From Streptomyces sp. NBRC 110035 (GTDB lineage: Bacteria > Actinomycetota > Actinomycetes > Streptomycetales > Streptomycetaceae), in the NCBI RefSeq assembly GCF_000829695.1, contig NZ_BBNN01000043.1:1-64000 (forward strand): a DNA stretch of 64,000 nucleotides. Direction: 5' to 3'. Below the pieces are notes generated by a model. It did not search any database. It worked only from the letters and a program-made list of their open reading frames with translations, and had not been told where the DNA came from. The position numbers were made by a program, and so were the translations under genes. Position 1 is the first letter of the stretch. Every line of letters begins with the position of its first letter. Positions 1 to 64,000 of this stretch are shown one piece after another.

Positions 1-1
1 C

Positions 2-145
2 CCGCGGCACAACTTCCTCACTCTGCCGCGCGTCCGCTCCGAGTCCCCGGCGTTCGACCTGCACCATCCGGCGGTCGCGGCGTACGACCGGGAAGCCAAC
101 CGTCCCGAGCGTTCCGTGGTCCAGGCCCCCGGAGACCAGGCCTGA
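2..145 (+). CDS. C-terminal fragment of an unidentified protein (cut by window edge)
   Basis: An open frame enters from the left edge and ends at TGA 143-145, giving the last 47 residues of a protein. The tail is hydrophilic, rich in Arg, Pro and His, and codon use has the G/C third-position bias expected of a real gene. It ends 35 bases before the next gene, which points the same way and has its own ribosome-binding site, so the two may be co-transcribed. The family cannot be recognised from this fragment. Confidence 0.5.
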   Translation, partial: PRHNFLTLPRVRSESPAFDLHHPAVAAYDREANRPERSVVQAPGDQA

Positions 146-180
146 CCGGTGCGACCTCGCAGCCCAGCGTGGAGGAACCC

Positions 181-522
181 GTGAATCCGAGCCAGGACAG
201 CACCCGCGGCCTCGACCAGCTTGAGGGGTACCTGCTGTGGGCGGCCGAAGTCGAGGACGCGCGGCGGCAGGCCGGCCGGTTCGCCGAGCGGTTGCCGTGG
301 CTGACGACCGCGCAGTGCGAGGACGTGGAACGCGTCTACACCGCCGACCGCCTCGAGGTCTCCCGCGCGACACTGGTGCGGATCTGTGAGCGGGCGGCCG
401 AGCTCCGCGGCGCTTACGAACACCGCTACCGGCAGCTCCGGGCGCGGTGCGTGGCGGCCGCGGTCGTGGGCGTCGCGAGCGGGGCGGGTGCCGTCGTCCT
501 CGCGTTCCTCGTCGGGGAATGA
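181..522 (+). CDS. Small conserved hypothetical protein with C-terminal membrane helix
   Basis: This encodes 113 residues. GTG 181 was chosen over the in-frame GTG at 169 because a GGAGG site sits just upstream (about 170-175). The body is a charged, probably helical domain (residues 10-85, rich in Arg, Glu and Ala, with an ERLPWLTTAQ stretch). The last ~22 residues are a hydrophobic Val/Ala/Gly segment, so the protein is probably tail-anchored in the membrane. I recall similar small Streptomyces hypotheticals but no function. It may share a transcript with the partial gene upstream. Confidence 0.7.
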   Translation: MNPSQDSTRGLDQLEGYLLWAAEVEDARRQAGRFAERLPWLTTAQCEDVERVYTADRLEVSRATLVRICERAAELRGAYEHRYRQLRARCVAAAVVGVASGAGAVVLAFLVGE

Positions 523-641
523 CGGTCGGCCGCCCCGCCGGGGCCACCGGACGCCGGTGCCCCGGCGGGCAGATGGGGGACGTTGGACGGACTCGCGCGG
601 GGAGCGCGACGTTTTGGCGAAGTCGAAGTCAGGCTGACCCC

Positions 642-1592
642 ATGGCTTCATCGATCGAAGGCCCGCTCCGCGGGCGTCACCGCGCTCCGTCCCCGGGCGA
701 CCGGCGGTCCACCGCCCCGGTCCGGGGCCGCGGCCGGCTGCGGATGCCGGCCCTCGCCCTCCTGACGGCGGCGCTCCTCACCGCCTGCGGAGCGATCACC
801 GGCAGCACGGCGCGGGACGCGTCCACCCCCGCGGCCCCCCGCACAGCGGTCCCCCCTACGGCCACTGCCCCGCCGGCAGCCGGAGCGCCGGGGAAGACAG
901 CGGCAGGCGACCGGGCGGCGGGGAACGCGACGCCGGGTACCGGAGCCCCCGGCGTGGGAAGCACCTCCCAGGGCCGGACCGACACCGGGACGCACCCCGA
1001 CACACCCGTCCCGTTCGGCGGCCTCGGTCCCCGGACGCTGGCGCTGATCCCCGAGAACGCCCGTCAGGCCGTCGTCGTCACCGGCAGGGGCCCGGACGCG
1101 AACCGCTCCGAGGCCGTGCTGTACCGGCGTACGGCCTCGGGCTGGAAGGCGGGTACGGCATGGCCCGCCCGCAACGCGCTCAACGGCTGGACCGACGATC
1201 ACGTGGCGGGCGACCTCCGCTCGCCCATCGGCGTATTCACCCTCAGCGACGCGGGGGGCCTGCTGCCCGACCCGGGCACCCGGCTGCCCTACGACGAGTC
1301 GCCCGGGTTCTCCATCGAGGGCACGGGCTTCGTGGGGGAGCCGCTCGCAGGGTCCTTCGACTACGTCGTGGCGATCGACTACAACCGCGTCCCGGGCACC
1401 TCCCCGCTCGACCGGACCCGCCCGCTCGGCGCCGACCGGGGCGGCGGCATCTGGCTGCACGTGGACCACGACGGGCCCACCCAGGGCTGCGTGAGCCTCG
1501 AGGAGGCGCACATGAGGCAACTCCTGCTGGCCCTCGACCCCGATCAGCACCCGGTCGTCGTCATGGGAGACGCCGGGTCGCTGAGCAGGTGA
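642..1592 (+). CDS. L,D-transpeptidase (YkuD) family lipoprotein
   Basis: A 316-residue exported protein. A hydrophobic stretch ending in LLTAC is a lipobox, so it is probably anchored to the membrane outer face by a lipidated Cys. A low-complexity Ala/Pro/Thr/Gly linker of ~80 residues follows. The C-terminal half is a YkuD-type catalytic domain, with LHVDHDGPTQGCVSL near residues 270-285 supplying His and the nucleophilic Cys. The family forms 3-3 peptidoglycan cross-links or attaches proteins to peptidoglycan, though some YkuD proteins have other roles. The start is uncertain: ATG 642 gives a long n-region and ATG 744 puts the signal peptide nearer the start; neither has a strong Shine-Dalgarno site. 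Confidence 0.8.
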   Translation: MASSIEGPLRGRHRAPSPGDRRSTAPVRGRGRLRMPALALLTAALLTACGAITGSTARDASTPAAPRTAVPPTATAPPAAGAPGKTAAGDRAAGNATPGTGAPGVGSTSQGRTDTGTHPDTPVPFGGLGPRTLALIPENARQAVVVTGRGPDANRSEAVLYRRTASGWKAGTAWPARNALNGWTDDHVAGDLRSPIGVFTLSDAGGLLPDPGTRLPYDESPGFSIEGTGFVGEPLAGSFDYVVAIDYNRVPGTSPLDRTRPLGADRGGGIWLHVDHDGPTQGCVSLEEAHMRQLLLALDPDQHPVVVMGDAGSLSR

Positions 1593-1779
1593 ACGGGGTA
1601 CGCGTGTTCGGTGCCGGCGGGCGCCGGTGAGGGCGGTCCGGCAGGCGGCCTCGTGCTCGACGAACGCGGTGGGGCCGGGGGAGAGGCGGTCCGGTGATCC
1701 GTAGTCCGTTCGGGTGGCGGTGACGGGCGGGTGCCGGTCGGGGCGCCGGCGCGGCCGCGCCGTCACCGATGTTGGGCGC

Positions 1780-2478
1780 ATGTCCTCACCCGTTCCCCCG
1801 GATTCACTGCAGAAAGCGCTCGTCGTGGTGACCGCCGTCACCGGGATCGTCGACGCCGTGGCCTTTCTCGGCCTCGGGCAGATCTTCACCGCCTTCATGA
1901 CCGGCAACCTGCTCTTCCTCGGTTTCGCCCTGGCCGGGGGCGAAGGACTGGAGCCCCTGGGATCGGCCACGGCTCTGGCGGCCTTCATCGCAGGCGTGGT
2001 CGCCGGCAGCCGTCTGGGCGTGGCCCTGGCCGTCGAACGGTACCGGCGGTGGCTTTTCACCTCGGCCTCCGTCGCCGCGGCCCTCCTCGTCGCCGCGGCG
2101 CTGACCGCGATCGGCCTGGACACCGGCACCGGCCGGGAACCGGGGACCCGGCACTACGCGGTGATCGCTCTGACCGCGTTGGCCATGGGAGTACGCAGCG
2201 CGACCATGTGGCGGCTCAGGGCGGGCCTGAACACCACCCTGGTCACCGGCACCCTCATCACCTGGATCAGGACGTCGGCCCCGGGCGGCGGCACGGGTGG
2301 CGGTGGCCAGCGCTATCGCGCGGCCGCGCTGCTGGCGGTACCGGCCGGTGCCGCGATCGGCACTCTGCTGTTGCGGTTGAGCGTGACGGCGGCACTGCTG
2401 ACCGCCGCCGCGGGTGTGCTCGGCGGCATCGGGGGCCACCTGCTGCGTCCGGCCCCGAGGCATCCGCCGGGCGCGTGA
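1780..2478 (+). CDS. DUF1275 (YoaK-like) integral membrane protein
   Basis: A 232-residue polytopic membrane protein. The N-terminus contains the hallmark sequence of the DUF1275/YoaK family (TGIVDAVAFLGLGQIFTAFM, then TGNLLFLG), followed by several further hydrophobic segments. The family has no established biochemical function. ATG 1780 is the first start that leaves the conserved first helix intact; no strong ribosome-binding site is visible. The gene converges with the MASE1 pseudogene and a perfect stem-loop lies immediately after its stop codon. Confidence 0.85.
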   Translation: MSSPVPPDSLQKALVVVTAVTGIVDAVAFLGLGQIFTAFMTGNLLFLGFALAGGEGLEPLGSATALAAFIAGVVAGSRLGVALAVERYRRWLFTSASVAAALLVAAALTAIGLDTGTGREPGTRHYAVIALTALAMGVRSATMWRLRAGLNTTLVTGTLITWIRTSAPGGGTGGGGQRYRAAALLAVPAGAAIGTLLLRLSVTAALLTAAAGVLGGIGGHLLRPAPRHPPGA

Positions 2479-2511
2479 GCCGCGTTCCGGGCCGACGCCA
2501 TGGAACGCGGC
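2479..2511. terminator. Stem-loop between converging genes
   Basis: Perfect 10-bp arms GCCGCGTTCC and GGAACGCGGC enclose a 13-nt loop, starting directly after the DUF1275 stop codon and before the end of the opposing MASE1 gene. It has no U-tract, as is usual in Streptomyces. It can serve both directions. Confidence 0.65.
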
Positions 2512-2525
2512 CGGCCCAGGGGCCG

Positions 2526-3597
2526 TTACGGGGGTTCGTCCGGAGCGCGCCGCGTACTCCACTCTCCCGTGCTCCGGGCGTCCCAGTCCGGGTCGTCCTT
2601 GGCCCACCGTGCTCCGGCCTCCTCCCGTGGAGGGCGTCCCGAGGCGGTCTCGCCCGCGGTGAGGTGTTCCAGCACCTCGCCCAGTTCCTGGCAGGCGCGT
2701 TCCACGGAACGCCGCGTCTGCGCTGCTCGGTGATCAACGCCGACAGCAGCAGTGCGGTCAGGGCCACGGCGCCGTTGAACACCTGGAGGTTGATCAGGAC
2801 CTCCTCGCGGGACAGCCTCTCGAAGGGGCCTCCCCGGTCGGTCGCCGCGGTGGTGGCCATGACGGAGGCGAACATCGCGCACGCCATGCCGCCGGCGAGC
2901 TGGAACCGCAGGGCCGCCCAGATCAGCAGGGGGTAGACGAGGAACAGCACGCTCATGCCGATGCGGGTGGCCAGCGGCACCAGGGCGGCCGCGACGACCG
3001 TCAGCCCCAGGGCCTCCTTCCACCGTGACCAGCGCCACGGACCGCGCAGGCGGTGGAGCACGAGCAGGACCGGGGTGACGATGAGTACTCCCATCGCGTC
3101 CCCCACCCACCAGGCCAGCCACACCTCCCAGAAACTGGCCCCGGCAGCTCACCGGTGGAGATGAGCAGCCCGGCGGCGACGGACGAGCTGACCAGCATCG
3201 CGGCGAAGGCGCCCAGGAACACCAGCGCGACCCCGTCCCGCAGGCGCGCGAGGTCGGTGCGGAATCCCACGGCGCGCAGCAGCAGACACCCGCACACGGG
3301 CGCGGCGGTGTTGCCCGCCAGGATGACGAACGAGCGCCACGTCAGTGAGGTGAGCGACAGGAGGACGCCCAGGGCGCCGAGGGCGACTCCCGGCCAGTAC
3401 CGCAGCCCGAAGACCAGCAGGGCGGCGACGGCCACGCCGGTGGGCGGCCAGATGGGCGAGACGACCGCGCCCTCGATGACCAGCTCCCGCGTCAGCCCCA
3501 GTCGTCCCGCCGCGTAACAGCAGGCGGCGATCGCCAGCGTCCGGAGCCTGTAGACGACCGATGTGCGCAGATCCTGGCTAGCCACCACACAAGCCAT
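2526..3597 (-). pseudogene. MASE1-domain membrane sensor, two frameshifts
   Basis: Three overlapping minus-strand frames together give one MASE1 (integral membrane sensory) protein of about 355 residues. Frame one begins near 3597 and has the family signature (YAAGRLGL, then SPIWPPTGVAVAALLVFG). It is left near 3138-3143, a GGCCCC run, and the next frame continues with FWEVWLAWWVGDAMGV. That frame is left near 2709-2718, and the third supplies a plausible C-terminal helix (VERACQELGEVLEHLTAG). Each shift is consistent with one missing base. There is no kinase or GGDEF output domain, as in some stand-alone Streptomyces MASE1 proteins. The 5' end overlaps the PP2C phosphatase gene, so it was probably a membrane partner of that enzyme. 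Sequencing error cannot be excluded. Confidence 0.75.
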
Positions 3598-4555
3598 CAG
3601 ACACCGGGCGCGCACCGTCGGCGAGGCGAGGGCCTGTGGCGAAACGGGCGAGGGACGGGCGCGGCGCACGACGGGAGGAGGAGCGGAGCGGCGGCGCGCG
3701 CCGGGACGGGGGCGCGCCGCGGGCCCACGGCTGGGCGTCCGGGCCGTCGCACGAGATCACCAGGACGGCCGCGTCGTCGTCGTGGCCCACCTGTTCCGCC
3801 CCTTTGACCACGGCGGCGGCCAGCGCGTTCGCGTCCAGCCGGGCGACCGCAGCGATGCCCGCGAGCCGCACCACATGGTCCATCCCCTCGTCGAGCCGCA
3901 TCGACGGACCCTCCACCACACCGTTCGTGAGCATCACGAACAGGCTGCCCGTGTCGAGCCGGTACCGGGTCACCGGGTAGGCCGACTCCGGCTGGATGCC
4001 CAGGGGAGGGCCGCCCTCGTCCCGCGTCACGCCGGACCAGCCGTCCGCCGTGGCCCACACGCACGGCAGGTGCCCGGCCCGAGCGCTCTCGATCACGCCG
4101 CTGGCCGGGTCGAGCCGTATGAAGGTGCAGGTGGCGAAGAGGTCCGAGCCCAGGGACAGCAGCAGGTCGTTGGTCATGGCGAGCAGCTCGCCCGGCTCAC
4201 CGGTGACGGAGGCCAGTGCCCGCAGCCCCACCCTGACCTGTCCCATGAAAGCGGCCGCCTCGACGTTGTGCCCCTGGACGTCCCCGATGGACAGGCCGAT
4301 GCGGCCGTCGGACATCGTGAAGGCGTCGTACCGGTCGCCTCCCACACTGAGCCCCTGGTAGGCGGGTGCGTAACGCACGGCCAGCCGCACACCGCCGACG
4401 ACGGGGAGATCCCGGGGCAGCATGCCGCGCTGCAGGGCGACGGCGAGTTCCATCCGGGAGCGCTGCACCTCGGCCAGCGCGCGTGCCTGGGCCGTCAGCG
4501 CCCCGAGCCCGGCCAGCAGCTCGTCGCCGTCGTCCGTCGAGGCGGTAGGGGACAT
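3578..4555 (-). CDS. PP2C/SpoIIE-family protein serine phosphatase
   Basis: A 325-residue soluble protein. A short N-terminal helix leads into a SpoIIE-like PP2C domain: LQRGMLPRDLP before the domain, metal-binding Asp in VGGDRYDAF (about residue 74) and GDVQGH (about 93), and late GHDDDAAVLVI. Such phosphatases usually control anti-sigma or anti-anti-sigma factors by partner switching. There is no GAF or PAS sensor domain, so input may come from the downstream MASE1 protein, whose start overlaps this gene's end. The last ~45 residues are an Arg/Pro/Ala-rich tail of doubtful value. Confidence 0.85.
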   Translation of the reverse strand: MSPTASTDDGDELLAGLGALTAQARALAEVQRSRMELAVALQRGMLPRDLPVVGGVRLAVRYAPAYQGLSVGGDRYDAFTMSDGRIGLSIGDVQGHNVEAAAFMGQVRVGLRALASVTGEPGELLAMTNDLLLSLGSDLFATCTFIRLDPASGVIESARAGHLPCVWATADGWSGVTRDEGGPPLGIQPESAYPVTRYRLDTGSLFVMLTNGVVEGPSMRLDEGMDHVVRLAGIAAVARLDANALAAAVVKGAEQVGHDDDAAVLVISCDGPDAQPWARGAPPSRRAPPLRSSSRRAPRPSLARFATGPRLADGARPVSDGLCGG

Positions 4556-4616
4556 GGATCACCCACTCGGGCGAGGGCGGCGACGCTCGGTGGTCTCCCG
4601 TGGGATGGAGATCTCA

Positions 4617-4650
4617 TTGATTTCTTTATCGGATGATAATCAGAAATCAA
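4617..4650. promoter_or_regulatory. AT-rich nested inverted repeat upstream of the phosphatase gene
   Basis: Outer arms TTGATTTCT (4617-4625) and AGAAATCAA (4642-4650) match perfectly; inner arms TTATC and GATAA surround a GGAT loop. The whole element is an almost continuous 14-bp dyad with a 2-nt bulge, in a strikingly AT-rich island. It lies about 60 bp upstream of the phosphatase start and is the best candidate operator for the phosphatase/MASE1 unit, or possibly a hairpin terminator. Between it and 4938 no gene was seen. Confidence 0.55.
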
Positions 4651-4937
4651 ATGAATCAGCCAGTTCCTGGGGGGGCACCCGAACGGTGACCGAGGCGACG
4701 GTGCGACCTGCGTCGAGGTGCTGTGGGACGCCGGCGCGGCAGTGTCCGGAGGGGAACCTGTTCCAGTGGCGAGACGGCGAGGGAGGAATCGTCGGATCTC
4801 TGTCTTTTCCGTGTGCTGACGCTCGTACTGCACTCCTCGACGGAGACGGGGGAACAGGTTCTACCGCCGCTCGGCTGCCGCGTCACGACCTGCCCGCAGG
4901 TATCCAGGGCGCCGTCTCACCCGTTTAGGCTGTGCCC

Positions 4938-5288
4938 ATGGAGCAGCGCGAGATCATGCAGCGGGGCGTCGGCATCCTCACCGAGGCCCTCGAGATGCGG
5001 CGGCAACTCCGGGAGAACCCGGACGCCGAGGTCACCAGAAGCGGAGCGGTCTCCGCGCTCCTCGAAGAGATGCTGCCGCACATCCAGTTGCCGCACGACG
5101 CCAGCCCCCGCGAGGTGGCGGAGATCGTCACCGAGAAGCTGGGGCCCGCCATCGTGCACATCACCTCCGCCCTCACCTTCGCCTTCGTGCAACTCGCCGA
5201 AGTGCACGACGCCGGCCGCACCGACGTGTCCTCCTCGGACGTCCTGCGCTCCATCTCGCTGCGCTACGAACCCGGGACGGAGCGGTAG
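4938..5288 (+). CDS. Small helical hypothetical protein
   Basis: This encodes 116 residues (GTG 4932 is an in-frame alternative two codons upstream). The protein is acidic and looks all-helical, with no membrane segment and no motif I can name. Codon bias supports expression. It stands alone: the upstream gene diverges and a degenerate VOC gene lies antisense downstream, overlapping its 3' end. Function unknown. Confidence 0.6.
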   Translation: MEQREIMQRGVGILTEALEMRRQLRENPDAEVTRSGAVSALLEEMLPHIQLPHDASPREVAEIVTEKLGPAIVHITSALTFAFVQLAEVHDAGRTDVSSSDVLRSISLRYEPGTER

Positions 5289-5697
5289 GCGTCACCGCGG
5301 TGGAGCGGCCGACCCCGCGGGTCACCGGCGCGGAGGGGGCGCCGGCTCCGGCCGCGCCGACCGGGCGGGCGACCTCGGGCCGGGGCGTCGACGAAGCCGA
5401 TCTCGTTCCCGTCGGGATCGCGCTGCACGGCCTCGCGGTCGCCGTTCGGGTGGACTCCCGGCGCACCGGCCGAAGCCCTCTCGCGGCGATCCGGGCGACG
5501 CGGTCGCCCAAGCCGTCGGTGAGGGAGTCGTGCCCGGGCAGGTGCTCGACGGCCGCCGGCCGGCGCTCCGCCGGCTCCCGGGCGGCCTCGGAGCCACAGG
5601 CCACACAGGCCGGACGGGCGGCCGGCGGCCGTTCGTGCCAGGTCGGCGCCGTCGCGCAGCCGTCGACCGGCACGCGGGCGGGGAGTCCGAGGGCCAC
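5266..5697 (-). pseudogene. Degenerate VOC (glyoxalase/bleomycin-resistance) family gene
   Basis: One minus-strand frame encodes DGLGDRVARIAARGLRPVRRE, the helix preceding the last VOC beta-alpha unit. After a one-base shift near 5455 the next frame reads VQRDPDGNEIGFVDAPARG, the signature end of a VOC domain. The N-terminal half is barely recognisable and lacks a clear start. VOC proteins are metal-dependent enzymes or binding proteins for diverse small molecules. The frame reads into the 3' end of the opposing gene before stopping at 5266-5268. A second decayed VOC gene lies near 51.7 kb. Confidence 0.55.
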
Positions 5698-5898
5698 GCG
5701 GTCACGCCAGGGGCTTCCGCGTCAGGGCAGGGGCCGTCCTGGGCCCGGGCGGCCACAGGTCGTCCCGGACCCTTGACTCCTCACGCGCCCGTAGTCATCC
5801 TCGGCTCATATCTTGTGCCGGTCATGACAATCTGCCGGGGGGTCCGGGCCGCCCGACAGGTCCGACCGTGCCGTTCCGCCGACGGAGGGACATGGGCC

Positions 5899-7962
5899 GT
5901 GACCATTGCTCGACACCGGCACGGCGGACGCCGTCATGCCGCCCTCGTGTCCCTGCTCGTGCTCGTGCTCGCCATGACCCTCGGCCCGACGCCCAGTTCG
6001 GCGGCCGGCGGCGACTGGTGGGAGCCGACAGCGCGGCCCGCCCCGGACTCCGGCATCGGCGTCACCGGCGAGCCCTTCACCGGCACCGACGCGCGCGGCG
6101 AGGTCCGCGGGTTCGTCGACGCGCACAACCACCTCATGTCCAACGAGGCCTTCGGCGGCCGGCTGATCTGCGGCAAGCCCTTCTCCGAGAAGGGGATCGC
6201 CGACGCACTCGAGGACTGCCCCGAACACTATCCCGACGGCTCCCTCGCGATCTTCGACTTCATCACCAACGGCGGTGACGGCAGGCACGACCCGGACGGC
6301 TGGCCCACCTTCGTGGACTGGCCCGCCCACGACTCCCTGACCCACCAGCAGAACTACTACGCCTGGATCGAGCGCGCCTGGCGCGGTGGGCAGCGGGTCC
6401 TGGTGAACGACCTCGTCACCAACGGCGTGATCTGCTCCGTGTACTTCTTCAAGGACCGCGGCTGCGACGAGATGACGTCCATCCGGCTGCAGGCGAAGCT
6501 GACATACGACATGCAGGCCTACGTCGACAGGATGTACGGCGGCACGGGCAGGGGCTGGTTCCGTGTCGTCACCGACAGCACACAGGCCCGGCAGGTCGTC
6601 GAGCAGGGCAAACTGGCGGTCGTCCTGGGGGTCGAGACCTCCGAACCCTTCGGCTGCAAGCAGGTCCTGGACGTCGCCCAGTGCGACAGGGGCGACATCG
6701 ACGCCGGGCTGGACGAGCTGTACGACCTCGGCGTGCGCAGCATGTTCCTGTGCCACAAGTTCGACAACGCGCTGTGTGGAGTCCGCTTCGACGAGGGAAC
6801 GCTGGGCACCGCCATCAACGTCGGGCAGTTCCTGTCGACCGGCACCTTCTGGCAGACGGAGCAGTGCACCGGCCCTCAGCACGACAACCCCATCGGCCTG
6901 GCCGCCGCGCCCGCCGCCGAGGAGGAACTCCCGGCCGGCGTCGAGGTTCCCGCCTATGACGAGGACGCCCGGTGCAACGTCCGCGGGCTCACCGACCTCG
7001 GTGAGTACGCCGTGCGCGGCATGATGGAACGCAACATGATGCTCGAGATCGACCACATGAGCGTCAAGGCCACCGGCAGGGTGCTCGACCTCTTCGAGGC
7101 CGAGTCCTACCCCGGCGTCATCTCCTCGCACAGCTGGATGGACATGGACTGGACCGAGCGGGTCTACGGTCTCGGCGGTTTCGTCGCCCAGTACATGCAC
7201 GGCTCGGAACACTTCGTCGAGGAGGCGGAGCGCACCGAAGCGGTCCGGGACAAGTACGGCGCGGGCTACGGCTACGGCACCGACATGAACGGCGTCGGCG
7301 GCTGGCCCGCCCCGCGCGGCGCGGACGCGCCCGATCCCGTCACGTACCCCTTCCGCAGCGTGGACGGCGGGTCCGTCATCGACCGGCAGACCACCGGCGA
7401 GCGCACCTGGGACCTGAACACCGACGGAGCCGCGCACCACGGACTCGTCCCCGACTGGATCGAGGACATCAGGCGCGTCGGCGGCCAGGACGTGGTGGAC
7501 GATCTCTTCCGGGGTGCCGAGACCTACCTCGGCACCTGGGGTGCCTCCGAACGGCACCGGCCTGCGGACAACCTCGCGAAGGACGCCCCGGCGACGGCGA
7601 GTTCGGCCGAGTGGAACCCGTTCACGAGCTACGCTCCGGGCCGGGCGGTGGACGGTGACCGGGGCACCCGCTGGGCCAGCGACCGGAGCGACGACCAGTG
7701 GCTGCGCATCGACCTCGGCGCCACACGCGAGGTGGGGCGCGTCACCCTCGACTGGGAGCGTGCGTACGGGACGTCGTACCGTGTCGAGCTGTCCGCCGAC
7801 GGCACCGACTGGCGGACCGTCTGGTCCACCACGGCCGGTGACGGCGGGCTCGACACGGCCCGGTTCACCCCTCGGCAGACCCGCCACGTGCGCGTCGTCC
7901 TCCTGGACCGGGGGACGAAGTGGGGCTACTCCCTGCGCGAAGTCGGCGTGCACGGCGGGTGA
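5899..7962 (+). CDS. Secreted amidohydrolase/M19-like protein with C-terminal F5/8C domain
   Basis: A 687-residue exported protein. GTG 5899 follows a GGAGG site at 5884-5888 and opens a signal peptide (Arg/His-rich n-region, Leu/Val core, likely cleavage after PSSAA). The catalytic region begins near residue 70 with VDAHNH, a metal-binding motif of the amidohydrolase/peptidase M19 superfamily, followed by VETSEPF and a run of conserved His (LEIDHMS, ISSHSWMD). From about residue 556 the sequence is a discoidin/F5/8 type C module (NLAKDAPATAS, then AVDGDRGTRWAS), normally used to bind carbohydrate. Many Cys suggest disulfides. The substrate is unknown. The gene converges with glpD, with a hairpin between. 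Confidence 0.75.
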   Translation: MTIARHRHGGRRHAALVSLLVLVLAMTLGPTPSSAAGGDWWEPTARPAPDSGIGVTGEPFTGTDARGEVRGFVDAHNHLMSNEAFGGRLICGKPFSEKGIADALEDCPEHYPDGSLAIFDFITNGGDGRHDPDGWPTFVDWPAHDSLTHQQNYYAWIERAWRGGQRVLVNDLVTNGVICSVYFFKDRGCDEMTSIRLQAKLTYDMQAYVDRMYGGTGRGWFRVVTDSTQARQVVEQGKLAVVLGVETSEPFGCKQVLDVAQCDRGDIDAGLDELYDLGVRSMFLCHKFDNALCGVRFDEGTLGTAINVGQFLSTGTFWQTEQCTGPQHDNPIGLAAAPAAEEELPAGVEVPAYDEDARCNVRGLTDLGEYAVRGMMERNMMLEIDHMSVKATGRVLDLFEAESYPGVISSHSWMDMDWTERVYGLGGFVAQYMHGSEHFVEEAERTEAVRDKYGAGYGYGTDMNGVGGWPAPRGADAPDPVTYPFRSVDGGSVIDRQTTGERTWDLNTDGAAHHGLVPDWIEDIRRVGGQDVVDDLFRGAETYLGTWGASERHRPADNLAKDAPATASSAEWNPFTSYAPGRAVDGDRGTRWASDRSDDQWLRIDLGATREVGRVTLDWERAYGTSYRVELSADGTDWRTVWSTTAGDGGLDTARFTPRQTRHVRVVLLDRGTKWGYSLREVGVHGG

Positions 7963-7982
7963 CCGGCCGGCGCGGGCCGGCC

Positions 7983-7997
7983 GAGCCGCTTCGGCTC
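7983..7997. terminator. Short stem-loop between converging genes
   Basis: GAGCCG, CTT loop, CGGCTC, about 20 bases after the secreted hydrolase stop and 60 bases before the glpD stop on the other strand. A second small dyad (GGCTG-tga-CAGCC) lies near 8036-8048. Confidence 0.5.
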
Positions 7998-8056
7998 AGC
8001 CGTGCCGACCGCGCTGCGACAACTGAGCTGCGACGGGCTGTGACAGCCGTGCCGCG

Positions 8057-9667
8057 TCAACTGCGCCGGGGCAGGACGCTGGTCAGGAGTTCACGGACCG
8101 CGTCCAGTGCCGCGGCACGGTCTGCGGGGACGAGGCCGATCCGGGTGCGGCGGTCGAGCAGGTCGCTCTCGTCGAGCGCTCCCTCGTGACGCACCGCCCA
8201 GAGCAGTTCGGCGCCGGTGACCGGATGGCCGGGCAGTACGGGTTCGCCCAGCCGGGCGTCGTGCACACCGAGGGAGTGCACGGCCGGTGCCTCCGTTCCG
8301 TAGCGCCGCACGAGGCGGCGGGGTGCCGGCAGGGTGGCAAGGGCCTGCGGCGGCGCGGCACCCACGAGCGGCAGGGACGTGGTGCGCGAAGGGCCGGCCG
8401 GCAGCCGTCGGACACGCACGGCGGTGTCCACGGCGTCCTCGGCCATGCGCCGGTACGTGGTGAGCTTGCCGCCGACGACGGTGACGACCCCCTCGGACGA
8501 CGTCAGCACCGCGTGCCGCCGCGAGATGTCGGCGGTCCTCGGCGCCGTACCGGAACCGTCCGCCGGGGTGTCCAGCAGGGGACGCAGGCCCGCGAAGGCC
8601 CCCACGACGTCGTCGCGGTGCAGCGGGGCGTCGAGGACGGAGCACAGGACGTCGAGGAGGAAACCGATGTCCGTCTCGGGGGCCTCGGGGACCTCGGGGA
8701 CGTCACCGTCCACGGGTTCGTCGGTGAGGCCGACATAGACCCGGCCGTCGTCCTGGGGCAGGACGAGGACGAAGCGGTTGGTCTCCCCGGGGACCGGGAT
8801 GTGCAGGCCGGCCGGGAGCGGGCCGAGACTGTCCGGGCGCAGCACGAGATGGGTTCCGCGCGAAGGACGGATCCGGATGCCGTCGACGAGTCCGCCCGCC
8901 CAGACACCGGACGCGTTGATCACCGCGCGGGCGCGGATGCGGCCCTCCTCGCCGGTGAGTTCGTCGCGGACCCGGGCACCGGAGGCGGTCAGCTCCAGGG
9001 CCCGGACCCGGGTGAGGATCCGTGCCCCGTGTGCGGCGGCGGTGCGGGCGACGGCGGTCACCAGGCGGGCGTCGTCGGTCAGCCGGCCGTCCCAGGACAG
9101 CAGACCGCCGCGCAGTCCGTCGGCCCGTACGGCGGGTGCCAGACGACGGGTCCTTGCCGACGGGATCCGGCGCGGCGCGGGCAGGGTCGCCCGCGAGGTC
9201 CGGGCGGCCAGCCGCAGGGCGTCGCCGGCCCGGAAACCCACCCGCGCCAGGGCGGACTGACGGTGGGAGACCAGAGGAGTGAGGGGCAGTACGAACGGCT
9301 GCGCGCGCACCAGATGGGGGGCGGTGCGCTCCATCAGCACCCCGCGCTCGACCGCGCTCTCGTGGGCGACGTCGAGCTGGCCGGAGGCGAGATAACGCAG
9401 CCCGCCGTGGACCAGCTTGCTGCTGAAGCGGGACGTGCCGAAGGCCAGGTCGTGGGCGTCGACGGCGACCACGCTCAGCCCGCGGGACGCCGCGTCCAGG
9501 GCGGCCCCTGCGCCTGTGGCACCGAGCCCGACGACGAGGACGTCGACGGCGTCGCCGCCCACGGCCGCGGTCAGGTCGCGGGTGCGGCGGCCCGCGGACA
9601 GGGACGAACCGGACGCAGCCGGTCCGGCGGACGAGGGCCGCCCGGCGGGGGAGTCCGGGGAGGTCAT
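8057..9667 (-). CDS. glpD: FAD-dependent glycerol-3-phosphate dehydrogenase
   Basis: A 536-residue flavoenzyme that oxidises sn-glycerol 3-phosphate to dihydroxyacetone phosphate at the membrane. After a ~30-residue disordered N-terminus comes the FAD-binding VDVLVVGLGATGAGAALDAA motif (about residue 42), then the GlpD signatures FGTSRFSSKLVHGGLRYL and GGKLTTYRRMAEDAVD, with the usual C-terminal helical domain. The ATG overlaps the stop of the upstream TetR gene by four bases (ATGA at 9664-9667), so the two are translationally coupled. Context next to an alkyl-DHAP-synthase-like gene and a lipid kinase suggests a role in phospholipid or ether-lipid precursor supply rather than only glycerol catabolism. 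Confidence 0.9.
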   Translation of the reverse strand: MTSPDSPAGRPSSAGPAASGSSLSAGRRTRDLTAAVGGDAVDVLVVGLGATGAGAALDAASRGLSVVAVDAHDLAFGTSRFSSKLVHGGLRYLASGQLDVAHESAVERGVLMERTAPHLVRAQPFVLPLTPLVSHRQSALARVGFRAGDALRLAARTSRATLPAPRRIPSARTRRLAPAVRADGLRGGLLSWDGRLTDDARLVTAVARTAAAHGARILTRVRALELTASGARVRDELTGEEGRIRARAVINASGVWAGGLVDGIRIRPSRGTHLVLRPDSLGPLPAGLHIPVPGETNRFVLVLPQDDGRVYVGLTDEPVDGDVPEVPEAPETDIGFLLDVLCSVLDAPLHRDDVVGAFAGLRPLLDTPADGSGTAPRTADISRRHAVLTSSEGVVTVVGGKLTTYRRMAEDAVDTAVRVRRLPAGPSRTTSLPLVGAAPPQALATLPAPRRLVRRYGTEAPAVHSLGVHDARLGEPVLPGHPVTGAELLWAVRHEGALDESDLLDRRTRIGLVPADRAAALDAVRELLTSVLPRRS

Positions 9668-10263
9668 GGGGTGAGGGTCCTCTCCAGGATGTCGCGCAGG
9701 TCCGCGAGGAGGGCCTCGTAGGTGAGATCCGGGTCGTCCTCGTCGGTCATGGTCCGCAGGGACAGGGTGAAGGACTGGACGATCAACAGGACGGACCGTG
9801 CCTGCCGTTCGGGAGGGCCGGCACGCACCGAACCGTCGGCGTGCCCCTCGCTCAGGGCCTCGGCCAGCAGTCCCAGCATGGCTTCCTGACTCGCCCCGCG
9901 CCGGTCCAGCACGTAGGGCAGCAGCAGTTCGGGATCCACGCCGACGATCTTCTGGAAGAGCGGGTGTCCGCCGAACGCGCGCACCACCGCCACCAACCCG
10001 TCGACCATCCGCTCCCGCGTGGTCACCCCCGGCCGGGCCTCGGGGACGGCCGAGGTGGCGACGGCGATCCACTCCCGCGTCATGAGGTCCCCGACCAGCG
10101 TGCGCACATCGGGCCACCGCCGGTACAGCGTCATACGGGAGACCCCGGCACGCCGCGCCACGTCGGTGAGCGTGGTGCGGCGGACCCCGACGGCCAGGAC
10201 ACAGTCGCGCACCGCGTCGAGCACGACGTCGTTGCCCGCTTGGTTGTGACGAATAGGCGTCAT
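9664..10263 (-). CDS. TetR-family transcriptional regulator
   Basis: A 199-residue protein with a typical N-terminal TetR helix-turn-helix (TTLTDVARRAGVSRMTLYRR, about residues 30-49) and a variable C-terminal ligand domain. It is co-transcribed and translationally coupled with glpD and faces the alkyl-DHAP-synthase-like gene. The start codon abuts a candidate operator at 10264-10278, so it most likely represses its own operon and the divergent one in response to a lipid or acyl ligand (inference). The mRNA may be leaderless or very short-leadered. Confidence 0.88.
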   Translation of the reverse strand: MTPIRHNQAGNDVVLDAVRDCVLAVGVRRTTLTDVARRAGVSRMTLYRRWPDVRTLVGDLMTREWIAVATSAVPEARPGVTTRERMVDGLVAVVRAFGGHPLFQKIVGVDPELLLPYVLDRRGASQEAMLGLLAEALSEGHADGSVRAGPPERQARSVLLIVQSFTLSLRTMTDEDDPDLTYEALLADLRDILERTLTP

Positions 10264-10278
10264 GTGTCACAGTGTAAC
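10264..10278. promoter_or_regulatory. Candidate TetR operator in divergent promoter
   Basis: GTGTCACAGTGTAAC is an imperfect dyad (GTnnCAC-n-GTGnnAC) immediately upstream of the TetR start, in the 70-bp gap before the divergent oxidase gene. Position and symmetry fit TetR autoregulation; binding is inferred. Confidence 0.5.
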
Positions 10279-10334
10279 GCCCGTGAGGCCGTCGGCGACG
10301 GCATCGCTCCCATCGACCGGTGAGGACGGCAGTC

Positions 10335-11954
10335 ATGGACATGCTGTGGAGCGGCTGGGGTGACCCGGCCGGGGCGAAGCCGCTGCCCGACACCGTGATC
10401 GGGCTGCTGCGCGACATGCTCGGCGTCAGGCCGCGCGAGGCCGCACCGGTCGCCCTCGGTGAAGTGACCGTCCCCGCGCCCCGGTTGGGGCCTGCGGCAC
10501 GGCGCGCGCTGGCCGCCGCCCTGGTCGGTGCGGACGGCGGTGCGGACGTCGGAGAGGACCCCGTGCGCACCGACCCGGAGGCCCGGATCCGGCACACCCG
10601 CGGCAAGTCCACCCCCGACCTGCTGCGCATCCGGGACGGCGACGTCACCGACATCCCCGAGGCCGTCCTGTACCCCGCGAGCCACGACGAAGTGCTCGCC
10701 GTCCTGCGCGCCTGCACCGAACACGGCCTGGCCGTGGTGCCGTTCGGTGGCGGCACCTCCGTCGTCGGCGGACTCGCTCCCGGCCGGCCGCACCCCTTCG
10801 TCGCCCTGGACCTGCGGCGCATGGACGGCCTGCTCGCCCTGGATCCGGTCTCCCGTACCGCCACCCTGCAGTCCGGCCTGCGCGCCCCGCAGGCCGAGGC
10901 GCTGCTCGCCGGACACGGCTTCACCCTCGGACACTTTCCCCAGTCCTACGAGTGGGCCACCATCGGCGGCTTCGCCGCCACCCGCTCCAGCGGCCAGGCG
11001 TCCGCCGGCCACGGCCGCTTCGACGAGATGGTGCTCGCCCTCACCCTCGCCACCCCCGAGGGCACCCTCGAGGCCGGCCGGGCCCCACGCTCCGCGGCCG
11101 GCCCCGACCTGCGCCAGCTCGTCCTGGGATCCGAGGGCGCCTTCGGCGTCATCACGTCGGTGACCCTCCGGATCCGGCCCGTGCCCCGGGCCCGCGTCTA
11201 CGAGGGCTGGCGCTTCGACTCCTTCGAGCAGGGGAGCGCCGCGCTGCGCCGTCTTGCCCAGGACGGGCCGCGCCCCACCGTGCTGCGCCTGTCCGACGAG
11301 ACCGAGACGCTGATCGGTCTCGCCCAGCCCGAGGCGATCGGCTCCGGCGCCGCCCGGCCCGCCGGATGCACGGCCGTCGCCGGCTACGAGGGCACGGAGG
11401 AGGACACCACGTACCGCAGGCGGGGCGCCGCGGCCGTCCTGCGCGCGTGCGGCGGAACCCCGCTGGGCGAGGAGCCCGGCCGGAACTGGGCCCGCGGCCG
11501 CTTCTCGGCCCCGTACCTGCGCGATTCCCTCCTCGACGCCGGGGCGCTGGCCGAGACGCTGGAGACCGCGGCGTTCTGGTCGGGCGTGCCCGCGCTGTAC
11601 ACCGCCGTCCGCGACGCCCTCACCGGCACGCTCACGGAGGCCGGCACCCCGCCCCTGGTGATGTGCCACATCTCCCACATCTACGAGAACGGCGCCTCGC
11701 TGTACTTCACCGTGGTGTCGGCCCAGGGCGACGGCGACCCCGTGGCGCACTGGAGGCGCGCCAAGCACGCCGCCAACGAGGCGATCCTCGCCGCCGGCGG
11801 CACGATCACCCACCACCACGCCGTCGGCACCGACCACCGGGACTGGTACGTCCGCGAGATCGGCCCGCTGGGCACCGACGCCCTGCGCGCCGTGAAGCAG
11901 CGCCTGGACCCGGCCGGAATCCTCAGCCCCGGCGTCCTCCTGCCCACGGACTGA
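10335..11954 (+). CDS. FAD-binding oxidase of the alkyldihydroxyacetonephosphate synthase type
   Basis: A 539-residue VAO/PCMH-family flavoprotein. ATG 10335 has a TGAGGA site at 10321-10326. The N-terminal region opens with MDMLWSGWGDP and RHTRGKSTPDLLRIRDGDV, both typical of bacterial AGPS-like proteins. FAD-binding VVPFGGGTSVVGGLAP lies near residue 137, and the C-terminus carries the HHHAVGTDHRDW stretch of the FAD-oxidase C-terminal domain. In animals AGPS swaps the acyl group of acyl-DHAP for an alkyl group to start ether-lipid synthesis; bacterial homologues are mostly uncharacterised. Neighbours GlpD (makes DHAP) and a lipid kinase support a DHAP-based lipid role. Confidence 0.82.
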   Translation: MDMLWSGWGDPAGAKPLPDTVIGLLRDMLGVRPREAAPVALGEVTVPAPRLGPAARRALAAALVGADGGADVGEDPVRTDPEARIRHTRGKSTPDLLRIRDGDVTDIPEAVLYPASHDEVLAVLRACTEHGLAVVPFGGGTSVVGGLAPGRPHPFVALDLRRMDGLLALDPVSRTATLQSGLRAPQAEALLAGHGFTLGHFPQSYEWATIGGFAATRSSGQASAGHGRFDEMVLALTLATPEGTLEAGRAPRSAAGPDLRQLVLGSEGAFGVITSVTLRIRPVPRARVYEGWRFDSFEQGSAALRRLAQDGPRPTVLRLSDETETLIGLAQPEAIGSGAARPAGCTAVAGYEGTEEDTTYRRRGAAAVLRACGGTPLGEEPGRNWARGRFSAPYLRDSLLDAGALAETLETAAFWSGVPALYTAVRDALTGTLTEAGTPPLVMCHISHIYENGASLYFTVVSAQGDGDPVAHWRRAKHAANEAILAAGGTITHHHAVGTDHRDWYVREIGPLGTDALRAVKQRLDPAGILSPGVLLPTD

Positions 11955-12074
11955 ACCGCGGCCCACCGGGTGCCGCCCTGCGGGGCGACCGCCCCGCCCG
12001 GCCACGCCCGTCCCCTCACCGCCGGCTTTCCCCCACCGCCTTTCCCGTCCCGTCGGCACGCCCGGAGGCACCTG

Positions 12075-12956
12075 ATGCGACAGTTCACCGCCGTCGTCAA
12101 TCCCACCGCGGGCGGATCCACCGGAGCGGCAGCGCTGCTCGCCCTCGCGCGCCTGCTCCGGGAGGCCGGCGCAGACCTGCACACGCAGTACAGCCGCAAC
12201 CTGGCCCACGCGCGGGAACTGGCCCGCGACGCCGGCCGGCGGGGCCGGGTGGTGCTGGCGGTCGGCGGGGACGGCATCGCCGGAGGCATCGGCGGCGCGC
12301 TGAGCGGCACCGGCGCGATCCTCGGCCTCGTGCCGGCGGGCCGCGGCAACGACTTCGCCCGTGCCCTGGGCCTGCCCGCCGATCCCGCGGCCCTCGCCCG
12401 GATACTGCTGCACAACGCACCGCGGCCGGTCGACACCATCGAGGTCCGGTCGGCCGTCCACCACCGCACCGTCGTCCTCGGCAGCGTCTACGCCGGTGTG
12501 GACGCGCTGGCCAACCGCCACGCCAACCGGTCCCGGCTGCTGCGGGGTTCCGCCTCCTACTACGCGGGCGGTCTGCGCGCGGTCACCGGCTGGAGGGCGG
12601 CGCGCTACCGGGTCACGGTCGACGGCGAGGAGCATACCCACACCGGCTACACGGTGGTCGCCGCCAACTCCGGCTACTACGGTTCGGGCCGCGTCATCGC
12701 TCCCCGCGCCCGCGTCGACGACGGCGTACTGGAGATCGTGATGATCGCGGACGCCTCGCGGCTGCTGTTCTTCAGCCTGATGAACGATCTCAGGACCGGC
12801 ACCCACGTCCACCGCCCCCAGGTGCGGATCCTGCGCGGCAGGGAGATCCGTATCCTCGCCGACCGGGACGTCCCCTACGGGGCGGACGGCGAGGTCGAGG
12901 CGGTTCTCCCGGTGACCCTCAGAGTCCTCCCCGGCGCACTTCACGTGCTCCGCTGA
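12075..12956 (+). CDS. Diacylglycerol/lipid kinase family protein
   Basis: A 293-residue soluble or peripheral protein. ATG 12075 follows GGAGG at 12064-12068. The fold is the DAGK catalytic domain: FTAVVNPTAGG at the N-terminus, glycine-rich LAVGGDGIAGGIGGAL near residues 60-75, and GLVPAGRGNDFARALG, the core nucleotide-binding signature. The family phosphorylates diacylglycerol, sphingoid bases or related lipids. It lies about 120 bp after the AGPS-like gene in the same direction and probably belongs to the same operon. Exact substrate unknown. Confidence 0.85.
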   Translation: MRQFTAVVNPTAGGSTGAAALLALARLLREAGADLHTQYSRNLAHARELARDAGRRGRVVLAVGGDGIAGGIGGALSGTGAILGLVPAGRGNDFARALGLPADPAALARILLHNAPRPVDTIEVRSAVHHRTVVLGSVYAGVDALANRHANRSRLLRGSASYYAGGLRAVTGWRAARYRVTVDGEEHTHTGYTVVAANSGYYGSGRVIAPRARVDDGVLEIVMIADASRLLFFSLMNDLRTGTHVHRPQVRILRGREIRILADRDVPYGADGEVEAVLPVTLRVLPGALHVLR

Positions 12957-13064
12957 CCGGCCCGGCGGCCCCTGGGCCATCCCGAACCGGACAACGTGCG
13001 CCGTACGGGACCGGAACGGTCCCCTCCCTGTGACTGCTCCGGCCCCGGCCGTGGTGTCGACCCC

Positions 13065-13172
13065 ATGACCACGGAGGCCCACACGAGCGACGACGCGGGG
13101 GAGGAGTTCGTGCAGGAACGCGTCAAGGCCTGGGACGAGGTCATGAACCTCGACCGGTTCGGCCCCGCCCGA
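13065..13172 (+). pseudogene. Remnant of a katG catalase-peroxidase C-terminus
   Basis: The frame reads SDDAGEEFVQERVKAWDEVM followed by NLDRF, which closely resembles the conserved extreme C-terminus of catalase-peroxidase KatG (SDDAKEKFV...AW.KVMNLDRFD). Nothing upstream matches the rest of KatG, and the native stop is lost because the frame runs on into DNA antisense to the next gene. An ATG sits at 13065 without evidence of use. This is a roughly 35-residue fossil of a gene of about 740 codons. Confidence 0.6.
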
Positions 13173-13276
13173 TCCACCCCGCGCGCCGGACGTCCCCGAC
13201 CCCTCGGGCGCGTCCGGCGCGCGGAGTGCGGTGTGGTGGGCCGGAAGCCCCCAAAGGGGCCGCTTGTGACGTCACG

Positions 13277-15764
<2,488 letters not shown>

Positions 15765-15770
15765 GCCGCA

Positions 15771-15809
15771 CCGGTCGGGCCGGTGGCAGAGGGCCACCGG
15801 CCCGACCGG
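15771..15809 (+). terminator. Strong hairpin after the P450 gene
   Basis: Perfect 17-bp arms (CCGGTCGGGCCGGTGGC and its complement) around a 5-nt loop, starting 6 bases after the P450 stop codon. No U-tract. Confidence 0.8.
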
Positions 15810-15944
15810 AGCGAGGCCGTCCGCCGTACCGTGCCCGCCCGGTGGACTCCCGGCTCCCGTACGGCACCCGGAAGATCATGAACCCGGGCTTCGTCCGGAC
15901 CCGGCGCGAAGCGCCACAAGGGGTGCGACAGGGATCGAGGAGAG

Positions 15945-16055
15945 ATGAAGAACGGCCACGAGGGGCGAAGAACGGCCAAGTATGGCGAGGAAATTCCACC
16001 ATCCGACCGCCCGTGGCGGGTTAATGTCGGTGTCAAGGAGCACAATGATCATTGA
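15945..16055 (+). CDS. Candidate 36-residue peptide gene
   Basis: ATG 15945 directly follows GAGGAGAG and opens a 36-codon frame ending TGA 16053-16055. The peptide is hydrophilic (begins MKNGHEGRRTAKYGEE, ends VGVKEHNDH) with a central IPPSDRPWRVN stretch and no signal or membrane segment. The spacing from ribosome-binding site to start is short. The stop codon lies inside a perfect 12-bp palindrome CAATGATCATTG (16043-16054). The local base composition is less GC-biased than the neighbours. It could be a small regulator, a leader peptide for the next gene or a modified-peptide precursor; none of these is shown. Confidence 0.35.
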   Translation: MKNGHEGRRTAKYGEEIPPSDRPWRVNVGVKEHNDH

Positions 16056-16122
16056 AAGAGATCAACACCGGCGCCGTGCTGGGTAGACGGTCTCGAGACC
16101 CGGCTCCGGAAAGGCCCCAGCG

Positions 16123-16554
16123 ATGCTCTTCACCGTCAACCAGACCCAGGACCGTCCGCGCGCCGGGCGGATGACCGCCGGGCTCCGGGCGGCCCCCGCA
16201 CCGTCATTCGCCCCGGTCGACGTCGACGTGCTGCGCATCATCTCCGACCCGCGCACCCCCAGCTTCGTCACGGTGTACGCGAACGGCCGCCGCAGGTACA
16301 GCTACTGGCGGCCGCTCGACTCGACCACGGGCCAGGGCGGCTGCTATGTCGCCCTGCCCACCACCGACTGCGACGCGCTGCACGCGGCCGGGAAGGTCGA
16401 GCTCGGGGACCCGGTCGTGGACCCGAACCGGACGACGTACCGGGTCAGCGCCTCCTCCACCCGGGTCGGTCCGCCCTCCCGGGCCCTGGCCGCGCCGATC
16501 CGCCCGGTGCAGGAGCGCCCCCGCCTGGTCCGGACCGCCGCCCGCGTCGCCTGA
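16123..16554 (+). CDS. Conserved hypothetical protein
   Basis: A 143-residue soluble protein. The central part (VDVDVLRIISDPRTPSFVTV, YSYWRPLDS, GGCYVALP) is well ordered and typical of a Streptomyces-restricted hypothetical family; both ends are Arg/Pro-rich and probably flexible. A weak AAAGG site precedes ATG 16123. It lies 67 bases after the candidate peptide gene in the same direction and converges with the DUF350 gene. Function unknown. Confidence 0.7.
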   Translation: MLFTVNQTQDRPRAGRMTAGLRAAPAPSFAPVDVDVLRIISDPRTPSFVTVYANGRRRYSYWRPLDSTTGQGGCYVALPTTDCDALHAAGKVELGDPVVDPNRTTYRVSASSTRVGPPSRALAAPIRPVQERPRLVRTAARVA

Positions 16555-16705
16555 AACGGCCGAGGGGCGCACTGTGCGGAGTGCGGGGGAGCGGGAGACG
16601 CGGCGGGGGAAGGGCGGTCCTCGGAGGCCGGGTCGGCCGGGCTTCCCGCCCCCGACCCCCTGACACCCCTTCAGGTCCGGGCGAAAGGCCGCCGGACGGC
16701 CGGCG

Positions 16706-17128
16706 TCAGGCGATGGACGCCGAAACGACCGCGGACACCGCGAGGTTGCAGGACGCGGTCACCCAGACCGCGGGGTGCGGTTCCCGGTCGACCAGGGTGC
16801 TGCCCAGGCGTCCCGGCGTGATGAGGTCCACCACCAGGAACGCGAGGGCCATCATGACCAGTCCCAGCAGCCCGAACGTGGCGGTCGACACCAGCCCCTT
16901 GCCGAAGTCCTCGTACGTCGTCCAGATGGACGTGAACACGATTCCGCCGATGCCGAGCAGTGCCGAGCTGAGTACCAGGGCGGCGTTGCGGTTGCGCTCC
17001 TCCCAGATCTGCCGGCCGAGTTTTCCGGGGGTCAGCAGGTCGACCAGGACGATGCCGAGCACCAGCAGGACCAGGCCGAGTGCGCCGTAGGCGGTGGCCC
17101 GGCCGAGTCCGTTGACGATGTCGCTCAT
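16706..17128 (-). CDS. DUF350 family membrane protein
   Basis: A 140-residue protein with four predicted transmembrane helices arranged as two similar halves, each ending in a VDLLTPGKLG / VDLITPGRLG turn and a helix. That internal duplication is characteristic of DUF350 (UPF0719). No biochemical role is established. ATG 17128 was chosen because it precedes the first conserved helix. Single gene converging with the hypothetical at 16123. Confidence 0.85.
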   Translation of the reverse strand: MSDIVNGLGRATAYGALGLVLLVLGIVLVDLLTPGKLGRQIWEERNRNAALVLSSALLGIGGIVFTSIWTTYEDFGKGLVSTATFGLLGLVMMALAFLVVDLITPGRLGSTLVDREPHPAVWVTASCNLAVSAVVSASIA

Positions 17129-17755
17129 GGGAATGCCGGCTCCGTAGGGTGAAGGATCGTGAGTGATCGCGGTCGAAGGCGAGCAAAATGTAGCGCACCC
17201 GTTCGATGCTTCGGCGGGTGCGGCCGACGGGGCGGGTACGCAGGCACGGCCGACCGTCAGGTCTCTCCGTCGGCCTCCTCGCCGATGCCGTCCGAGCGAG
17301 CCACGAAGCGCGCGGATCCGTCGGTGACGCGGTGGAGGACGCCCCCGCCGTCCCTGCCCTCCCTCTCCTCGGGCGACGTCGGGGACGCAGAACTCCCGCC
17401 CGGCCCCTCGGCGCATGCGGCCGACGGCAGCGTCCCCGCCACCGCGGCCAGGGCCGGCCCGTGCGCGGCCGTGCCCCGCCCCTGCTCCGGACGGTCGGTT
17501 CCGTTGCTGTGGACGGTGTGGGGCACGGTGAGTGCTTCGGACGGCAACCCGGCCCGAAACACGGGCTCTCGATGCTCACAGAGATCGGCAGTCGGTATCC
17601 GTGAGCGAGGGGCGGACGACTGTGGACCGCTGGTCCGTACCAGGGTATTGACGTCCTCTTACCTCACGTCTTGAATCAAGGGGCGACGCACCTACCCCCC
17701 CACAACCTCGGTCGGCGCGCCCGTGGATGCGGGCCGCCGTACGGAAGGGAGAGCC
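17129..17755 (+). promoter_or_regulatory. 627-bp intergenic region with candidate promoter for the GH16 gene
   Basis: No convincing gene is seen; open frames here lack ribosome-binding sites and family motifs. A vegetative-like promoter candidate, TTGACG (17648-17653), 17-bp spacer and TTGAAT (17671-17676), lies about 80 bp before the GH16 start. Confidence 0.4.
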
Positions 17756-19024
17756 ATGTCCTCTCCACGCAGGCTGCGCAGATGGCTGACCACCGCTCTG
17801 TCCGCGGCTCTGGTCGCCTCCGCAGCCGTCGGAACCGCCCGGGCGGAACCGGCGGACACCCCCGCCACCTCCACCGTCGCCGCGTCGGCGGACGGTGCCG
17901 CGGCCGCCGCCGTGACGTTCTCGGACACCTTCGACGGGCCCGCCGGCGCGGCGGTCGACTCCTCGAAGTGGCAGACCGAGACCGGCGACAACGTCAACAA
18001 CCATGAACGGCAGTACTACACGTCCGGCAACCGGAACGCCGCCCTGGACGGCCAGGGCCACCTGGTGATCACGGCCCGCAAGGAGAACCCGGCCAACTAC
18101 CAGTGCTGGTACGGCACCTGTCAGTACACCTCGGCCCGTCTGAACACCGCCGGGAAGTTCACCGCGCAGTACGGGCACATCGAGGCGCGGATGAAGGTCC
18201 CGCGCGGTCAGGGCATGTGGCCCGCCTTCTGGATGCTGGGCACACCGGTCAACTGGCCGGACTCGGGCGAGATCGACATCATGGAGAACGTCGGCTTCGA
18301 GCCCTCCACCGTCCACGGCACCATCCACGGCCCCGGCTACTCCGGTTCGGGCGGCATCGGCGCCGGCTACACCCTGCCCGGCGGCCAGGCCTTCGCGGAC
18401 GGTTTCCACACCTTCGCCGTCGACTGGGCGCCCGACTCGATCACCTGGTCCGTGGACGGCAACGCCTACCAGACCCGTACCCCCGCCGATCTGGGCGGGC
18501 GGTCCTGGGTGTTCAACAAGCCGTTCTTCCTCATCCTGAACCTGGCGGTGGGAGGCTACTGGCCCGGCGACCCCGACGGTTCCACCGTCTTCCCCCAGCA
18601 ACTCGTCGTCGACCACGTGTCGGTGACCACCACGGACGCCGCCCCGGGCGCCGCCATCAGGGGCCTGGCCGGAAAGTGCGTCGACGTCGCCGGGGCGAAC
18701 CCTGCCAACGGCACCCCGGTGCAGCTCTACGACTGCAACGGCAGCTCCGCCCAGCGGTGGACCGTGGGCTCCGACGGCACGATCCGCGCGCTCGGCAAGT
18801 GCCTGGACGCCGCAGGCAACGGCACCGCCGACGGTACTCCCCTCCAGCTCTGGGACTGCACCGGCGGCCCCGGTCAGCGGTGGACGGTCACCGGCGCGCG
18901 CGACATCGTCAACCCCCCGGCCGACAAGTGCCTGGACGTGACCGGCAACAACGCGGCCAACGCCACCCGGCTCCAGCTCTGGACCTGTACGGGCGCCGCG
19001 AACCAGAAATGGACAGTGGGCTGA
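17756..19024 (+). CDS. Secreted GH16 endo-beta-1,3-glucanase with ricin-type lectin domain
   Basis: A 422-residue exported glycosidase. ATG 17756 follows an AAGGGAG site. A signal peptide (RRLRRWLTTALSAAL, cleavage near ARA) is followed by a short Ala-rich linker and a GH16 domain. The catalytic signature GEIDIMENVG sits near residue 172, holding the nucleophile and acid/base Glu. From about residue 299 a ricin-B (CBM13) trefoil has three QxW-like repeats (AQRWTVG, GQRWTV, NQKWTVG). Such enzymes hydrolyse laminarin and fungal or algal beta-glucans. Monocistronic. Confidence 0.92.
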   Translation: MSSPRRLRRWLTTALSAALVASAAVGTARAEPADTPATSTVAASADGAAAAAVTFSDTFDGPAGAAVDSSKWQTETGDNVNNHERQYYTSGNRNAALDGQGHLVITARKENPANYQCWYGTCQYTSARLNTAGKFTAQYGHIEARMKVPRGQGMWPAFWMLGTPVNWPDSGEIDIMENVGFEPSTVHGTIHGPGYSGSGGIGAGYTLPGGQAFADGFHTFAVDWAPDSITWSVDGNAYQTRTPADLGGRSWVFNKPFFLILNLAVGGYWPGDPDGSTVFPQQLVVDHVSVTTTDAAPGAAIRGLAGKCVDVAGANPANGTPVQLYDCNGSSAQRWTVGSDGTIRALGKCLDAAGNGTADGTPLQLWDCTGGPGQRWTVTGARDIVNPPADKCLDVTGNNAANATRLQLWTCTGAANQKWTVG

Positions 19025-19089
19025 GTCCCGGACGGCTCCGGCGGGACCGTGCCCCCGGTGGCGGCCCCGCCGGCCGCTGTGCCCGCCGG

Positions 19090-19515
19090 GTGCGTACTTT
19101 CCGCTCGGCCCCGGGCTGGACCATGGCGGTCTTCGGGGCACTCGCCGCCGTGGGAGCCGTGGATCTGATCGCGCCGGCCGCCCAACTGCCCCTGCTCGGC
19201 CTCGAGGCTCCGGACGTGCGGGGGAGCGGCGACCTCACGCCGGCCTTCGTGACGGCGTCCTCGACGGCGGCACTCACCATGGGCGTGTACCCCGTCCTGG
19301 CGGCGCTCGCCGACCGGCGGGCCTTCTTCCGGTGGACCGTGCCGTGCAGGCTGCTGACGTGCACGGTGTCCACGGTCTCCGTGATCAGTGGGCGGGCGCC
19401 CGAGGCGTTCGTCGGTGTCGCCGTGCGGGAGGGCCTCGGCGCGGTCGCGACCGGTGCGGAGCTCCGGTACGAGCGGCGCGCCGACGCGAGGAAAGGACCG
19501 GGAGCGCGGTCGTGA
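19090..19515 (+). CDS. Small hypothetical membrane protein
   Basis: A 141-residue protein starting at GTG 19090 (ATG 19123 is an in-frame alternative). It has about four hydrophobic segments, starting with WTMAVFGALAAVGAVDL, and a charged C-terminal tail, and resembles small Streptomyces membrane proteins of unknown role. It begins 65 bases after the glucanase stop in the same orientation, without a strong ribosome-binding site. Confidence 0.55.
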   Translation: MRTFRSAPGWTMAVFGALAAVGAVDLIAPAAQLPLLGLEAPDVRGSGDLTPAFVTASSTAALTMGVYPVLAALADRRAFFRWTVPCRLLTCTVSTVSVISGRAPEAFVGVAVREGLGAVATGAELRYERRADARKGPGARS

Positions 19516-19898
19516 CGCCGCGCCCTGCCCGCGTCCCAGGCCGAAGCCCTTCACCACGATCGCCGGGCGGCTGAGCCACCTGAGTGAAACGGTGCCGTTG
19601 CGCGCCGACCGCACCGTGGGCATCCACCGTCCCACCCGGGACGACTGTGCGGTCCGCGGTGAGGACACCGACGGCCCCTGCACCACAGGGGCGGGACCGT
19701 CCTGATCCGCGACCTCTGCAGCGCGCGACCCGTGCGCGGGACGTGATTCGGCAGGATGGCAATACGGCGATAGTTTTTTGCCCTTCTTTTGCCCTCGGGA
19801 ACACGGCCGCAACGGCGTCCGTTGAGCAGGCGGACCGCACCATCCGGGCCCGACGACCGGTACCGGAAAAGACAGCAACAGAAGCCGAGGTGGCACCA
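19516..19898 (+). other. 383-bp intergenic region before terB-like gene
   Basis: No supported gene. A short frame ending near 19704 has plausible codon bias (LSETVPLRADRTVGIHRP) but no identifiable family or start, and may be a remnant. An AT-rich patch with a T6 run at 19770-19800 is the likely promoter region for the TerB gene. Confidence 0.4.
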
Positions 19899-20477
19899 GT
19901 GGCGATGTGGGACCGGGTCAAGGACCAGGCCAGGGCACTCCAGCAGTCCCAGGGCGCGAGGTCGGGAGGAGGACAGCACGGGTCCCCCGGACCGGGACAG
20001 GCCGGCGGCCATTCCCGCGGCTCGTCCTCCGGCGGCTCCAAGGCCCAGCTGATGGGGCTGCTGAAGTCCCAGCTCGCGTCGGCGAAGACGGAACTCAAGA
20101 GCGGCGCCTACCGGGACGCGAGCATGGCGATGTGCGCGCTGGTCGCGGCCGCCGACGGGTACGTCGAGCCGGCGGAGCGGCAGCGCGTGGAAGAGCTGAT
20201 CGTCTCCAACGAGGTCCTGCAGAACTTCCCGCCGGACCAGCTCCGCAAGCGGTTCAACGAGCACGTGGACCAGCTCGTGGCCAACTTCGAACTGGGTAAG
20301 GCGAGGGCCCTGCAGGACATCGCGAAGGCGTCGAAGAAGCCGGTCGAGGCACGTGCGGTCATCCAGACCGGCATGGTCATCGCCGGTGCCGACGGCACCT
20401 TCGAGGCGACCGAGCAGTACGCCATCCGCGAGGCCTGCGCGGCCCTGGGCGTCTCGCCCGCGGAGTTCGGAATCTGA
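19899..20477 (+). CDS. TerB-family tellurite-resistance-like protein
   Basis: A 192-residue soluble protein. GTG 19899 has a GAGG site 8 bases upstream; ATG 19905 is the alternative. A Gly/Ser/Gln-rich linker (about residues 15-45) leads to an all-helical TerB domain: AMCALVAAADGYVEPAERQR, then MVIAGADGTFEATEQYAIRE, the duplicated acidic loops that bind metal in TerB. TerB proteins belong to membrane-associated stress complexes with TerC and TerD; Streptomyces has several such copies and this one stands alone. A strong terminator follows. Confidence 0.88.
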   Translation: MAMWDRVKDQARALQQSQGARSGGGQHGSPGPGQAGGHSRGSSSGGSKAQLMGLLKSQLASAKTELKSGAYRDASMAMCALVAAADGYVEPAERQRVEELIVSNEVLQNFPPDQLRKRFNEHVDQLVANFELGKARALQDIAKASKKPVEARAVIQTGMVIAGADGTFEATEQYAIREACAALGVSPAEFGI

Positions 20478-20509
20478 GAACCCCTCAGGCCTCCCGGCCC
20501 CCTCACCCG

Positions 20510-20549
20510 GCTCCTGCCGCGAGCCCCGGAACGGGCACGCGGCAGGAGC
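20510..20549 (+). terminator. Terminator hairpin after the TerB gene
   Basis: Perfect 12-bp arms GCTCCTGCCGCG and CGCGGCAGGAGC with a 16-nt loop, 33 bases after the stop codon. It also lies just beyond the decayed 3' end of the opposing reductase gene. Confidence 0.75.
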
Positions 20550-20579
20550 GGCCTCCTTCGGTTCCCGGCGGTCACCCCA

Positions 20580-21679
20580 CCCGTGGAACCGGCATCGAAG
20601 GTGTGGCCGAGCAGGTGCAGCGGGGCGGCCGACACCCCGGCCCGTTCCACCGCGTCCCAGTAGGCCAGAGCCACCCCGGCGTCCACCAGGCCGTGCACCA
20701 GCGGCAGTCCGTGACCGGCGGCGTGCAGCAGGGACTCCGACCGGCAGGAGGCCAGGGTCTCCTCGATCCAGGGCTGCGCGAGACAGCCGGCCGCCGCCGC
20801 GTCCGGCAGGTCCCCGGCGACCTCCCGGTCGGTGGGGCCGACGTGCAGCAGCCCGCCCCCCAGCACCAGTACGTCCTTCCGCTCCCGCATGCGGGTCAGA
20901 GCCCGCCCGGTGTCGAAGCAGTGCGGGAAGGAGTCGTCGACCACGACGGCCCCGGGCCGGAGCCGGTCGACGTCGAGCACCGCGGCGGCGGCGCTCACCG
21001 CCGTCACCAGAAGGTCCGCGCCGTGGACCGCGTCCGGCAGCACCCGCTCCGACTCCACGACCTCGAATCCGGCCGCACCGACCAGCCCCCGCTTCCGCAG
21101 CCGCCGTCCCAGGGCGTTCAGCCGCGGTCCGCTGCCCCGCACATCGCACAGGAGCAGTCGCCGGGGAGGCCGGGCGGCCTAGGACAGCAGCAGTTCCAGT
21201 GAGGAGGCGCCGATCGAACCCAGACCGGCGAACGCCACATCGAGATCCGAGAGGTCCCGGCCGGTGGCCTCCAGCGCCGCGTGCACCGTTTTCACCACGG
21301 ACACGACCGTCGCCGCGTGGCCCGTCGTCACGGCCGCCGGATGGCGCCCGGACCGCAGCACGTCGAAGCCGTATCCGGTGAGCGACGGAATCATCCCCGC
21401 CAGGGACACGCATCGCGCACCCCTGGAAGCGGCGAGTGACACCGCGCGGGCGGTGTACTCCACCAGTCCGGTGTCCGCCGCGAGTTCGTCGGCGAAGAAC
21501 GGGAGGGAGAAGAAGCCCGACCGGCCCAGCGGTGTGTCCACGGTCTCCACCAGGCGCGGGACACCCTCGGGGAACAGCAGAGCGCGTACCTCGGCCCGGG
21601 GCAGCGCCGACGCGGGCAGACCCGCCAGGCGCGCAAGATGTCCCGGCGCGGGCAAGTAGCCGATCAGGGCGGCGTCCAT
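20580..21679 (-). pseudogene. NAD(P)-dependent acyl-reductase-like gene with internal amber codon
   Basis: ATG 21679 opens a frame (MDAALIGYLPAPGHLARLAG) that reads 166 residues to a Rossmann start, VAFAGLGSIGASSLELLLS, then meets TAG at 21181-21179. The same frame continues without interruption as AARPPRRLLLCDVRGSGPR through a second half with LVTAVSAAAAVLD, GAVVVDDSFPHCFD and DVLVLGGGLLHVG, ending recognisably near GHTF before running into DNA antisense to terB. The two-part layout is reminiscent of cyanobacterial acyl-ACP reductases and related saccharopine/shikimate-dehydrogenase-like proteins; the assignment is tentative. Its start overlaps the truncated adenylation domain upstream, so it was probably the reductive release partner of that assembly line. 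The 3' end looks truncated. Confidence 0.6.
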
Positions 21680-23436
21680 GTTCCGTCGGCGCGGACCACT
21701 TCCAGGTCCGTACCGGCCACGGGGCGTCCGACCGGTACCTGCCGCACCTCGTCGCCGGGACGGGCGTCGGGGACCTGGCAGGTGGCGTTGACGGTCGTCT
21801 CGGTGGGTCCGTACAGGTTGGCGATCCGCGCACCGTTCCCGAACAGGTCGAACCAGCGGCGCACATGGTCCACGGGCAGTGCCTCACCGCCGACATGCAC
21901 CCACCGCAGTGCCGTCAGATCCGGTACGCCTGCCCCGCTTCGGGCCCTTTCCTCGGCGGCCGACAGCAACTGCTCCCAGAGCGTCGGCACCGAGCTCCAC
22001 ACACTGACCCGTGCCCGCTCCACCCGCGTGAGCAGCAGTTCGGGATCCCGCAACAGGCCACGTGGCACGGTCACGACGGTGCCGCCGACCAGGAGCGGTG
22101 CGAGCAACTGACGTACCGAGGCGTCGAAGCAGGGCGACGCGGTCGTCGGGACCGTAGCCGAAGGCGGTGACGGCCCAGTCGAGGTAGTTCTCCATCGCCC
22201 GGTGGGTGATCGGCACCGCCTTCGGGCGTCCCGTGGACCCGGAGGTGAAGATGACGTACGCGATTTGCTCGGCGTCGGACGGCGAGGCGAGGGGGCCGCC
22301 GTCGCAGGTGCGGTCACGTCGAAGTCGGCTTCCGTGCCCGTGCCCGTGCCCGTGCCCGTGTCCGGCAGGCTGTCGTCGATGACGGGCACCGCCCGTACGG
22401 CCGCCAGAGCGTCGACGGTGTGCCGGGTGGGGGTGTGGCACACCACGGTGGTCGCGCCGGTGCGTGCCAGCTGGTCGGCCAGCCGCGCGGTGGGGTGCTC
22501 CGGATCGAGCGGGACCCAGCCGGCCCCGGCGCGCAGGATGCCCACGACACCGACGACGGTGTCGGCGCCCGGCTCGGTGAGGAGTCCCACCAGATCACCG
22601 GGGCGTACGCCGCGGGCGTACAGGCGCGCGGCGAGCCGAGCGGAGGCGCGGTCGAGTGCCCCGTACGTGAGCGACGCATCCGCCGCGTCCACGGCGTCCG
22701 CGTCATCGACGGCGTCCACGGCGATCGCGCCGGGTGCCGTCCGGAACCGGTCGAGCAGCCGCGCGACCAGCGGGACGCTTCCGTCGTCCCGCACGGACGG
22801 GGACGGCACGACGAGTGCGCGTCCGGTGTCCGGCGACGGCGGCGACGACCGCGGTGTGCACAGCGCGGTCAGTTCGGCGCGAAGCTCCCGGTCCAGACGC
22901 GCCACGGTGGCCCTCCGGAACAACGGCTCCGGATAGTTCCACGACAGCCGTAGCTGCGGCCCGTCCGCCCAGCACAGCAGACTCAGCCGGGTCGCCGCCG
23001 ACCCGGTGCCGGCGGCGGTGGCCCGTACCTCCACCGGACAGCCGGCGGCCGGTTCCGCGGGGAAGCGGGCGAAGCTGAAGCCCGCGGGAGTCACTGTGCG
23101 GCTGCCGAAACCGGCACCAGCACCAGTGCCGGCACCGGGACGCGCGCCGGGGAGCAGCGCGGCCAGGTCCAGACTGCTCAGCCCGGCGTGCCGCTCGCTC
23201 CGCAGCCAGATCCCGCGCCACCGCTCCGCCAGGGCGGGAACCGACTCGCCGTCCGCCGTCCCACAGAGCAGGGGGAGGGCGTCGGCGAGTGGGCCGACCA
23301 GCCGCTCCACGTCCTCGAAGCGGTCCTCGCGACGCGCCCTGGCCACGTTGACCGCCACGTCCGGGCGCCCCGACCACCGTGCCAGACAGCGCACATACGC
23401 GGCGAGCAGCAAGTGGAACAGGGAGACCGCGTACCA
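21664..23436 (-). pseudogene. Truncated NRPS condensation-adenylation module
   Basis: The first frame starts mid-condensation domain (SLFHLLLAAYVRCLARWSG) with no N-terminal half or HHxxxDG motif, then enters an adenylation domain ([40 protein letters not shown]). Near 22.3 kb the frame shifts; the shifted frame holds [20 protein letters not shown], the A3 phosphate loop. Near 22.13 kb it shifts back, with loss of a few residues, to [19 protein letters not shown] and LYGPTETTVNATCQV. The coding stops at VRADGTWTPP, before the A7-A10 motifs, and there is no carrier domain. The stop overlaps the reductase ATG. Not functional as read. Confidence 0.8.
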
Positions 23437-26273
23437 CGGCCAGCACCTCGTCACCGTCCCGCCGGGCCTCGTCGAGCCGCCGCAGGACGAGAACCGCGCC
23501 GCCCTCACCGGGCACGAACCCGTCGGCCGACGCGCCGAAGGCACGGCTGCGCCCGGTCGGCGAAAGGGCCTGCGCCGGCTCCAGGCCCTGGTGGGCCGTC
23601 GCGGTGAGATGCAGGTCGACCCCGCCGACGACCGCGATGTCGCACTCGCCGTCCGCGAGACTGCGCCGGGCCAGATGCAGCGCCACCAGGCCCGAGGAAC
23701 ACGCGGTGTCCCCGGCGAGCGCCGGGCCGTCCAGATCGAGGCAGTGGGCCAGTCGCGCGGCGACCAGATGGGGAAGGTTGCCGGTCAGGGCCGACGCGGC
23801 CGGCGGCGTGCCGGCGGTGTTCGCGTCGGCCAGGAGCTGCCGGTAGCCGCTGTCGCCGACGGCTGCGAAGACTCCGGCCCGCAGGACCCGGCGACGGGGC
23901 CCGGCCTACCCGGCGCGTTCGAGTGCCTCGTGGGCGAGCTCGAGGAAGACGCGCGCCTGCGGGTCCAGCGCGCGCCTCCTCGTCGCCGATACCGAAGTGA
24001 CCGGCGTCGAAGGCGGCGGGGTCGTCCAGGAAGGCTCCCCAGCGTCCTGCCGCCCCGGGCCCTTCGGAACCGTCCGCGGCCCGGCCCTTCGTGTTCCAGC
24101 GGCCCGGGGGCACCGCGGACACGGTGTCGCGGCCGGTGGTCAGCAGGTCCCAGAACTCCTCCGGCGTGTCGGCCCCGGGGAACCGGCAGGCCATGCCCAC
24201 CACGGCGGTCGCGAACGCCCGGCCCGCGGCGGACGCGCCCTCCTGCCGGTCCGTGCCCGCGCCGTCCCTCGAGGTGCTGTCCGCCCCCGCGTCGTCCGCC
24301 TCGACGACGTCCATGAGATGGTCGGTGAGCGTGGCGACCGTGTCGTTGCGCATAACCGCCGGCCCCAGCGGGACACCGAGGGAACGTTCCAGCGCGGCGA
24401 GCGCCTCCATGGCCCGGAGCGAGGTGCCGCCGAGCTCGGCGAACCGTTCCCGGTCCCCGAACGACGCCCCGGGCACCCCCAGGACCGCGGCCCACACATC
24501 CCGCACCACGCGCCGCACGTCCCCACGCGAACGTGGCACCGCGCCCCGGCCCCCGGATGCCGACGGCCGCCGAGACCGTTTCACCGGGCCACCCGCCGCC
24601 GCCACTGTCCCCGGGCCGGCCACCGCCCCGGAACGGGCCGACGGCCGGTATCCGTCCGCCTCGAACCGGGACCGCATCCGCTGCCGCTGGACCTTGCCGC
24701 TCGTCGTCCGGGGGAACGCGGACGGCGGCAGCGCGAACACCCGTACGTCGTCGTGGCCCAGCGCCGCACGGACCCGCCGGGCAACCCGGTCCAGCACCCC
24801 GGACGCGGTGCGCGGCGGTCGCGCCCAGGCGACGAACACCACCACCCGCTCCCCACCGGTCACCGGATCGGTCGACCCGACCACCACCGTCGTACCGGCC
24901 GGCACCCCCGGCGTGCCGGACGCCACCTCCTCCAGGTCCGGGGCATGGAACGTACGGCCGTTGACGAACAGGACATCCTTGAAGCGGCCGCTGACACACA
25001 GTCGGCCGTCCCGCAGGAAACCCAGGTCGCCGGTGCGCAGCCAGCCGTCGGTGAAGGACCGCGCCGTCGCGTCCGGCAGGCCGTGGTAACCGCGGGCGAC
25101 CTGCGGACCGCTCACCTCGACGTACCCCACCCTCCGGTCGCCCAGGGGTCGGCCCGCGTCGTCGGTGATCCGCACCGAGCAGCCCGCGACCGGCACCCCG
25201 ACGTCCATCAGCTCCACCAACCCGGTGTCGTCACCACCGGGTTCCCGCTCCACCACGCGGCCCCGGCCGAGCGCGGACCGCTCCACGGCCACCGGCACGG
25301 CCACCTCTCCCAGCGGCGGGAACGCCACGGCAAGCGTCGCCTCGGCCAGGCCGTACACGGGCGTCGCCGCCCGCGGGTCCAGCCCCGACGCCCGGGTCCT
25401 GGCGGCGAAGTCCCGCCACACCGCCGCCGATATCGGTTCGGCCCCCACCGTGATCAGCCGGGCCGAGCTCAGGTCCAGCCCGGCGAACACCTCCTCGGGA
25501 ACCCGGCGAAGGGTCAGCGCCAGCGCGAAGTTGGCGGCCGAGAGGACGGTGGCCCGGTGCGCGGCGGCCACGTCGAACCAGAGCCGGGGGTTCTTCGCGA
25601 ACGCCAGGGGACCGATCTTCACCTGCCTGGCCCGCGCGGCCAGCGGCGCCAGATGTGTGCCGATGAGCCCCATGTCGTGGAAGTAGGGCATCCAGCTGAC
25701 CACCACGTCGTGCTCCGTGAGGGCGGAGGCCTCCGTCAGCTGCCGCAGGTTCGCCGGCACGGCCGCGTGGGTCAGCTCCACGCCCTTGGGCGCCCCGGTG
25801 CTGCCGGACGAGAACTGCAGGAAGGCCAGTCCGTCCGGCTCCGGTGCGGCGGGGGAGTCCAGGGGCGGACCCTCCCGCAGCACCTCCGTGCGCAGGGCCC
25901 GGGCACCGCCCGGGAGTTCGGCGGCCACCGGCACACAGGCCGCGTCCACCACGACCGGGGGACGGCCCAGGTGCTCCCACACCGGCAGGACCCGCCGTAC
26001 GTCCGGCGCCAGCGGCACGGGCACCAGACCGGCCGCGAGCGCGCCCCAGAAGATGGGCTGGAAGTCGGCGCTGTGCTCCGCGAGCAGCGGAACGCAGGTG
26101 CCCGGCGCGACGCCCGCGGCACGGAGACCGGCCGCGACGCGCAGCGACTCGGCCACGAGCTCCCGGAAGGTGACGGCCGTTTCGCCGCCGTCGCCCCTGA
26201 CGTGGACGATCAGCTGGTCGGGGGAGTTGCGGGCGGTGTCCAGCAGGACGTCCAGCAGGGTCGCGGTGTTCAT
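23424..26273 (-). pseudogene. Fatty acyl-AMP ligase - ACP - ketosynthase gene, broken
   Basis: ATG 26273 opens a fatty acyl-AMP ligase (about residues 1-575; LQFSSGSTGAPKGVELTH near 150, PYFHDMGLIGTHL near 195), an acyl carrier domain (about 605-690; phosphopantetheine Ser in LGGTSL) and a ketosynthase starting VVGMACRFPGADTPEEFWDL near 720. FAALs load free fatty acids as acyl-adenylates onto ACP, starting lipopeptide or lipid-PKS chains. The KS is damaged three ways: a two-base loss in a GCGCGCGC run at 23968-23975, a TAG at 23908-23906 where Tyr is expected, and an abrupt end after DEVLAVVRG at about 23424-23436, where a condensation-domain fragment begins in another frame. The KS active-site Cys (DTACSSGL) survives. 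The FAAL-ACP part could still be expressed. Confidence 0.85.
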
Positions 26274-26481
26274 GGGTCCGTTCGTCGATCGCTCGTGGTG
26301 TGCCCGAAGCCGGGGACGCGCGGCGGTGCAGGGGCAGGCGATACAGGGGACTCGCCGGAACCGGGACAGGTTGCTTCCGCGTGCTGATCACCGGCGGCCC
26401 CGTTGTCAGTGGCGTCGCCTACGGTTCGATCAGTGGGACCTGCCGGAACGGCCGGGGGCCCGCTTCGGGGAGGGTTCTGTC

Positions 26482-27930
26482 ATGTCTGGCGGGTCGGTGT
26501 CGACGACGTATCTGGAGCTGTCACAGGATGACGGCGCCGCACACAAGTTCTACGAGGTGGCCGTCGACGGCCCGGTGGTGACCGTTCGCTACGGACGGAT
26601 CGGTGCCTCGGGGCAGACCCAGATCACCACCTTCCCCTCGGCGGACAAGGCGCGGGCCGCCGCCGCGAAGAAGGTCGGGGAGAAGGTCCGCAAGGGGTAC
26701 GCCCCCGCCGTTCCCGGGCAGCGCGCGCCGCGTGCGGTGACCCGGCGTCAGGTGGCGTCCGCCCCCTCCACCGCGCGCGCGGTGGCCCCCGTGCTGTGGC
26801 GGTTCGGCACCGGCTCCGCGGCGTTCGGCATCCATGTCGACGACGAGCACTGCTGGGTCGGCAACCAGGCGGGCGACGTCTACACCCTGGACCACGACGG
26901 CCGGGTACTGGCCCGCTTCAACCTGCCGGACGGCGTGAAGTGCCTGGTGGCCGACGACTTCTGGATCTACGCGGGCTGTGACGACGGCAAGGTCTACGAC
27001 CTGTCCTCCAAGCTGCCGTTCGCGGCGTACGACATCGCCGCGGACGTCGACATCTTCTGGCTGGACATCCACGAGGGCGTACTGGACGTCTCGGACCGCG
27101 ACGGCAAGCTCACCGTCATCGACCACGAGGACGAGCACCAGTGGTCCCGCCGCAGCCAGGGCGACCACGCCTGGATGGTGCGTGCCGACGACCGGGCCGT
27201 CTACCACGGTCATCACCAGGGCGTCACCGCCTACGCGCCCGACGGGGGCGGAGAGTTGTGGCACACGCCCACCCGCGGCGGCGTGCTGTTCGGCTGGCAG
27301 GAGGACGACACCGTGTACGCGGGCACGGCGCACCGCGTGGTGCAGCGGCTGTCGAAGGAGAGCGGGACCATCGAGGCCACCTACGCCTGCGACAGTGCCG
27401 TGTACTCGTGCGCCACCTCGCCCGGCGGCCGGTTCGTGTTCGCCGGTGACGCGGCGTCGTCCGTCTACTGCTTCGACCAGGACGGCACCAGGCTGTGGAA
27501 GCTCGGCACGGGCGGCGGCTCCGCCCTGTCGATGCAGTACCGCAACGAGCGGCTGTACCTGGTCACCACCGACGGTTCGCTGGTCTGTGTCGACGCGAGC
27601 GAGGCGGCCGTCTCCGCCGCCCAGCAGGGCACGGTGCCGGTCGCGCGGGACGTCAAGCTCGCCGAGGCACTGCCGACCTACGCGCCGGCCACGACGGCGA
27701 GCGCGGTGAGCGCGGTGGCCCAGGCCCCGACCGGGGCGATCGTCGTCCAGTGCGTTCAGGACTCCGGCCGCCTGCGCGTGCACGTGGTGTCCGAGGGGTA
27801 CGACTCGTCGTGGAACGTGCAGTTCCCGCGTGCGATACGGGAGCCCGGGGCCCGCTATGTCGTGGACGCCCTGCACCCGGCGGCCGGTGGCTTCTACCGG
27901 GTCCGCGGGGACATCCGCCGACTGCTCTGA
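26482..27930 (+). CDS. WGR-domain protein fused to a PQQ/WD-like beta-propeller
   Basis: A 482-residue protein. ATG 26482 has a GGGAGGG site 7 bases upstream. Residues ~5-75 form a WGR domain (FYEVAVDGPVVTVRYGRIG, then TTFPSADKARAAAAK), a fold best known in PARPs and in short bacterial proteins where it contacts nucleic acid ends. After a basic linker (~76-105), residues ~110-480 are a repetitive beta-propeller with alternating W/Y-G-D blades (GNQAGDVYTLDHDGRVLARF, AGDAASSVYCFDQDG). No signal peptide is present, so it is cytoplasmic. Role unknown; a DNA-damage or stress scaffold is possible but unproven. A perfect hairpin follows the gene. Confidence 0.82.
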   Translation: MSGGSVSTTYLELSQDDGAAHKFYEVAVDGPVVTVRYGRIGASGQTQITTFPSADKARAAAAKKVGEKVRKGYAPAVPGQRAPRAVTRRQVASAPSTARAVAPVLWRFGTGSAAFGIHVDDEHCWVGNQAGDVYTLDHDGRVLARFNLPDGVKCLVADDFWIYAGCDDGKVYDLSSKLPFAAYDIAADVDIFWLDIHEGVLDVSDRDGKLTVIDHEDEHQWSRRSQGDHAWMVRADDRAVYHGHHQGVTAYAPDGGGELWHTPTRGGVLFGWQEDDTVYAGTAHRVVQRLSKESGTIEATYACDSAVYSCATSPGGRFVFAGDAASSVYCFDQDGTRLWKLGTGGGSALSMQYRNERLYLVTTDGSLVCVDASEAAVSAAQQGTVPVARDVKLAEALPTYAPATTASAVSAVAQAPTGAIVVQCVQDSGRLRVHVVSEGYDSSWNVQFPRAIREPGARYVVDALHPAAGGFYRVRGDIRRLL

Positions 27931-27971
27931 CGCGCCGAGGTCCCTCACGGGCGAGGGCCTTGGCGAAGTTC

Positions 27972-27998
27972 CCGGAGGGCCGGACGCCGGCCCTCCGG
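27972..27998 (+). terminator. Terminator hairpin after the WGR-propeller gene
   Basis: Perfect 12-bp arms CCGGAGGGCCGG and CCGGCCCTCCGG around a 3-nt loop, 42 bases after the stop codon. Confidence 0.75.
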
Positions 27999-28136
27999 GG
28001 CGTACGACAGGCTCCCACGGGGTTCGTGTGAGCCCTGTACACGCCCCCTCGCCCGTGCGGAGAATGCAGTGTCCATGATCATGCAGCGGAATGGCCGGTT
28101 CCGTCGGCCGAAGCCCAGGAAAGCAGGTCGACCGCC

Positions 28137-28859
28137 GTGCTCTTGCGTCTGCCCACATCCCTGACCGAAGCACAGAACTGCATGGCCGAGGGAGCGGTGC
28201 CCATCGGCGGAGCCACCCTCGTGTGGGCGCTCTGGCAGCGGGACGGCTTCCCCGAGCAGGCGATGTCCCTGCGCAGCCTGCCGGAGGCCAACGTGATCGG
28301 GCGCGAGGCACTGGGTGCCGCCGTTCTGCTGCACCGCATCGACGACCGGGTGCCGGAGGTCATGCGCGGCGCGGCCTCCACCGTGGGCACCGGGGCGGTG
28401 CGCCGGACGGCGACGGTCGGCGGCAACATCGTGGGCAGCACCCTGCGATGTCTGCTGCCGGCAGCGCTCGTCCTGGACACACGCGCCACCGTGCTGGACC
28501 GGGACGGCACCTTCGAGACCGACCTGGCCGAGGTGGTGGCCAAGCGCCACCTGCTCCTCAGCCTGCGCTGGCGCGCCCCGACAACCAGCGGATACCACAA
28601 GGCGCCCGCCGAAGTGGGCGGACCGCCGCCCCTCGTCGTCGCCACAGCCGTGCACGCGCAGGAGGACGGAGGACGCAGGGTCCGCGTCGCGGTCCGTGAC
28701 GGCTACGAGGTGACCGGCGGGAGCGCGGACTGCGCGGCCGGTACGGACGAGACACTGCGGGTCCTGGACACCACGGCCCTCGGTTCGCTCCCCCCGGAGA
28801 TCGGCGACGTGATGCGCAGAGAGGTGTCCGGGGTCCTCGGCCGGACCACCGACGGCTGA
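28137..28859 (+). CDS. FAD-binding subunit of molybdopterin dehydrogenase type (CoxM/XDH-B-like)
   Basis: A 240-residue protein starting at GTG 28137 with a CAGGAAAG site upstream. It contains the FAD-binding_5 fold of xanthine/CO dehydrogenase medium subunits: PIGGATLVWALWQRD near residue 22 and GTGAVRRTATVGGNIVGSTL near residue 85-105, followed by a CODH C-terminal-like half. In complete enzymes this subunit passes electrons between a 2Fe-2S subunit and FAD. Neither the molybdenum-binding large subunit nor the iron-sulfur subunit is nearby, so it is either an orphan or serves another reductase. A 10-bp palindrome CATGATCATG lies 53 bp upstream. Confidence 0.78.
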   Translation: MLLRLPTSLTEAQNCMAEGAVPIGGATLVWALWQRDGFPEQAMSLRSLPEANVIGREALGAAVLLHRIDDRVPEVMRGAASTVGTGAVRRTATVGGNIVGSTLRCLLPAALVLDTRATVLDRDGTFETDLAEVVAKRHLLLSLRWRAPTTSGYHKAPAEVGGPPPLVVATAVHAQEDGGRRVRVAVRDGYEVTGGSADCAAGTDETLRVLDTTALGSLPPEIGDVMRREVSGVLGRTTDG

Positions 28860-28940
28860 CCGGTACGACTGCCGTTCGTGCGGACCGGCCGTCGTGACGG
28901 CCGGCCGGCGGAGGCGCCACCGCCTCCGGTACGGTTCAGC

Positions 28941-29038
28941 CGACCGCCCGACCGCCCGACCGCCCGACCGCCCGACCGCCCGACCGCCCGACCGCCCGAC
29001 CGCCCGACCGCCCGACCGCCCGACCGCCCGACCGCCCG
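28941..29038. repeat. 8-bp minisatellite (CGACCGCC), 12 perfect copies
   Basis: Twelve identical tandem copies of CGACCGCC plus two bases (98 bp). It lies in the 361-bp gap (28860-29220) between the FAD-subunit gene and the convergent glutamate-cysteine-ligase-like gene; no gene was seen in that gap. Because 8 is not a multiple of 3, copy-number change would shift any frame that crossed it. Perfect identity suggests recent expansion by slippage. Confidence 0.95.
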
Positions 29039-29220
29039 TGGAGTCCCGGGCCCCGGACCGGCGCAGCGACTGCGGCAGTGCAGGGTGACCTCGTCGGCCT
29101 CCGGAAGGAGGAGGGGCCGCGCCACGTCGTCCGTCCACGCCTCGACCGCGGCGGCGCCGGGCGGGGGCGGCGAGCGGGATGTGGGGGACAGGAGCGGCAA
29201 CGCCCCGGCAGTCGTCCGCG

Positions 29221-30699
29221 TCAGTCGACGGGCCAGGTGTGCACCGGGGCGTTGAGGTGCATGTAGTCGATGTACTGCTGCGTCATCCGGCGCAGGGCCT
29301 CATGGCGGCCGCAGTGGGCGGTGGCGTCGATGTGGTGGAACATCTCCTTCTGCCACACCGCCCCGTTGCGTCCGGTGACGCAGCGCTGCTCGATGATGCC
29401 GAGCAGTGGCTCCCGCCAGGCCTCGTCCATCCCGGAGAGTTCCAGCCCGCGGTGCGCCAGGGGCAGCAGGCGTCGCAGCACCAGCTCGGGCACCGGCACC
29501 TCTCCCATTCCGGGCCAGTACAGCCGGGCCTCGATGCCGTGCCGTGCCGCCGTGTGCAGGTTCTCCTCGGCGGCCGAGAAGGACATCCGGGACCACACCG
29601 GCCGTTCCTCCTCCACCAGGGCACGGGTGAGCCCGTAGTAGAAGGCGCCGTTGGCCAGGGTGTCGGCGACGGTGGGGCCGGCCGGCAGCACCCGGTTCTC
29701 CACCCGCACGTGCGGCTTGTCGTGCGCGATGGCGTAGACCGGGCGGTTCCAGCGGTAGATGGTGCCGTTGTGCAGGGTCAGTTCGCCCAGCTCGGGGACG
29801 TCGCCCCGGTCCAGCGTCTCGGCGGGGTTCTCTTCGTCGCACAGCGGGAGCAGCGCCGGGAAGTACCGCAGGTTCTCCTCGAAAAGATCGAAGACACTGT
29901 TGATCCACCGCTCTCCGAACCACACCCGGGGCCGCACCCCCTGCACCTTGATCTCCTGCGGGCGGGTGTCGGTGGCCTGTTCGAACAGCGGGACGCGGGT
30001 CTCGTGCCACAGTTCCTTGCCGAACAGGAACGGAGAGTTGGCGGCCAGGGCGATCTGGACCCCGGCGATCGACTGTGCCGCGTTCCAGTAGTCGGCGAAC
30101 TGCTCCGGGAACACCTGGAGGTGGAACTGGGTGCTGGTGCAGGCGGCCTCGGGAGTGATCGTGTCCGCGTAGGTGCGCAGCCGGTCGACGCCGTCGACCT
30201 CGATGTGCAGGTCCTCGCCCCGGGCCGCGAAGATCTGGTCGTTCAGCAGCCGGTAGCGCGGGTTCTCCGACAGCGCCGACTCACCCACGTCCTCCTGCCG
30301 CAGCGTCGGCAGGATCCCGGTCATGATCAGATGCGTGCCGACCGACTTGGCGCGGTCCTCGGCGTGGTTCAGCGCGGCACGGATCTCGGACTCCCACGAG
30401 TCGGGGCCGCCCGCCGTCAGCCGGCGCGGCGGAACATTGACCTCGAGGTTGAACCGGCCCAGTTCCGTGGACCAGGCGGGGTCCGCGATCGCTTCGAGCG
30501 CGTCGCTGTTGCGCATCGCGGGCTCCGCCCGGTCGTCGACCAGGTTCAGCTCGATCTCCAGCCCGACCTGGGGCCGCTCGGCCTCGAAGCGTGCCTCCCG
30601 CAGCATCTGCGCGAACGTGTCGAGGCACTCCTGCATCTTGATCCGGTACCGGCGGCGGTCCTCACGGGTGAACACCAGCGCCGGGACATCGCGTCCCAT
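29221..30699 (-). CDS. Glutamate-cysteine-ligase family protein (GCS2-like)
   Basis: A 492-residue soluble enzyme. ATG 30699 has a GGGAGGGA site 7 bases upstream. The sequence shows the glutamate-cysteine ligase/carboxylate-amine ligase fold: the metal/ATP strand VGLEIELNLVDD near residue 48, LGRFNLEVNVPPRRL near 85, TSTQFHLQVFPEQFADYWNA near 190, and VRVENRVLPAGPTVADT near 335. Actinomycetes make mycothiol rather than glutathione, so the physiological product is uncertain; related proteins form gamma-glutamyl amides or other carboxylate-amine conjugates. Single gene. Confidence 0.8.
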   Translation of the reverse strand: MGRDVPALVFTREDRRRYRIKMQECLDTFAQMLREARFEAERPQVGLEIELNLVDDRAEPAMRNSDALEAIADPAWSTELGRFNLEVNVPPRRLTAGGPDSWESEIRAALNHAEDRAKSVGTHLIMTGILPTLRQEDVGESALSENPRYRLLNDQIFAARGEDLHIEVDGVDRLRTYADTITPEAACTSTQFHLQVFPEQFADYWNAAQSIAGVQIALAANSPFLFGKELWHETRVPLFEQATDTRPQEIKVQGVRPRVWFGERWINSVFDLFEENLRYFPALLPLCDEENPAETLDRGDVPELGELTLHNGTIYRWNRPVYAIAHDKPHVRVENRVLPAGPTVADTLANGAFYYGLTRALVEEERPVWSRMSFSAAEENLHTAARHGIEARLYWPGMGEVPVPELVLRRLLPLAHRGLELSGMDEAWREPLLGIIEQRCVTGRNGAVWQKEMFHHIDATAHCGRHEALRRMTQQYIDYMHLNAPVHTWPVD

Positions 30700-31451
30700 C
30701 GGATTCCCTCCCGGCCTCCCGTCCGCGGACACCTCTCCACCCCAGCCTCGCACCACCGGCCGGCTCCGACCACGCGGGACGTGATCCGCCACCACACCCG
30801 GTACCCCGTACCCGTGCGGGGTACCGGCGGTCGGCACCGTGCCCGGGACCGCCCGCGGACGCGCCGACGACGACGCGTCCGCCCACCGGTGTCCCCGCCG
30901 TCACCGGCAGGTCGGTACGGTGCCCGGCCGGCGGGCAGACGCGGTTCTCCCCGGTGCGGACGGCCGGGGTGGGCGGCGGGGGCGAGGCGGGACCGCGGGA
31001 GTGCGCGGTGCCGTCCTGAAGACAGACGTCCGCGGTGACGGCCGGGGCGGTGCGGGCGCGACGATCACGGCCGACGCCCTCGGCGGTGACCCGGGGGCCG
31101 AGGAAGCGGTACGGCGGGTGGGCGAGCATCCGGGCGCCCCTGTCCGGCAGCGGCCACGGTCTGCCGCGGCACCTCCGTCCCCGTACCGGCGAGGGGCCGG
31201 CGAGTCGCGAGCCGGCCCGGTCGAGTTCGACGACCCGGGCCGCTTCGGTGTCCCGGAGGAGGAGGCCGGCCGTACGGGCCCGAGGAGGATGCCCCCACCC
31301 CCGACACCGGTCCCGAGGGCGCGAGGCGGGAGAGGCACCCACGGAACCGAACGCCCCCGCCCCGCACCGGACGAGTGGCCCGGCTCACATGGCGTACCCG
31401 GCCTGTCACCGACACGATGGTCTTCGTCACCGGCAGGCTGAAGGGATCAAC
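30700..31451. other. 752-bp divergent intergenic region, no supported gene
   Basis: Both strands have long open frames, as usual at this GC content, but none has a ribosome-binding site with a recognisable family. Local low-complexity stretches and small dyads around GGTACC (30790-30840) are present. It must hold the promoters of the ligase-like gene (leftward) and pyc (rightward). Confidence 0.5.
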
Positions 31452-34400
31452 ATGTTCCGCAAGGTGCTGGTAGCCAACCGCGGCGAGATCGCGATTCGGG
31501 CGTTCCGCGCAGGCTACGAGCTGGGCGCCCGAACGGTCGCGGTCTTCCCGCACGAGGACCGCAACTCGCTCCACCGGCTCAAGGCGGACGAGGCGTACCA
31601 GATCGGCCAGGCCGGGCACCCCGTGCGCGCCTATCTCTCGGTCGAGGAGATCGTCGGCGCGGCACGCCGGGCGGGCGCCGACGCCGTCTACCCGGGCTAC
31701 GGATTCCTGTCGGAGAATCCCGAGCTGGCCCTGGCGTGCGAAGAGGCGGGCATCACCTTCGTCGGACCGGGTGCCCGCATCCTGGAGCTGACCGGGAACA
31801 AGGCGCGCGCCGTCGCCGCGGCCCGCGCGGCGGACGTGCCGGTGCTGGGCTCCTCGGAACCCTCCACCGACGTGGAAGCGCTGGTCCGCGCCGCCGACGA
31901 CATCGGCTTCCCCGTGTTCGTCAAGGCGGTCGCCGGCGGCGGCGGGCGCGGGATGCGGCGGGTCGGGGACCCCGCCCAGCTGCGGGAATCCATCGAGGCG
32001 GCCTCGCGGGAGGCCGCGTCCGCGTTCGGCGACCCCACGGTCTTCCTGGAGCGGGCCGTCGTCGATCCCCGCCACATCGAGGTGCAGATCCTCGCCGACG
32101 GCCAGGGCAACGTCATTCACCTGTTCGAGCGCGACTGTTCGGTGCAGCGCCGCCACCAGAAGGTGATCGAACTCGCGCCCGCGCCGAACCTCGACCCCGG
32201 GCTGCGGGACCGCATCTGCGCCGACGCCGTGCGCTTCGCCCGCCAGATCGGATACCGCAATGCCGGAACCGTGGAATTCCTCGTCGACCGCGACGGGAAC
32301 CACGTCTTCATCGAGATGAACCCCCGCATCCAGGTCGAGCACACGGTGACCGAGGAGGTCACCGACGTCGACCTCGTCCAGGCCCAGCTGCGCATCGCCG
32401 CCGGTGAGACACTCGCCGACCTCGGACTCGCCCAGGAGAACATCACCCTGCGCGGCGCCGCGCTGCAGTGCCGCATCACCACCGAGGACCCGGCCAACGG
32501 CTTCCGCCCCGACACCGGCCGGATCAGCGCCTACCGCTCGCCCGGCGGCTCCGGCATCCGGCTGGACGGCGGCACCACCCACGCCGGTACGGAGATCAGC
32601 GCACACTTCGACTCCATGCTGGTCAAACTGACCTGCCGAGGAAGGGACTTCGCCACCGCCGTGGGCCGGGCCCGGCGCGCCGTGGCCGAGTTCCGCATCC
32701 GCGGCGTCTCCACCAACATCCCCTTCCTCCAGGCCGTGCTCGACGACCCGCAGTTCCGGGCCGGACAGGTCACCACGTCGTTCATCGAGCAGCGCCCGCA
32801 CCTGCTCACCGCGCGCCACTCCGCCGACCGCGGCACGAAGCTGCTGACCTACCTCGCCGACGTCACGGTGAACAAGCCGCACGGCGAGCGCCCCGCACTG
32901 ACCGACCCGACGACCAAGCTGCCCCGGCCCACCGCGGCCGAGCCGGCGCCCGGGTCCCGGCAACTGCTCGCGGAACTCGGCCCCGAGGGGTTCGCGAGCC
33001 GACTGCGCGCCTCACCCACCATCGGCGTCACCGACACCACCTTCCGCGACGCCCACCAGTCGCTGCTCGCCACCCGGGTCCGCACCAAGGACCTGCTCGC
33101 CGTCGCCCCCGTGGTGGCGCGCACCCTGCCCGAGCTCCTCTCCCTGGAGTGCTGGGGCGGCGCCACCTACGACGTCGCCCTGCGCTTCCTCGCCGAGGAC
33201 CCGTGGGAACGCCTGGCCGCCCTGCGGGAAGCCGTTCCCAACATCTGCCTGCAGATGCTGCTGCGGGGCCGCAACACCGTGGGCTACACGCCGTACCCGA
33301 CCGAGGTGACCGACGCCTTCGTCGAGGAGGCGGCGGCCACCGGCATCGACGTCTTCCGCATCTTCGACGCGCTGAACGACGTCGCCCAGATGCGGCCCGC
33401 CATCGACGCCGTACGGGAGACCGGGACGGCCGTCGCGGAGGTCGCCCTGTGCTACACCTCCGACCTGTCCGACCCGTCCGAGCGGCTCTACACCCTGGAC
33501 TACTACCTGCGTCTGGCCGAGCAGATCGTGGACGCCGGTGCGCACGTCCTGGCCGTCAAGGACATGGCCGGCCTGCTGAGGGCGCCCGCGGCGGCCACTC
33601 TGGTGTCCGCCCTGCGCCGGGAGTTCGACCTGCCGGTCCACCTGCACACCCATGACACCTCCGGCGGGCAGCTCGCCACCTACCTCGCCGCGATCCAGGC
33701 CGGTGCGGACGCGGTCGACGGAGCGGTGGCGTCCATGGCGGGCACCACCTCGCAGCCCAGCCTGTCGGCGATCGTCGCGGCGACCGACCACTCCGAGCGC
33801 CCCACCGGCCTCGACCTCCAGGCCGTCGGAGACCTGGAGCCGTACTGGGAGAGCGTCCGCAAGGTCTACGCACCCTTCGAAGCGGGCCTCGCCTCTCCCA
33901 CCGGCCGCGTCTACCACCACGAGATCCCCGGCGGGCAGCTCTCCAACCTGCGTACCCAGGCCGTCGCCCTCGGCCTCGGCGACCGTTTCGAGGACATCGA
34001 GGCGATGTACGCCGCCGCGGACCGGATCCTCGGCCGACTCGTCAAGGTCACCCCGTCCTCGAAGGTGGTCGGCGACCTGGCCCTGCACCTGGTGGGCGCC
34101 GGGGTGTCCCCCGAGGACTTCGAGCAGGACCCCGACCGGTTCGACATCCCCGACTCCGTCATCGGTTTCCTGCGCGGGGAACTCGGCACCCCGCCCGGCG
34201 GCTGGCCCGAACCGTTCCGGACCAAGGCACTGCGCGGCCGGGCCGACGCCAAGCCCGTGCAGCAACTGACCGCCGACGACCGCGCCGGGCTGGCGAAGGA
34301 CCGCCGCGCCACGCTCAACCGGCTGCTGTTCGCCGGTCCGGCCCGCGAGTTCGAGGCGCACCGGCAGACCTTCGGCGACACCAGCGTCCTGGACAGCAAG

Positions 34401-34826
34401 GCCTTCTTCTACGGGCTGCGCCCCGACAAGGAGTACACCGTCGACCTCGACCCCGGGGTGCGGCTGCTCATCGAACTCCAGGCCGTGGGCGACGCCGACG
34501 AGCGCGGCATGCGCACCGTGATGTCCACCCTGAACGGCCAGATGAGGCCGATCCAGGTCCGCGACCGGGCCGCCGCCTCCGACGTCCCGGTCACCGAGAA
34601 AGCCGACCGGAACGACCCCGGCCATGTCGCGGCGCCGTTCGCCGGAGTGGTGACCCTCGCGGTCGCCGAGGGCGACGAGGTGGCGGCAGGGGCCACGGTG
34701 GCCACCATCGAGGCGATGAAGATGGAGGCCTCGATCACCGCCCCGAAGACCGGCACGGTGACCCGGCTGGCCATCAACCGCATCCAGCAGGTGGAGGGCG
34801 GCGACCTCCTCGTGGAACTCTCCTGA
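31452..34826 (+). CDS. pyc: Pyruvate carboxylase
   Basis: A complete 1124-residue single-chain enzyme converting pyruvate, bicarbonate and ATP to oxaloacetate. ATG 31452 follows an AAGGGA site and gives the family start FRKVLVANRGEIAIRAFRA. Order: biotin carboxylase (1-450; ATP-grasp FVKAVAGGGGRGMRRV near 155 and EMNPRIQVEHTVTEEV near 292), carboxyltransferase (about 525-800; TDTTFRDAHQSLLATR, LECWGGATYD, metal-binding HLHTHDTSGG), PC tetramerisation/allosteric region, and a C-terminal biotinyl domain with EAMKMEA near residue 1085. It replenishes the TCA cycle for gluconeogenesis and antibiotic precursors. Isolated gene converging with the YceI locus. Confidence 0.97.
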   Translation: MFRKVLVANRGEIAIRAFRAGYELGARTVAVFPHEDRNSLHRLKADEAYQIGQAGHPVRAYLSVEEIVGAARRAGADAVYPGYGFLSENPELALACEEAGITFVGPGARILELTGNKARAVAAARAADVPVLGSSEPSTDVEALVRAADDIGFPVFVKAVAGGGGRGMRRVGDPAQLRESIEAASREAASAFGDPTVFLERAVVDPRHIEVQILADGQGNVIHLFERDCSVQRRHQKVIELAPAPNLDPGLRDRICADAVRFARQIGYRNAGTVEFLVDRDGNHVFIEMNPRIQVEHTVTEEVTDVDLVQAQLRIAAGETLADLGLAQENITLRGAALQCRITTEDPANGFRPDTGRISAYRSPGGSGIRLDGGTTHAGTEISAHFDSMLVKLTCRGRDFATAVGRARRAVAEFRIRGVSTNIPFLQAVLDDPQFRAGQVTTSFIEQRPHLLTARHSADRGTKLLTYLADVTVNKPHGERPALTDPTTKLPRPTAAEPAPGSRQLLAELGPEGFASRLRASPTIGVTDTTFRDAHQSLLATRVRTKDLLAVAPVVARTLPELLSLECWGGATYDVALRFLAEDPWERLAALREAVPNICLQMLLRGRNTVGYTPYPTEVTDAFVEEAAATGIDVFRIFDALNDVAQMRPAIDAVRETGTAVAEVALCYTSDLSDPSERLYTLDYYLRLAEQIVDAGAHVLAVKDMAGLLRAPAAATLVSALRREFDLPVHLHTHDTSGGQLATYLAAIQAGADAVDGAVASMAGTTSQPSLSAIVAATDHSERPTGLDLQAVGDLEPYWESVRKVYAPFEAGLASPTGRVYHHEIPGGQLSNLRTQAVALGLGDRFEDIEAMYAAADRILGRLVKVTPSSKVVGDLALHLVGAGVSPEDFEQDPDRFDIPDSVIGFLRGELGTPPGGWPEPFRTKALRGRADAKPVQQLTADDRAGLAKDRRATLNRLLFAGPAREFEAHRQTFGDTSVLDSKAFFYGLRPDKEYTVDLDPGVRLLIELQAVGDADERGMRTVMSTLNGQMRPIQVRDRAAASDVPVTEKADRNDPGHVAAPFAGVVTLAVAEGDEVAAGATVATIEAMKMEASITAPKTGTVTRLAINRIQQVEGGDLLVELS

Positions 34827-34886
34827 GCCGACCACCGCCCGACGCCCGCCGACCCGCCCCTGCCGCCCGGCGTGACGGCGGCGTCC

Positions 34887-35793
34887 TCACTCAGGCGGTG
34901 TCGGTGTGTCGTGGGTCCGGTCCATGGCCTGCACGTCGAGCTCCAGCTGGACGGTGGGACCCACCACGGCGATGCCGCGGGCGAGCATCGAACGCCAGTT
35001 GAGGGTGAAGTCCTCGCGGCGCAGTTCGGCCTTCGCGAGAGCGGCGCAGCGCAGTTCCTGCTCGTAGCCGCCGTTCACGGTGCCGAGGTACTCGGTGCCG
35101 AGACCCACGGAGCGGCTGGTGCCGTGCATGGTGAGGGTGCCGTGCACGGCCCACCGGGAGCCGCCGCGATAGGCGAACCGGGTACTGGTGAAATCGATGT
35201 ACGGGTAGTTCTCCACGTCGAGGAAGTCCGCGGACCGCAGATGGTTGTCGCGCGTCTGGTTGCCCGTGGTGATGCTGGACGCGTCGATGCGCACCTGCAC
35301 CTGGGAGTCGGCCATGTTCTGCGCGACCCGGATGCCGCCCTCGAACCGCGTGAAGCGGCCGTGCACATGGGCCATGCCCACATGCTTGGCGATGAACCGG
35401 ATCGCGGTGTGCGGCGGGTCCGAACAGCCAGGTGCCGGACGGCGGGAGCTCCAGCTGACGCGCGGGCTCGAGCACGACGCGCTGCGGAGGAAGCACCACG
35501 CCTGCGGCTGTCTCGATGGTCTCACGGACCGGTGACAGGCTCTCCGAAGCCGTCCTCACGCTGTAGGTGCCCGGGGGCAGGGCCGCCATGAAGTAGCCGT
35601 ACGGGTCGGTGGTGCCGCGGGCCGCTCCCCGGTGGCTGCTCAGCCCGGTCACCGTGACCTCGGCTCCTCCCAGCGGCTGCGCCAGCGTGTCGACGACCTC
35701 GCAGCCGAACACCCCCGCGCCCGGCGGCAGGGGCAGGGGGAGGGACGGCACGGCGCCGTGGGAGCGCCGGCGTCGCAGCATTCCGAGGACCAT
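34887..35793 (-). pseudogene. YceI-family protein with N-terminal carboxypeptidase-regulatory-like domain, frameshifted
   Basis: ATG 35793 (site AAAGG 8 bases upstream) opens a frame with a CarboxypepD_reg/CnaB-like sandwich: GCEVVDTLAQPLGGAEVTVT and DPYGYFMAALPPGTYSVRTA. At PPSGTWLF, near 35420, an extra G moves the continuation to another frame, which reads DPPHTAIRFIAKHVGMAHVH, then FTRFEGGIRVA, SADFLDVENYPYIDFTST and MHGTSRSVGLGTEYLG, a complete YceI lipocalin-like domain. Removing one base restores a protein of about 301 residues, a common Streptomyces architecture. YceI domains bind isoprenoid or other lipophilic molecules. The single defect could be real or a sequencing error. Confidence 0.8.
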
Positions 35794-36243
35794 GGAGTTC
35801 ACCTTTCTTCACAAGCGTCGCTGTCACGCGACCCTGCACGGCAGATGCGTTCGCGGCTGCCAAGAGGCCCGGGAAACGGGACGCCGGTAGGAGGGGAGGC
35901 CGGTGATGATCCCAAAGCCGACGACGGGGTGAATCCGCTGCTCCGGATGCTGGTGCGACCGTCGGACCGTGTCGCGCACGTCACCCGAGGGGCCCGGACA
36001 TGTGCGGTGATGATCCGGTTTGAGGGGGTAATGCTTTGCTGTGACGCTCCGGCAAACCGTGTGGGGCGTACCGCACAGTTCATGAGCCGCTCGCGGTATC
36101 GGCGCAGATCCTGCACGACGTGCACACACGTCACCGGCGCGCAGCCGGACCGCCGAGTTCTCGCGCGCCACACCGTCCAAGAAGGAGGGACGGCGGTGTT
36201 GCCGGGGAGAGGGGGGAGAAGAGGTGAGGGATCGCCAGGTGCG
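35794..36243. other. 450-bp intergenic region, no supported gene
   Basis: Upstream of the YceI locus and downstream of the ASCH gene. It holds the YceI promoter; no protein family or strong structure was recognised. An AT-richer patch (GGTTTGAGGGGGTAATGC) lies near 36016-36034. Confidence 0.45.
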
Positions 36244-36651
36244 TCAGCCGGCCCGCACCACGCGGAAGGTGAGGCACACGAGGGGGGTGTCGTTCTCGAC
36301 CGGGGTGCCCTCGCGCTGCCAGAAGCGGCGGTGGCCGGCCCGCCAGTCCTCCAGGGAGGCGTCGCCCTCGCCCTCGGCGGCAGCGTGTTCCCAGGTGACC
36401 TCCGTGAAGGACGTCGTTTCCACGCCGGTGATCTCGACCGTGGCGACGGCACGGCCGTCGTTGTCCAGGAGGGCCAGCCGCTCACCGGGAAACTCCAGCC
36501 CTTCGGTCTCCTCGACGTATTCGGCCAGCAGGCCGGTCGTGGCGGTCTTCCGGCCGGCCAGGACGAGAGCGTTCAGCTCGTCGCGCAGCCCGTCGGGAGT
36601 GCCGAGTTCCAGTGCGCGCATACCGCCGACTCGTGGCCACATGTGCCTCAT
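36244..36651 (-). CDS. ASCH-domain protein
   Basis: A 135-residue protein with the ASCH (PUA-like) beta-barrel signature: LVLAGRKTATTGLL (the conserved G-K-x-T), LLDNDGRAVATVEITGVET, FTEVTWEHAAAEGEGDASLE and DWRAGHRRFW. ASCH domains bind RNA or nucleotides; some hydrolyse N4-acetylcytidine. ATG 36651 is used; ATG 36642 has a similar AGG site. It diverges from pobA across 136 bp that carry nested dyads. Confidence 0.88.
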   Translation of the reverse strand: MRHMWPRVGGMRALELGTPDGLRDELNALVLAGRKTATTGLLAEYVEETEGLEFPGERLALLDNDGRAVATVEITGVETTSFTEVTWEHAAAEGEGDASLEDWRAGHRRFWQREGTPVENDTPLVCLTFRVVRAG

Positions 36652-36669
36652 CGCCTCACTCGATCAGCC

Positions 36670-36734
36670 GTGGAAAACACGGATCGTCTTCGGCCGGCCA
36701 TTATGGGCCGGAACCGCGGCCGATCCGTTTCCAC
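36670..36734. promoter_or_regulatory. Nested inverted repeats between ASCH gene and pobA
   Basis: Outer dyad: GTGGAAA (36670-36676) and CGGATCG (36680-36686) pair with CGATCCG (36721-36727) and TTTCCAC (36728-36734), with a 3-nt offset on the left. Inner dyad: CCGGCC-attatg-GGCCGG (36694-36711). The element ends 54 bp before the pobA start and is a strong operator candidate for either divergent gene. Confidence 0.55.
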
Positions 36735-36787
36735 TGGACGGAAGCGGTTCCTGGCCGGGTGGCCCGGACGGACGCAGAATGGCGGCC

Positions 36788-37984
36788 ATGTCATCCTCGC
36801 GCGTCCACAGCCGTACGCAGATCGGCATCGTCGGTGCCGGTCCCGCCGGGCTCATGCTCTCCCACCTGCTCGCCCGTGCCGGGATCGACTCCGTCGCGGT
36901 CGACCTGCGCAGCCGTCGCGAGATCGAGGAGACCCACCGCGCCGGGATCCTCGAGCAGGGCTCCGTCGACCTGCTGACCGGAACCGGCGTCGGTGACCGG
37001 GTGCACCGCGACGGCTACCGCCACGACGGGATGGAACTGGCCTTCGGCGGGGGCGCCCACCGGATCGACTTCCAGAGCCTGGTCGGCGCCTCGACCCAGC
37101 TCTACCCCCAGACGGACGTCTTCATCGACCTCGCCGACGCCCGCGAGCGCGACGGGGGCGACGTCCGGTTCGGCGTCACCGACGTGTCGGTCGACGGCCT
37201 CACCTCCAGCGCCCCGGCCATGCGCTTCACCGATGCCGACGGCACCGCCCACGAGATACGCGCCGACTTCCTGGTGGGCGCCGACGGGTCGCGCGGCCTG
37301 TGCCGCCGCGAGGTGCCCGAGGCCCGGCGCACGCAGTACTTCCGCGAGTATCCGTTCGCCTGGTTCGGCATCCTCGCCGAGGCGCCGCCCAGCGCTCCGG
37401 AACTGATCTACAACCATTCGCCTCGCGGCTTCGCACTGATCAGCCGGCGCACCGAGACCCTCCAGCGGATGTACTTCCAGTGCGACCCCGCGGAGGACGC
37501 CGCCGCCTGGTCCGACGACCGGATATGGGAGGAACTCCAGTCCCGTGTAGGGGCCAACGGGCACACGCTCAAGGAGGGGCCGATCATCTCCAGGACCGTG
37601 CTCCCGTTCCGCAGTTTCGTCCAGGAGCCGATGCACCACGGACGGCTCGTGCTCGCCGGTGACGCCGCGCACACGGTGCCGCCGACCGGCGCCAAGGGTC
37701 TCAACCTGGCTCTCGCCGATGTACGGGTCCTGGCCGAGGAGCTCGAGCGAGCCGTCGCGAGCGGCGACACCGCCCCGCTGGAGACGTACAGCGAGCGCGC
37801 GCTCGGCCGGGTCTGGAAGGCCCAGCACTTCTCGTACTGGATGACCACCATGCTGCACACCCTGCCGGAGGCCACCCCGTTCGACGTACGGCGCCAGGAG
37901 GGCGAACTGGCCGCGGTGACCGACTCGACCGCGGGCTCGACCTACCTCGCCGAGGCCTACACCGGCTGGCCGGAAGGGAGATGA
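36788..37984 (+). CDS. pobA: 4-hydroxybenzoate 3-monooxygenase
   Basis: A 398-residue class A flavoprotein hydroxylase converting 4-hydroxybenzoate to protocatechuate with NAD(P)H and O2. N-terminal FAD motif QIGIVGAGPAGLMLSHLLAR, then RAGILEQGSVDLL; DFLVGADGSRGLCRR near residue 160; and late RLVLAGDAAHTVPPTGAKGL, the second FAD-ribityl motif with the PPTGAKG active-site loop characteristic of PobA. ATG 36788 is used; ATG 36779 is possible, and neither has a clear Shine-Dalgarno site. No protocatechuate ring-cleavage genes are in the window. Confidence 0.92.
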   Translation: MSSSRVHSRTQIGIVGAGPAGLMLSHLLARAGIDSVAVDLRSRREIEETHRAGILEQGSVDLLTGTGVGDRVHRDGYRHDGMELAFGGGAHRIDFQSLVGASTQLYPQTDVFIDLADARERDGGDVRFGVTDVSVDGLTSSAPAMRFTDADGTAHEIRADFLVGADGSRGLCRREVPEARRTQYFREYPFAWFGILAEAPPSAPELIYNHSPRGFALISRRTETLQRMYFQCDPAEDAAAWSDDRIWEELQSRVGANGHTLKEGPIISRTVLPFRSFVQEPMHHGRLVLAGDAAHTVPPTGAKGLNLALADVRVLAEELERAVASGDTAPLETYSERALGRVWKAQHFSYWMTTMLHTLPEATPFDVRRQEGELAAVTDSTAGSTYLAEAYTGWPEGR

Positions 37985-38146
37985 CCACGGCACCGTCCCG
38001 CAGCGCGCCCACCACGACCGGCCTTCCTGAGTCCCGGACGCCTTCGGCCGCGACGTCCCGACGATCCGGGGCACGCCGCGACGCCGTCCGGCTCGCCGGC
38101 CGGTCCGGCGCGCGGACGGAGCGGCGGAAGAGGGCGCCCGCAGGCC

Positions 38147-38761
38147 TCAGTGCGGCTGACGCAGTCCGGTGACGAGGAGGCCGACCAGCCGGCGTGCGTC
38201 GTAGCGGGGATCGCTGTCCGCGCCGATACAGAGGTTCCCGACGCCGCGCATGAGCGCGTAGGCCTCCACGTCGCTGCGGATCTCCCCGGACGCGGCCGCG
38301 GCGGCGAGGAGTTCGGCGCACACGGGCACGAGCCGGTCGAGGAAGTAGGAATGCAGCGTCTCGAAGCCGGTGCTGTCGGGCTGCAGGACACCGGCGAGCC
38401 CATGCTTGGTGACCAGGAAGTCGACGAAGAGACCGATCCACTCCCGCAGCGCCGCGTGCGGCGTCGCACTGCTCTCCAGCAGGGCCGGACCGGCCTCGGC
38501 GCAGGCCTCGACCTGGTGCCGGTAGACGGCGATGATCAGATCCGCCCGGGTCGGGAAGTGGCGGTAGAACGTGCCCACCCCGACACCGGCCTCGGCCGCG
38601 ATGTCGCGCACCGGTGCGTCCACGCCCGACGTGACGAAGACGGTGGCCGCCGCGTCGAGCAGGGTCTTCTCGTTGCGCCGGGCGTCCGTCCGCTTGGGCC
38701 GGCCCGCGCGTCCCGTGTTCCTGCCACCGCCGTCACCGCCACTGCTGCCGGTGTCGCTCAC
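38147..38761 (-). CDS. TetR-family transcriptional regulator
   Basis: A 204-residue regulator. GTG 38761 was chosen because GGAGGGAG lies 7 bases upstream and because a longer start would place a perfect palindrome inside the gene. A Gly-rich arm (about 20 residues) precedes KRTDARRNEKTLLDAAATVF and the helix-turn-helix (VRDIAAEAGVGVGTFYRHF, about residues 53-71). The C-terminal domain is of the common actinobacterial SBP-like type. It converges with pobA. The nearby palindrome argues for autorepression; other targets are not visible. Confidence 0.88.
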   Translation of the reverse strand: MSDTGSSGGDGGGRNTGRAGRPKRTDARRNEKTLLDAAATVFVTSGVDAPVRDIAAEAGVGVGTFYRHFPTRADLIIAVYRHQVEACAEAGPALLESSATPHAALREWIGLFVDFLVTKHGLAGVLQPDSTGFETLHSYFLDRLVPVCAELLAAAAASGEIRSDVEAYALMRGVGNLCIGADSDPRYDARRLVGLLVTGLRQPH

Positions 38762-38791
38762 CGAGCCGCTCCCTCCACTGCCGGACCTGTC

Positions 38792-38812
38792 GTACGGAAC
38801 GTGGTTCCGTAC
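38792..38812. promoter_or_regulatory. Perfect TetR-type operator
   Basis: GTACGGAAC-GTG-GTTCCGTAC is a perfect 9-bp dyad with 3-bp spacer, 30 bp upstream of the TetR GTG start. Further GGAAC/GTTCC half-sites continue to about 38836, suggesting a second, weaker site. Very likely the autoregulatory operator (inference). Confidence 0.7.
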
Positions 38813-38904
38813 CCTTGTTCCGGAGCGGAGTTCCGTTTGGCTCATGATGTCAGAACACGGGTTCGGCGGCGACAGCCGGCCGGACGGACCGGCGACGGGC
38901 TCAG

Positions 38905-39030
38905 GACCGGGGCGTGCGCAGCGCGGTCCGTACGGTCGGGCCGTCCCGTACGCGGCGCACCCCTCATGCTCCGACACGGCCCTGACCAGCAGCAGCCCGC
39001 GTCCGGCCTCGTCCCGGGAACCGGCCCGTC
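38905..39030 (-). pseudogene. Remnant of an anti-sigma-factor-type (HATPase) protein
   Basis: A minus-strand frame reads DEAGRGLLLVRAVSEHEG and a short following tail. GRGLLLVRA is the G2-box signature of the RsbW-like histidine-kinase-type ATPases that are abundant in Streptomyces. Nothing of the N-box or G1 region is recognisable and no native stop is near. Only about 40 residues survive. Confidence 0.45.
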
Positions 39031-39060
39031 CCGGTCCTGCTGCGCCCGACAGCCGACGCG

Positions 39061-39339
39061 GTGACCGTCGCGCCGGGCGACCGGAGGGCCCTCGCCGACC
39101 GGGCGGCGGAACCCGGCGTGAGTACGCGCACGGTCAGCCGGGCGTTCGTCGCGGAGACCGGTACGAGCTCGTGCGCTGGGTCGCCCCGGTCCGTGCCCGG
39201 CGCGCGATCGCCCTCCTGGCGCGGGGCTGGGAAGGGGAAACGGTCGCCCCTCGAGGTGGGGTACGGGTCGGCGAGCGCGTCCGGTGCGGCTTCCCGGCGG
39301 ACGGCGGGACTCGACGCGGGTATCTTCCGCGCTTCCTGA
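39061..39339 (+). pseudogene. AraC-family regulator fragment with frameshifts
   Basis: One frame encodes ALADRAAEPGVSTRTVSRAF, the first AraC helix-turn-helix, and ends with LEVGYGSASASGAASRRTAG and GIFRAS, the second one, at TGA 39337-39339. Between them the expected linker (RWVAPVRARRAIALLARG) lies in another frame, so two shifts are needed, near 39170 and 39230. The effector domain is absent. It sits just upstream of an iron box; AraC regulators often control siderophore genes, but no link can be shown. Confidence 0.6.
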
Positions 39340-39460
39340 ACCGCACCCCGAACGCCCTTTGGGCCCGCACTGCTGCGGCACCCGCGTCCCGGTCGCTGCA
39401 TCGGGTGTCCCGAACGGTCGATTGCGGCAGCCGGGACCGTTCGCTTACTGTGCTCAACGC

Positions 39461-39479
39461 AAAGGCAAGGCTTACCTAA
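39461..39479. promoter_or_regulatory. Iron box (DmdR/IdeR-type operator)
   Basis: AAAGGCAAGGCTTACCTAA matches 14 of 19 positions of the actinobacterial iron-box consensus TTAGGTTAGGCTAACCTAA, including the full right half-site. A possible -10 (TTACTGT) lies at about 39445. It precedes the truncated leader ORF and the siderophore-exporter-like gene, so transcription is expected to be repressed by Fe(II)-bound DmdR. Confidence 0.75.
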
Positions 39480-39580
39480 ACCCTTGCTGCTGGTGCGGTG
39501 CACACACTCCCCGACGGCATCCCGGGCTCCGGGCGTGGGTGGGCCGGCGCCTCCCTCATCCGGAACCGTGGAGTTCGACC

Positions 39581-39661
39581 ATGCGCTCAACCCGCCGCCC
39601 GCGACTGCTCGTCGCGGCCACCGTGTCCTTCTCCGAACCGGCGGCGCGGAGCGGGATGTGA
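39581..39661 (+). CDS. 26-residue upstream ORF, probable remnant of a secreted siderophore-binding protein
   Basis: ATG 39581 has a GGAG site 7 bases upstream and encodes MRSTRRPRLLVAATVSFSEP plus six residues, stopping at TGA 39659-39661, which overlaps the GTG of the MFS gene. The start looks like the n-region and early core of a bacterial signal peptide. A FecB-like binding-protein gene often precedes such exporters, so this may be all that remains after an internal deletion (inference). As it stands it is a translationally coupled leader for the exporter. Confidence 0.4.
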   Translation: MRSTRRPRLLVAATVSFSEPAARSGM

Positions 39662-40974
39662 CCTCCGGACTCTCCGCCGTCCTGCCCGACCTCTCGCCCT
39701 GGCGGTCCTCCCGAGACTTCCGCCTCCTGTGGGTACAGGGGCTGGTCACGACCTTCGGCAGCTTCATGGCACTGGTCGCCCTGCCGCTCCAGATCAAGGA
39801 GCTGACCGGATCACCCCTCGCCGTGGGCGCCATGGGTGCGGTCGAACTGGTGCCCCTGGTGATCTTCGGGCTGTACGGCGGCGCACTCGCCGACGCCGTG
39901 GACCGGCGCAGGGTCATCCTGCTCACCGAGGCCGGACTGGGTGTGCTCGCGGTCGTCCTCCTGGTCAACGCGACGCTGCCGGAGCCGATGCTGTGGCCGC
40001 TGTACGTGGTCGCGGCCGGGGTGGCGGCCCTGGCGGGGCTCCAACGGCCCGCGCTGGACTCGCTGATGGCCCGGATCGTGCCGCACGACCAGCTCCCGGC
40101 GGCGGCCGCCCTGAACGCGCTGCGCTGGCAGATCGGCGCCATCGCCGGACCGGCCCTGGCCGGTCTGGTCGTGGCGTACGCGGGCAACGCCCCGGCCTAC
40201 GCGACGACGGCGGCCGGCTTCGCCGTCTCGATCCTGCTGTGCCTGCGGCTCGCGCCCATGCCGGCGGCCGAGAACGCCGGCAAGCCGTCGCTGAGGGGCA
40301 TCGCCGAAGGGGCACGGTACGCCTGGTCACGGCCGGTGCTCCTCGGCACGTACGCGGTGGACATGGCGGCGATGTTCTTCGCCTTTCCGAACACGATCTT
40401 CCCGTTCCTCGCCGACGAACTGGACGCCGACTGGTCACTGGGGCTGATGTACGCGGCGGGTTCCGTCGGCTCGGTGGTGGTGAGCCTGACCAGCGGCTGG
40501 GTCTCCCGGGTACGCCGGCACGGACTCCTGGTGGTGTGCGGCGCGACCGGCTGGGGCCTGGCCATCGCGGCGGCAGGTTGGTTGTCGAACGTCTGGCTGG
40601 TGCTGGTCTGTCTGGCACTGGCCGGGGCCGGCGACATGCTGAGCGGGCTGGGTCGCTCGACCATCTGGAACCAGACCATCCCCGATGAGCTGCGCGGCCG
40701 GCTCGCGGGCATCGAGGTGCTGTCGTACAGCGTCGGCCCGCAGCTCGGACAGGTCAGGGCGGGCGCGATGGCCGGCTGGACCGGCACCCGTCCCGCCTTC
40801 TGGACCGGAGGCCTCGCCTGCGTGGCCTCGGTGGGTCTGCTCGCCGTCGCGCTGCCGAGGCTGCTCACCTACGACGCGCTGACGGACGAGGACGCCCTCC
40901 GCCGCCGCGCCGCCCACATCCCCGTGCCCGGCGGACCCGGCCCGGCCGAAACGGCCGGAAAGCCGGACGTGTGA
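39658..40974 (+). CDS. MFS exporter, EntS (enterobactin/siderophore exporter)-like
   Basis: A 438-residue major facilitator with 12 predicted membrane helices. GTG 39658 has a GGAG site and overlaps the leader stop. The N-terminus (SRDFRLLWVQGLVTTFGSFM, ALPLQIKELTGSPLAVG) and the loop GGALADAVDRRRVILLTEAG are typical of EntS-like exporters; the C-half has IPDELRGRLAGIEVLSYSVG. EntS exports newly made siderophore across the cytoplasmic membrane. The upstream iron box supports this role. A 13-bp bidirectional terminator follows. Confidence 0.88.
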   Translation: MTSGLSAVLPDLSPWRSSRDFRLLWVQGLVTTFGSFMALVALPLQIKELTGSPLAVGAMGAVELVPLVIFGLYGGALADAVDRRRVILLTEAGLGVLAVVLLVNATLPEPMLWPLYVVAAGVAALAGLQRPALDSLMARIVPHDQLPAAAALNALRWQIGAIAGPALAGLVVAYAGNAPAYATTAAGFAVSILLCLRLAPMPAAENAGKPSLRGIAEGARYAWSRPVLLGTYAVDMAAMFFAFPNTIFPFLADELDADWSLGLMYAAGSVGSVVVSLTSGWVSRVRRHGLLVVCGATGWGLAIAAAGWLSNVWLVLVCLALAGAGDMLSGLGRSTIWNQTIPDELRGRLAGIEVLSYSVGPQLGQVRAGAMAGWTGTRPAFWTGGLACVASVGLLAVALPRLLTYDALTDEDALRRRAAHIPVPGGPGPAETAGKPDV

Positions 40975-40979
40975 CGGCC

Positions 40980-41009
40980 GTGCCGGGCGGCCGCGGGGCC
41001 GCCCGGCAC
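40980..41009. terminator. Bidirectional terminator hairpin
   Basis: Perfect 13-bp arms GTGCCGGGCGGCC and GGCCGCCCGGCAC with a 4-nt loop, lying between the stop codons of the convergent exporter and PA14-protein genes (6 and 12 bases away). Confidence 0.85.
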
Positions 41010-41020
41010 GACGGGGAGAA

Positions 41021-44000
41021 TCACGGCAGGGGAGTGATCCGGATGTCGCGGAACCTCACCTTGTTCCCGTGGTCCTGCAGCCGGATCGCTCCCGCGGCAG
41101 GAGTCTCGGACCGGCCCGAGGCGGTCGGCCCGTCCAGGGCGATGCCGTCGTGGACCTTCTGCCCGTTCCACACCACCGTGACCCGGGCATCGGCGGTCTT
41201 GCGGCCGCTGTCGTCGAAGCGGGCCGCGCGGAAGTCGATGTCGTAGGTCTGCCAGGTCTCCGGCGCCGTCGCCGCGTTGGTGTCGGGCGCCCGCTTCAGA
41301 TAGAACGCCCCTGCCTCGTTGGTGTCGGGCGTGGTGTCACCGTAGGAGTCGAGGATCTGGAGCTCGTAGCGGTCCTGGAGGAAGATGCCGCTGTTCCCGC
41401 GGTCCTGTCCGGTGACATCGGGGGGAAGCAGCGGGACCCGGAACTCCACGTGCAGTCTGAAGTCCTGGTACGCGTCCTTGCTGCGGACGTCGCCGCAGCA
41501 CACCTCCATCGACTTCTCGTCGCTCAGCGGCCATCGCAGGCTCCTGCCGTCCGTGTGCTGCCACTGCGCCTGCGAGGCGGCCGTACCGTCGAAGAGCGGG
41601 ACCTGAGCTCCGTGCGGATGGACACTGAGCATGTCGAGATTGACATGACCGGTGTCGCCCGTGTCGAACCGGTAGGAGACCGTGTTGCTCCCGGCGCGCA
41701 GCGCCAGCCGCTCGGTCCGCGTCGACCAGGAGTCCCAGTCGTCGGTGGGCGGGAGCTGCGTCTGCCGCAGCTTCTTCCCGTTGACGTACAGGGACAGGGA
41801 CTTGGTGCCCCGGAACGGGTCCGGCCCGTTGGAATAGCGCAGCCCCACGTCGTAGGCGCCCGACTTCGGGACCGTCACGTCGAACGTCGTGCCGGCCCTG
41901 CCCTCGGTGGCGTACCGGTCCACGAAGCCGCTGCCGGAGTAGCCGGTGTGGTCGGTGTCGACACCGGCCGTGCCCGTCAGGCGCGCCTCCTCGGCCTCGT
42001 ACCGGGTCGCGGGAGCCGGCTGCCTGCCGGGGATCCGGTTGAGGGTGTACCAGGCCTCGGTGTTCCACAGCTGCTCACCGGAGTCCGACGTGAAGGGACG
42101 CGGGGAGCGGATGTGCACGACACGGCCCGGCTTGAGGTCGTCCAGCCGCAGCCTGACGGTGCGCCGGTCCTTCGAGAGCGTCGCCGAGCGCACCGACAAC
42201 TGCTCCTCGGCGATCTTCGGGCCGCCGTAGTCCGCGGTCGGCGTGTAGCGCCACTGCTCCGCGCGGTAGTGGGCCGCCAACTGCTCGGCGGTGGCGTCGG
42301 ACACCGGCTGGGTGTAGGTCAGGTCGAAGCCGCCGGGCACGGCACGCATGGTCTTGACGTCGAACGTGTTCCGGCCGTTCGGTGTCAGCTTCTGCAGACC
42401 GAACCTGAGCTTGCCCTCCTGGCCCCAGTTGCCGTCGGCCCCCAGTCCGCCGACGTAGATCGCGCCGTCGGGCCCCTGGGTCACCCGGTTGATGCCGGCC
42501 TCGAGCCCCTGGGTGTGGCGGAAGACGGCGCCCTGGTACTGGCCCTTCACCTTCTCCAGGTAGGCGCGCTGCAGGCCGCCGTAGGTGACGTCGCCCAGCA
42601 GCATCTGACCGGCGAACGGTCCCTTCTTCAGGTACAGGGGGGTGGAGGGGGAGTTGGCGATCTCGTTCTGCGGCAGCCACAGCACCGGCTCGGTGACGGG
42701 GGAGTCGTCGAAGGGGCCGGCGGGCTCGGTGTAGTGGTTGAAGAAGCGGTCCTGCTTGATCTGGACGAGCTTCGAGGAGGGAAGCCATCCGCCCTGGTTG
42801 TCGGTGGCGAAGATGCTGCCGCCGGGCCCCCAGCCGATGCCGTTGGGCGTCCGCAGCCCTCCCGCGACCGGGCTGATCCTCCCCGTCTTCTTGCTGACCT
42901 TGTACGTGGCCCCGCGGCCCGGCGCCGGCTGCGGCACGGTGGTCGCGCCGCCGAGGTCGATGGCGACGGAGAGGTTCACGTAGAAATGGCCGTTCCGGTA
43001 GAGCAGCCCGAAGGCGAACTCGTGGAAGTTGCCGCCGTACGGCCAGGTCGCGACCGTCCGGTACTCGTCGGTGACCTCGTCGCCGTCGCGGTCGACGAGC
43101 CGTGTCAGCTCGTGCTTCTGCGAGACGTACAGGGCTCCGTCGACGTACTTGATCCCCATGGGCTCACGCAGCCCGCTCGCCACCTTCGTGACGGTGACCT
43201 TGTCGCGGCTGGTGGCACCGGTGACGTTGTCGAGCAGGTACACCTCTCCGGCAACGTTGTCCGTGCCGCCCCACGTGCTGATCGCCAGACGCCCGTCGGG
43301 CAGCCAGTCCATGCCGCTGACCTGCGGCTCGAAGCCGTCCGGGCGCAGATCGGTGAGGTTCAGGTCGGGGCGTACACCGGTGAGCGGGAGGCCGTCGCCG
43401 GGGGAGTCGCCGCCCGCCTCGCACTCCTTGCGGCCCGGTGCCGTGACCCGGACGACCCCGGCGTCGGTGCTCAGCACCTCCCGGGGCACGACGGTGAAGT
43501 CGCTCGCGCCCGGCGGCTTCCAGCCCAGCTGCAGCTGCTGCCCGCCGTCGCGCTCGAAGTGGTCGATGCGCAACGGGTGCGCCCCGGCGGTGAGATGGAC
43601 CGTGCCGTCCTTCGGCTCGGCACCGTGGAGCCCGTCGTGATCGATCACCGTGTCGCCGTCGATCGCCAGCCGTGAGCCGTCGTCACTGGTCAGGCGGAAC
43701 ACGTACGAGCCGTCGCTCGGAACGTTCAGGTGGCCCGACGCCTCGGTGACGAAGTGGTCGGACAGCCCGCCGAAGTCGGCCTCCGTGGACCAGTCGACCG
43801 TCGGCATCAGCTTGTCGCGGTTGGGAGTCTGACCCGGTTTCAGGGTGCACAGCTTGCTCAGCGGCGTCTGCACGTCGAACACGCGCAGGGTGACCCCGGG
43901 TTCCTGGGGCGGGATGCCCGCGGGAGCGGCGGCGGCCGGCGGCGCGGAGCACAGCCCCGCGGCCAGGGTTCCCGCGAACAACAGGGGGATGAGGTGTCTT

Positions 44001-44029
44001 CGAGCGCGTGGGAACAGAAGGTTGCGCAA
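41021..44029 (-). CDS. Large secreted multidomain carbohydrate-active protein (PA14, sorbosone-dehydrogenase-like propeller, CBM, DUF1080)
   Basis: A 1002-residue exported protein. The signal peptide (ARRHLIPLLFAGTLAAGL, cleavage near AAAA) covers about 35 residues. A PA14 sugar-binding domain follows (about 45-185; SDGSYVFRLTSDDGSRLAID, HPLRIDHFERDGGQQLQLGW). Next is a six-bladed propeller of the glucose/sorbosone dehydrogenase type (about 215-560; GMDWLPDGRLAISTWGG, TPNGIGWGPGGSIFATDNQG). Residues ~680-815 form a CBM6/35-like module (YEAEEARLTG, SGSGFVDRYATEGRAGTTFD). The C-terminus (~820-1002) is DUF1080/3-keto-disaccharide hydrolase-like (EFRVPLLPP, GNSGIFLQDRYELQILDSYG). Probably extracellular sugar oxidation or hydrolysis. 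Monocistronic. Confidence 0.85.
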   Translation of the reverse strand: MRNLLFPRARRHLIPLLFAGTLAAGLCSAPPAAAAPAGIPPQEPGVTLRVFDVQTPLSKLCTLKPGQTPNRDKLMPTVDWSTEADFGGLSDHFVTEASGHLNVPSDGSYVFRLTSDDGSRLAIDGDTVIDHDGLHGAEPKDGTVHLTAGAHPLRIDHFERDGGQQLQLGWKPPGASDFTVVPREVLSTDAGVVRVTAPGRKECEAGGDSPGDGLPLTGVRPDLNLTDLRPDGFEPQVSGMDWLPDGRLAISTWGGTDNVAGEVYLLDNVTGATSRDKVTVTKVASGLREPMGIKYVDGALYVSQKHELTRLVDRDGDEVTDEYRTVATWPYGGNFHEFAFGLLYRNGHFYVNLSVAIDLGGATTVPQPAPGRGATYKVSKKTGRISPVAGGLRTPNGIGWGPGGSIFATDNQGGWLPSSKLVQIKQDRFFNHYTEPAGPFDDSPVTEPVLWLPQNEIANSPSTPLYLKKGPFAGQMLLGDVTYGGLQRAYLEKVKGQYQGAVFRHTQGLEAGINRVTQGPDGAIYVGGLGADGNWGQEGKLRFGLQKLTPNGRNTFDVKTMRAVPGGFDLTYTQPVSDATAEQLAAHYRAEQWRYTPTADYGGPKIAEEQLSVRSATLSKDRRTVRLRLDDLKPGRVVHIRSPRPFTSDSGEQLWNTEAWYTLNRIPGRQPAPATRYEAEEARLTGTAGVDTDHTGYSGSGFVDRYATEGRAGTTFDVTVPKSGAYDVGLRYSNGPDPFRGTKSLSLYVNGKKLRQTQLPPTDDWDSWSTRTERLALRAGSNTVSYRFDTGDTGHVNLDMLSVHPHGAQVPLFDGTAASQAQWQHTDGRSLRWPLSDEKSMEVCCGDVRSKDAYQDFRLHVEFRVPLLPPDVTGQDRGNSGIFLQDRYELQILDSYGDTTPDTNEAGAFYLKRAPDTNAATAPETWQTYDIDFRAARFDDSGRKTADARVTVVWNGQKVHDGIALDGPTASGRSETPAAGAIRLQDHGNKVRFRDIRITPLP

Positions 44030-44126
44030 TGGTCCTCCACGAGTCGGGGGCCGGACCGTGCCGGATTTCGCTCCGGTCTGCTGCGGTGGTGCTGTACTTG
44101 CGCCGTCAAGTTAGATGACTTCCGTT

Positions 44127-44147
44127 TGACATGTCCATACTTTGTCA
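44127..44147. promoter_or_regulatory. Inverted repeat upstream of the PA14 multidomain gene
   Basis: TGACA-N11-TGTCA (44127-44131 and 44143-44147) in an AT-richer patch about 100 bp upstream of the start of the large secreted protein. Plausible operator or promoter element. The rest of 44148-44591 contains no recognisable gene, although the plus strand stays open into the kinase gene. Confidence 0.4.
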
Positions 44148-44591
44148 TCGGAGAGTTCAAAGTCCGGGACCCGGTGGGACCGGGAAGAGGCCTCCCCTTC
44201 CCGCGAGTTGTGGGGAGATCCCCCTGAACTCCGGCGCCCGAAGGGAGGGGCGGTCCCCGCGATACCGGCCGCGGTCCCCGTCCTCGCCCCGGCACCCGGC
44301 CCCGGCGCCACGTGGCAGGCGACGGCGGGCGGGCGCGTCGAGGCATGGCTCACCACGTCGTCCGACGCGGGCGGCCACCGCGCCACCCGGGTGCAGCTCC
44401 GCGGCTGCAACGGCAGCACGGCGCGGCAGCCCGCGTCGGACGACCCCACGACCCACGACGTGGACAACACCGGCGCCGCCCACCAGAAACGGACTCCGAA
44501 CACCGCCCGACCCATCCGGCCGTCGGGCCCACCCGGTACCGGCCCCCAGGCGGGCGGCCGGTGCCGGGCTCCACCGTGTGATCATGTCCGC

Positions 44592-45164
44592 ATGGCAGCC
44601 GGTCGGATCATCTTCCTCAACGGCACGTCCAGTTCGGGGAAGTCGAGCATCGCCCGGGAACTGCTCGGCATCCTGGACGACGGTGTCTTCTTCCATCTGG
44701 CGGTGGACGCCTTCAACGCGATGCGCACGAAGCGGCCCCTCGCGCAGGAGGACCTCGACGCCGCTCTGCGCCGGACGAGAACGGGCTTCCACCGTTCGAT
44801 CGCGGCCATGGCCGAGGCGGGCAACGATGTCGTGGTCGACCACGTTCTCAGCGAGCCGTGGCGACTGGTCGACTGCCTGACCGTACTGCGTCCCGCGGAC
44901 GTACTGTTCGTCGGCGTCCACTGCCCACCGGACGAACTGGCCCGCCGCGAAAAGGCCCGTGGCGACCGCCCCTCCGGCCTCGCGGCACTCCAGTACGGCC
45001 TGGTCCATCAGCACGGCGACTACGACCTCGAATGCGACACCGGCGCGGCGAGTCCACGCGAGTGCGCCGAACTGATCAAGGAATTCCTCCCGCGCCGGCC
45101 GACGCCCACCGCCTTCACCCGCCTCCGCGCCCGGTATCCGACGGACAGCGGTCCGACGGGCTGA
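44592..45164 (+). CDS. Chloramphenicol phosphotransferase-like P-loop kinase
   Basis: A 190-residue soluble enzyme of the CPT family. Walker A is IIFLNGTSSSGKSSIARELL near residue 6; NDVVVDHVLSEPWR is the Asp-containing substrate region; the C-half carries the diagnostic REKARGDRPSGLAALQ and YDLECDT stretches. CPT of Streptomyces venezuelae inactivates chloramphenicol by 3-O-phosphorylation; most homologues have unknown substrates, so resistance is only a possibility. ATG 44592 has no clear Shine-Dalgarno site, so the mRNA may be leaderless. It converges with the LacI gene, only 10 bases separating the stops. Confidence 0.85.
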   Translation: MAAGRIIFLNGTSSSGKSSIARELLGILDDGVFFHLAVDAFNAMRTKRPLAQEDLDAALRRTRTGFHRSIAAMAEAGNDVVVDHVLSEPWRLVDCLTVLRPADVLFVGVHCPPDELARREKARGDRPSGLAALQYGLVHQHGDYDLECDTGAASPRECAELIKEFLPRRPTPTAFTRLRARYPTDSGPTG

Positions 45165-45174
45165 GAGCGGAGGT

Positions 45175-46188
45175 TCAGGACGACTCCCGCACCACCAGCT
45201 CCGTCGGTAGCGTCAACTGCTGCCGGGATGCGCCGTGTTGGGTGATGTCGGTGAGGATCCGCGCCATCGTGCGGCCCAGTTCCTCCACCGGCTGACGCAC
45301 CGTCGTCAGAGGCGGGTTGGTGTGGCGGGCGAGGACGGAGTCCTCGAATCCGACGACGGCGACATCGCCGGGCACCTGCCGCTTGTGGCGGCGCAGTTCG
45401 GCCAGGGCGCCGACCGCCATCAGGTCGGAGGCGGCGAAGACGGCGTCCAGGTCCGGGACACGTTCAAGAAGCGAACGCATCGCGCGGCTGCCGCCCTCCT
45501 CCGTGAAGTCACCTGTTTCAGCCAGGAGTTCACTCGCCGGCACCCCTGCCTCCCGGTGGGCGTCACGCCAGCCGGCGAGCCGGCTGCGGCCGACGTCCAT
45601 GTCCAGCGGCCCGGTGATCGTGGCGATCCTGGTCCTGCCGCCGCGCAGCAGGTGCCGGACCGCCTCGATGGCGCCTCCGGCGTTGTCGGAGTCGACGTAG
45701 CTCAGCCGTTCGCCCGCGTTGCGGCGGCCGGCCAGCACGGTGGGCAGCCCCATCTCCTCCAGCATGCCGGGCAGCCGGTCCTCGGAATGGACGGAGACCA
45801 GGAGAACGCCGTCCACACGGCGCGTTGCCACCGACTCGGTCAGCTGGTCCCGTTCGGCCTGGTCACGGACGAGCATCAGCTGGAGCTGGGTCCGGCTTTC
45901 GGCGAGGGCGCCGCTGACGCCCCGGATCAGCGCGGCGAAGAACGGTTCCGAACCGAGCCGGCTCTCCGACTCCGGGATCACCAGGGCCACGGCGTTGGTC
46001 CGGTTGGTCACCAGGCCGCGGGCAACCGAGTTCGGAACGTAGTTGAGCTCCTTGATCGCCGCCAGGACCCTGGACCGCGCGTCGGCACTGACCAGATCCG
46101 ATCCGTTGACGACGCGGGACACCGTGGTCCTGCCCACGCCGGCACGGGTGGCGACGGTTTTGATCGTGGGACGGTGGTCCCCGGCCAT
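45175..46188 (-). CDS. LacI-family repressor of the adjacent beta-glucoside operon
   Basis: A 337-residue regulator. ATG 46188 follows GGGGGAG. N-terminal helix-turn-helix IKTVATRAGVGRTTVSRVVN and hinge NYVPNSVARGLVTNRTNAVA, then a periplasmic-binding-protein-like sensor domain (RRVDGVLLVSVHSEDRLPGM, VVGFEDSVLARHTNPPLTTV). It is divergent from the binding-protein/permease/GH1 operon, the same regulatory logic as CebR controlling cellobiose uptake in Streptomyces. The large inverted repeat at 46378-46415 is its likely target; cellobiose or a related disaccharide would be the inducer. Confidence 0.88.
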   Translation of the reverse strand: MAGDHRPTIKTVATRAGVGRTTVSRVVNGSDLVSADARSRVLAAIKELNYVPNSVARGLVTNRTNAVALVIPESESRLGSEPFFAALIRGVSGALAESRTQLQLMLVRDQAERDQLTESVATRRVDGVLLVSVHSEDRLPGMLEEMGLPTVLAGRRNAGERLSYVDSDNAGGAIEAVRHLLRGGRTRIATITGPLDMDVGRSRLAGWRDAHREAGVPASELLAETGDFTEEGGSRAMRSLLERVPDLDAVFAASDLMAVGALAELRRHKRQVPGDVAVVGFEDSVLARHTNPPLTTVRQPVEELGRTMARILTDITQHGASRQQLTLPTELVVRESS

Positions 46189-46377
46189 GTGCTCCCCCTC
46201 TTCGGCGGTCGCGGCGACACCGGCCGCGGAATTGACCAGCGGCAATTCTTGCAGACAGCACAAGAGCGCAAGCGCGTCAGGGCCCGGGGACCGAACGGCG
46301 GACACCGGCCCCGGACCACAAGTTGTGTTCAAGTCATTGACAGACCGGCTGTGCTGCCAGGAGTCTTCGGTCCAGCG

Positions 46378-46415
46378 GTGGGAACGTGCCCACCCCGAAG
46401 TGGGCACGTTCCCAC
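46378..46415. promoter_or_regulatory. Perfect 16-bp-arm inverted repeat, likely LacI/CebR-type double operator
   Basis: GTGGGAACGTGCCCAC, spacer CCCGAA, GTGGGCACGTTCCCAC. Each arm itself contains a 14-bp quasi-palindrome (TGGGAACGTGCCCA) matching 11 of 14 positions of the CebR box TGGGAGCGCTCCCA. So the element may hold two adjacent LacI-dimer sites or form one hairpin. It lies 76 bp before the binding-protein start; a TTGACA hexamer is at 46337-46342. Confidence 0.7.
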
Positions 46416-46491
46416 CCCATTGTCGGAGCCGCTGTGGTCAACGCGGAAATCGTCACTCCGGTGCGTCAGCGCCGTCGCTAGGAGGAGATCC

Positions 46492-47802
46492 ATGGGCAGT
46501 CCCGGTTCGTTGCGTACGAGGGCGGTGGCGGCGACCGCGGTCGTCGGCGCGCTGACGCTCGTCGTCGGCTGCAGCAGCAGTAACGATTCGGCCACGGGTG
46601 GTGGCAAGAAGGACGGCAAGGTCACCATCACCATGGGCCTGTACGGGGTGATGGGCATCAAGGAGACGGGCCTTCTCGAGCAGTACGAGAAGGAGAACCC
46701 GAACGTCGACATCAAGGCCGAGATCGCCGGTGACGAGCAGACGTACTACACCGCGCTGCAGACCAGGCTCGCCGCCGGCAAGGGCCTGAAGGACATCCAG
46801 GGCATCGAGATCGGCCGGGCCAAGGAGATCACCGAGACCCAGGCGGGCAAGTTCGCGGACTTCTCCGATGTATCGGGCACCGACCACTTCCTGCCGTGGA
46901 AGGAGTCCCAGATCAGTACCCAGGACGGCAAGGTGCTGGGCTTGGGCACCGACATCGGCCCGATGGCCGTCTGCTATCGCAAGGACTACTTCGAGCAGGC
47001 CGGCCTGCCCACCGACCGCGAGGAGGTCGCCAAGCTGTGGGAGGGGGACTGGCAGAAGTACGTCGAGGTCGGCCGCACCTTCAAGAAGGACTTCAAGGGT
47101 GACGACGTGTCCTACATGGACGCGTCCAGCGGCCTGTTCAACGCCATGGTCTACGGCTACCCCGAGCAGTTCTACGACGCCGAGGGCGAGCTGATCTACG
47201 ACAAGAACCCGGCCGTCAAGGAGGCGTGGAACCTCGCCGCCGACGCCGCCGAGGACGGCCTGAGCGCCAAGCTCCGCCAGTTCCAGCCGGGTTGGGACCC
47301 GGGCCTGGCCAACGGCACGTTCGCCACGGCCGTGTGCCCGGCGTGGATGCTCAGTCACATCAGCGAGAAGGCCGGCGAGCCGAACAAGGGCAAGTGGGAC
47401 GTCGCCAGGGCCCCCAAGGGCGCCAACTGGGGCGGTTCCTTCCTCGGAGTGATCGACCAGAGCCCGGTGAAGGAGGAGGCCAAGAAGCTCGTCGCCTGGC
47501 TGACCGCGCCGGAGCAGCAGGCCCACATCTTCAAGGAGATCGGCAACATCCCGTCCTCGCGCGAGGCGCTGGAGAGCGATGACGTGAAGAACGCCGAGTC
47601 GGAGTACTTCAGCGACGCGCCGATCGGCGAGATCTTCGGCGCCGCCGCCCAGGAGATCCCCGACGAGCAGGTCCTCGGCCGTAAGGACGGCACGATCAAG
47701 GACACCTTCTCCCAGGGCCTGACTCTGATCGAGCAGCAGGACACCCCGCGTGACGAGGCGTGGAAGACCACCGCGGAGCGCATCGAGAAGGCCGTCGGCT
47801 GA
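46492..47802 (+). CDS. Sugar ABC transporter substrate-binding lipoprotein (CebE-like)
   Basis: A 436-residue extracellular lipoprotein. ATG 46492 has a near-perfect AGGAGGAG site. Signal peptide ends in a lipobox (LTLVVGCSSS). The mature part is a family-1 solute-binding protein: YYTALQTRLAAGKGLKDIQG, LGLGTDIGPMAVCYRKDYFE and WDPGLANGTFATAVCPAWM, phrases very close to cellobiose/cellotriose-binding CebE as I remember it. It captures the oligosaccharide and delivers it to the two permeases downstream. The ATPase is not encoded here; the shared MsiK-type ATPase presumably serves, as for Ceb (inference). Confidence 0.92.
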   Translation: MGSPGSLRTRAVAATAVVGALTLVVGCSSSNDSATGGGKKDGKVTITMGLYGVMGIKETGLLEQYEKENPNVDIKAEIAGDEQTYYTALQTRLAAGKGLKDIQGIEIGRAKEITETQAGKFADFSDVSGTDHFLPWKESQISTQDGKVLGLGTDIGPMAVCYRKDYFEQAGLPTDREEVAKLWEGDWQKYVEVGRTFKKDFKGDDVSYMDASSGLFNAMVYGYPEQFYDAEGELIYDKNPAVKEAWNLAADAAEDGLSAKLRQFQPGWDPGLANGTFATAVCPAWMLSHISEKAGEPNKGKWDVARAPKGANWGGSFLGVIDQSPVKEEAKKLVAWLTAPEQQAHIFKEIGNIPSSREALESDDVKNAESEYFSDAPIGEIFGAAAQEIPDEQVLGRKDGTIKDTFSQGLTLIEQQDTPRDEAWKTTAERIEKAVG

Positions 47803-47822
47803 CCCGTCGCCCCATCGGCCGT

Positions 47823-47855
47823 CCGGGCCCGTCCGCAACCTGCCGACGGGCCCGG
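47823..47855 (+). promoter_or_regulatory. Intercistronic stem-loop between binding protein and permease genes
   Basis: CCGGGCCCGTC and GACGGGCCCGG form an 11-bp stem with an 11-nt loop in the 91-bp gap. Such hairpins often stabilise upstream binding-protein mRNA or partly terminate, so that binding protein exceeds permease. Confidence 0.55.
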
Positions 47856-47893
47856 GGCGGCTCACACATCCGCTCCCAGGAAGGAAAAGTCGG

Positions 47894-48889
47894 GTGGCCA
47901 CCTCCACCACGAAGGCCCTGGCCGGCGGGGAGCCCTCGGGCCCGCCGCCGAAGACGGACGGCGAGGGCACCGCCCGGCGGCGCGGCGCGCTGCTGCACCG
48001 GCTGGACGTCAGAGGCGCCCCGTACGCGTTCGTCGCGCCGTTCTTCGTCGTCTTCGCCGCCTTCAGCTTCTACCCCCTCGTCTACACGTCGTGGATCTCC
48101 CTGCACCGGGTGGAACTGGCCACCCTCGACGTCATGGAATGGGTGGCGTTCGACAACTACGTCGAACTCTGGAACGACGCACGGTTCTGGAACGCGCTGG
48201 CGAACACCCTCACCATCGGTGTCATCTCCACGGTGCCGCAGCTGCTGATGGCGCTCGGCCTGGCGCACCTGCTCAACTACCGGATGCGCGCTTCGCTGTT
48301 CTTCCGCGTCGCCTCGCTGGTCCCCTACGCCACCTCGGTCGCCGCCGCGGCCCTCGTGTTCACCATGATCTTCGAACGCGACTTCGGCATGATCAACTGG
48401 GCGCTCGGCACGGTCGGCATCGACCCGGTGAACTGGGAGGCCGACAAGTGGCCCGCCCAGGTCGCCATCTCCACCATCGTCATCTGGCGCTGGACCGGTT
48501 ACAACGCGCTGCTCTACCTGGCCGCCATGCAGGCGATCCCCGCCGAACGGTACGAGGCCGCCGCCATCGACGGCGCCTCCCGGTGGAAGCAGTTCACCCA
48601 CGTCACCGTCCCCGGAATCCGCTCCACCATCGTCTTCACCATCGTGCTCTCCACGATCGGCGCCACCCAGCTGTTCGGCGAGCCGCTGATCTTCGGCCAG
48701 GGACCCAACGGCGTCACCGGTGGCGCGGACAACCAGTACCAGACCCTGGGCCTGCTGCTGTACGAGGAGGGCTGGAAGAACTACCAGATGGGCCGCTCGG
48801 CCACCGTCGCGTGGGCGATGTTCCTGCTGCTCGTCCTCGTCTTCGTGGCGCAGCGCCTGATCAAACGCCTGCGTTCCCGTACGTCCTGA
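47894..48889 (+). CDS. Sugar ABC transporter permease (CebF-like)
   Basis: A 331-residue polytopic membrane protein. GTG 47894 follows GGAAGGAAAA. After a ~45-residue cytoplasmic N-terminus there are six predicted helices (YAFVAPFFVVFAAFSFYPLV first). The EAA loop that docks the ATPase reads YEAAAIDGASRWKQFTHVTV near residue 220. It is MalF-type in position and size and pairs with the next gene. Confidence 0.93.
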   Translation: MATSTTKALAGGEPSGPPPKTDGEGTARRRGALLHRLDVRGAPYAFVAPFFVVFAAFSFYPLVYTSWISLHRVELATLDVMEWVAFDNYVELWNDARFWNALANTLTIGVISTVPQLLMALGLAHLLNYRMRASLFFRVASLVPYATSVAAAALVFTMIFERDFGMINWALGTVGIDPVNWEADKWPAQVAISTIVIWRWTGYNALLYLAAMQAIPAERYEAAAIDGASRWKQFTHVTVPGIRSTIVFTIVLSTIGATQLFGEPLIFGQGPNGVTGGADNQYQTLGLLLYEEGWKNYQMGRSATVAWAMFLLLVLVFVAQRLIKRLRSRTS

Positions 48890-48901
48890 CCTGGAGTCGC
48901 C

Positions 48902-49822
48902 ATGACCATCCACAGCCTCCCGGCCCGGACGGACACCCCGGCCGGGCCCTCCGCCGAGAAGCCGGGCCGCGGCGGCCGCCGGCTGATGCGCCCGCGTGCC
49001 GGCCGTCAGCACCACGCCGGCCCGCTCGCCTACATCCTGCTCGCCGTCATGGCGGTGCTGTCGATCTTCCCGCTGTACTGGACGATGGTGGCGGCCTCCA
49101 CCGACAACACCCGGGTCAGCCAGACGCCGCCGCCGTTCCTGCCCGGCCCGAACCTGTTCAGCAACCTCGCCCGAGCCTGGGACGAGGCGGCGATGGGCAA
49201 GGCCATGGTCAACAGCCTGATCGTGGCCGGAGTGATCGCCATGTCCACGGTGATGTTCGCGACCCTGGCGGGTTTCGCCTTCGCCAAACTGCGGTTCAAG
49301 GGGCGCAACGCCCTGCTCATGCTGGTGATCGGCACCATGCTGGTGCCGCCGCAGCTCGGCGTCGTACCGCTGTTCATGATGATGTCCGAGCTGGGCTGGT
49401 CGCAGCAGCTGCCCGCCGTCATCTTCCCCACCCTGGTGAGCGCGGTCGGTGTCTTCTTCATGCGGCAGTACCTCTCGGAGGCACTGCCGGACGAACTCGT
49501 CGAGGCCGGACGCGTGGACGGGGCGCACTCGTTGCGGATCTTCTGGAGCATCGTGCTGCCTGTCGCGCGGCCCGCGATGGCGGTCCTGTTCATGATCACC
49601 TTCGTGCACGCGTGGAACGACTTCTTCTGGCCCTTCGTGGTGCTCGACATGACCAACCCCACGGTCCCCGTCGCCCTCACCCAGCTCAGCGCGGGCTATG
49701 TCCGCGACCAGTCGTTGATCATGGCCGGCGCGCTGCTCGGCACGCTCCCGCTGCTGGTCATGTTCATCGTCTTCGGCCGCCAGATCGTCAGCGGCATCAT
49801 GGCGGGCGCCGTCAAGGGCTGA
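48902..49822 (+). CDS. Sugar ABC transporter permease (CebG-like)
   Basis: A 306-residue MalG-type permease, 12 bases after its partner's stop. ATG 48902 has a TGGAG site. Six predicted helices, the EAA motif VEAGRVDGAHSLRIFWSIVL near residue 200, and a C-terminal GRQIVSGIMAGAVKG typical of MalG-like permeases, which contacts the ATPase. Together with the preceding gene it forms the membrane channel of the oligosaccharide importer. Confidence 0.93.
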   Translation: MTIHSLPARTDTPAGPSAEKPGRGGRRLMRPRAGRQHHAGPLAYILLAVMAVLSIFPLYWTMVAASTDNTRVSQTPPPFLPGPNLFSNLARAWDEAAMGKAMVNSLIVAGVIAMSTVMFATLAGFAFAKLRFKGRNALLMLVIGTMLVPPQLGVVPLFMMMSELGWSQQLPAVIFPTLVSAVGVFFMRQYLSEALPDELVEAGRVDGAHSLRIFWSIVLPVARPAMAVLFMITFVHAWNDFFWPFVVLDMTNPTVPVALTQLSAGYVRDQSLIMAGALLGTLPLLVMFIVFGRQIVSGIMAGAVKG

Positions 49823-51373
<1,551 letters not shown>

Positions 51374-51384
51374 CCGCAGGCCGG

Positions 51385-51418
51385 CCCGGTGCGGCACCCT
51401 CGCGGGTCCCGCACCGGG
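51385..51418 (+). terminator. Terminator after the beta-glucoside operon
   Basis: Perfect 10-bp arms CCCGGTGCGG and CCGCACCGGG with a 14-nt loop, 11 bases after the GH1 stop. Confidence 0.75.
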
Positions 51419-51544
51419 GCGGGGACCAGGACCTGCCGGGACGCACGCCACCCGTTGCGGACCGCGGCCGCGCGGACGGGAACGAACGAGAACGGAGTGG
51501 TGCGTCGGTCCGGGGCGCACGAGGTGCCACCGGGTTTCGGGGGC

Positions 51545-51848
51545 GGGGCGACGCTCCACTGCCGCAGGCCGACGTCGTGGCCTTCAGGACCGCCTGCCAC
51601 ACCGCCGCTCGATCCACCCGCGGCAGCGTCGGCGACGTGACCTCGGGCCCCCTCCTCGGTGAGGGTGCCGAGCCCGGCGACGGTCCTGCCGTCCTTGCGG
51701 AACATCCCGCCCCCACGTTCCCCCCGGTTCCCATGGACTCGGAGTCCCAGCCGAGTACCGCGCCCCGGAAGGCCGCGGCGGCCCGGACGCCGGGGGTGCC
51801 CAGGTCGAACCGGCAGGGAGAGCCGGGGGCGGACCCAGCGGTGATCAC
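51545..51848 (-). pseudogene. Second degenerate VOC-family gene
   Basis: GTG 51848 has a good GGAGGGA site and encodes CRFDLGTPGVRAAAAFRGAV then LGWDSESMGTGG, the classic first half of a VOC domain. Near 51725 the continuation jumps to another frame as MFRKDGRTVAGLGTLTEEGA. Beyond this, down to about 51545, the sequence degenerates and no intact second VOC unit can be read. The start signals are intact, so inactivation looks recent relative to the rest. Confidence 0.6.
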
Positions 51849-52137
51849 GACGATTCCCTCCGCTGTTCCCGTGTCGTTCCGCGTGGTCCCGGCGTGCCAC
51901 CAGGCCCTGACAGCCGCTCCTCGACCGGTCCGGTCCACGGCCCCGCGGAACCGGGGTGCCGACACCACGCAGCCCACGCGCCGGCCCCCTTCACCCGTAT
52001 CGCCCATGGCACGCGCCCGGTCCCGGCCCGGAGGCCCGGAGCACGCGGTGCTGTGTCGCGGGGCCCGCAAAGGAACGCCGGTTATTAGTCGTCCCGCCCT
52101 CCTTGCCCCCTCCTGCCGCGTGGCGGCAAAGTCATCG

Positions 52138-52151
52138 CTAATCCGCATTAG
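52138..52151. promoter_or_regulatory. LacI operator, distal copy
   Basis: CTAATCCGCATTAG, a one-mismatch copy of the perfect palindrome at 52180. Centre-to-centre distance is 42 bp, about four helical turns, so both sites face the same side of the DNA. Confidence 0.7.
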
Positions 52152-52179
52152 CACTGCACAGGTGCCCCGCAGTGCGTAC

Positions 52180-52193
52180 CTAATGCGCATTAG
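52180..52193. promoter_or_regulatory. LacI operator, proximal copy
   Basis: CTAATGCGCATTAG is a perfect 14-bp palindrome with the central CG step typical of LacI-family operators, 16 bp before the start of the LacI gene. The two sites bracket the only AT-rich stretch of this intergenic region and presumably the promoter of the LacI gene and operon. Confidence 0.8.
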
Positions 52194-52208
52194 TCGAAGG
52201 GGTGGAGC

Positions 52209-53294
52209 ATGGCGGAAAAGATCCCTTCCGCGCAGCGGCGCGGCCGGCCGCGCCAGGCCGAGGTGGCCCGGCTCGCCGGGGTGTCCCAGACCACGGTGTC
52301 GCTGGTGCTCGGCGGCAACAAGCAGGGCATCGCCCTGCACGAGGACACCCGTGCACGGGTACTGTCCGCCGCGCGCGAGCTCGGTTACGTGCCCGACCCG
52401 GCCGCCCGCCGTCTCGCCGCCGCCCGGAACAATCTCCTCGGCGTCTTCAGTTTCACCGCCACCTTCCCGACCGCCGTGGAGCACTCGTACTACCCGTTCC
52501 TCGTCGGTGTGGAGCAGGAGGCCGCCGCCCAGGGCTACGACCTGGTGCTCTTCACCGGCTCCAGCTCCGGCGGGGCACAGGCGGGGGAGCCCGGAGCGCT
52601 GAACCGGGTGCGCCTCGCGGACGGTTGCCTGTTCCTCGGCCGTCATGTCCCCGACGACCAGTTGCGGCAGCTCGTCGCCGACGGCTACCCGGCCGTGCAC
52701 ATCGGCCGCCGCGAGGAGCCGGAGGGACTCGCCTGGGTCGGCGCCGACTACGTCGCCGCCGGAGCCGAGGTCGTCCGGCACCTCGCCGGGCTCGGCCACC
52801 GGCGTGTCGTCCTCGTCCGCGAGGACGACGACGCCCCGGCCTCCACCGACCGCGAGCGCGGCTTCCGCACCGGGCTTGCCGAATGCGCCGGCCGGCGTGC
52901 CATGGACGACCCCGCGGCCGTGGTCCGCACCGCGCGCCCCGCGGGCGACATCACACCCGCGTGGGTGCGTGCCCGGCTCGCCGAGGGCGTCACCGCCTTC
53001 GTCGCCGAGGAGACCGACACCGGAGCGGCCTGGCGGGCCCTGCACACGGCCGTCGCCGCCGCCGGGCTCGACGTGCCCGGCGGCGTGTCGCTGGCGCTGC
53101 TCGGGTCCCCGCCCGCCGACCTGGCCGCCGCCCGGTCACCGACCGGCTTCGACGTCCCCCGGGCCGAACTGGGCGCCGCCGCGGTCCGCATGCTCACCGC
53201 ACAGCTCTCCGGCCAGGAGCGCGCCGAGTCTCTCGTGGCCTGCGGCTTCCGCGCCGGGCACACCACGGGCCCACCGCCCGGCGGGACCCGCTGA
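52209..53294 (+). CDS. LacI-family transcriptional regulator
   Basis: A 361-residue repressor-type protein. ATG 52209 has a GGTGGAGC site. DNA-binding domain: QAEVARLAGVSQTTVSLVLG (about 18-37), hinge YVPDPAARRLAAARNNLLGV. The sensor domain (GVFSFTATFPTAVEHSYYPF, HIGRREEPEGLAWVGADYVA) is of the periplasmic-binding fold. It is the first gene of a unit that continues with an FAD oxidoreductase and hydantoinase/permease remnants; all appear to have been under the paired operators upstream. The downstream genes are broken, so it may now regulate only itself and the exported propeller protein. Confidence 0.9.
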   Translation: MAEKIPSAQRRGRPRQAEVARLAGVSQTTVSLVLGGNKQGIALHEDTRARVLSAARELGYVPDPAARRLAAARNNLLGVFSFTATFPTAVEHSYYPFLVGVEQEAAAQGYDLVLFTGSSSGGAQAGEPGALNRVRLADGCLFLGRHVPDDQLRQLVADGYPAVHIGRREEPEGLAWVGADYVAAGAEVVRHLAGLGHRRVVLVREDDDAPASTDRERGFRTGLAECAGRRAMDDPAAVVRTARPAGDITPAWVRARLAEGVTAFVAEETDTGAAWRALHTAVAAAGLDVPGGVSLALLGSPPADLAAARSPTGFDVPRAELGAAAVRMLTAQLSGQERAESLVACGFRAGHTTGPPPGGTR

Positions 53295-53337
53295 CAGCAC
53301 CCCCGGTCCAGGTCCCCCACCCGGTCCGCCGCGGCCG

Positions 53338-54924
53338 CGGCGGACCGGGCGGCGGCACGGGCGGTGTGGCCGCCGCGCTCGCCGCCTGCCGTGCGGGGCG
53401 CACCGTCGTCCTCACCGAGGAGACCGACTGGATCGGCGGCCAGCTCACCTCGCAGGCCGTCCCGCCGGACGAACACCCGTGGGTCGAGCAGTTCGGTGTC
53501 ACGGCCACCTACCGGGCGCTGCGCGAATCGATCCGCTCCCACTACCGGCAGTGGTATCCGCTGCGCGCCGAAGCGCGGGCCCTGCCGCTGCTCAACCCCG
53601 GGGCCGGCCGCGTCAGCAAGCTCTGCCACGAGCCGCGCGTCGCCGTCGCCGTCCTGGAGTCGATGCTCGCCCCGCACGTCGCCGCCGGCCGGCTCACCGT
53701 GCTGACCCACACCCGGCCCGTCGCCGCCGACACCGACGGCGACCTGGTCCGTGCCGTCACCCTGGAGGACGTCCGCGACGGCGCCCGGCACACCGTCGCC
53801 GCCTCCTACGTCCTCGACGCCACCGAGACCGGCGAGCTGCTGGAACTCGCGGGCGTCGAGCACGCGCTGGGCGCCGAGGCCCGCTCCGAGTACGACGAGC
53901 CGCACGCACCCGAGACCGCCGACCCGCTCAACCAGCAGGGCATCACCGTCTGCTTCGCCCTCTCCCACCACCAGGGCGAGAACCACACCATCGACCGCCC
54001 CGCCGACTACGGCTTCTGGCGCTCCTACCGGCCGGACTTCTGGCCCGGTCCGCTCCTCGGCCTCCTCGCGCCCGACCCCCGTTCCCTGGAGGCCGTGCCG
54101 CGCACCTTCGAGCCCAACCCCGACATCGACCCGCTCGACGTCAGCGCAGACCAGAGCGCCGACGCCGGCGGCAAGGAACTGTGGGGCTTCCGCCGCATCC
54201 TCGCCGGCAGACTGCACCGCCCCGGCGCGTTCGACTCCGACATCACCCTGGTCAACTGGCCGCTCAACGACTACTGGCTCAAACCGCTCGTCGGCGCCGG
54301 CGAGGAGACCGGCCGCGCCGCCGTCACCGAGGCCCGCCGGCTGTCGCTGTCCGTCCTGTACTGGCTGCAGACCGAGGCCCCCAGGACCGACGGCGGCACC
54401 GGCTTCCCCGGCCTGCGACCGCGCCCCGACGTCACCGGCACCGCCGACGGCCTCGCCAAGGCCCCGCGTACGTAAGCGAGTCCCGCCGCATCAAGGCCCT
54501 CACCACCGTCACCGAGCACGACGTCGCCATCGACCTCGTCGGCCCGTACGGCGGCACCCGCCACCGCGACTCCGTCGGCGCCTACCGCATCGACCTGCAC
54601 CCCTCCACCGGCGGCGACAACTACATCGACATCGGCTCCGTGCCCTTCGAGATCCCCCTCGGCGCCCTGGTGCCGCGCCGGGTGCGCAACCTGCTGCCCG
54701 CCGGCAAGAACATCGGCACCACCCACATCACCAACGGCTGCTACCGCCTGCACCCCGTCGAGTGGAACATCGGCGAGGTCGCCGGCGCGCTCGCCGCGCA
54801 CTGCCTGGAGGAAGGGGTCCGCCCGCACCAGGTGCAGGGCGAGGACAAGCGGCTGGAGGAGTTCACCCGCGTACTCGACCGGGCCGGCGTCCAGCGCCAC
54901 TGGCCCGACGTGCGCGGCTACTGA
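53338..54924 (+). pseudogene. FAD-dependent oxidoreductase (FAD_oxidored type), start lost and frameshifted
   Basis: The frame opens with GGPGGGTGGVAAALAACRAG, a Rossmann FAD motif lacking its first beta strand; no in-frame start codon or ribosome-binding site precedes it. It continues with TVVLTEETDWIGGQLTSQAV, VLDATETGELLELAGVEHAL and GFRRILAG, and meets TAA near 54472. Missing one base near 54466-54470, the protein resumes in the next frame as YVSESRRIKALTTVTEHDVA, HPSTGGDNYIDIGSVPFEIP and NIGTTHITNGCYRLHPVEWN to a normal stop at 54924. The family covers secreted or cytoplasmic flavoproteins of little-known substrate. Two independent defects indicate real inactivation. Confidence 0.8.
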
Positions 54925-55034
54925 CGACGCCGTACCACCGCACGCGCCGCGGGCCGGGCGGCACAGAGGCACCGTCCCGCCCGGCCCCGCACCGCCCGCT
55001 CTCCGTGCGCACGGCACAAGGAGGTGTCCCCCTC

Positions 55035-55902
55035 ATGACCCCGCACCGCATCCGCGTCGGCATCGACGTCGGCGGAACCTTCACCGACGCCACTGCCGGT
55101 CGACACGGTGAAGAGCTTCATGATGAGGCTGTTCCCGTTCGCGGCCTTCTTCGCCGTGCTGTTCGTGCTCGTCGAGACCCGCCGCAAGGGAGTCGAGCAC
55201 GCCTGGTCGCTGGCGTCGGCCGGAGAGCGGACCGGGGACGGCGACAGCCCGAAGAGCCCGGGCGGACGGCGACGCAGCCGCGCCCGCCACATGGGCGACG
55301 CGCCCTGGTACGCGCTGCTCGCCCCCGCCGTGCCGCTGGTCCTCGCGCTCGGCTTCGAACTGGCCATCATCCCCTCGATGCTCGCGGGCGTGCTGTGGGC
55401 ACTGGCGACCACCACCCGGCCGGGGCAGCTCAACAAGAGGCTCCTGCGCACCCTCTACGGTGGGTTCGAGACCGCCGCCCCGCCCATCGCGCTCTTCATC
55501 GCGATCGGCATCCTGCTCGCCGCGGTGAAGCTCCCCGGAGCCGTCGAGGCACTGAACCCGCTGGTGAAAGCCGTCGCACCGGACAACCCCGTCGTCTTCG
55601 TGCTGGTGTTCACCCTCCTCGTGCCGCTGTGCCTCTACCGCGGCCCGCTCAACGTCTACGGCCTCGGCGCCGGGATCGCCGGCGTCCTCATCGCCGCCGG
55701 CATCTACCCGGCCGTCGCCGTGCTGGGCCTGACCGCCTCGTACAACCAGGTGTTCGGCGTCAGCGACCCGACCAGTACCCAGACCGTGTGGGCGGCGCAG
55801 TACGCCGGCGTCGGCCCGCAGCAGGTCATGCTGCGCACCCTGCCCTACGTGTGGTGCGTCGCGCTCGGCGGTCTGATCGTCACCGCCACCACCCAGCTGT
55901 GA
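55035..55902 (+). pseudogene. Deletion fusion: hydantoinase/oxoprolinase start joined to a permease C-terminal half
   Basis: ATG 55035 with an excellent AAGGAGGTG site begins HRIRVGIDVGGTFTDA, the nucleotide-binding start of HyuA/5-oxoprolinase proteins. After about 22 codons homology ends. From 55108, one base out of frame, the sequence reads VKSFMMRLFPFAAFFAVLFV, then LCLYRGPLNVYGLGAGIAGV and LTASYNQVFGVSDPTSTQTV to a stop at 55902, the second half of a multi-helix permease of the gluconate/citrate-transporter type. The remaining ~650 codons of HyuA, any HyuB and the permease N-terminus are missing. An internal deletion with its junction near 55096-55108 explains this. Confidence 0.75.
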
Positions 55903-55952
55903 GCAGCCCCGCAGCCGTCCCCGCCCGGCCCGGCACGAGGAGCCGCAACGCC

Positions 55953-56957
55953 ATGACGCTCGACCGCCGCCTCTTCCTGCGCACCGCCACCGCCGGCGGC
56001 GCACTGCTCGCCCTCGGAGCGCAGGGCACCGCCATGGCCGCCGCCCCCGCAGGCTTCCCCGACTACCGCTACGTCCGCCCACTGCTCACCCCCGAGCAGC
56101 TCTCCTGCAACCCCACCGGGGAGATCATCTTCCCCTGCGTCCGCGGGGTCTACGACAAGCTGGGCAACCCGCTCGGCCGCTACTACCTCTACTACGCGCC
56201 GCACGACGCACCCGGTGGCATCTGTCTCGCCCACGGCGACTCGCCGGAGGGCCCGTTCACCGAGTACGCCGGCAACCCGATCGTCACCCACGCCTGGCCG
56301 CCGCACTACAAGGTCAGCCATGTCTCCTCACCGCACGTGCTCTGGAACGCCGACGCACGTGAGCTGTGGCTGTACTTCCACGGCGAGAACACCACCACCC
56401 GTCTCGCCCGCTCCAAGGACGGTGTGCACTTCACCTACGACAGGACGGTCCTCACCACCGCGATGATGCCGGCGGGCACCACCGGAACCTCGTACGCCCG
56501 GGTCTTCCGGCACGACCTGCCGGCCCGCGGCGCCCGCTACGTGATGCTCTTCATGTGGAACACCACCGCCAACCACCGCGACATCGGCTGGGGCTGGTCG
56601 GCGGACGGCCGGGACTGGGAGTTCGCCACGAAGCCGCTGATCGACCACGCCGCCGTCGGCGCGGTGAACGTCGGCGGGCCGCATCTGCTCACCCGGGGCG
56701 GCAGCGCGTACGTCGTGTACAACACCGACAGGGGCAGCGGCGGAGACATCCTGATCACCGAGGTGGGCAAGGACTTCTCACGCCGCGACCATCTCGGTGT
56801 GTTCTACGCCTCCGGTACCGCGGCGCCGGAGAACGGGCGCGCGGCGTCGCCGTCGTTCGGCACCGACGGCGGGGTTCCGTACATGATCTACGAGGCGGGA
56901 GAGCGGCTGTCGGGCTCCATCGCGCTCGCCCGCGGCACCGCGACCACGTTCATCTGA
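55953..56957 (+). CDS. Tat-exported five-bladed beta-propeller (GH43-like) protein
   Basis: A 334-residue secreted protein. The N-terminus DRRLFLRTATAGGALLALGA is a twin-arginine signal, cleaved near MAAA. The mature part has repeated motifs of the furanosidase/GH43-GH32-type propeller: RYYLYYAPHDAPGGICLAHG, SPHVLWNADARELWLYFHGE, GWGWSADGRDWEFA, GGVPYMIYEAGERL. No complete GH43 catalytic triad could be assigned by eye, so activity is uncertain. ATG 55953 has a GAGGAG site 11 bases upstream. It probably belonged to the LacI-controlled unit and is the only intact enzyme-like gene left in it. Confidence 0.78.
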   Translation: MTLDRRLFLRTATAGGALLALGAQGTAMAAAPAGFPDYRYVRPLLTPEQLSCNPTGEIIFPCVRGVYDKLGNPLGRYYLYYAPHDAPGGICLAHGDSPEGPFTEYAGNPIVTHAWPPHYKVSHVSSPHVLWNADARELWLYFHGENTTTRLARSKDGVHFTYDRTVLTTAMMPAGTTGTSYARVFRHDLPARGARYVMLFMWNTTANHRDIGWGWSADGRDWEFATKPLIDHAAVGAVNVGGPHLLTRGGSAYVVYNTDRGSGGDILITEVGKDFSRRDHLGVFYASGTAAPENGRAASPSFGTDGGVPYMIYEAGERLSGSIALARGTATTFI

Positions 56958-57139
56958 CGCCCCGGGTGCCGGCGAGCGGTGCGCTGCGGCACCACATCGG
57001 GATCCCCGGTCGCCACCACTGGGCCGTGGTGTTGCACCTCATGGCCGGCGCCGCCGCGGCGACCGATTTCCGCCAACGGGCGTTTGGTGCACGTGAGGAC
57101 TTCGCGACCGGGGCTCCGGGCGGAGGGATTCCGCCCCTC

Positions 57140-57808
57140 TCAACGGGTTCCGGGCTCGAGGGCCGGTTCACCGACGGCGTGTGCCGCTCGCCGCCAGGCG
57201 GCACCGACCGCACCGTGCGCGATCGCCGTACCTCGCGCCGTCCCCGCCGGCAGATGCACCGGACTGCCGATGTGCACGTGGAACCGGGGGCGGCGCACCG
57301 GGGCGGTGAGCACACCGGACAGTTGCTTCGCGACCGTTCCCGAACAGAGACGCCGGGCCCCCACCTGACCGACCGGAACCACCGGCGCACCGGTCGCGGC
57401 CACGAGCCGTGCGAGACCGGTGCGGAAGGGCAGGGGCGCGGTACCCCCCGCGTCCTTGCGCCGGGGGAGACCCCCTTCGGCGTAGATGAGTACATGACGC
57501 CCCGTCCCGAGCACCTCGGCCGCTGCCGCGAGGGCCTCCGCCGCCCGCGCCGACCCCCGGTGGACGGGAATGTGCCCCTCCTTGGACAACGCCCGGCCCA
57601 GCACCGGCACGCGCCAGAGGCCCGCCGTCGCCAGGACCGCCGGCCTCACGCCCACGGAGCGCAGGGCGGCCAGTACGACCGCCGGGTCGGCCGGCGAGTC
57701 GTGGTTGGCGACGAAGACACTGCCCCCGGGGTACGGTCCGTCCGCCTCGCGGGTGACGGTGAGGTGCCCGAGGAGGGGCAGCAGGACAGCGGCGGCACGG
57801 CTGAGCAT
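57140..57808 (-). CDS. PlsC-type lysophospholipid/1-acyl-glycerol-3-phosphate acyltransferase
   Basis: A 222-residue membrane-associated acyltransferase. ATG 57808 has a GAAAGG site 6 bases upstream. Motif I (HX4D) reads FVANHDSPADPAVV near residue 34; motif II LSKEGHIPVHRG near 78; motif III is AEGGLPRR (EGT-S variant with Gly) near 110; motif IV APVVPVGQVGA near 142. The enzyme transfers an acyl group to lysophosphatidate or a related acceptor; similar stand-alone copies exist in lipid and polyketide loci. A perfect 14-bp palindrome lies 73 bp upstream. Confidence 0.87.
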   Translation of the reverse strand: MLSRAAAVLLPLLGHLTVTREADGPYPGGSVFVANHDSPADPAVVLAALRSVGVRPAVLATAGLWRVPVLGRALSKEGHIPVHRGSARAAEALAAAAEVLGTGRHVLIYAEGGLPRRKDAGGTAPLPFRTGLARLVAATGAPVVPVGQVGARRLCSGTVAKQLSGVLTAPVRRPRFHVHIGSPVHLPAGTARGTAIAHGAVGAAWRRAAHAVGEPALEPGTR

Positions 57809-57880
57809 GGACGGCCTTTCGACACGGGAATCCCTGCTCCCCAGCTTCACGTGCCGACCCCTTCCGGCACATGAGTATCC

Positions 57881-57894
57881 GTACCCATGGGTAC
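57881..57894. promoter_or_regulatory. Perfect 14-bp palindrome upstream of the acyltransferase gene
   Basis: GTACCCATGGGTAC at 73 bp upstream of the start codon; a likely operator for an unidentified regulator. Confidence 0.5.
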
Positions 57895-57926
57895 CGCGCG
57901 GTTTCCCCATGACGAGGGGTGAGGAC

Positions 57927-57959
57927 AGCGCCCGGTTTTTCCGGCTTCTGCCGGGCGCT
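57927..57959. terminator. Hairpin in the gap left of the nuclease remnant
   Basis: AGCGCCCGG and CCGGGCGCT, perfect 9-bp arms, 15-nt loop with a T-run. No adjacent gene ends here, so its function is unclear; it may be left over from a lost gene. Confidence 0.4.
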
Positions 57960-58009
57960 CGGCGTGCCGGGCGGGACCGCGGCACGGACGGGGTGACGCA
58001 CGTACCCGG

Positions 58010-58340
58010 GCCTCGCGGGCCGACCCGTCGGTCCGCGAGGCCCAGGTGGCGGACATGCCGGAGGTGCCGGCCGTCGGCCGCCGCCCGGGGATCCTGGTCG
58101 GAGACTTCAACGCGGAGGTGGCGGCTCCGGAACCGGCGCCGCTGTGGCGGAAGCCGCGGGACGCCGGTCCGGCCGGCGGCGGGACGCACCCGGCGGCCGC
58201 CCCGGTCAGGCGCATCGACCTGGTGGCCGTCTCCCGCGACATCACCGTGACCGGCACCGAAGCGGTGCCGACGAGGGCATCGGACCACCGCCCCGTCGTC
58301 ACGGACCTCGGGGTCCACCGGCGCGGCCGCCGAACGATCC
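58010..58340 (+). pseudogene. C-terminal remnant of an endonuclease/exonuclease/phosphatase (EEP) family gene
   Basis: The frame reads VREAQVADMPEVPAVGRRPG, ILVGDFNAEVAAPEPAPLW, then AAAPVRRIDLVAVSRDITVT and TEAVPTRASDHRPVVTDLGV. GDFNAE, the RIDLV strand and SDHRPV are the last three catalytic motifs of the DNase I-like EEP superfamily. The first half with the catalytic Glu is missing and no start with ribosome-binding site exists. About 105 residues survive. Confidence 0.7.
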
Positions 58341-58483
58341 GAATCCCCCGGAACCAGGAGGCCCGGGGCGGCCGGCCGCACACCAGGCACGCGAGCGGCT
58401 GGACCGAGTCTGCTGGTCGTACGTGCCGTTCCGGGCCGCCTGCCCCGACAGGGCCGTCCCCGGGCCGGCCCGTCGCCGGAAGA

Positions 58484-58499
58484 CTCGGAAATTCCTTAG
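58484..58499. promoter_or_regulatory. PimM-like (PAS-LuxR) operator upstream of the GDP-mannose dehydratase gene
   Basis: CTCGGAAATTCCTTAG matches 14 of 16 positions of the PimM consensus CTVGGGAWWTCCCBAG, with the two differences placed symmetrically. It is 202 bp upstream of the gmd start; the rest of 58341-58700 contains no supported gene. The consensus is quoted from memory of the pimaricin regulator literature. Confidence 0.6.
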
Positions 58500-58700
58500 C
58501 CGTTTCGGTGCTTGCATGGCCGTCACGAGGACGGCTCGTGAGTCAACGCAGGCTGCGCGTCTCGGGATCCGGCAGAACCGACCTTCCGGTCGGTGCACCG
58601 GAGAGTGCGCGCCTCGCATCGAATGCCGCCGCTTCCGGTCCGCGGGCGCGGTGCGGACTCCCGCCGACCGGTCCTCCCCGTGGCGGTGGAAAGAGAGAAG

Positions 58701-59738
58701 ATGTCCAAGCGCGCACTGATCACCGGAATCACCGGACAGGACGGCTCGTACCTGGCGGAGCACCTGCTGAGCCAGGGGTACCGGGTGTGGGGGCTCTGCC
58801 GTGGCCAGGCCAATCCGCGAAGGGACCGGATCGCCGAGCTGATCCCCGGTCTGTCCTTCGTGGACGGTGACCTGATGGACCAGGGGAGCCTGGTCTCCGC
58901 GGTCGACCTGGTCCAGCCCGACGAGGTCTACAACCTGGGAGCGATCTCCTTCGTCCCCATGTCCTGGCAGCAGCCGGAACTGGTCACCGAGGTCAACGGC
59001 ACCGGTGTCCTGCGCATGCTCGAAGCCATCCGTATGGTCAGCGGACTCAGCAGGTCCTCCGGTGGCGGCGCGCGGGGCCAGATCCGCTTCTACCAGGCGT
59101 CCTCCTCGGAGATGTTCGGTCAGGTCGCCGAGAGCCCGCAGAGCGAGACGACCCGGTTCCACCCGCGCAGCCCGTACGGTGTGGCCAAGACCTTCGGTCA
59201 CTACATCACCCGCAACTACCGTGAGTCGTTCGGGATGTACGGCGTCTCCGGAATCCTCTTCAACCACGAGTCCCCGCGCCGTGGAGCCGAGTTCGTGACC
59301 CGGAAGATCACCCTGGCCGTCGCCCAGATCAAGCTGGGCATGACGGACAAGGTCAGCCTCGGCAATCTGGACGCCGAGCGCGACTGGGGCTACGCCGGTG
59401 ACTACGTGCGGGCCATGCACCTGATGCTCCAGCAGGAGGAGCCCGGCGACTACGTCGTGGGCACGGGGAGGATGCACACCGTACGGGACGCGGCACGCAT
59501 CGCCTTCGAGCATGTGGGCCTGGACTGGCGTGATCACGTCGTGGTCGACCCCGGCCTGGTGCGGCCCGCCGAGGTCGAGACGCTGTGCGCCGACGTGACC
59601 GACGCCCGCAAGGAACTGGGCTGGGAGCCCGAAGTCGATTTCGAGCAGCTGATGCGCATGATGGTCGAGTCCGACCTGCGCCAGGCCTCGCGCGAGCGTG
59701 ACTACAGCCGGCTGGTGGCCGCCGGCGGCGGCTGGTAG
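58701..59738 (+). CDS. gmd: GDP-mannose 4,6-dehydratase
   Basis: A 345-residue extended short-chain dehydrogenase converting GDP-D-mannose to GDP-4-keto-6-deoxymannose with tightly bound NADP. Rossmann motif RALITGITGQDGSYLAEHLL at residues ~4-23, VYNLGAISFVPMSWQQPELV near 77, the catalytic SSSEMFG with YGVAKTFGHY (Tyr-x3-Lys) near 135-175, and FNHESPRRGAEFVTRKI. In polyene macrolide clusters the homologue (nysDIII in nystatin, amphDIII in amphotericin) starts GDP-mycosamine synthesis and sits beside modular PKS genes, as here. A purine-rich GGAAAGAGAGAAG precedes ATG 58701. Confidence 0.93.
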   Translation: MSKRALITGITGQDGSYLAEHLLSQGYRVWGLCRGQANPRRDRIAELIPGLSFVDGDLMDQGSLVSAVDLVQPDEVYNLGAISFVPMSWQQPELVTEVNGTGVLRMLEAIRMVSGLSRSSGGGARGQIRFYQASSSEMFGQVAESPQSETTRFHPRSPYGVAKTFGHYITRNYRESFGMYGVSGILFNHESPRRGAEFVTRKITLAVAQIKLGMTDKVSLGNLDAERDWGYAGDYVRAMHLMLQQEEPGDYVVGTGRMHTVRDAARIAFEHVGLDWRDHVVVDPGLVRPAEVETLCADVTDARKELGWEPEVDFEQLMRMMVESDLRQASRERDYSRLVAAGGGW

Positions 59739-59800
59739 GCCCCGCCCGGCCCACCGGCGGTGACACGCTCCGGCAGACCCGCCTTCCGACCGCCCACATA

Positions 59801-59816
59801 CTAGGGATTTCCGCAG
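59801..59816. promoter_or_regulatory. PimM-like (PAS-LuxR) operator upstream of the PKS gene
   Basis: CTAGGGATTTCCGCAG matches 15 of 16 positions of CTVGGGAWWTCCCBAG. It lies 333 bp before the PKS start codon, in a 410-bp gap (59739-60148) that otherwise holds no supported gene. Such boxes typically overlap the -35 region of PimM-activated promoters, implying a long 5' leader here. Confidence 0.7.
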
Positions 59817-60148
59817 ACGTACCGCCCGAGACTGGGCTCATGGTCTGCGGAATCGTGTGCACGGCACGCGCGCTGCGCGCGTGCTCCGAAGGAGCTGCCG
59901 CAGCGGTACCCGCCCGGCGTCGTGCCGGGGGTCCGCCCCGGACGGGCGGGCCCCGGCACTCCGCACGGCCCGGTCCGCCCGACGGCTGAGGTCCCGTGCC
60001 GGGCACGCCTTCCCGGCCCCCGCCCCAGTCGTCCCCACTCCTTCGGACACCCCGGTCGTCCCGGCGCCGAACGGCCGCCCCGAACACCCGGTGTCCCCAC
60101 CGGACCGCCAGCCGTCCGCCGGTCTTCCTCCAGATGGGTTGCGTTGAA

Positions 60149-63100
60149 ATGGACAAGGAACAGAAGCTCCGGGACTACCTCAAGCGAGCGAGCGCCGATC
60201 TGAAGCGTTCGCGGCAGCGGGTGAGCGAGCTGGAGGCGGCGGCCACCGAACCCATCGCGATCGTCGGCATGGGCTGCCGGTACCCGGGCGGTGCGAACAG
60301 TCCGGAGGACCTGTGGCGGATGCTGGTCGCCGGTGAGGACGGCATCACCCCGATGCCCGGCGACCGGGGCTGGGAGGCCGCCATCGGCGACGGGCCCGCC
60401 GACTTCGCCGGCGGTTTCCTGCACGACGCCCCCGCCTTCGACGCGGACTTCTTCGGTATCTCGCCCCGCGAGGCCCTTTCCATGGACCCGCAGCAACGCC
60501 TGCTCCTGGAAACGTCCTGGGAGGCCTTCGAGCGCGCCGGGATCGACCCGTCCGGCGTCCGCGGCAGCCGTACCGGCATGTTCGTCGGGGCCATGCCGCA
60601 GGACTACCGCGTCGGCCCCGACGACGACGTCCAGGGCTTCCAGCTGACCGGCAACGCCACCAGCATCCTGTCCGGCCGGCTGTCCTACTTCTACGGAGCC
60701 GTGGGCCCCGCCGTCACCGTCGACACGGCCTGCTCCTCCTCACTGGTCGCCCTGCACATGGCCGCCCAGGCACTGCGCGCCGGGGAGTGCTCGCTGGCAC
60801 TGGCGGCCGGCGTCACCGTGATGGCGAGCCCCACCACCTTCGTCGAGTTCGCCCGCCAGGGCGGCCTCGCGGGCGACGGCCACTGCAAGTCCTTCGCCGA
60901 CGCCGCCGACGGCACCGGCTGGTCCGAGGGTGTCGGCGTCCTCGTCCTGGAGCGGCTCTCCGAGGCCCGCCGCAACGGCCACCAGGTGCTCGCCGTGGTG
61001 CGCGGCTCGGCCGTCAACCAGGACGGCGCCTCCAACGGCCTGACTGCTCCCAACGGCCCCTCCCAGCAGCGGGTCATCGAGGCCGCACTGGTCAACGCCC
61101 GGCTCTCCGCCGCGGAGGTCGACGCCGTGGAGGCGCACGGCACCGGCACCGTCCTCGGCGACCCCGTCGAGGCGCAGGCGCTGCTCGCCACCTACGGCCA
61201 GGGCCGTGCCCCCGAACAGCCGCTGCTGCTCGGCTCGGTGAAGTCCAACATCAGCCACACCCAGGCCGCCGCCGGCGTCGCCGGCATCATCAAGATGGTC
61301 ATGGCGATGCGCCACGACCTGCTCCCGCGCACCCTGCACGTGGACCGGCCGTCCACCCACGTCGACTGGACCGAGGGAGCCGTCCGCCTCCTCACCGAGC
61401 CCGTCGCGTGGCCGCGCCGGGAGAACGCCCCGCGCCGGGCCGGCGTCTCCTCGTTCGGCCTGTCCGGCACCAACGCGCACACCATCATCGAGGAGGCTCC
61501 CGCCGAGGAGCCCGCCGCCGACGGAGCCGAGGAGACCCCCACGGCCCCCGCCGTCGAGCCCGGCGTCCTGCCGTGGCTGCTGTCCGGCCGCACCGCCGAC
61601 GCCCTGCGCGAGCAGGCCGGCCGGCTGCTGGCCCACCTGCGCGACCGGCCCGCGCTCACCGCCCTCGACACCGCCCACGCGCTGGCCACCACCCGGTCCG
61701 CCTTCGAGCACCGCGCCGCGTTCACCACCGCAGACCGGGACACCGCCCTCGCCGCCCTCGCCGCCCTCACCGCCGGCGAGGACGCGCCGGGCCTCACCGT
61801 CCACCGGACGCGCGAACGCCCCAAGCTCGCCGTGCTCTTCTCCGGCCAGGGCTCCCAGCGCCCCGGCATGGGCCGCGACCTGTACGTCCGCTTCCCCGTC
61901 TTCGCACGCGCCCTCGACGGGATCCTCGGCCACCTCGACGCCGGACTCGACCGCCCGCTGCGTCCCCTCCTGCTGGCCGAGGAGGGCACCACCGAGGCGG
62001 CTCTCCTGGACCGCACCGGATACGCGCAGCCCGCCCTCTTCGCCCTCGAAGTCGCCCTGTACCGGCTGGTCGAGTCCTGGGGCCTCACCCCCGACCACGT
62101 CACCGGCCACTCGGTCGGCGAGATCGCCGCCGCGCACGTCGCGGGCGTCTTCTCCCTGGAGGACGCCTGCACCCTGGTCCTCGCCCGCGGACGGCTGATG
62201 GAGGCGCTGCCCGAGGGCGGCGCCATGGTCTCCGTCGAAGCCACCGAGGACGAGGTGGCCCCGCTCGTCGCCGAGCACGCCGACCGGGTGTCGATCGCCG
62301 CCCTCAACGGCCCCTCGGCCGTGGTCGTCGCGGGCGCCGTCGACGCCGTCGACGCCGTCGCCGCCCACTTCACCGCTCTCGGCCGCCGCACCCGGCGGCT
62401 GCGCGTCTCGCACGCCTTCCACTCGCCGCTGATGGAGCCGATGCTCGCGGAGTTCCGGGACGTCGTCGCCGGGCTGGCCCCGCAGGCCCCCGCGCTGCCC
62501 GTGGTCTCCAACCTGACCGGCCGGCCCGCCACGGTCGAGCAGCTGACCTCCGCCGACTACTGGGCCGACCACGTCCGCGGCACCGTCCGCTTCGCCGACG
62601 GCGTCGGCTGGCTGGCCGGACACGGCACCGGCGTCTTCCTCGAACTCGGCCCCGACAGCACCCTGTCCGCGCTCAGCCGCGCCTGCCTGGACGCCGCCGG
62701 ACACGAGGACGCCGCCGTCCTGCCCGCCCTGCGCAAGGACCGTACCGAGTCCACCGCGCTCACCGAGACCGCCGCCGGCCTGTACCTGCACGGTGTGCCG
62801 CTGCGCTGGGAGCGCTGGTTCGAGGGCACCGGCGCCCGCCGCGCCGACCTGCCGACGTACGCCTTCCAGCACCGCCCGTACTGGCCGAAGGGCGTCACCG
62901 GCCTCACCGGCGACGTACGGGCCGCCGGCCTGGGCGCCGCCCACCACCCGCTGCTGGCCGCCGCCGTCACCCTCGCCAACTCCGACGGACTGCTGCTCAC
63001 CGGCCGCCTCTCGGTGCGCACCCACCCCTGGCTCGCCGACCACGCGGTGCGCGGCGCCGTCCTGCTGCCCGGCACCGCCTTCCTGGAACTGGCCGTACGG

Positions 63101-64000
63101 GCCGGCGACGAGGTCGGCTGCGACCGCGTCGAGGACCTCACCCTCGCCGCCCCGCTCGCCCTGCCCGAGGACGGCGGCGTCCAGGTGCAGGTGTGGATCG
63201 GCAGCCCCGACGGCACCGGCCGCCGCACCCTCAGCCTCTACGCCCGCCCCGACGGCGACGACGACCAGCCGTGGACCCGGCACGCCACCGGCACCCTCGC
63301 CCCCGGCGCCCGCCACGAGGACGGCTTCGACGCGGCCGTGTGGCCCCCGGCCGGCGCCGAACCGGTCGACCTGGACGGCTTCCACGACTCACTCGCCGAC
63401 GCCGGATTCGGCTACGGACCGGCCTTCCGCGGCCTGCGGGCGGTGTGGCGGCGCGGCGAGGAGACCTTCGCCGAGGTCGCCCTCGACTCCGGAGCAGCCG
63501 GTGACGCGCCCTCCTTCGGCCTCCACCCCGCGCTCCTCGACGCGGCCCTGCACGCCACCGCCTTCGCCCCGCTCGGCGAGGACGCGCGCGGCGGCCTGCC
63601 CTTCTCCTGGCAGGACGTCACCCTGCACGCCGGCGGCGCCGCCGAGGTCCGGGTCCGGCTCGTCCCGGCCGCCGACGACGCCGTGTCGATCGCCGTCACC
63701 GACGCCACCGGGACGCCCGTCGCCTCCGTGGCCTCCCTGGTGCTGCGCACCGCCCCGGACGCACGCGCCACCGCGGCCTCCGCCCTGGAGCGGGACGCGC
63801 TGTTCGCCCTGGACTGGACCCGGCTCACCGCCTCGTCCGACGGCACCGCCCTGCCCACCACCGTAGGCCTGCTCGGCACCGACCCCTTCGGCCTGTCCGC
63901 CGCCCTGTCCGCCGTCGGCGCGACCGTCACCGACGGCGGCCACGAGACGCCGGACCTGGTGCTCGCCCCCGTCGCCGGCGCGGGCGACGACCACCTGCTC
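60149..64000 (+). CDS. Modular type I polyketide synthase (docking, KS, AT, DH, start of KR region; runs off window)
   Basis: ATG 60149 opens a frame still open at the right edge (1284 codons seen). Residues 1-33 ([20 protein letters not shown]...) form a coiled-coil docking domain, so this subunit receives a chain from an upstream PKS protein and is not the loading module. KS spans about 35-455: Cys 195 in VDTACSSSL, plus EAHGTGT and [12 protein letters not shown] spans about 560-850: Ser 655 in GHSVGE; HAFH at 755 predicts malonyl-CoA as extender. DH starts about 935: active-site His 965 in [11 protein letters not shown] and LLDAALH. From about 1210 the structural part of a KR begins (LFALDWTRL). 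With the neighbouring gmd and PimM-like boxes this fits a polyene-macrolide elongation subunit. Confidence 0.95.

Follow-up and report, generated by a model that had tools for sequence, protein, structure and literature searches.

Fatty acyl-AMP ligases (FAALs) initiate a number of hybrid lipopeptide and polyketide assembly lines, for example those of the vatiamides, in which a FAAL-activated fatty acid is passed to an acyl carrier protein (ACP). The vatiamides are made by multi-gene clusters. The cyanobacterial acyl-ACP reductase AAR, whose fold we return to below, is a stand-alone enzyme. Vatiamides stand in the FAAL table of PMC11837247, in its accessible part. In VatR and HcaD, of the vatiamide and hectoramide pathways, a related release domain directly follows the PCP; terminal amidation by ammonolysis has been proposed for these domains, with the mechanism unstudied according to the accessible part of that paper (PMC10949194). 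The cyanobacterial TAD of the carmabin pathway is represented by five structures (PDB 9E4S, 9E4U, 9E4X, 9E50, 9E56).

Here we describe a related arrangement in Streptomyces. The window (the whole 64,000-nucleotide stretch of Streptomyces sp. NBRC 110035 that was analysed) carries on its minus strand, at 20561-26273, the remnant of one megasynthase gene with the domain order FAAL-ACP-KS-AT-KR-ACP-C-A-PCP-C-TAD-like, a pseudogene recognized from three blocks that match an intact gene of Streptomyces hirsutus. The original prediction, made from the window alone, had noticed one of its junctions, where a ketosynthase (KS) runs into the middle of a condensation (C) domain.

Intact relatives and their distribution

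We searched the 5.7-kb remnant against 392 genomes of the genus and used only long aligned rows; short generic similarity to PKS and NRPS genes by itself gave some match in all 392. Twelve relative loci were fetched at length for comparison. The closest relative is S. hirsutus NRRL B-2713 (NZ_LIQT01000220.1; locus L032), with approximately 91% DNA identity. Its intact ORF (3108-15617) runs uninterrupted for 4169 amino acids. The terminal domain of L032 is identical to that of another locus, L045, and we take both as one S. hirsutus NRRL B-2713 record.

A single open frame of 3925-4410 amino acids is found in 11 of the 12 relatives. Pfam searches of two intact proteins give two AMP-binding, three PP-binding and two Condensation stretches, plus KS, AT and KR, and the motif positions in the relatives give the order FAAL-ACP-KS-AT-KR-ACP-C-A-PCP-C. 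In a motif scan, the KS cysteine, the HHxxxDG of both C domains and a cysteine of the terminal domain are present in all 11; a strict carrier-protein pattern recovers all three carriers in only five of the 11, and individual KS, KR or NAD-site patterns fail in one or two of the rows. The twelfth relative, L036 (genome G057; ORF 9347-16990, minus strand), has a stop inside the first C domain, at another place than the window, and is an independent truncation of the same megasynthase. The ancestor, as kept in the relatives, was one ORF of approximately 3900-4400 amino acids that encoded FAAL-ACP-KS-AT-KR-ACP-C-A-PCP-C-TAD-like. The original prediction had taken the ancestor to be a FAAL-ACP-KS ... 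C-A lipopeptide-type line, which is the order present in the intact relatives. It had also proposed a search for an intact Streptomyces locus in which C-A is followed by the same reductase. The S. hirsutus gene is such a locus (FAAL-ACP-KS-AT-KR-ACP-C-A-PCP-C-R in one 4169 amino acid ORF), with the correction that the "reductase" present in the relatives is no separate gene product but the megasynthase's own C-terminal domain.

How widespread is the gene? A profile of the terminal domain (E-value 1e-20) matches at least 71 of the 392 sampled genomes, the window's included. In 57 of these 71, the domain lies inside an open frame of at least 3700 amino acids. The 14 genomes lacking such a frame are the window's own, G055, G093, G285, G065, G356 and eight in which the match is possibly at a contig end.

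Among the matches listed, three are short and partial and look like remnants of the terminal domain (G055:C3:3499714-3500055, G093:C1:7921801-7922181 and G285:C1:7906483-7906782). Also among the matches listed are TAD-like domains in shorter frames: G065:C1:7977739-7978695 (613 amino acids), G356:C35:89695-90798 (1526 amino acids) and G252:C4:471669-472601 (461 amino acids). These might represent a second context for the domain.

Eighty of the 128 loci in a named collection comprise 78 from Streptomyces, one from Nonomuraea and one from Microtetraspora. The frame upstream of the terminal domain is open to the end of the fetched DNA in 76 of these 80 loci, and it is open for 3333 codons in 64. 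Neighbouring genes, called roughly from ORFs and GC3, are not conserved: the commonest family downstream occurs at only 14 of 73 loci (those of the 80 with at least 4 kb downstream), and the commonest upstream at only five of 18 (20 were fetched and two without a FAAL start were dropped). No partner genes of the megasynthase were identified beside the sampled loci, either upstream or downstream. Since no gene family consistently adjoins it, the megasynthase gene may by itself constitute the pathway. In contrast to the vatiamide systems, we find here a single gene and no conserved neighbourhood.

Two large deletions and five smaller lesions

The window and the S. hirsutus orthologue have in common three retained blocks, their order (with 90.7-91.4% identity over ungapped columns) and the upstream flanking gene. 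Unlike the window, the orthologue has an open 4169 amino acid ORF with AT, KR, ACP, complete C and A domains, PCP and a second C domain. The first block of the remnant begins with a FAAL region (24654-26273, minus strand, as are all parts of the remnant; lower border approximate), whose frame is open and which matches Pfam PF00501 (E-value 5.4e-57) and the NCBIfam fatty acyl-AMP ligase PRK09192 (E-value 2.5e-97, below the curated cut-off). It is followed by an ACP domain (24315-24509; PF00550, E-value 5.8e-13, residues 589-653) and a KS that is split between two frames. The first part of the KS (23973-24206) covers positions 5-83 of the PF00109 profile (residues 690-767), and the second part (23428-23968), which has the DTACSS motif, covers positions 115-252. 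A frameshift at 23973-23975, where the window is 2 bp shorter than S. hirsutus, lies between them, and an in-frame TAG is found inside the second part (23908-23906).

The KS runs directly, with a change of frame, into the second half of the first C domain (22730-23427, lower border approximate; S. hirsutus position 10446 onward). This first junction lies at 23427/23426 (minus strand). The frame of the KS stops at about 23428, and the translation past the junction, read from 23427 in another frame, is VSLFHLLLAAYVRCLARWSGRPDVAVNVARARREDRFEDVERLVGPLADALPLLC. The KS side is recognized by PF00109 (profile 115-252 of 252, E-value 1e-41) and the C side by PF00668 (profile 250-329 of 456, E-value 8.5e-8). 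Past the same point, the S. hirsutus KS continues as VRG-TAVNNDG. The original prediction had put the junction at 23424-23436, right to within a few bases, and had correctly described the C-terminal half of a C domain following in another frame; it had expected a continuation of the SAVNQDG type after VRG, and TAVNNDG is of that type. It had also described the KS as normal up to the junction. The KS does end as described, but the frameshift and the TAG precede that end.

Alignment to S. hirsutus shows that 4475 bp are absent at this junction (23426-23427): the C-terminus of the KS, AT, KR, ACP and the N-terminal half of the C domain with its HHxxxDG motif. The original list of lost parts (KS C-terminus, AT/ACP and C-domain N-terminus) agrees with this except that it did not include the KR. 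DNA alignments to the relatives break between window positions 23482 and 23422 in 12 of 12 cases, mostly exactly at 23427, and in all 12 relatives the FAAL-ACP-KS and C-A segments are approximately 4.1-4.8 kb apart, in 11 of them within one ORF. The internal deletion that had been proposed is thus borne out by the relatives. A 200-bp probe over the junction, with matches listed from 61 genomes, has a full-length match only in the window's own genome; the next longest among the matches listed covers 109 of the 200 bp.

The A domain (21685-22704; PF00501 profile 10-129 and 216-357) lacks its C-terminus. Compared with S. hirsutus it has lost 1 bp at about 22293 and 14 bp at about 22144; the two losses sum to 15, which leaves only the stretch from one to the other in the wrong frame. 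At the end of this block lies the second junction (21679-21680), where 2269 bp of the S. hirsutus gene are absent, namely the C-terminus of the A domain, the PCP and the second C domain. The break falls between window positions 21713 and 21678 in all 11 relatives whose alignment continues that far. The third block is the TAD/acyl-ACP-reductase-like terminal domain (20561-21679), identified by reading and by alignment to S. hirsutus. It has an in-frame TAG (21181-21179), and its frame in the window extends beyond the site of the S. hirsutus stop.

Together the two deletions remove 6744 of the 12510 bp of the S. hirsutus ORF, or 54% of the gene. Four more indels relative to S. hirsutus are each a multiple of three. 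The lesions number seven: besides the two large deletions, there are three indels that shift the frame and two TAG codons. The "fusion" of the original prediction is therefore not a functional one; it marks one of two large deletions that are accompanied by five smaller lesions. The comparison of flanks for microhomology that had been suggested, made by eye against S. hirsutus and L038, gives no more than 1 bp of shared sequence at the first junction and none at the second. Both deletions may have been closed by near-blunt end joining. Homologous recombination between repeated synthase domains, considered as a cause of the deletions, is rejected in view of the 0-1 bp shared at the joins.

On either side of the remnant are genes on the plus strand. 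One (26506-27930) has a WGR domain plus a PQQ-like propeller and is aligned in L032, L034 and L035. The other (19584-20477) has a TerB domain and is aligned in L034, L035, L038 and L039. A perfect 8-bp tandem repeat, CCGACCGC, is present in 12.4 copies at window positions 28940-29038, beside a FAD-binding gene upstream of the remnant. Repeated PKS-like matches on the same contig (G000:C47:61126-80652, partly past the end of the window) suggest a second PKS cluster.

Alternative explanations and the age of the loss

Could the junctions be products of assembly? PKS and NRPS genes are frequently misassembled, and in a draft of 89 contigs an intact megasynthase with its repetitive domains could have been collapsed by the assembler. 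However, junctions that share 0-1 bp are not collapsed repeats. They are also accompanied by two stop codons and three small indels that shift the frame, while the one flanking gene compared, that of the WGR/PQQ-like protein, has no internal indel relative to S. hirsutus. Nor do the lost segments appear on another contig. In the rest of the assembly, the best-scoring match is 67% over 407 bp for the first segment and 73% over 233 bp for the second, values like those of generic PKS and NRPS paralogues. Of the matches that exceed 100 bp, none in the assembly is more than 76% identical; identities of up to 97% are confined to short stretches of about 30 bp, which is what other PKS and NRPS genes would give. 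The terminal domain is present in the window's genome as a single copy, at this locus. The clean flanking gene, the absence of the lost segments elsewhere and the stop codons make misassembly an unlikely source of the junctions, judging from the sequence, and we give little credence to a collapsed intact gene.

A rearranged but working enzyme, in which programmed frameshifting or domain swapping gives a new KS-C hybrid, is harder still to credit. The codon-position pattern of substitutions does resemble that of intact genes. On the other hand, the frameshift and the TAG within the KS come before the first junction, and by S. hirsutus positions the histidine motifs of the KS, the HHxxxDG of the first C domain and the second and third carriers all fall in the lost stretches. 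The frames of at least 3700 amino acids around the terminal domain in those 57 of 71 genomes are, moreover, too long for the window's arrangement. Least probable of all is an ancestry in two neighbouring genes (FAAL-KS and C-A) with the junction as a gene fusion: beyond the domain order we found nothing that speaks for it, whereas 11 of the 12 relatives hold all domains in one ORF, and L036, the one exception, is a gene cut short within its C domain. In our reading, the window gene is very probably an inactivated single-gene hybrid PKS-NRPS, a pseudogene with multiple lesions that was probably lost recently. The product cannot be made from this gene in the window strain.

We looked for traces of the time of loss in the substitutions. 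With L038 as outgroup, there are 250 unique changes on the window branch and 162 on the S. hirsutus branch. The share of changes at codon positions 1 and 2 shows no shift on the window branch (Fisher's test, p-value 0.48 against L032 and 1.0 against L038). An unchanged pattern is what a recent loss would predict, and relaxed selection by codon position is not seen on that branch with this outgroup. With L034 as outgroup, the ratios of window to S. hirsutus changes are 1.13, 1.71 and 1.42 in the three blocks and 1.16 in the flanking gene; the block ratios are only partly above that of the flanking gene. Either the loss is recent relative to the divergence from S. hirsutus, or the gene was by then under weak selection, and these data do not separate the two.

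The terminal domain and the intact family

Pfam gives no significant match for the last region of the S. hirsutus protein. NCBIfam gives only a weak one, between residues 60-281 of the terminal domain and the N-terminal region of PigE of prodigiosin biosynthesis (NF053554; E-value 1.1e-10); its 40.5 bits fall short of the curated cut-off of 850, and the family name marks PigE as an aminotransferase. An AlphaFold2 model of the domain was built with 29 sequences (pLDDT 89.2). Its similarity is highest to the carmabin-pathway TAD (Z 44.4-45.0), followed by acyl-ACP reductase (28.4-28.5), with the next row at 13.6, and Foldseek ranks the same two families first. The fold shared with the TAD covers the whole terminal domain (chain 9e4s_B: Z 45.0, 360 residues aligned, rmsd 2.2, 28% identity), and the relationship is also found by phmmer (E-value 1.5e-38). 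With AAR (PDB 6JZQ, 6JZU) the overall fold is shared at Z 28.5 over 321 residues and about 20% identity. Cys312 of L045 aligns to Cys334 of the TAD chain and is invariant in all 29 rows. By the residue ranges, Cys334 would be Cys2238, the residue crosslinked to dephospho-CoA in 9E56, and the terminal cysteine of the Streptomyces enzymes is probably its equivalent.

The Streptomyces proteins depart from VatR and HcaD in one respect. Instead of directly following the PCP, the terminal domain is preceded in 11 of 11 Streptomyces relatives by a second C domain with HHxxxDG. A C domain preceding a TAD is not described in the accessible parts of PMC10949194, PMC7602127, PMC11877528 and PMC11837247, or elsewhere in the literature found.

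From the domain order we can propose how the intact enzyme would work. The FAAL would load a fatty acid onto the first ACP, and KS-AT-KR would add one two-carbon unit and reduce it to give a 3-hydroxyacyl chain. C-A-PCP would then add one amino acid, and the second C domain together with the terminal domain would release the chain. Release might yield a primary amide, the outcome proposed for the related cyanobacterial domains, or an aldehyde, by analogy to acyl-ACP reductase; the reductive alternative is made possible by the AAR-like fold and by the titles of the TAD structures, which name complexes with NAD and NADH.

Tentatively, and with somewhat less than even confidence, we suggest that these genes represent a widespread, uncharacterised family of single-gene actinobacterial megasynthases, in which a 3-hydroxyacyl amino acid is released by a new C-plus-TAD unit as a lipo-amino amide or aldehyde, and that the gene has been lost repeatedly and independently across the genus. 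The literature on release domains, FAALs and carmabin (titles and starts of abstracts of up to 20 papers per search, subscription papers not included) gave no description of the Streptomyces enzyme, and a search by PDB code brought up no paper. The deletion itself is ordinary gene decay, and the main interest lies in the intact orphan family: a stand-alone enzyme of about 4000 residues, present in many Streptomyces, with a release domain whose descriptions in the literature found all come from cyanobacteria, and whose chemistry there is unsettled. Since the entire pathway may be encoded by one gene, expressing it in a heterologous host could reveal the product and the role of the C-TAD pair, and the window strain offers a natural null for comparison with the intact enzyme.
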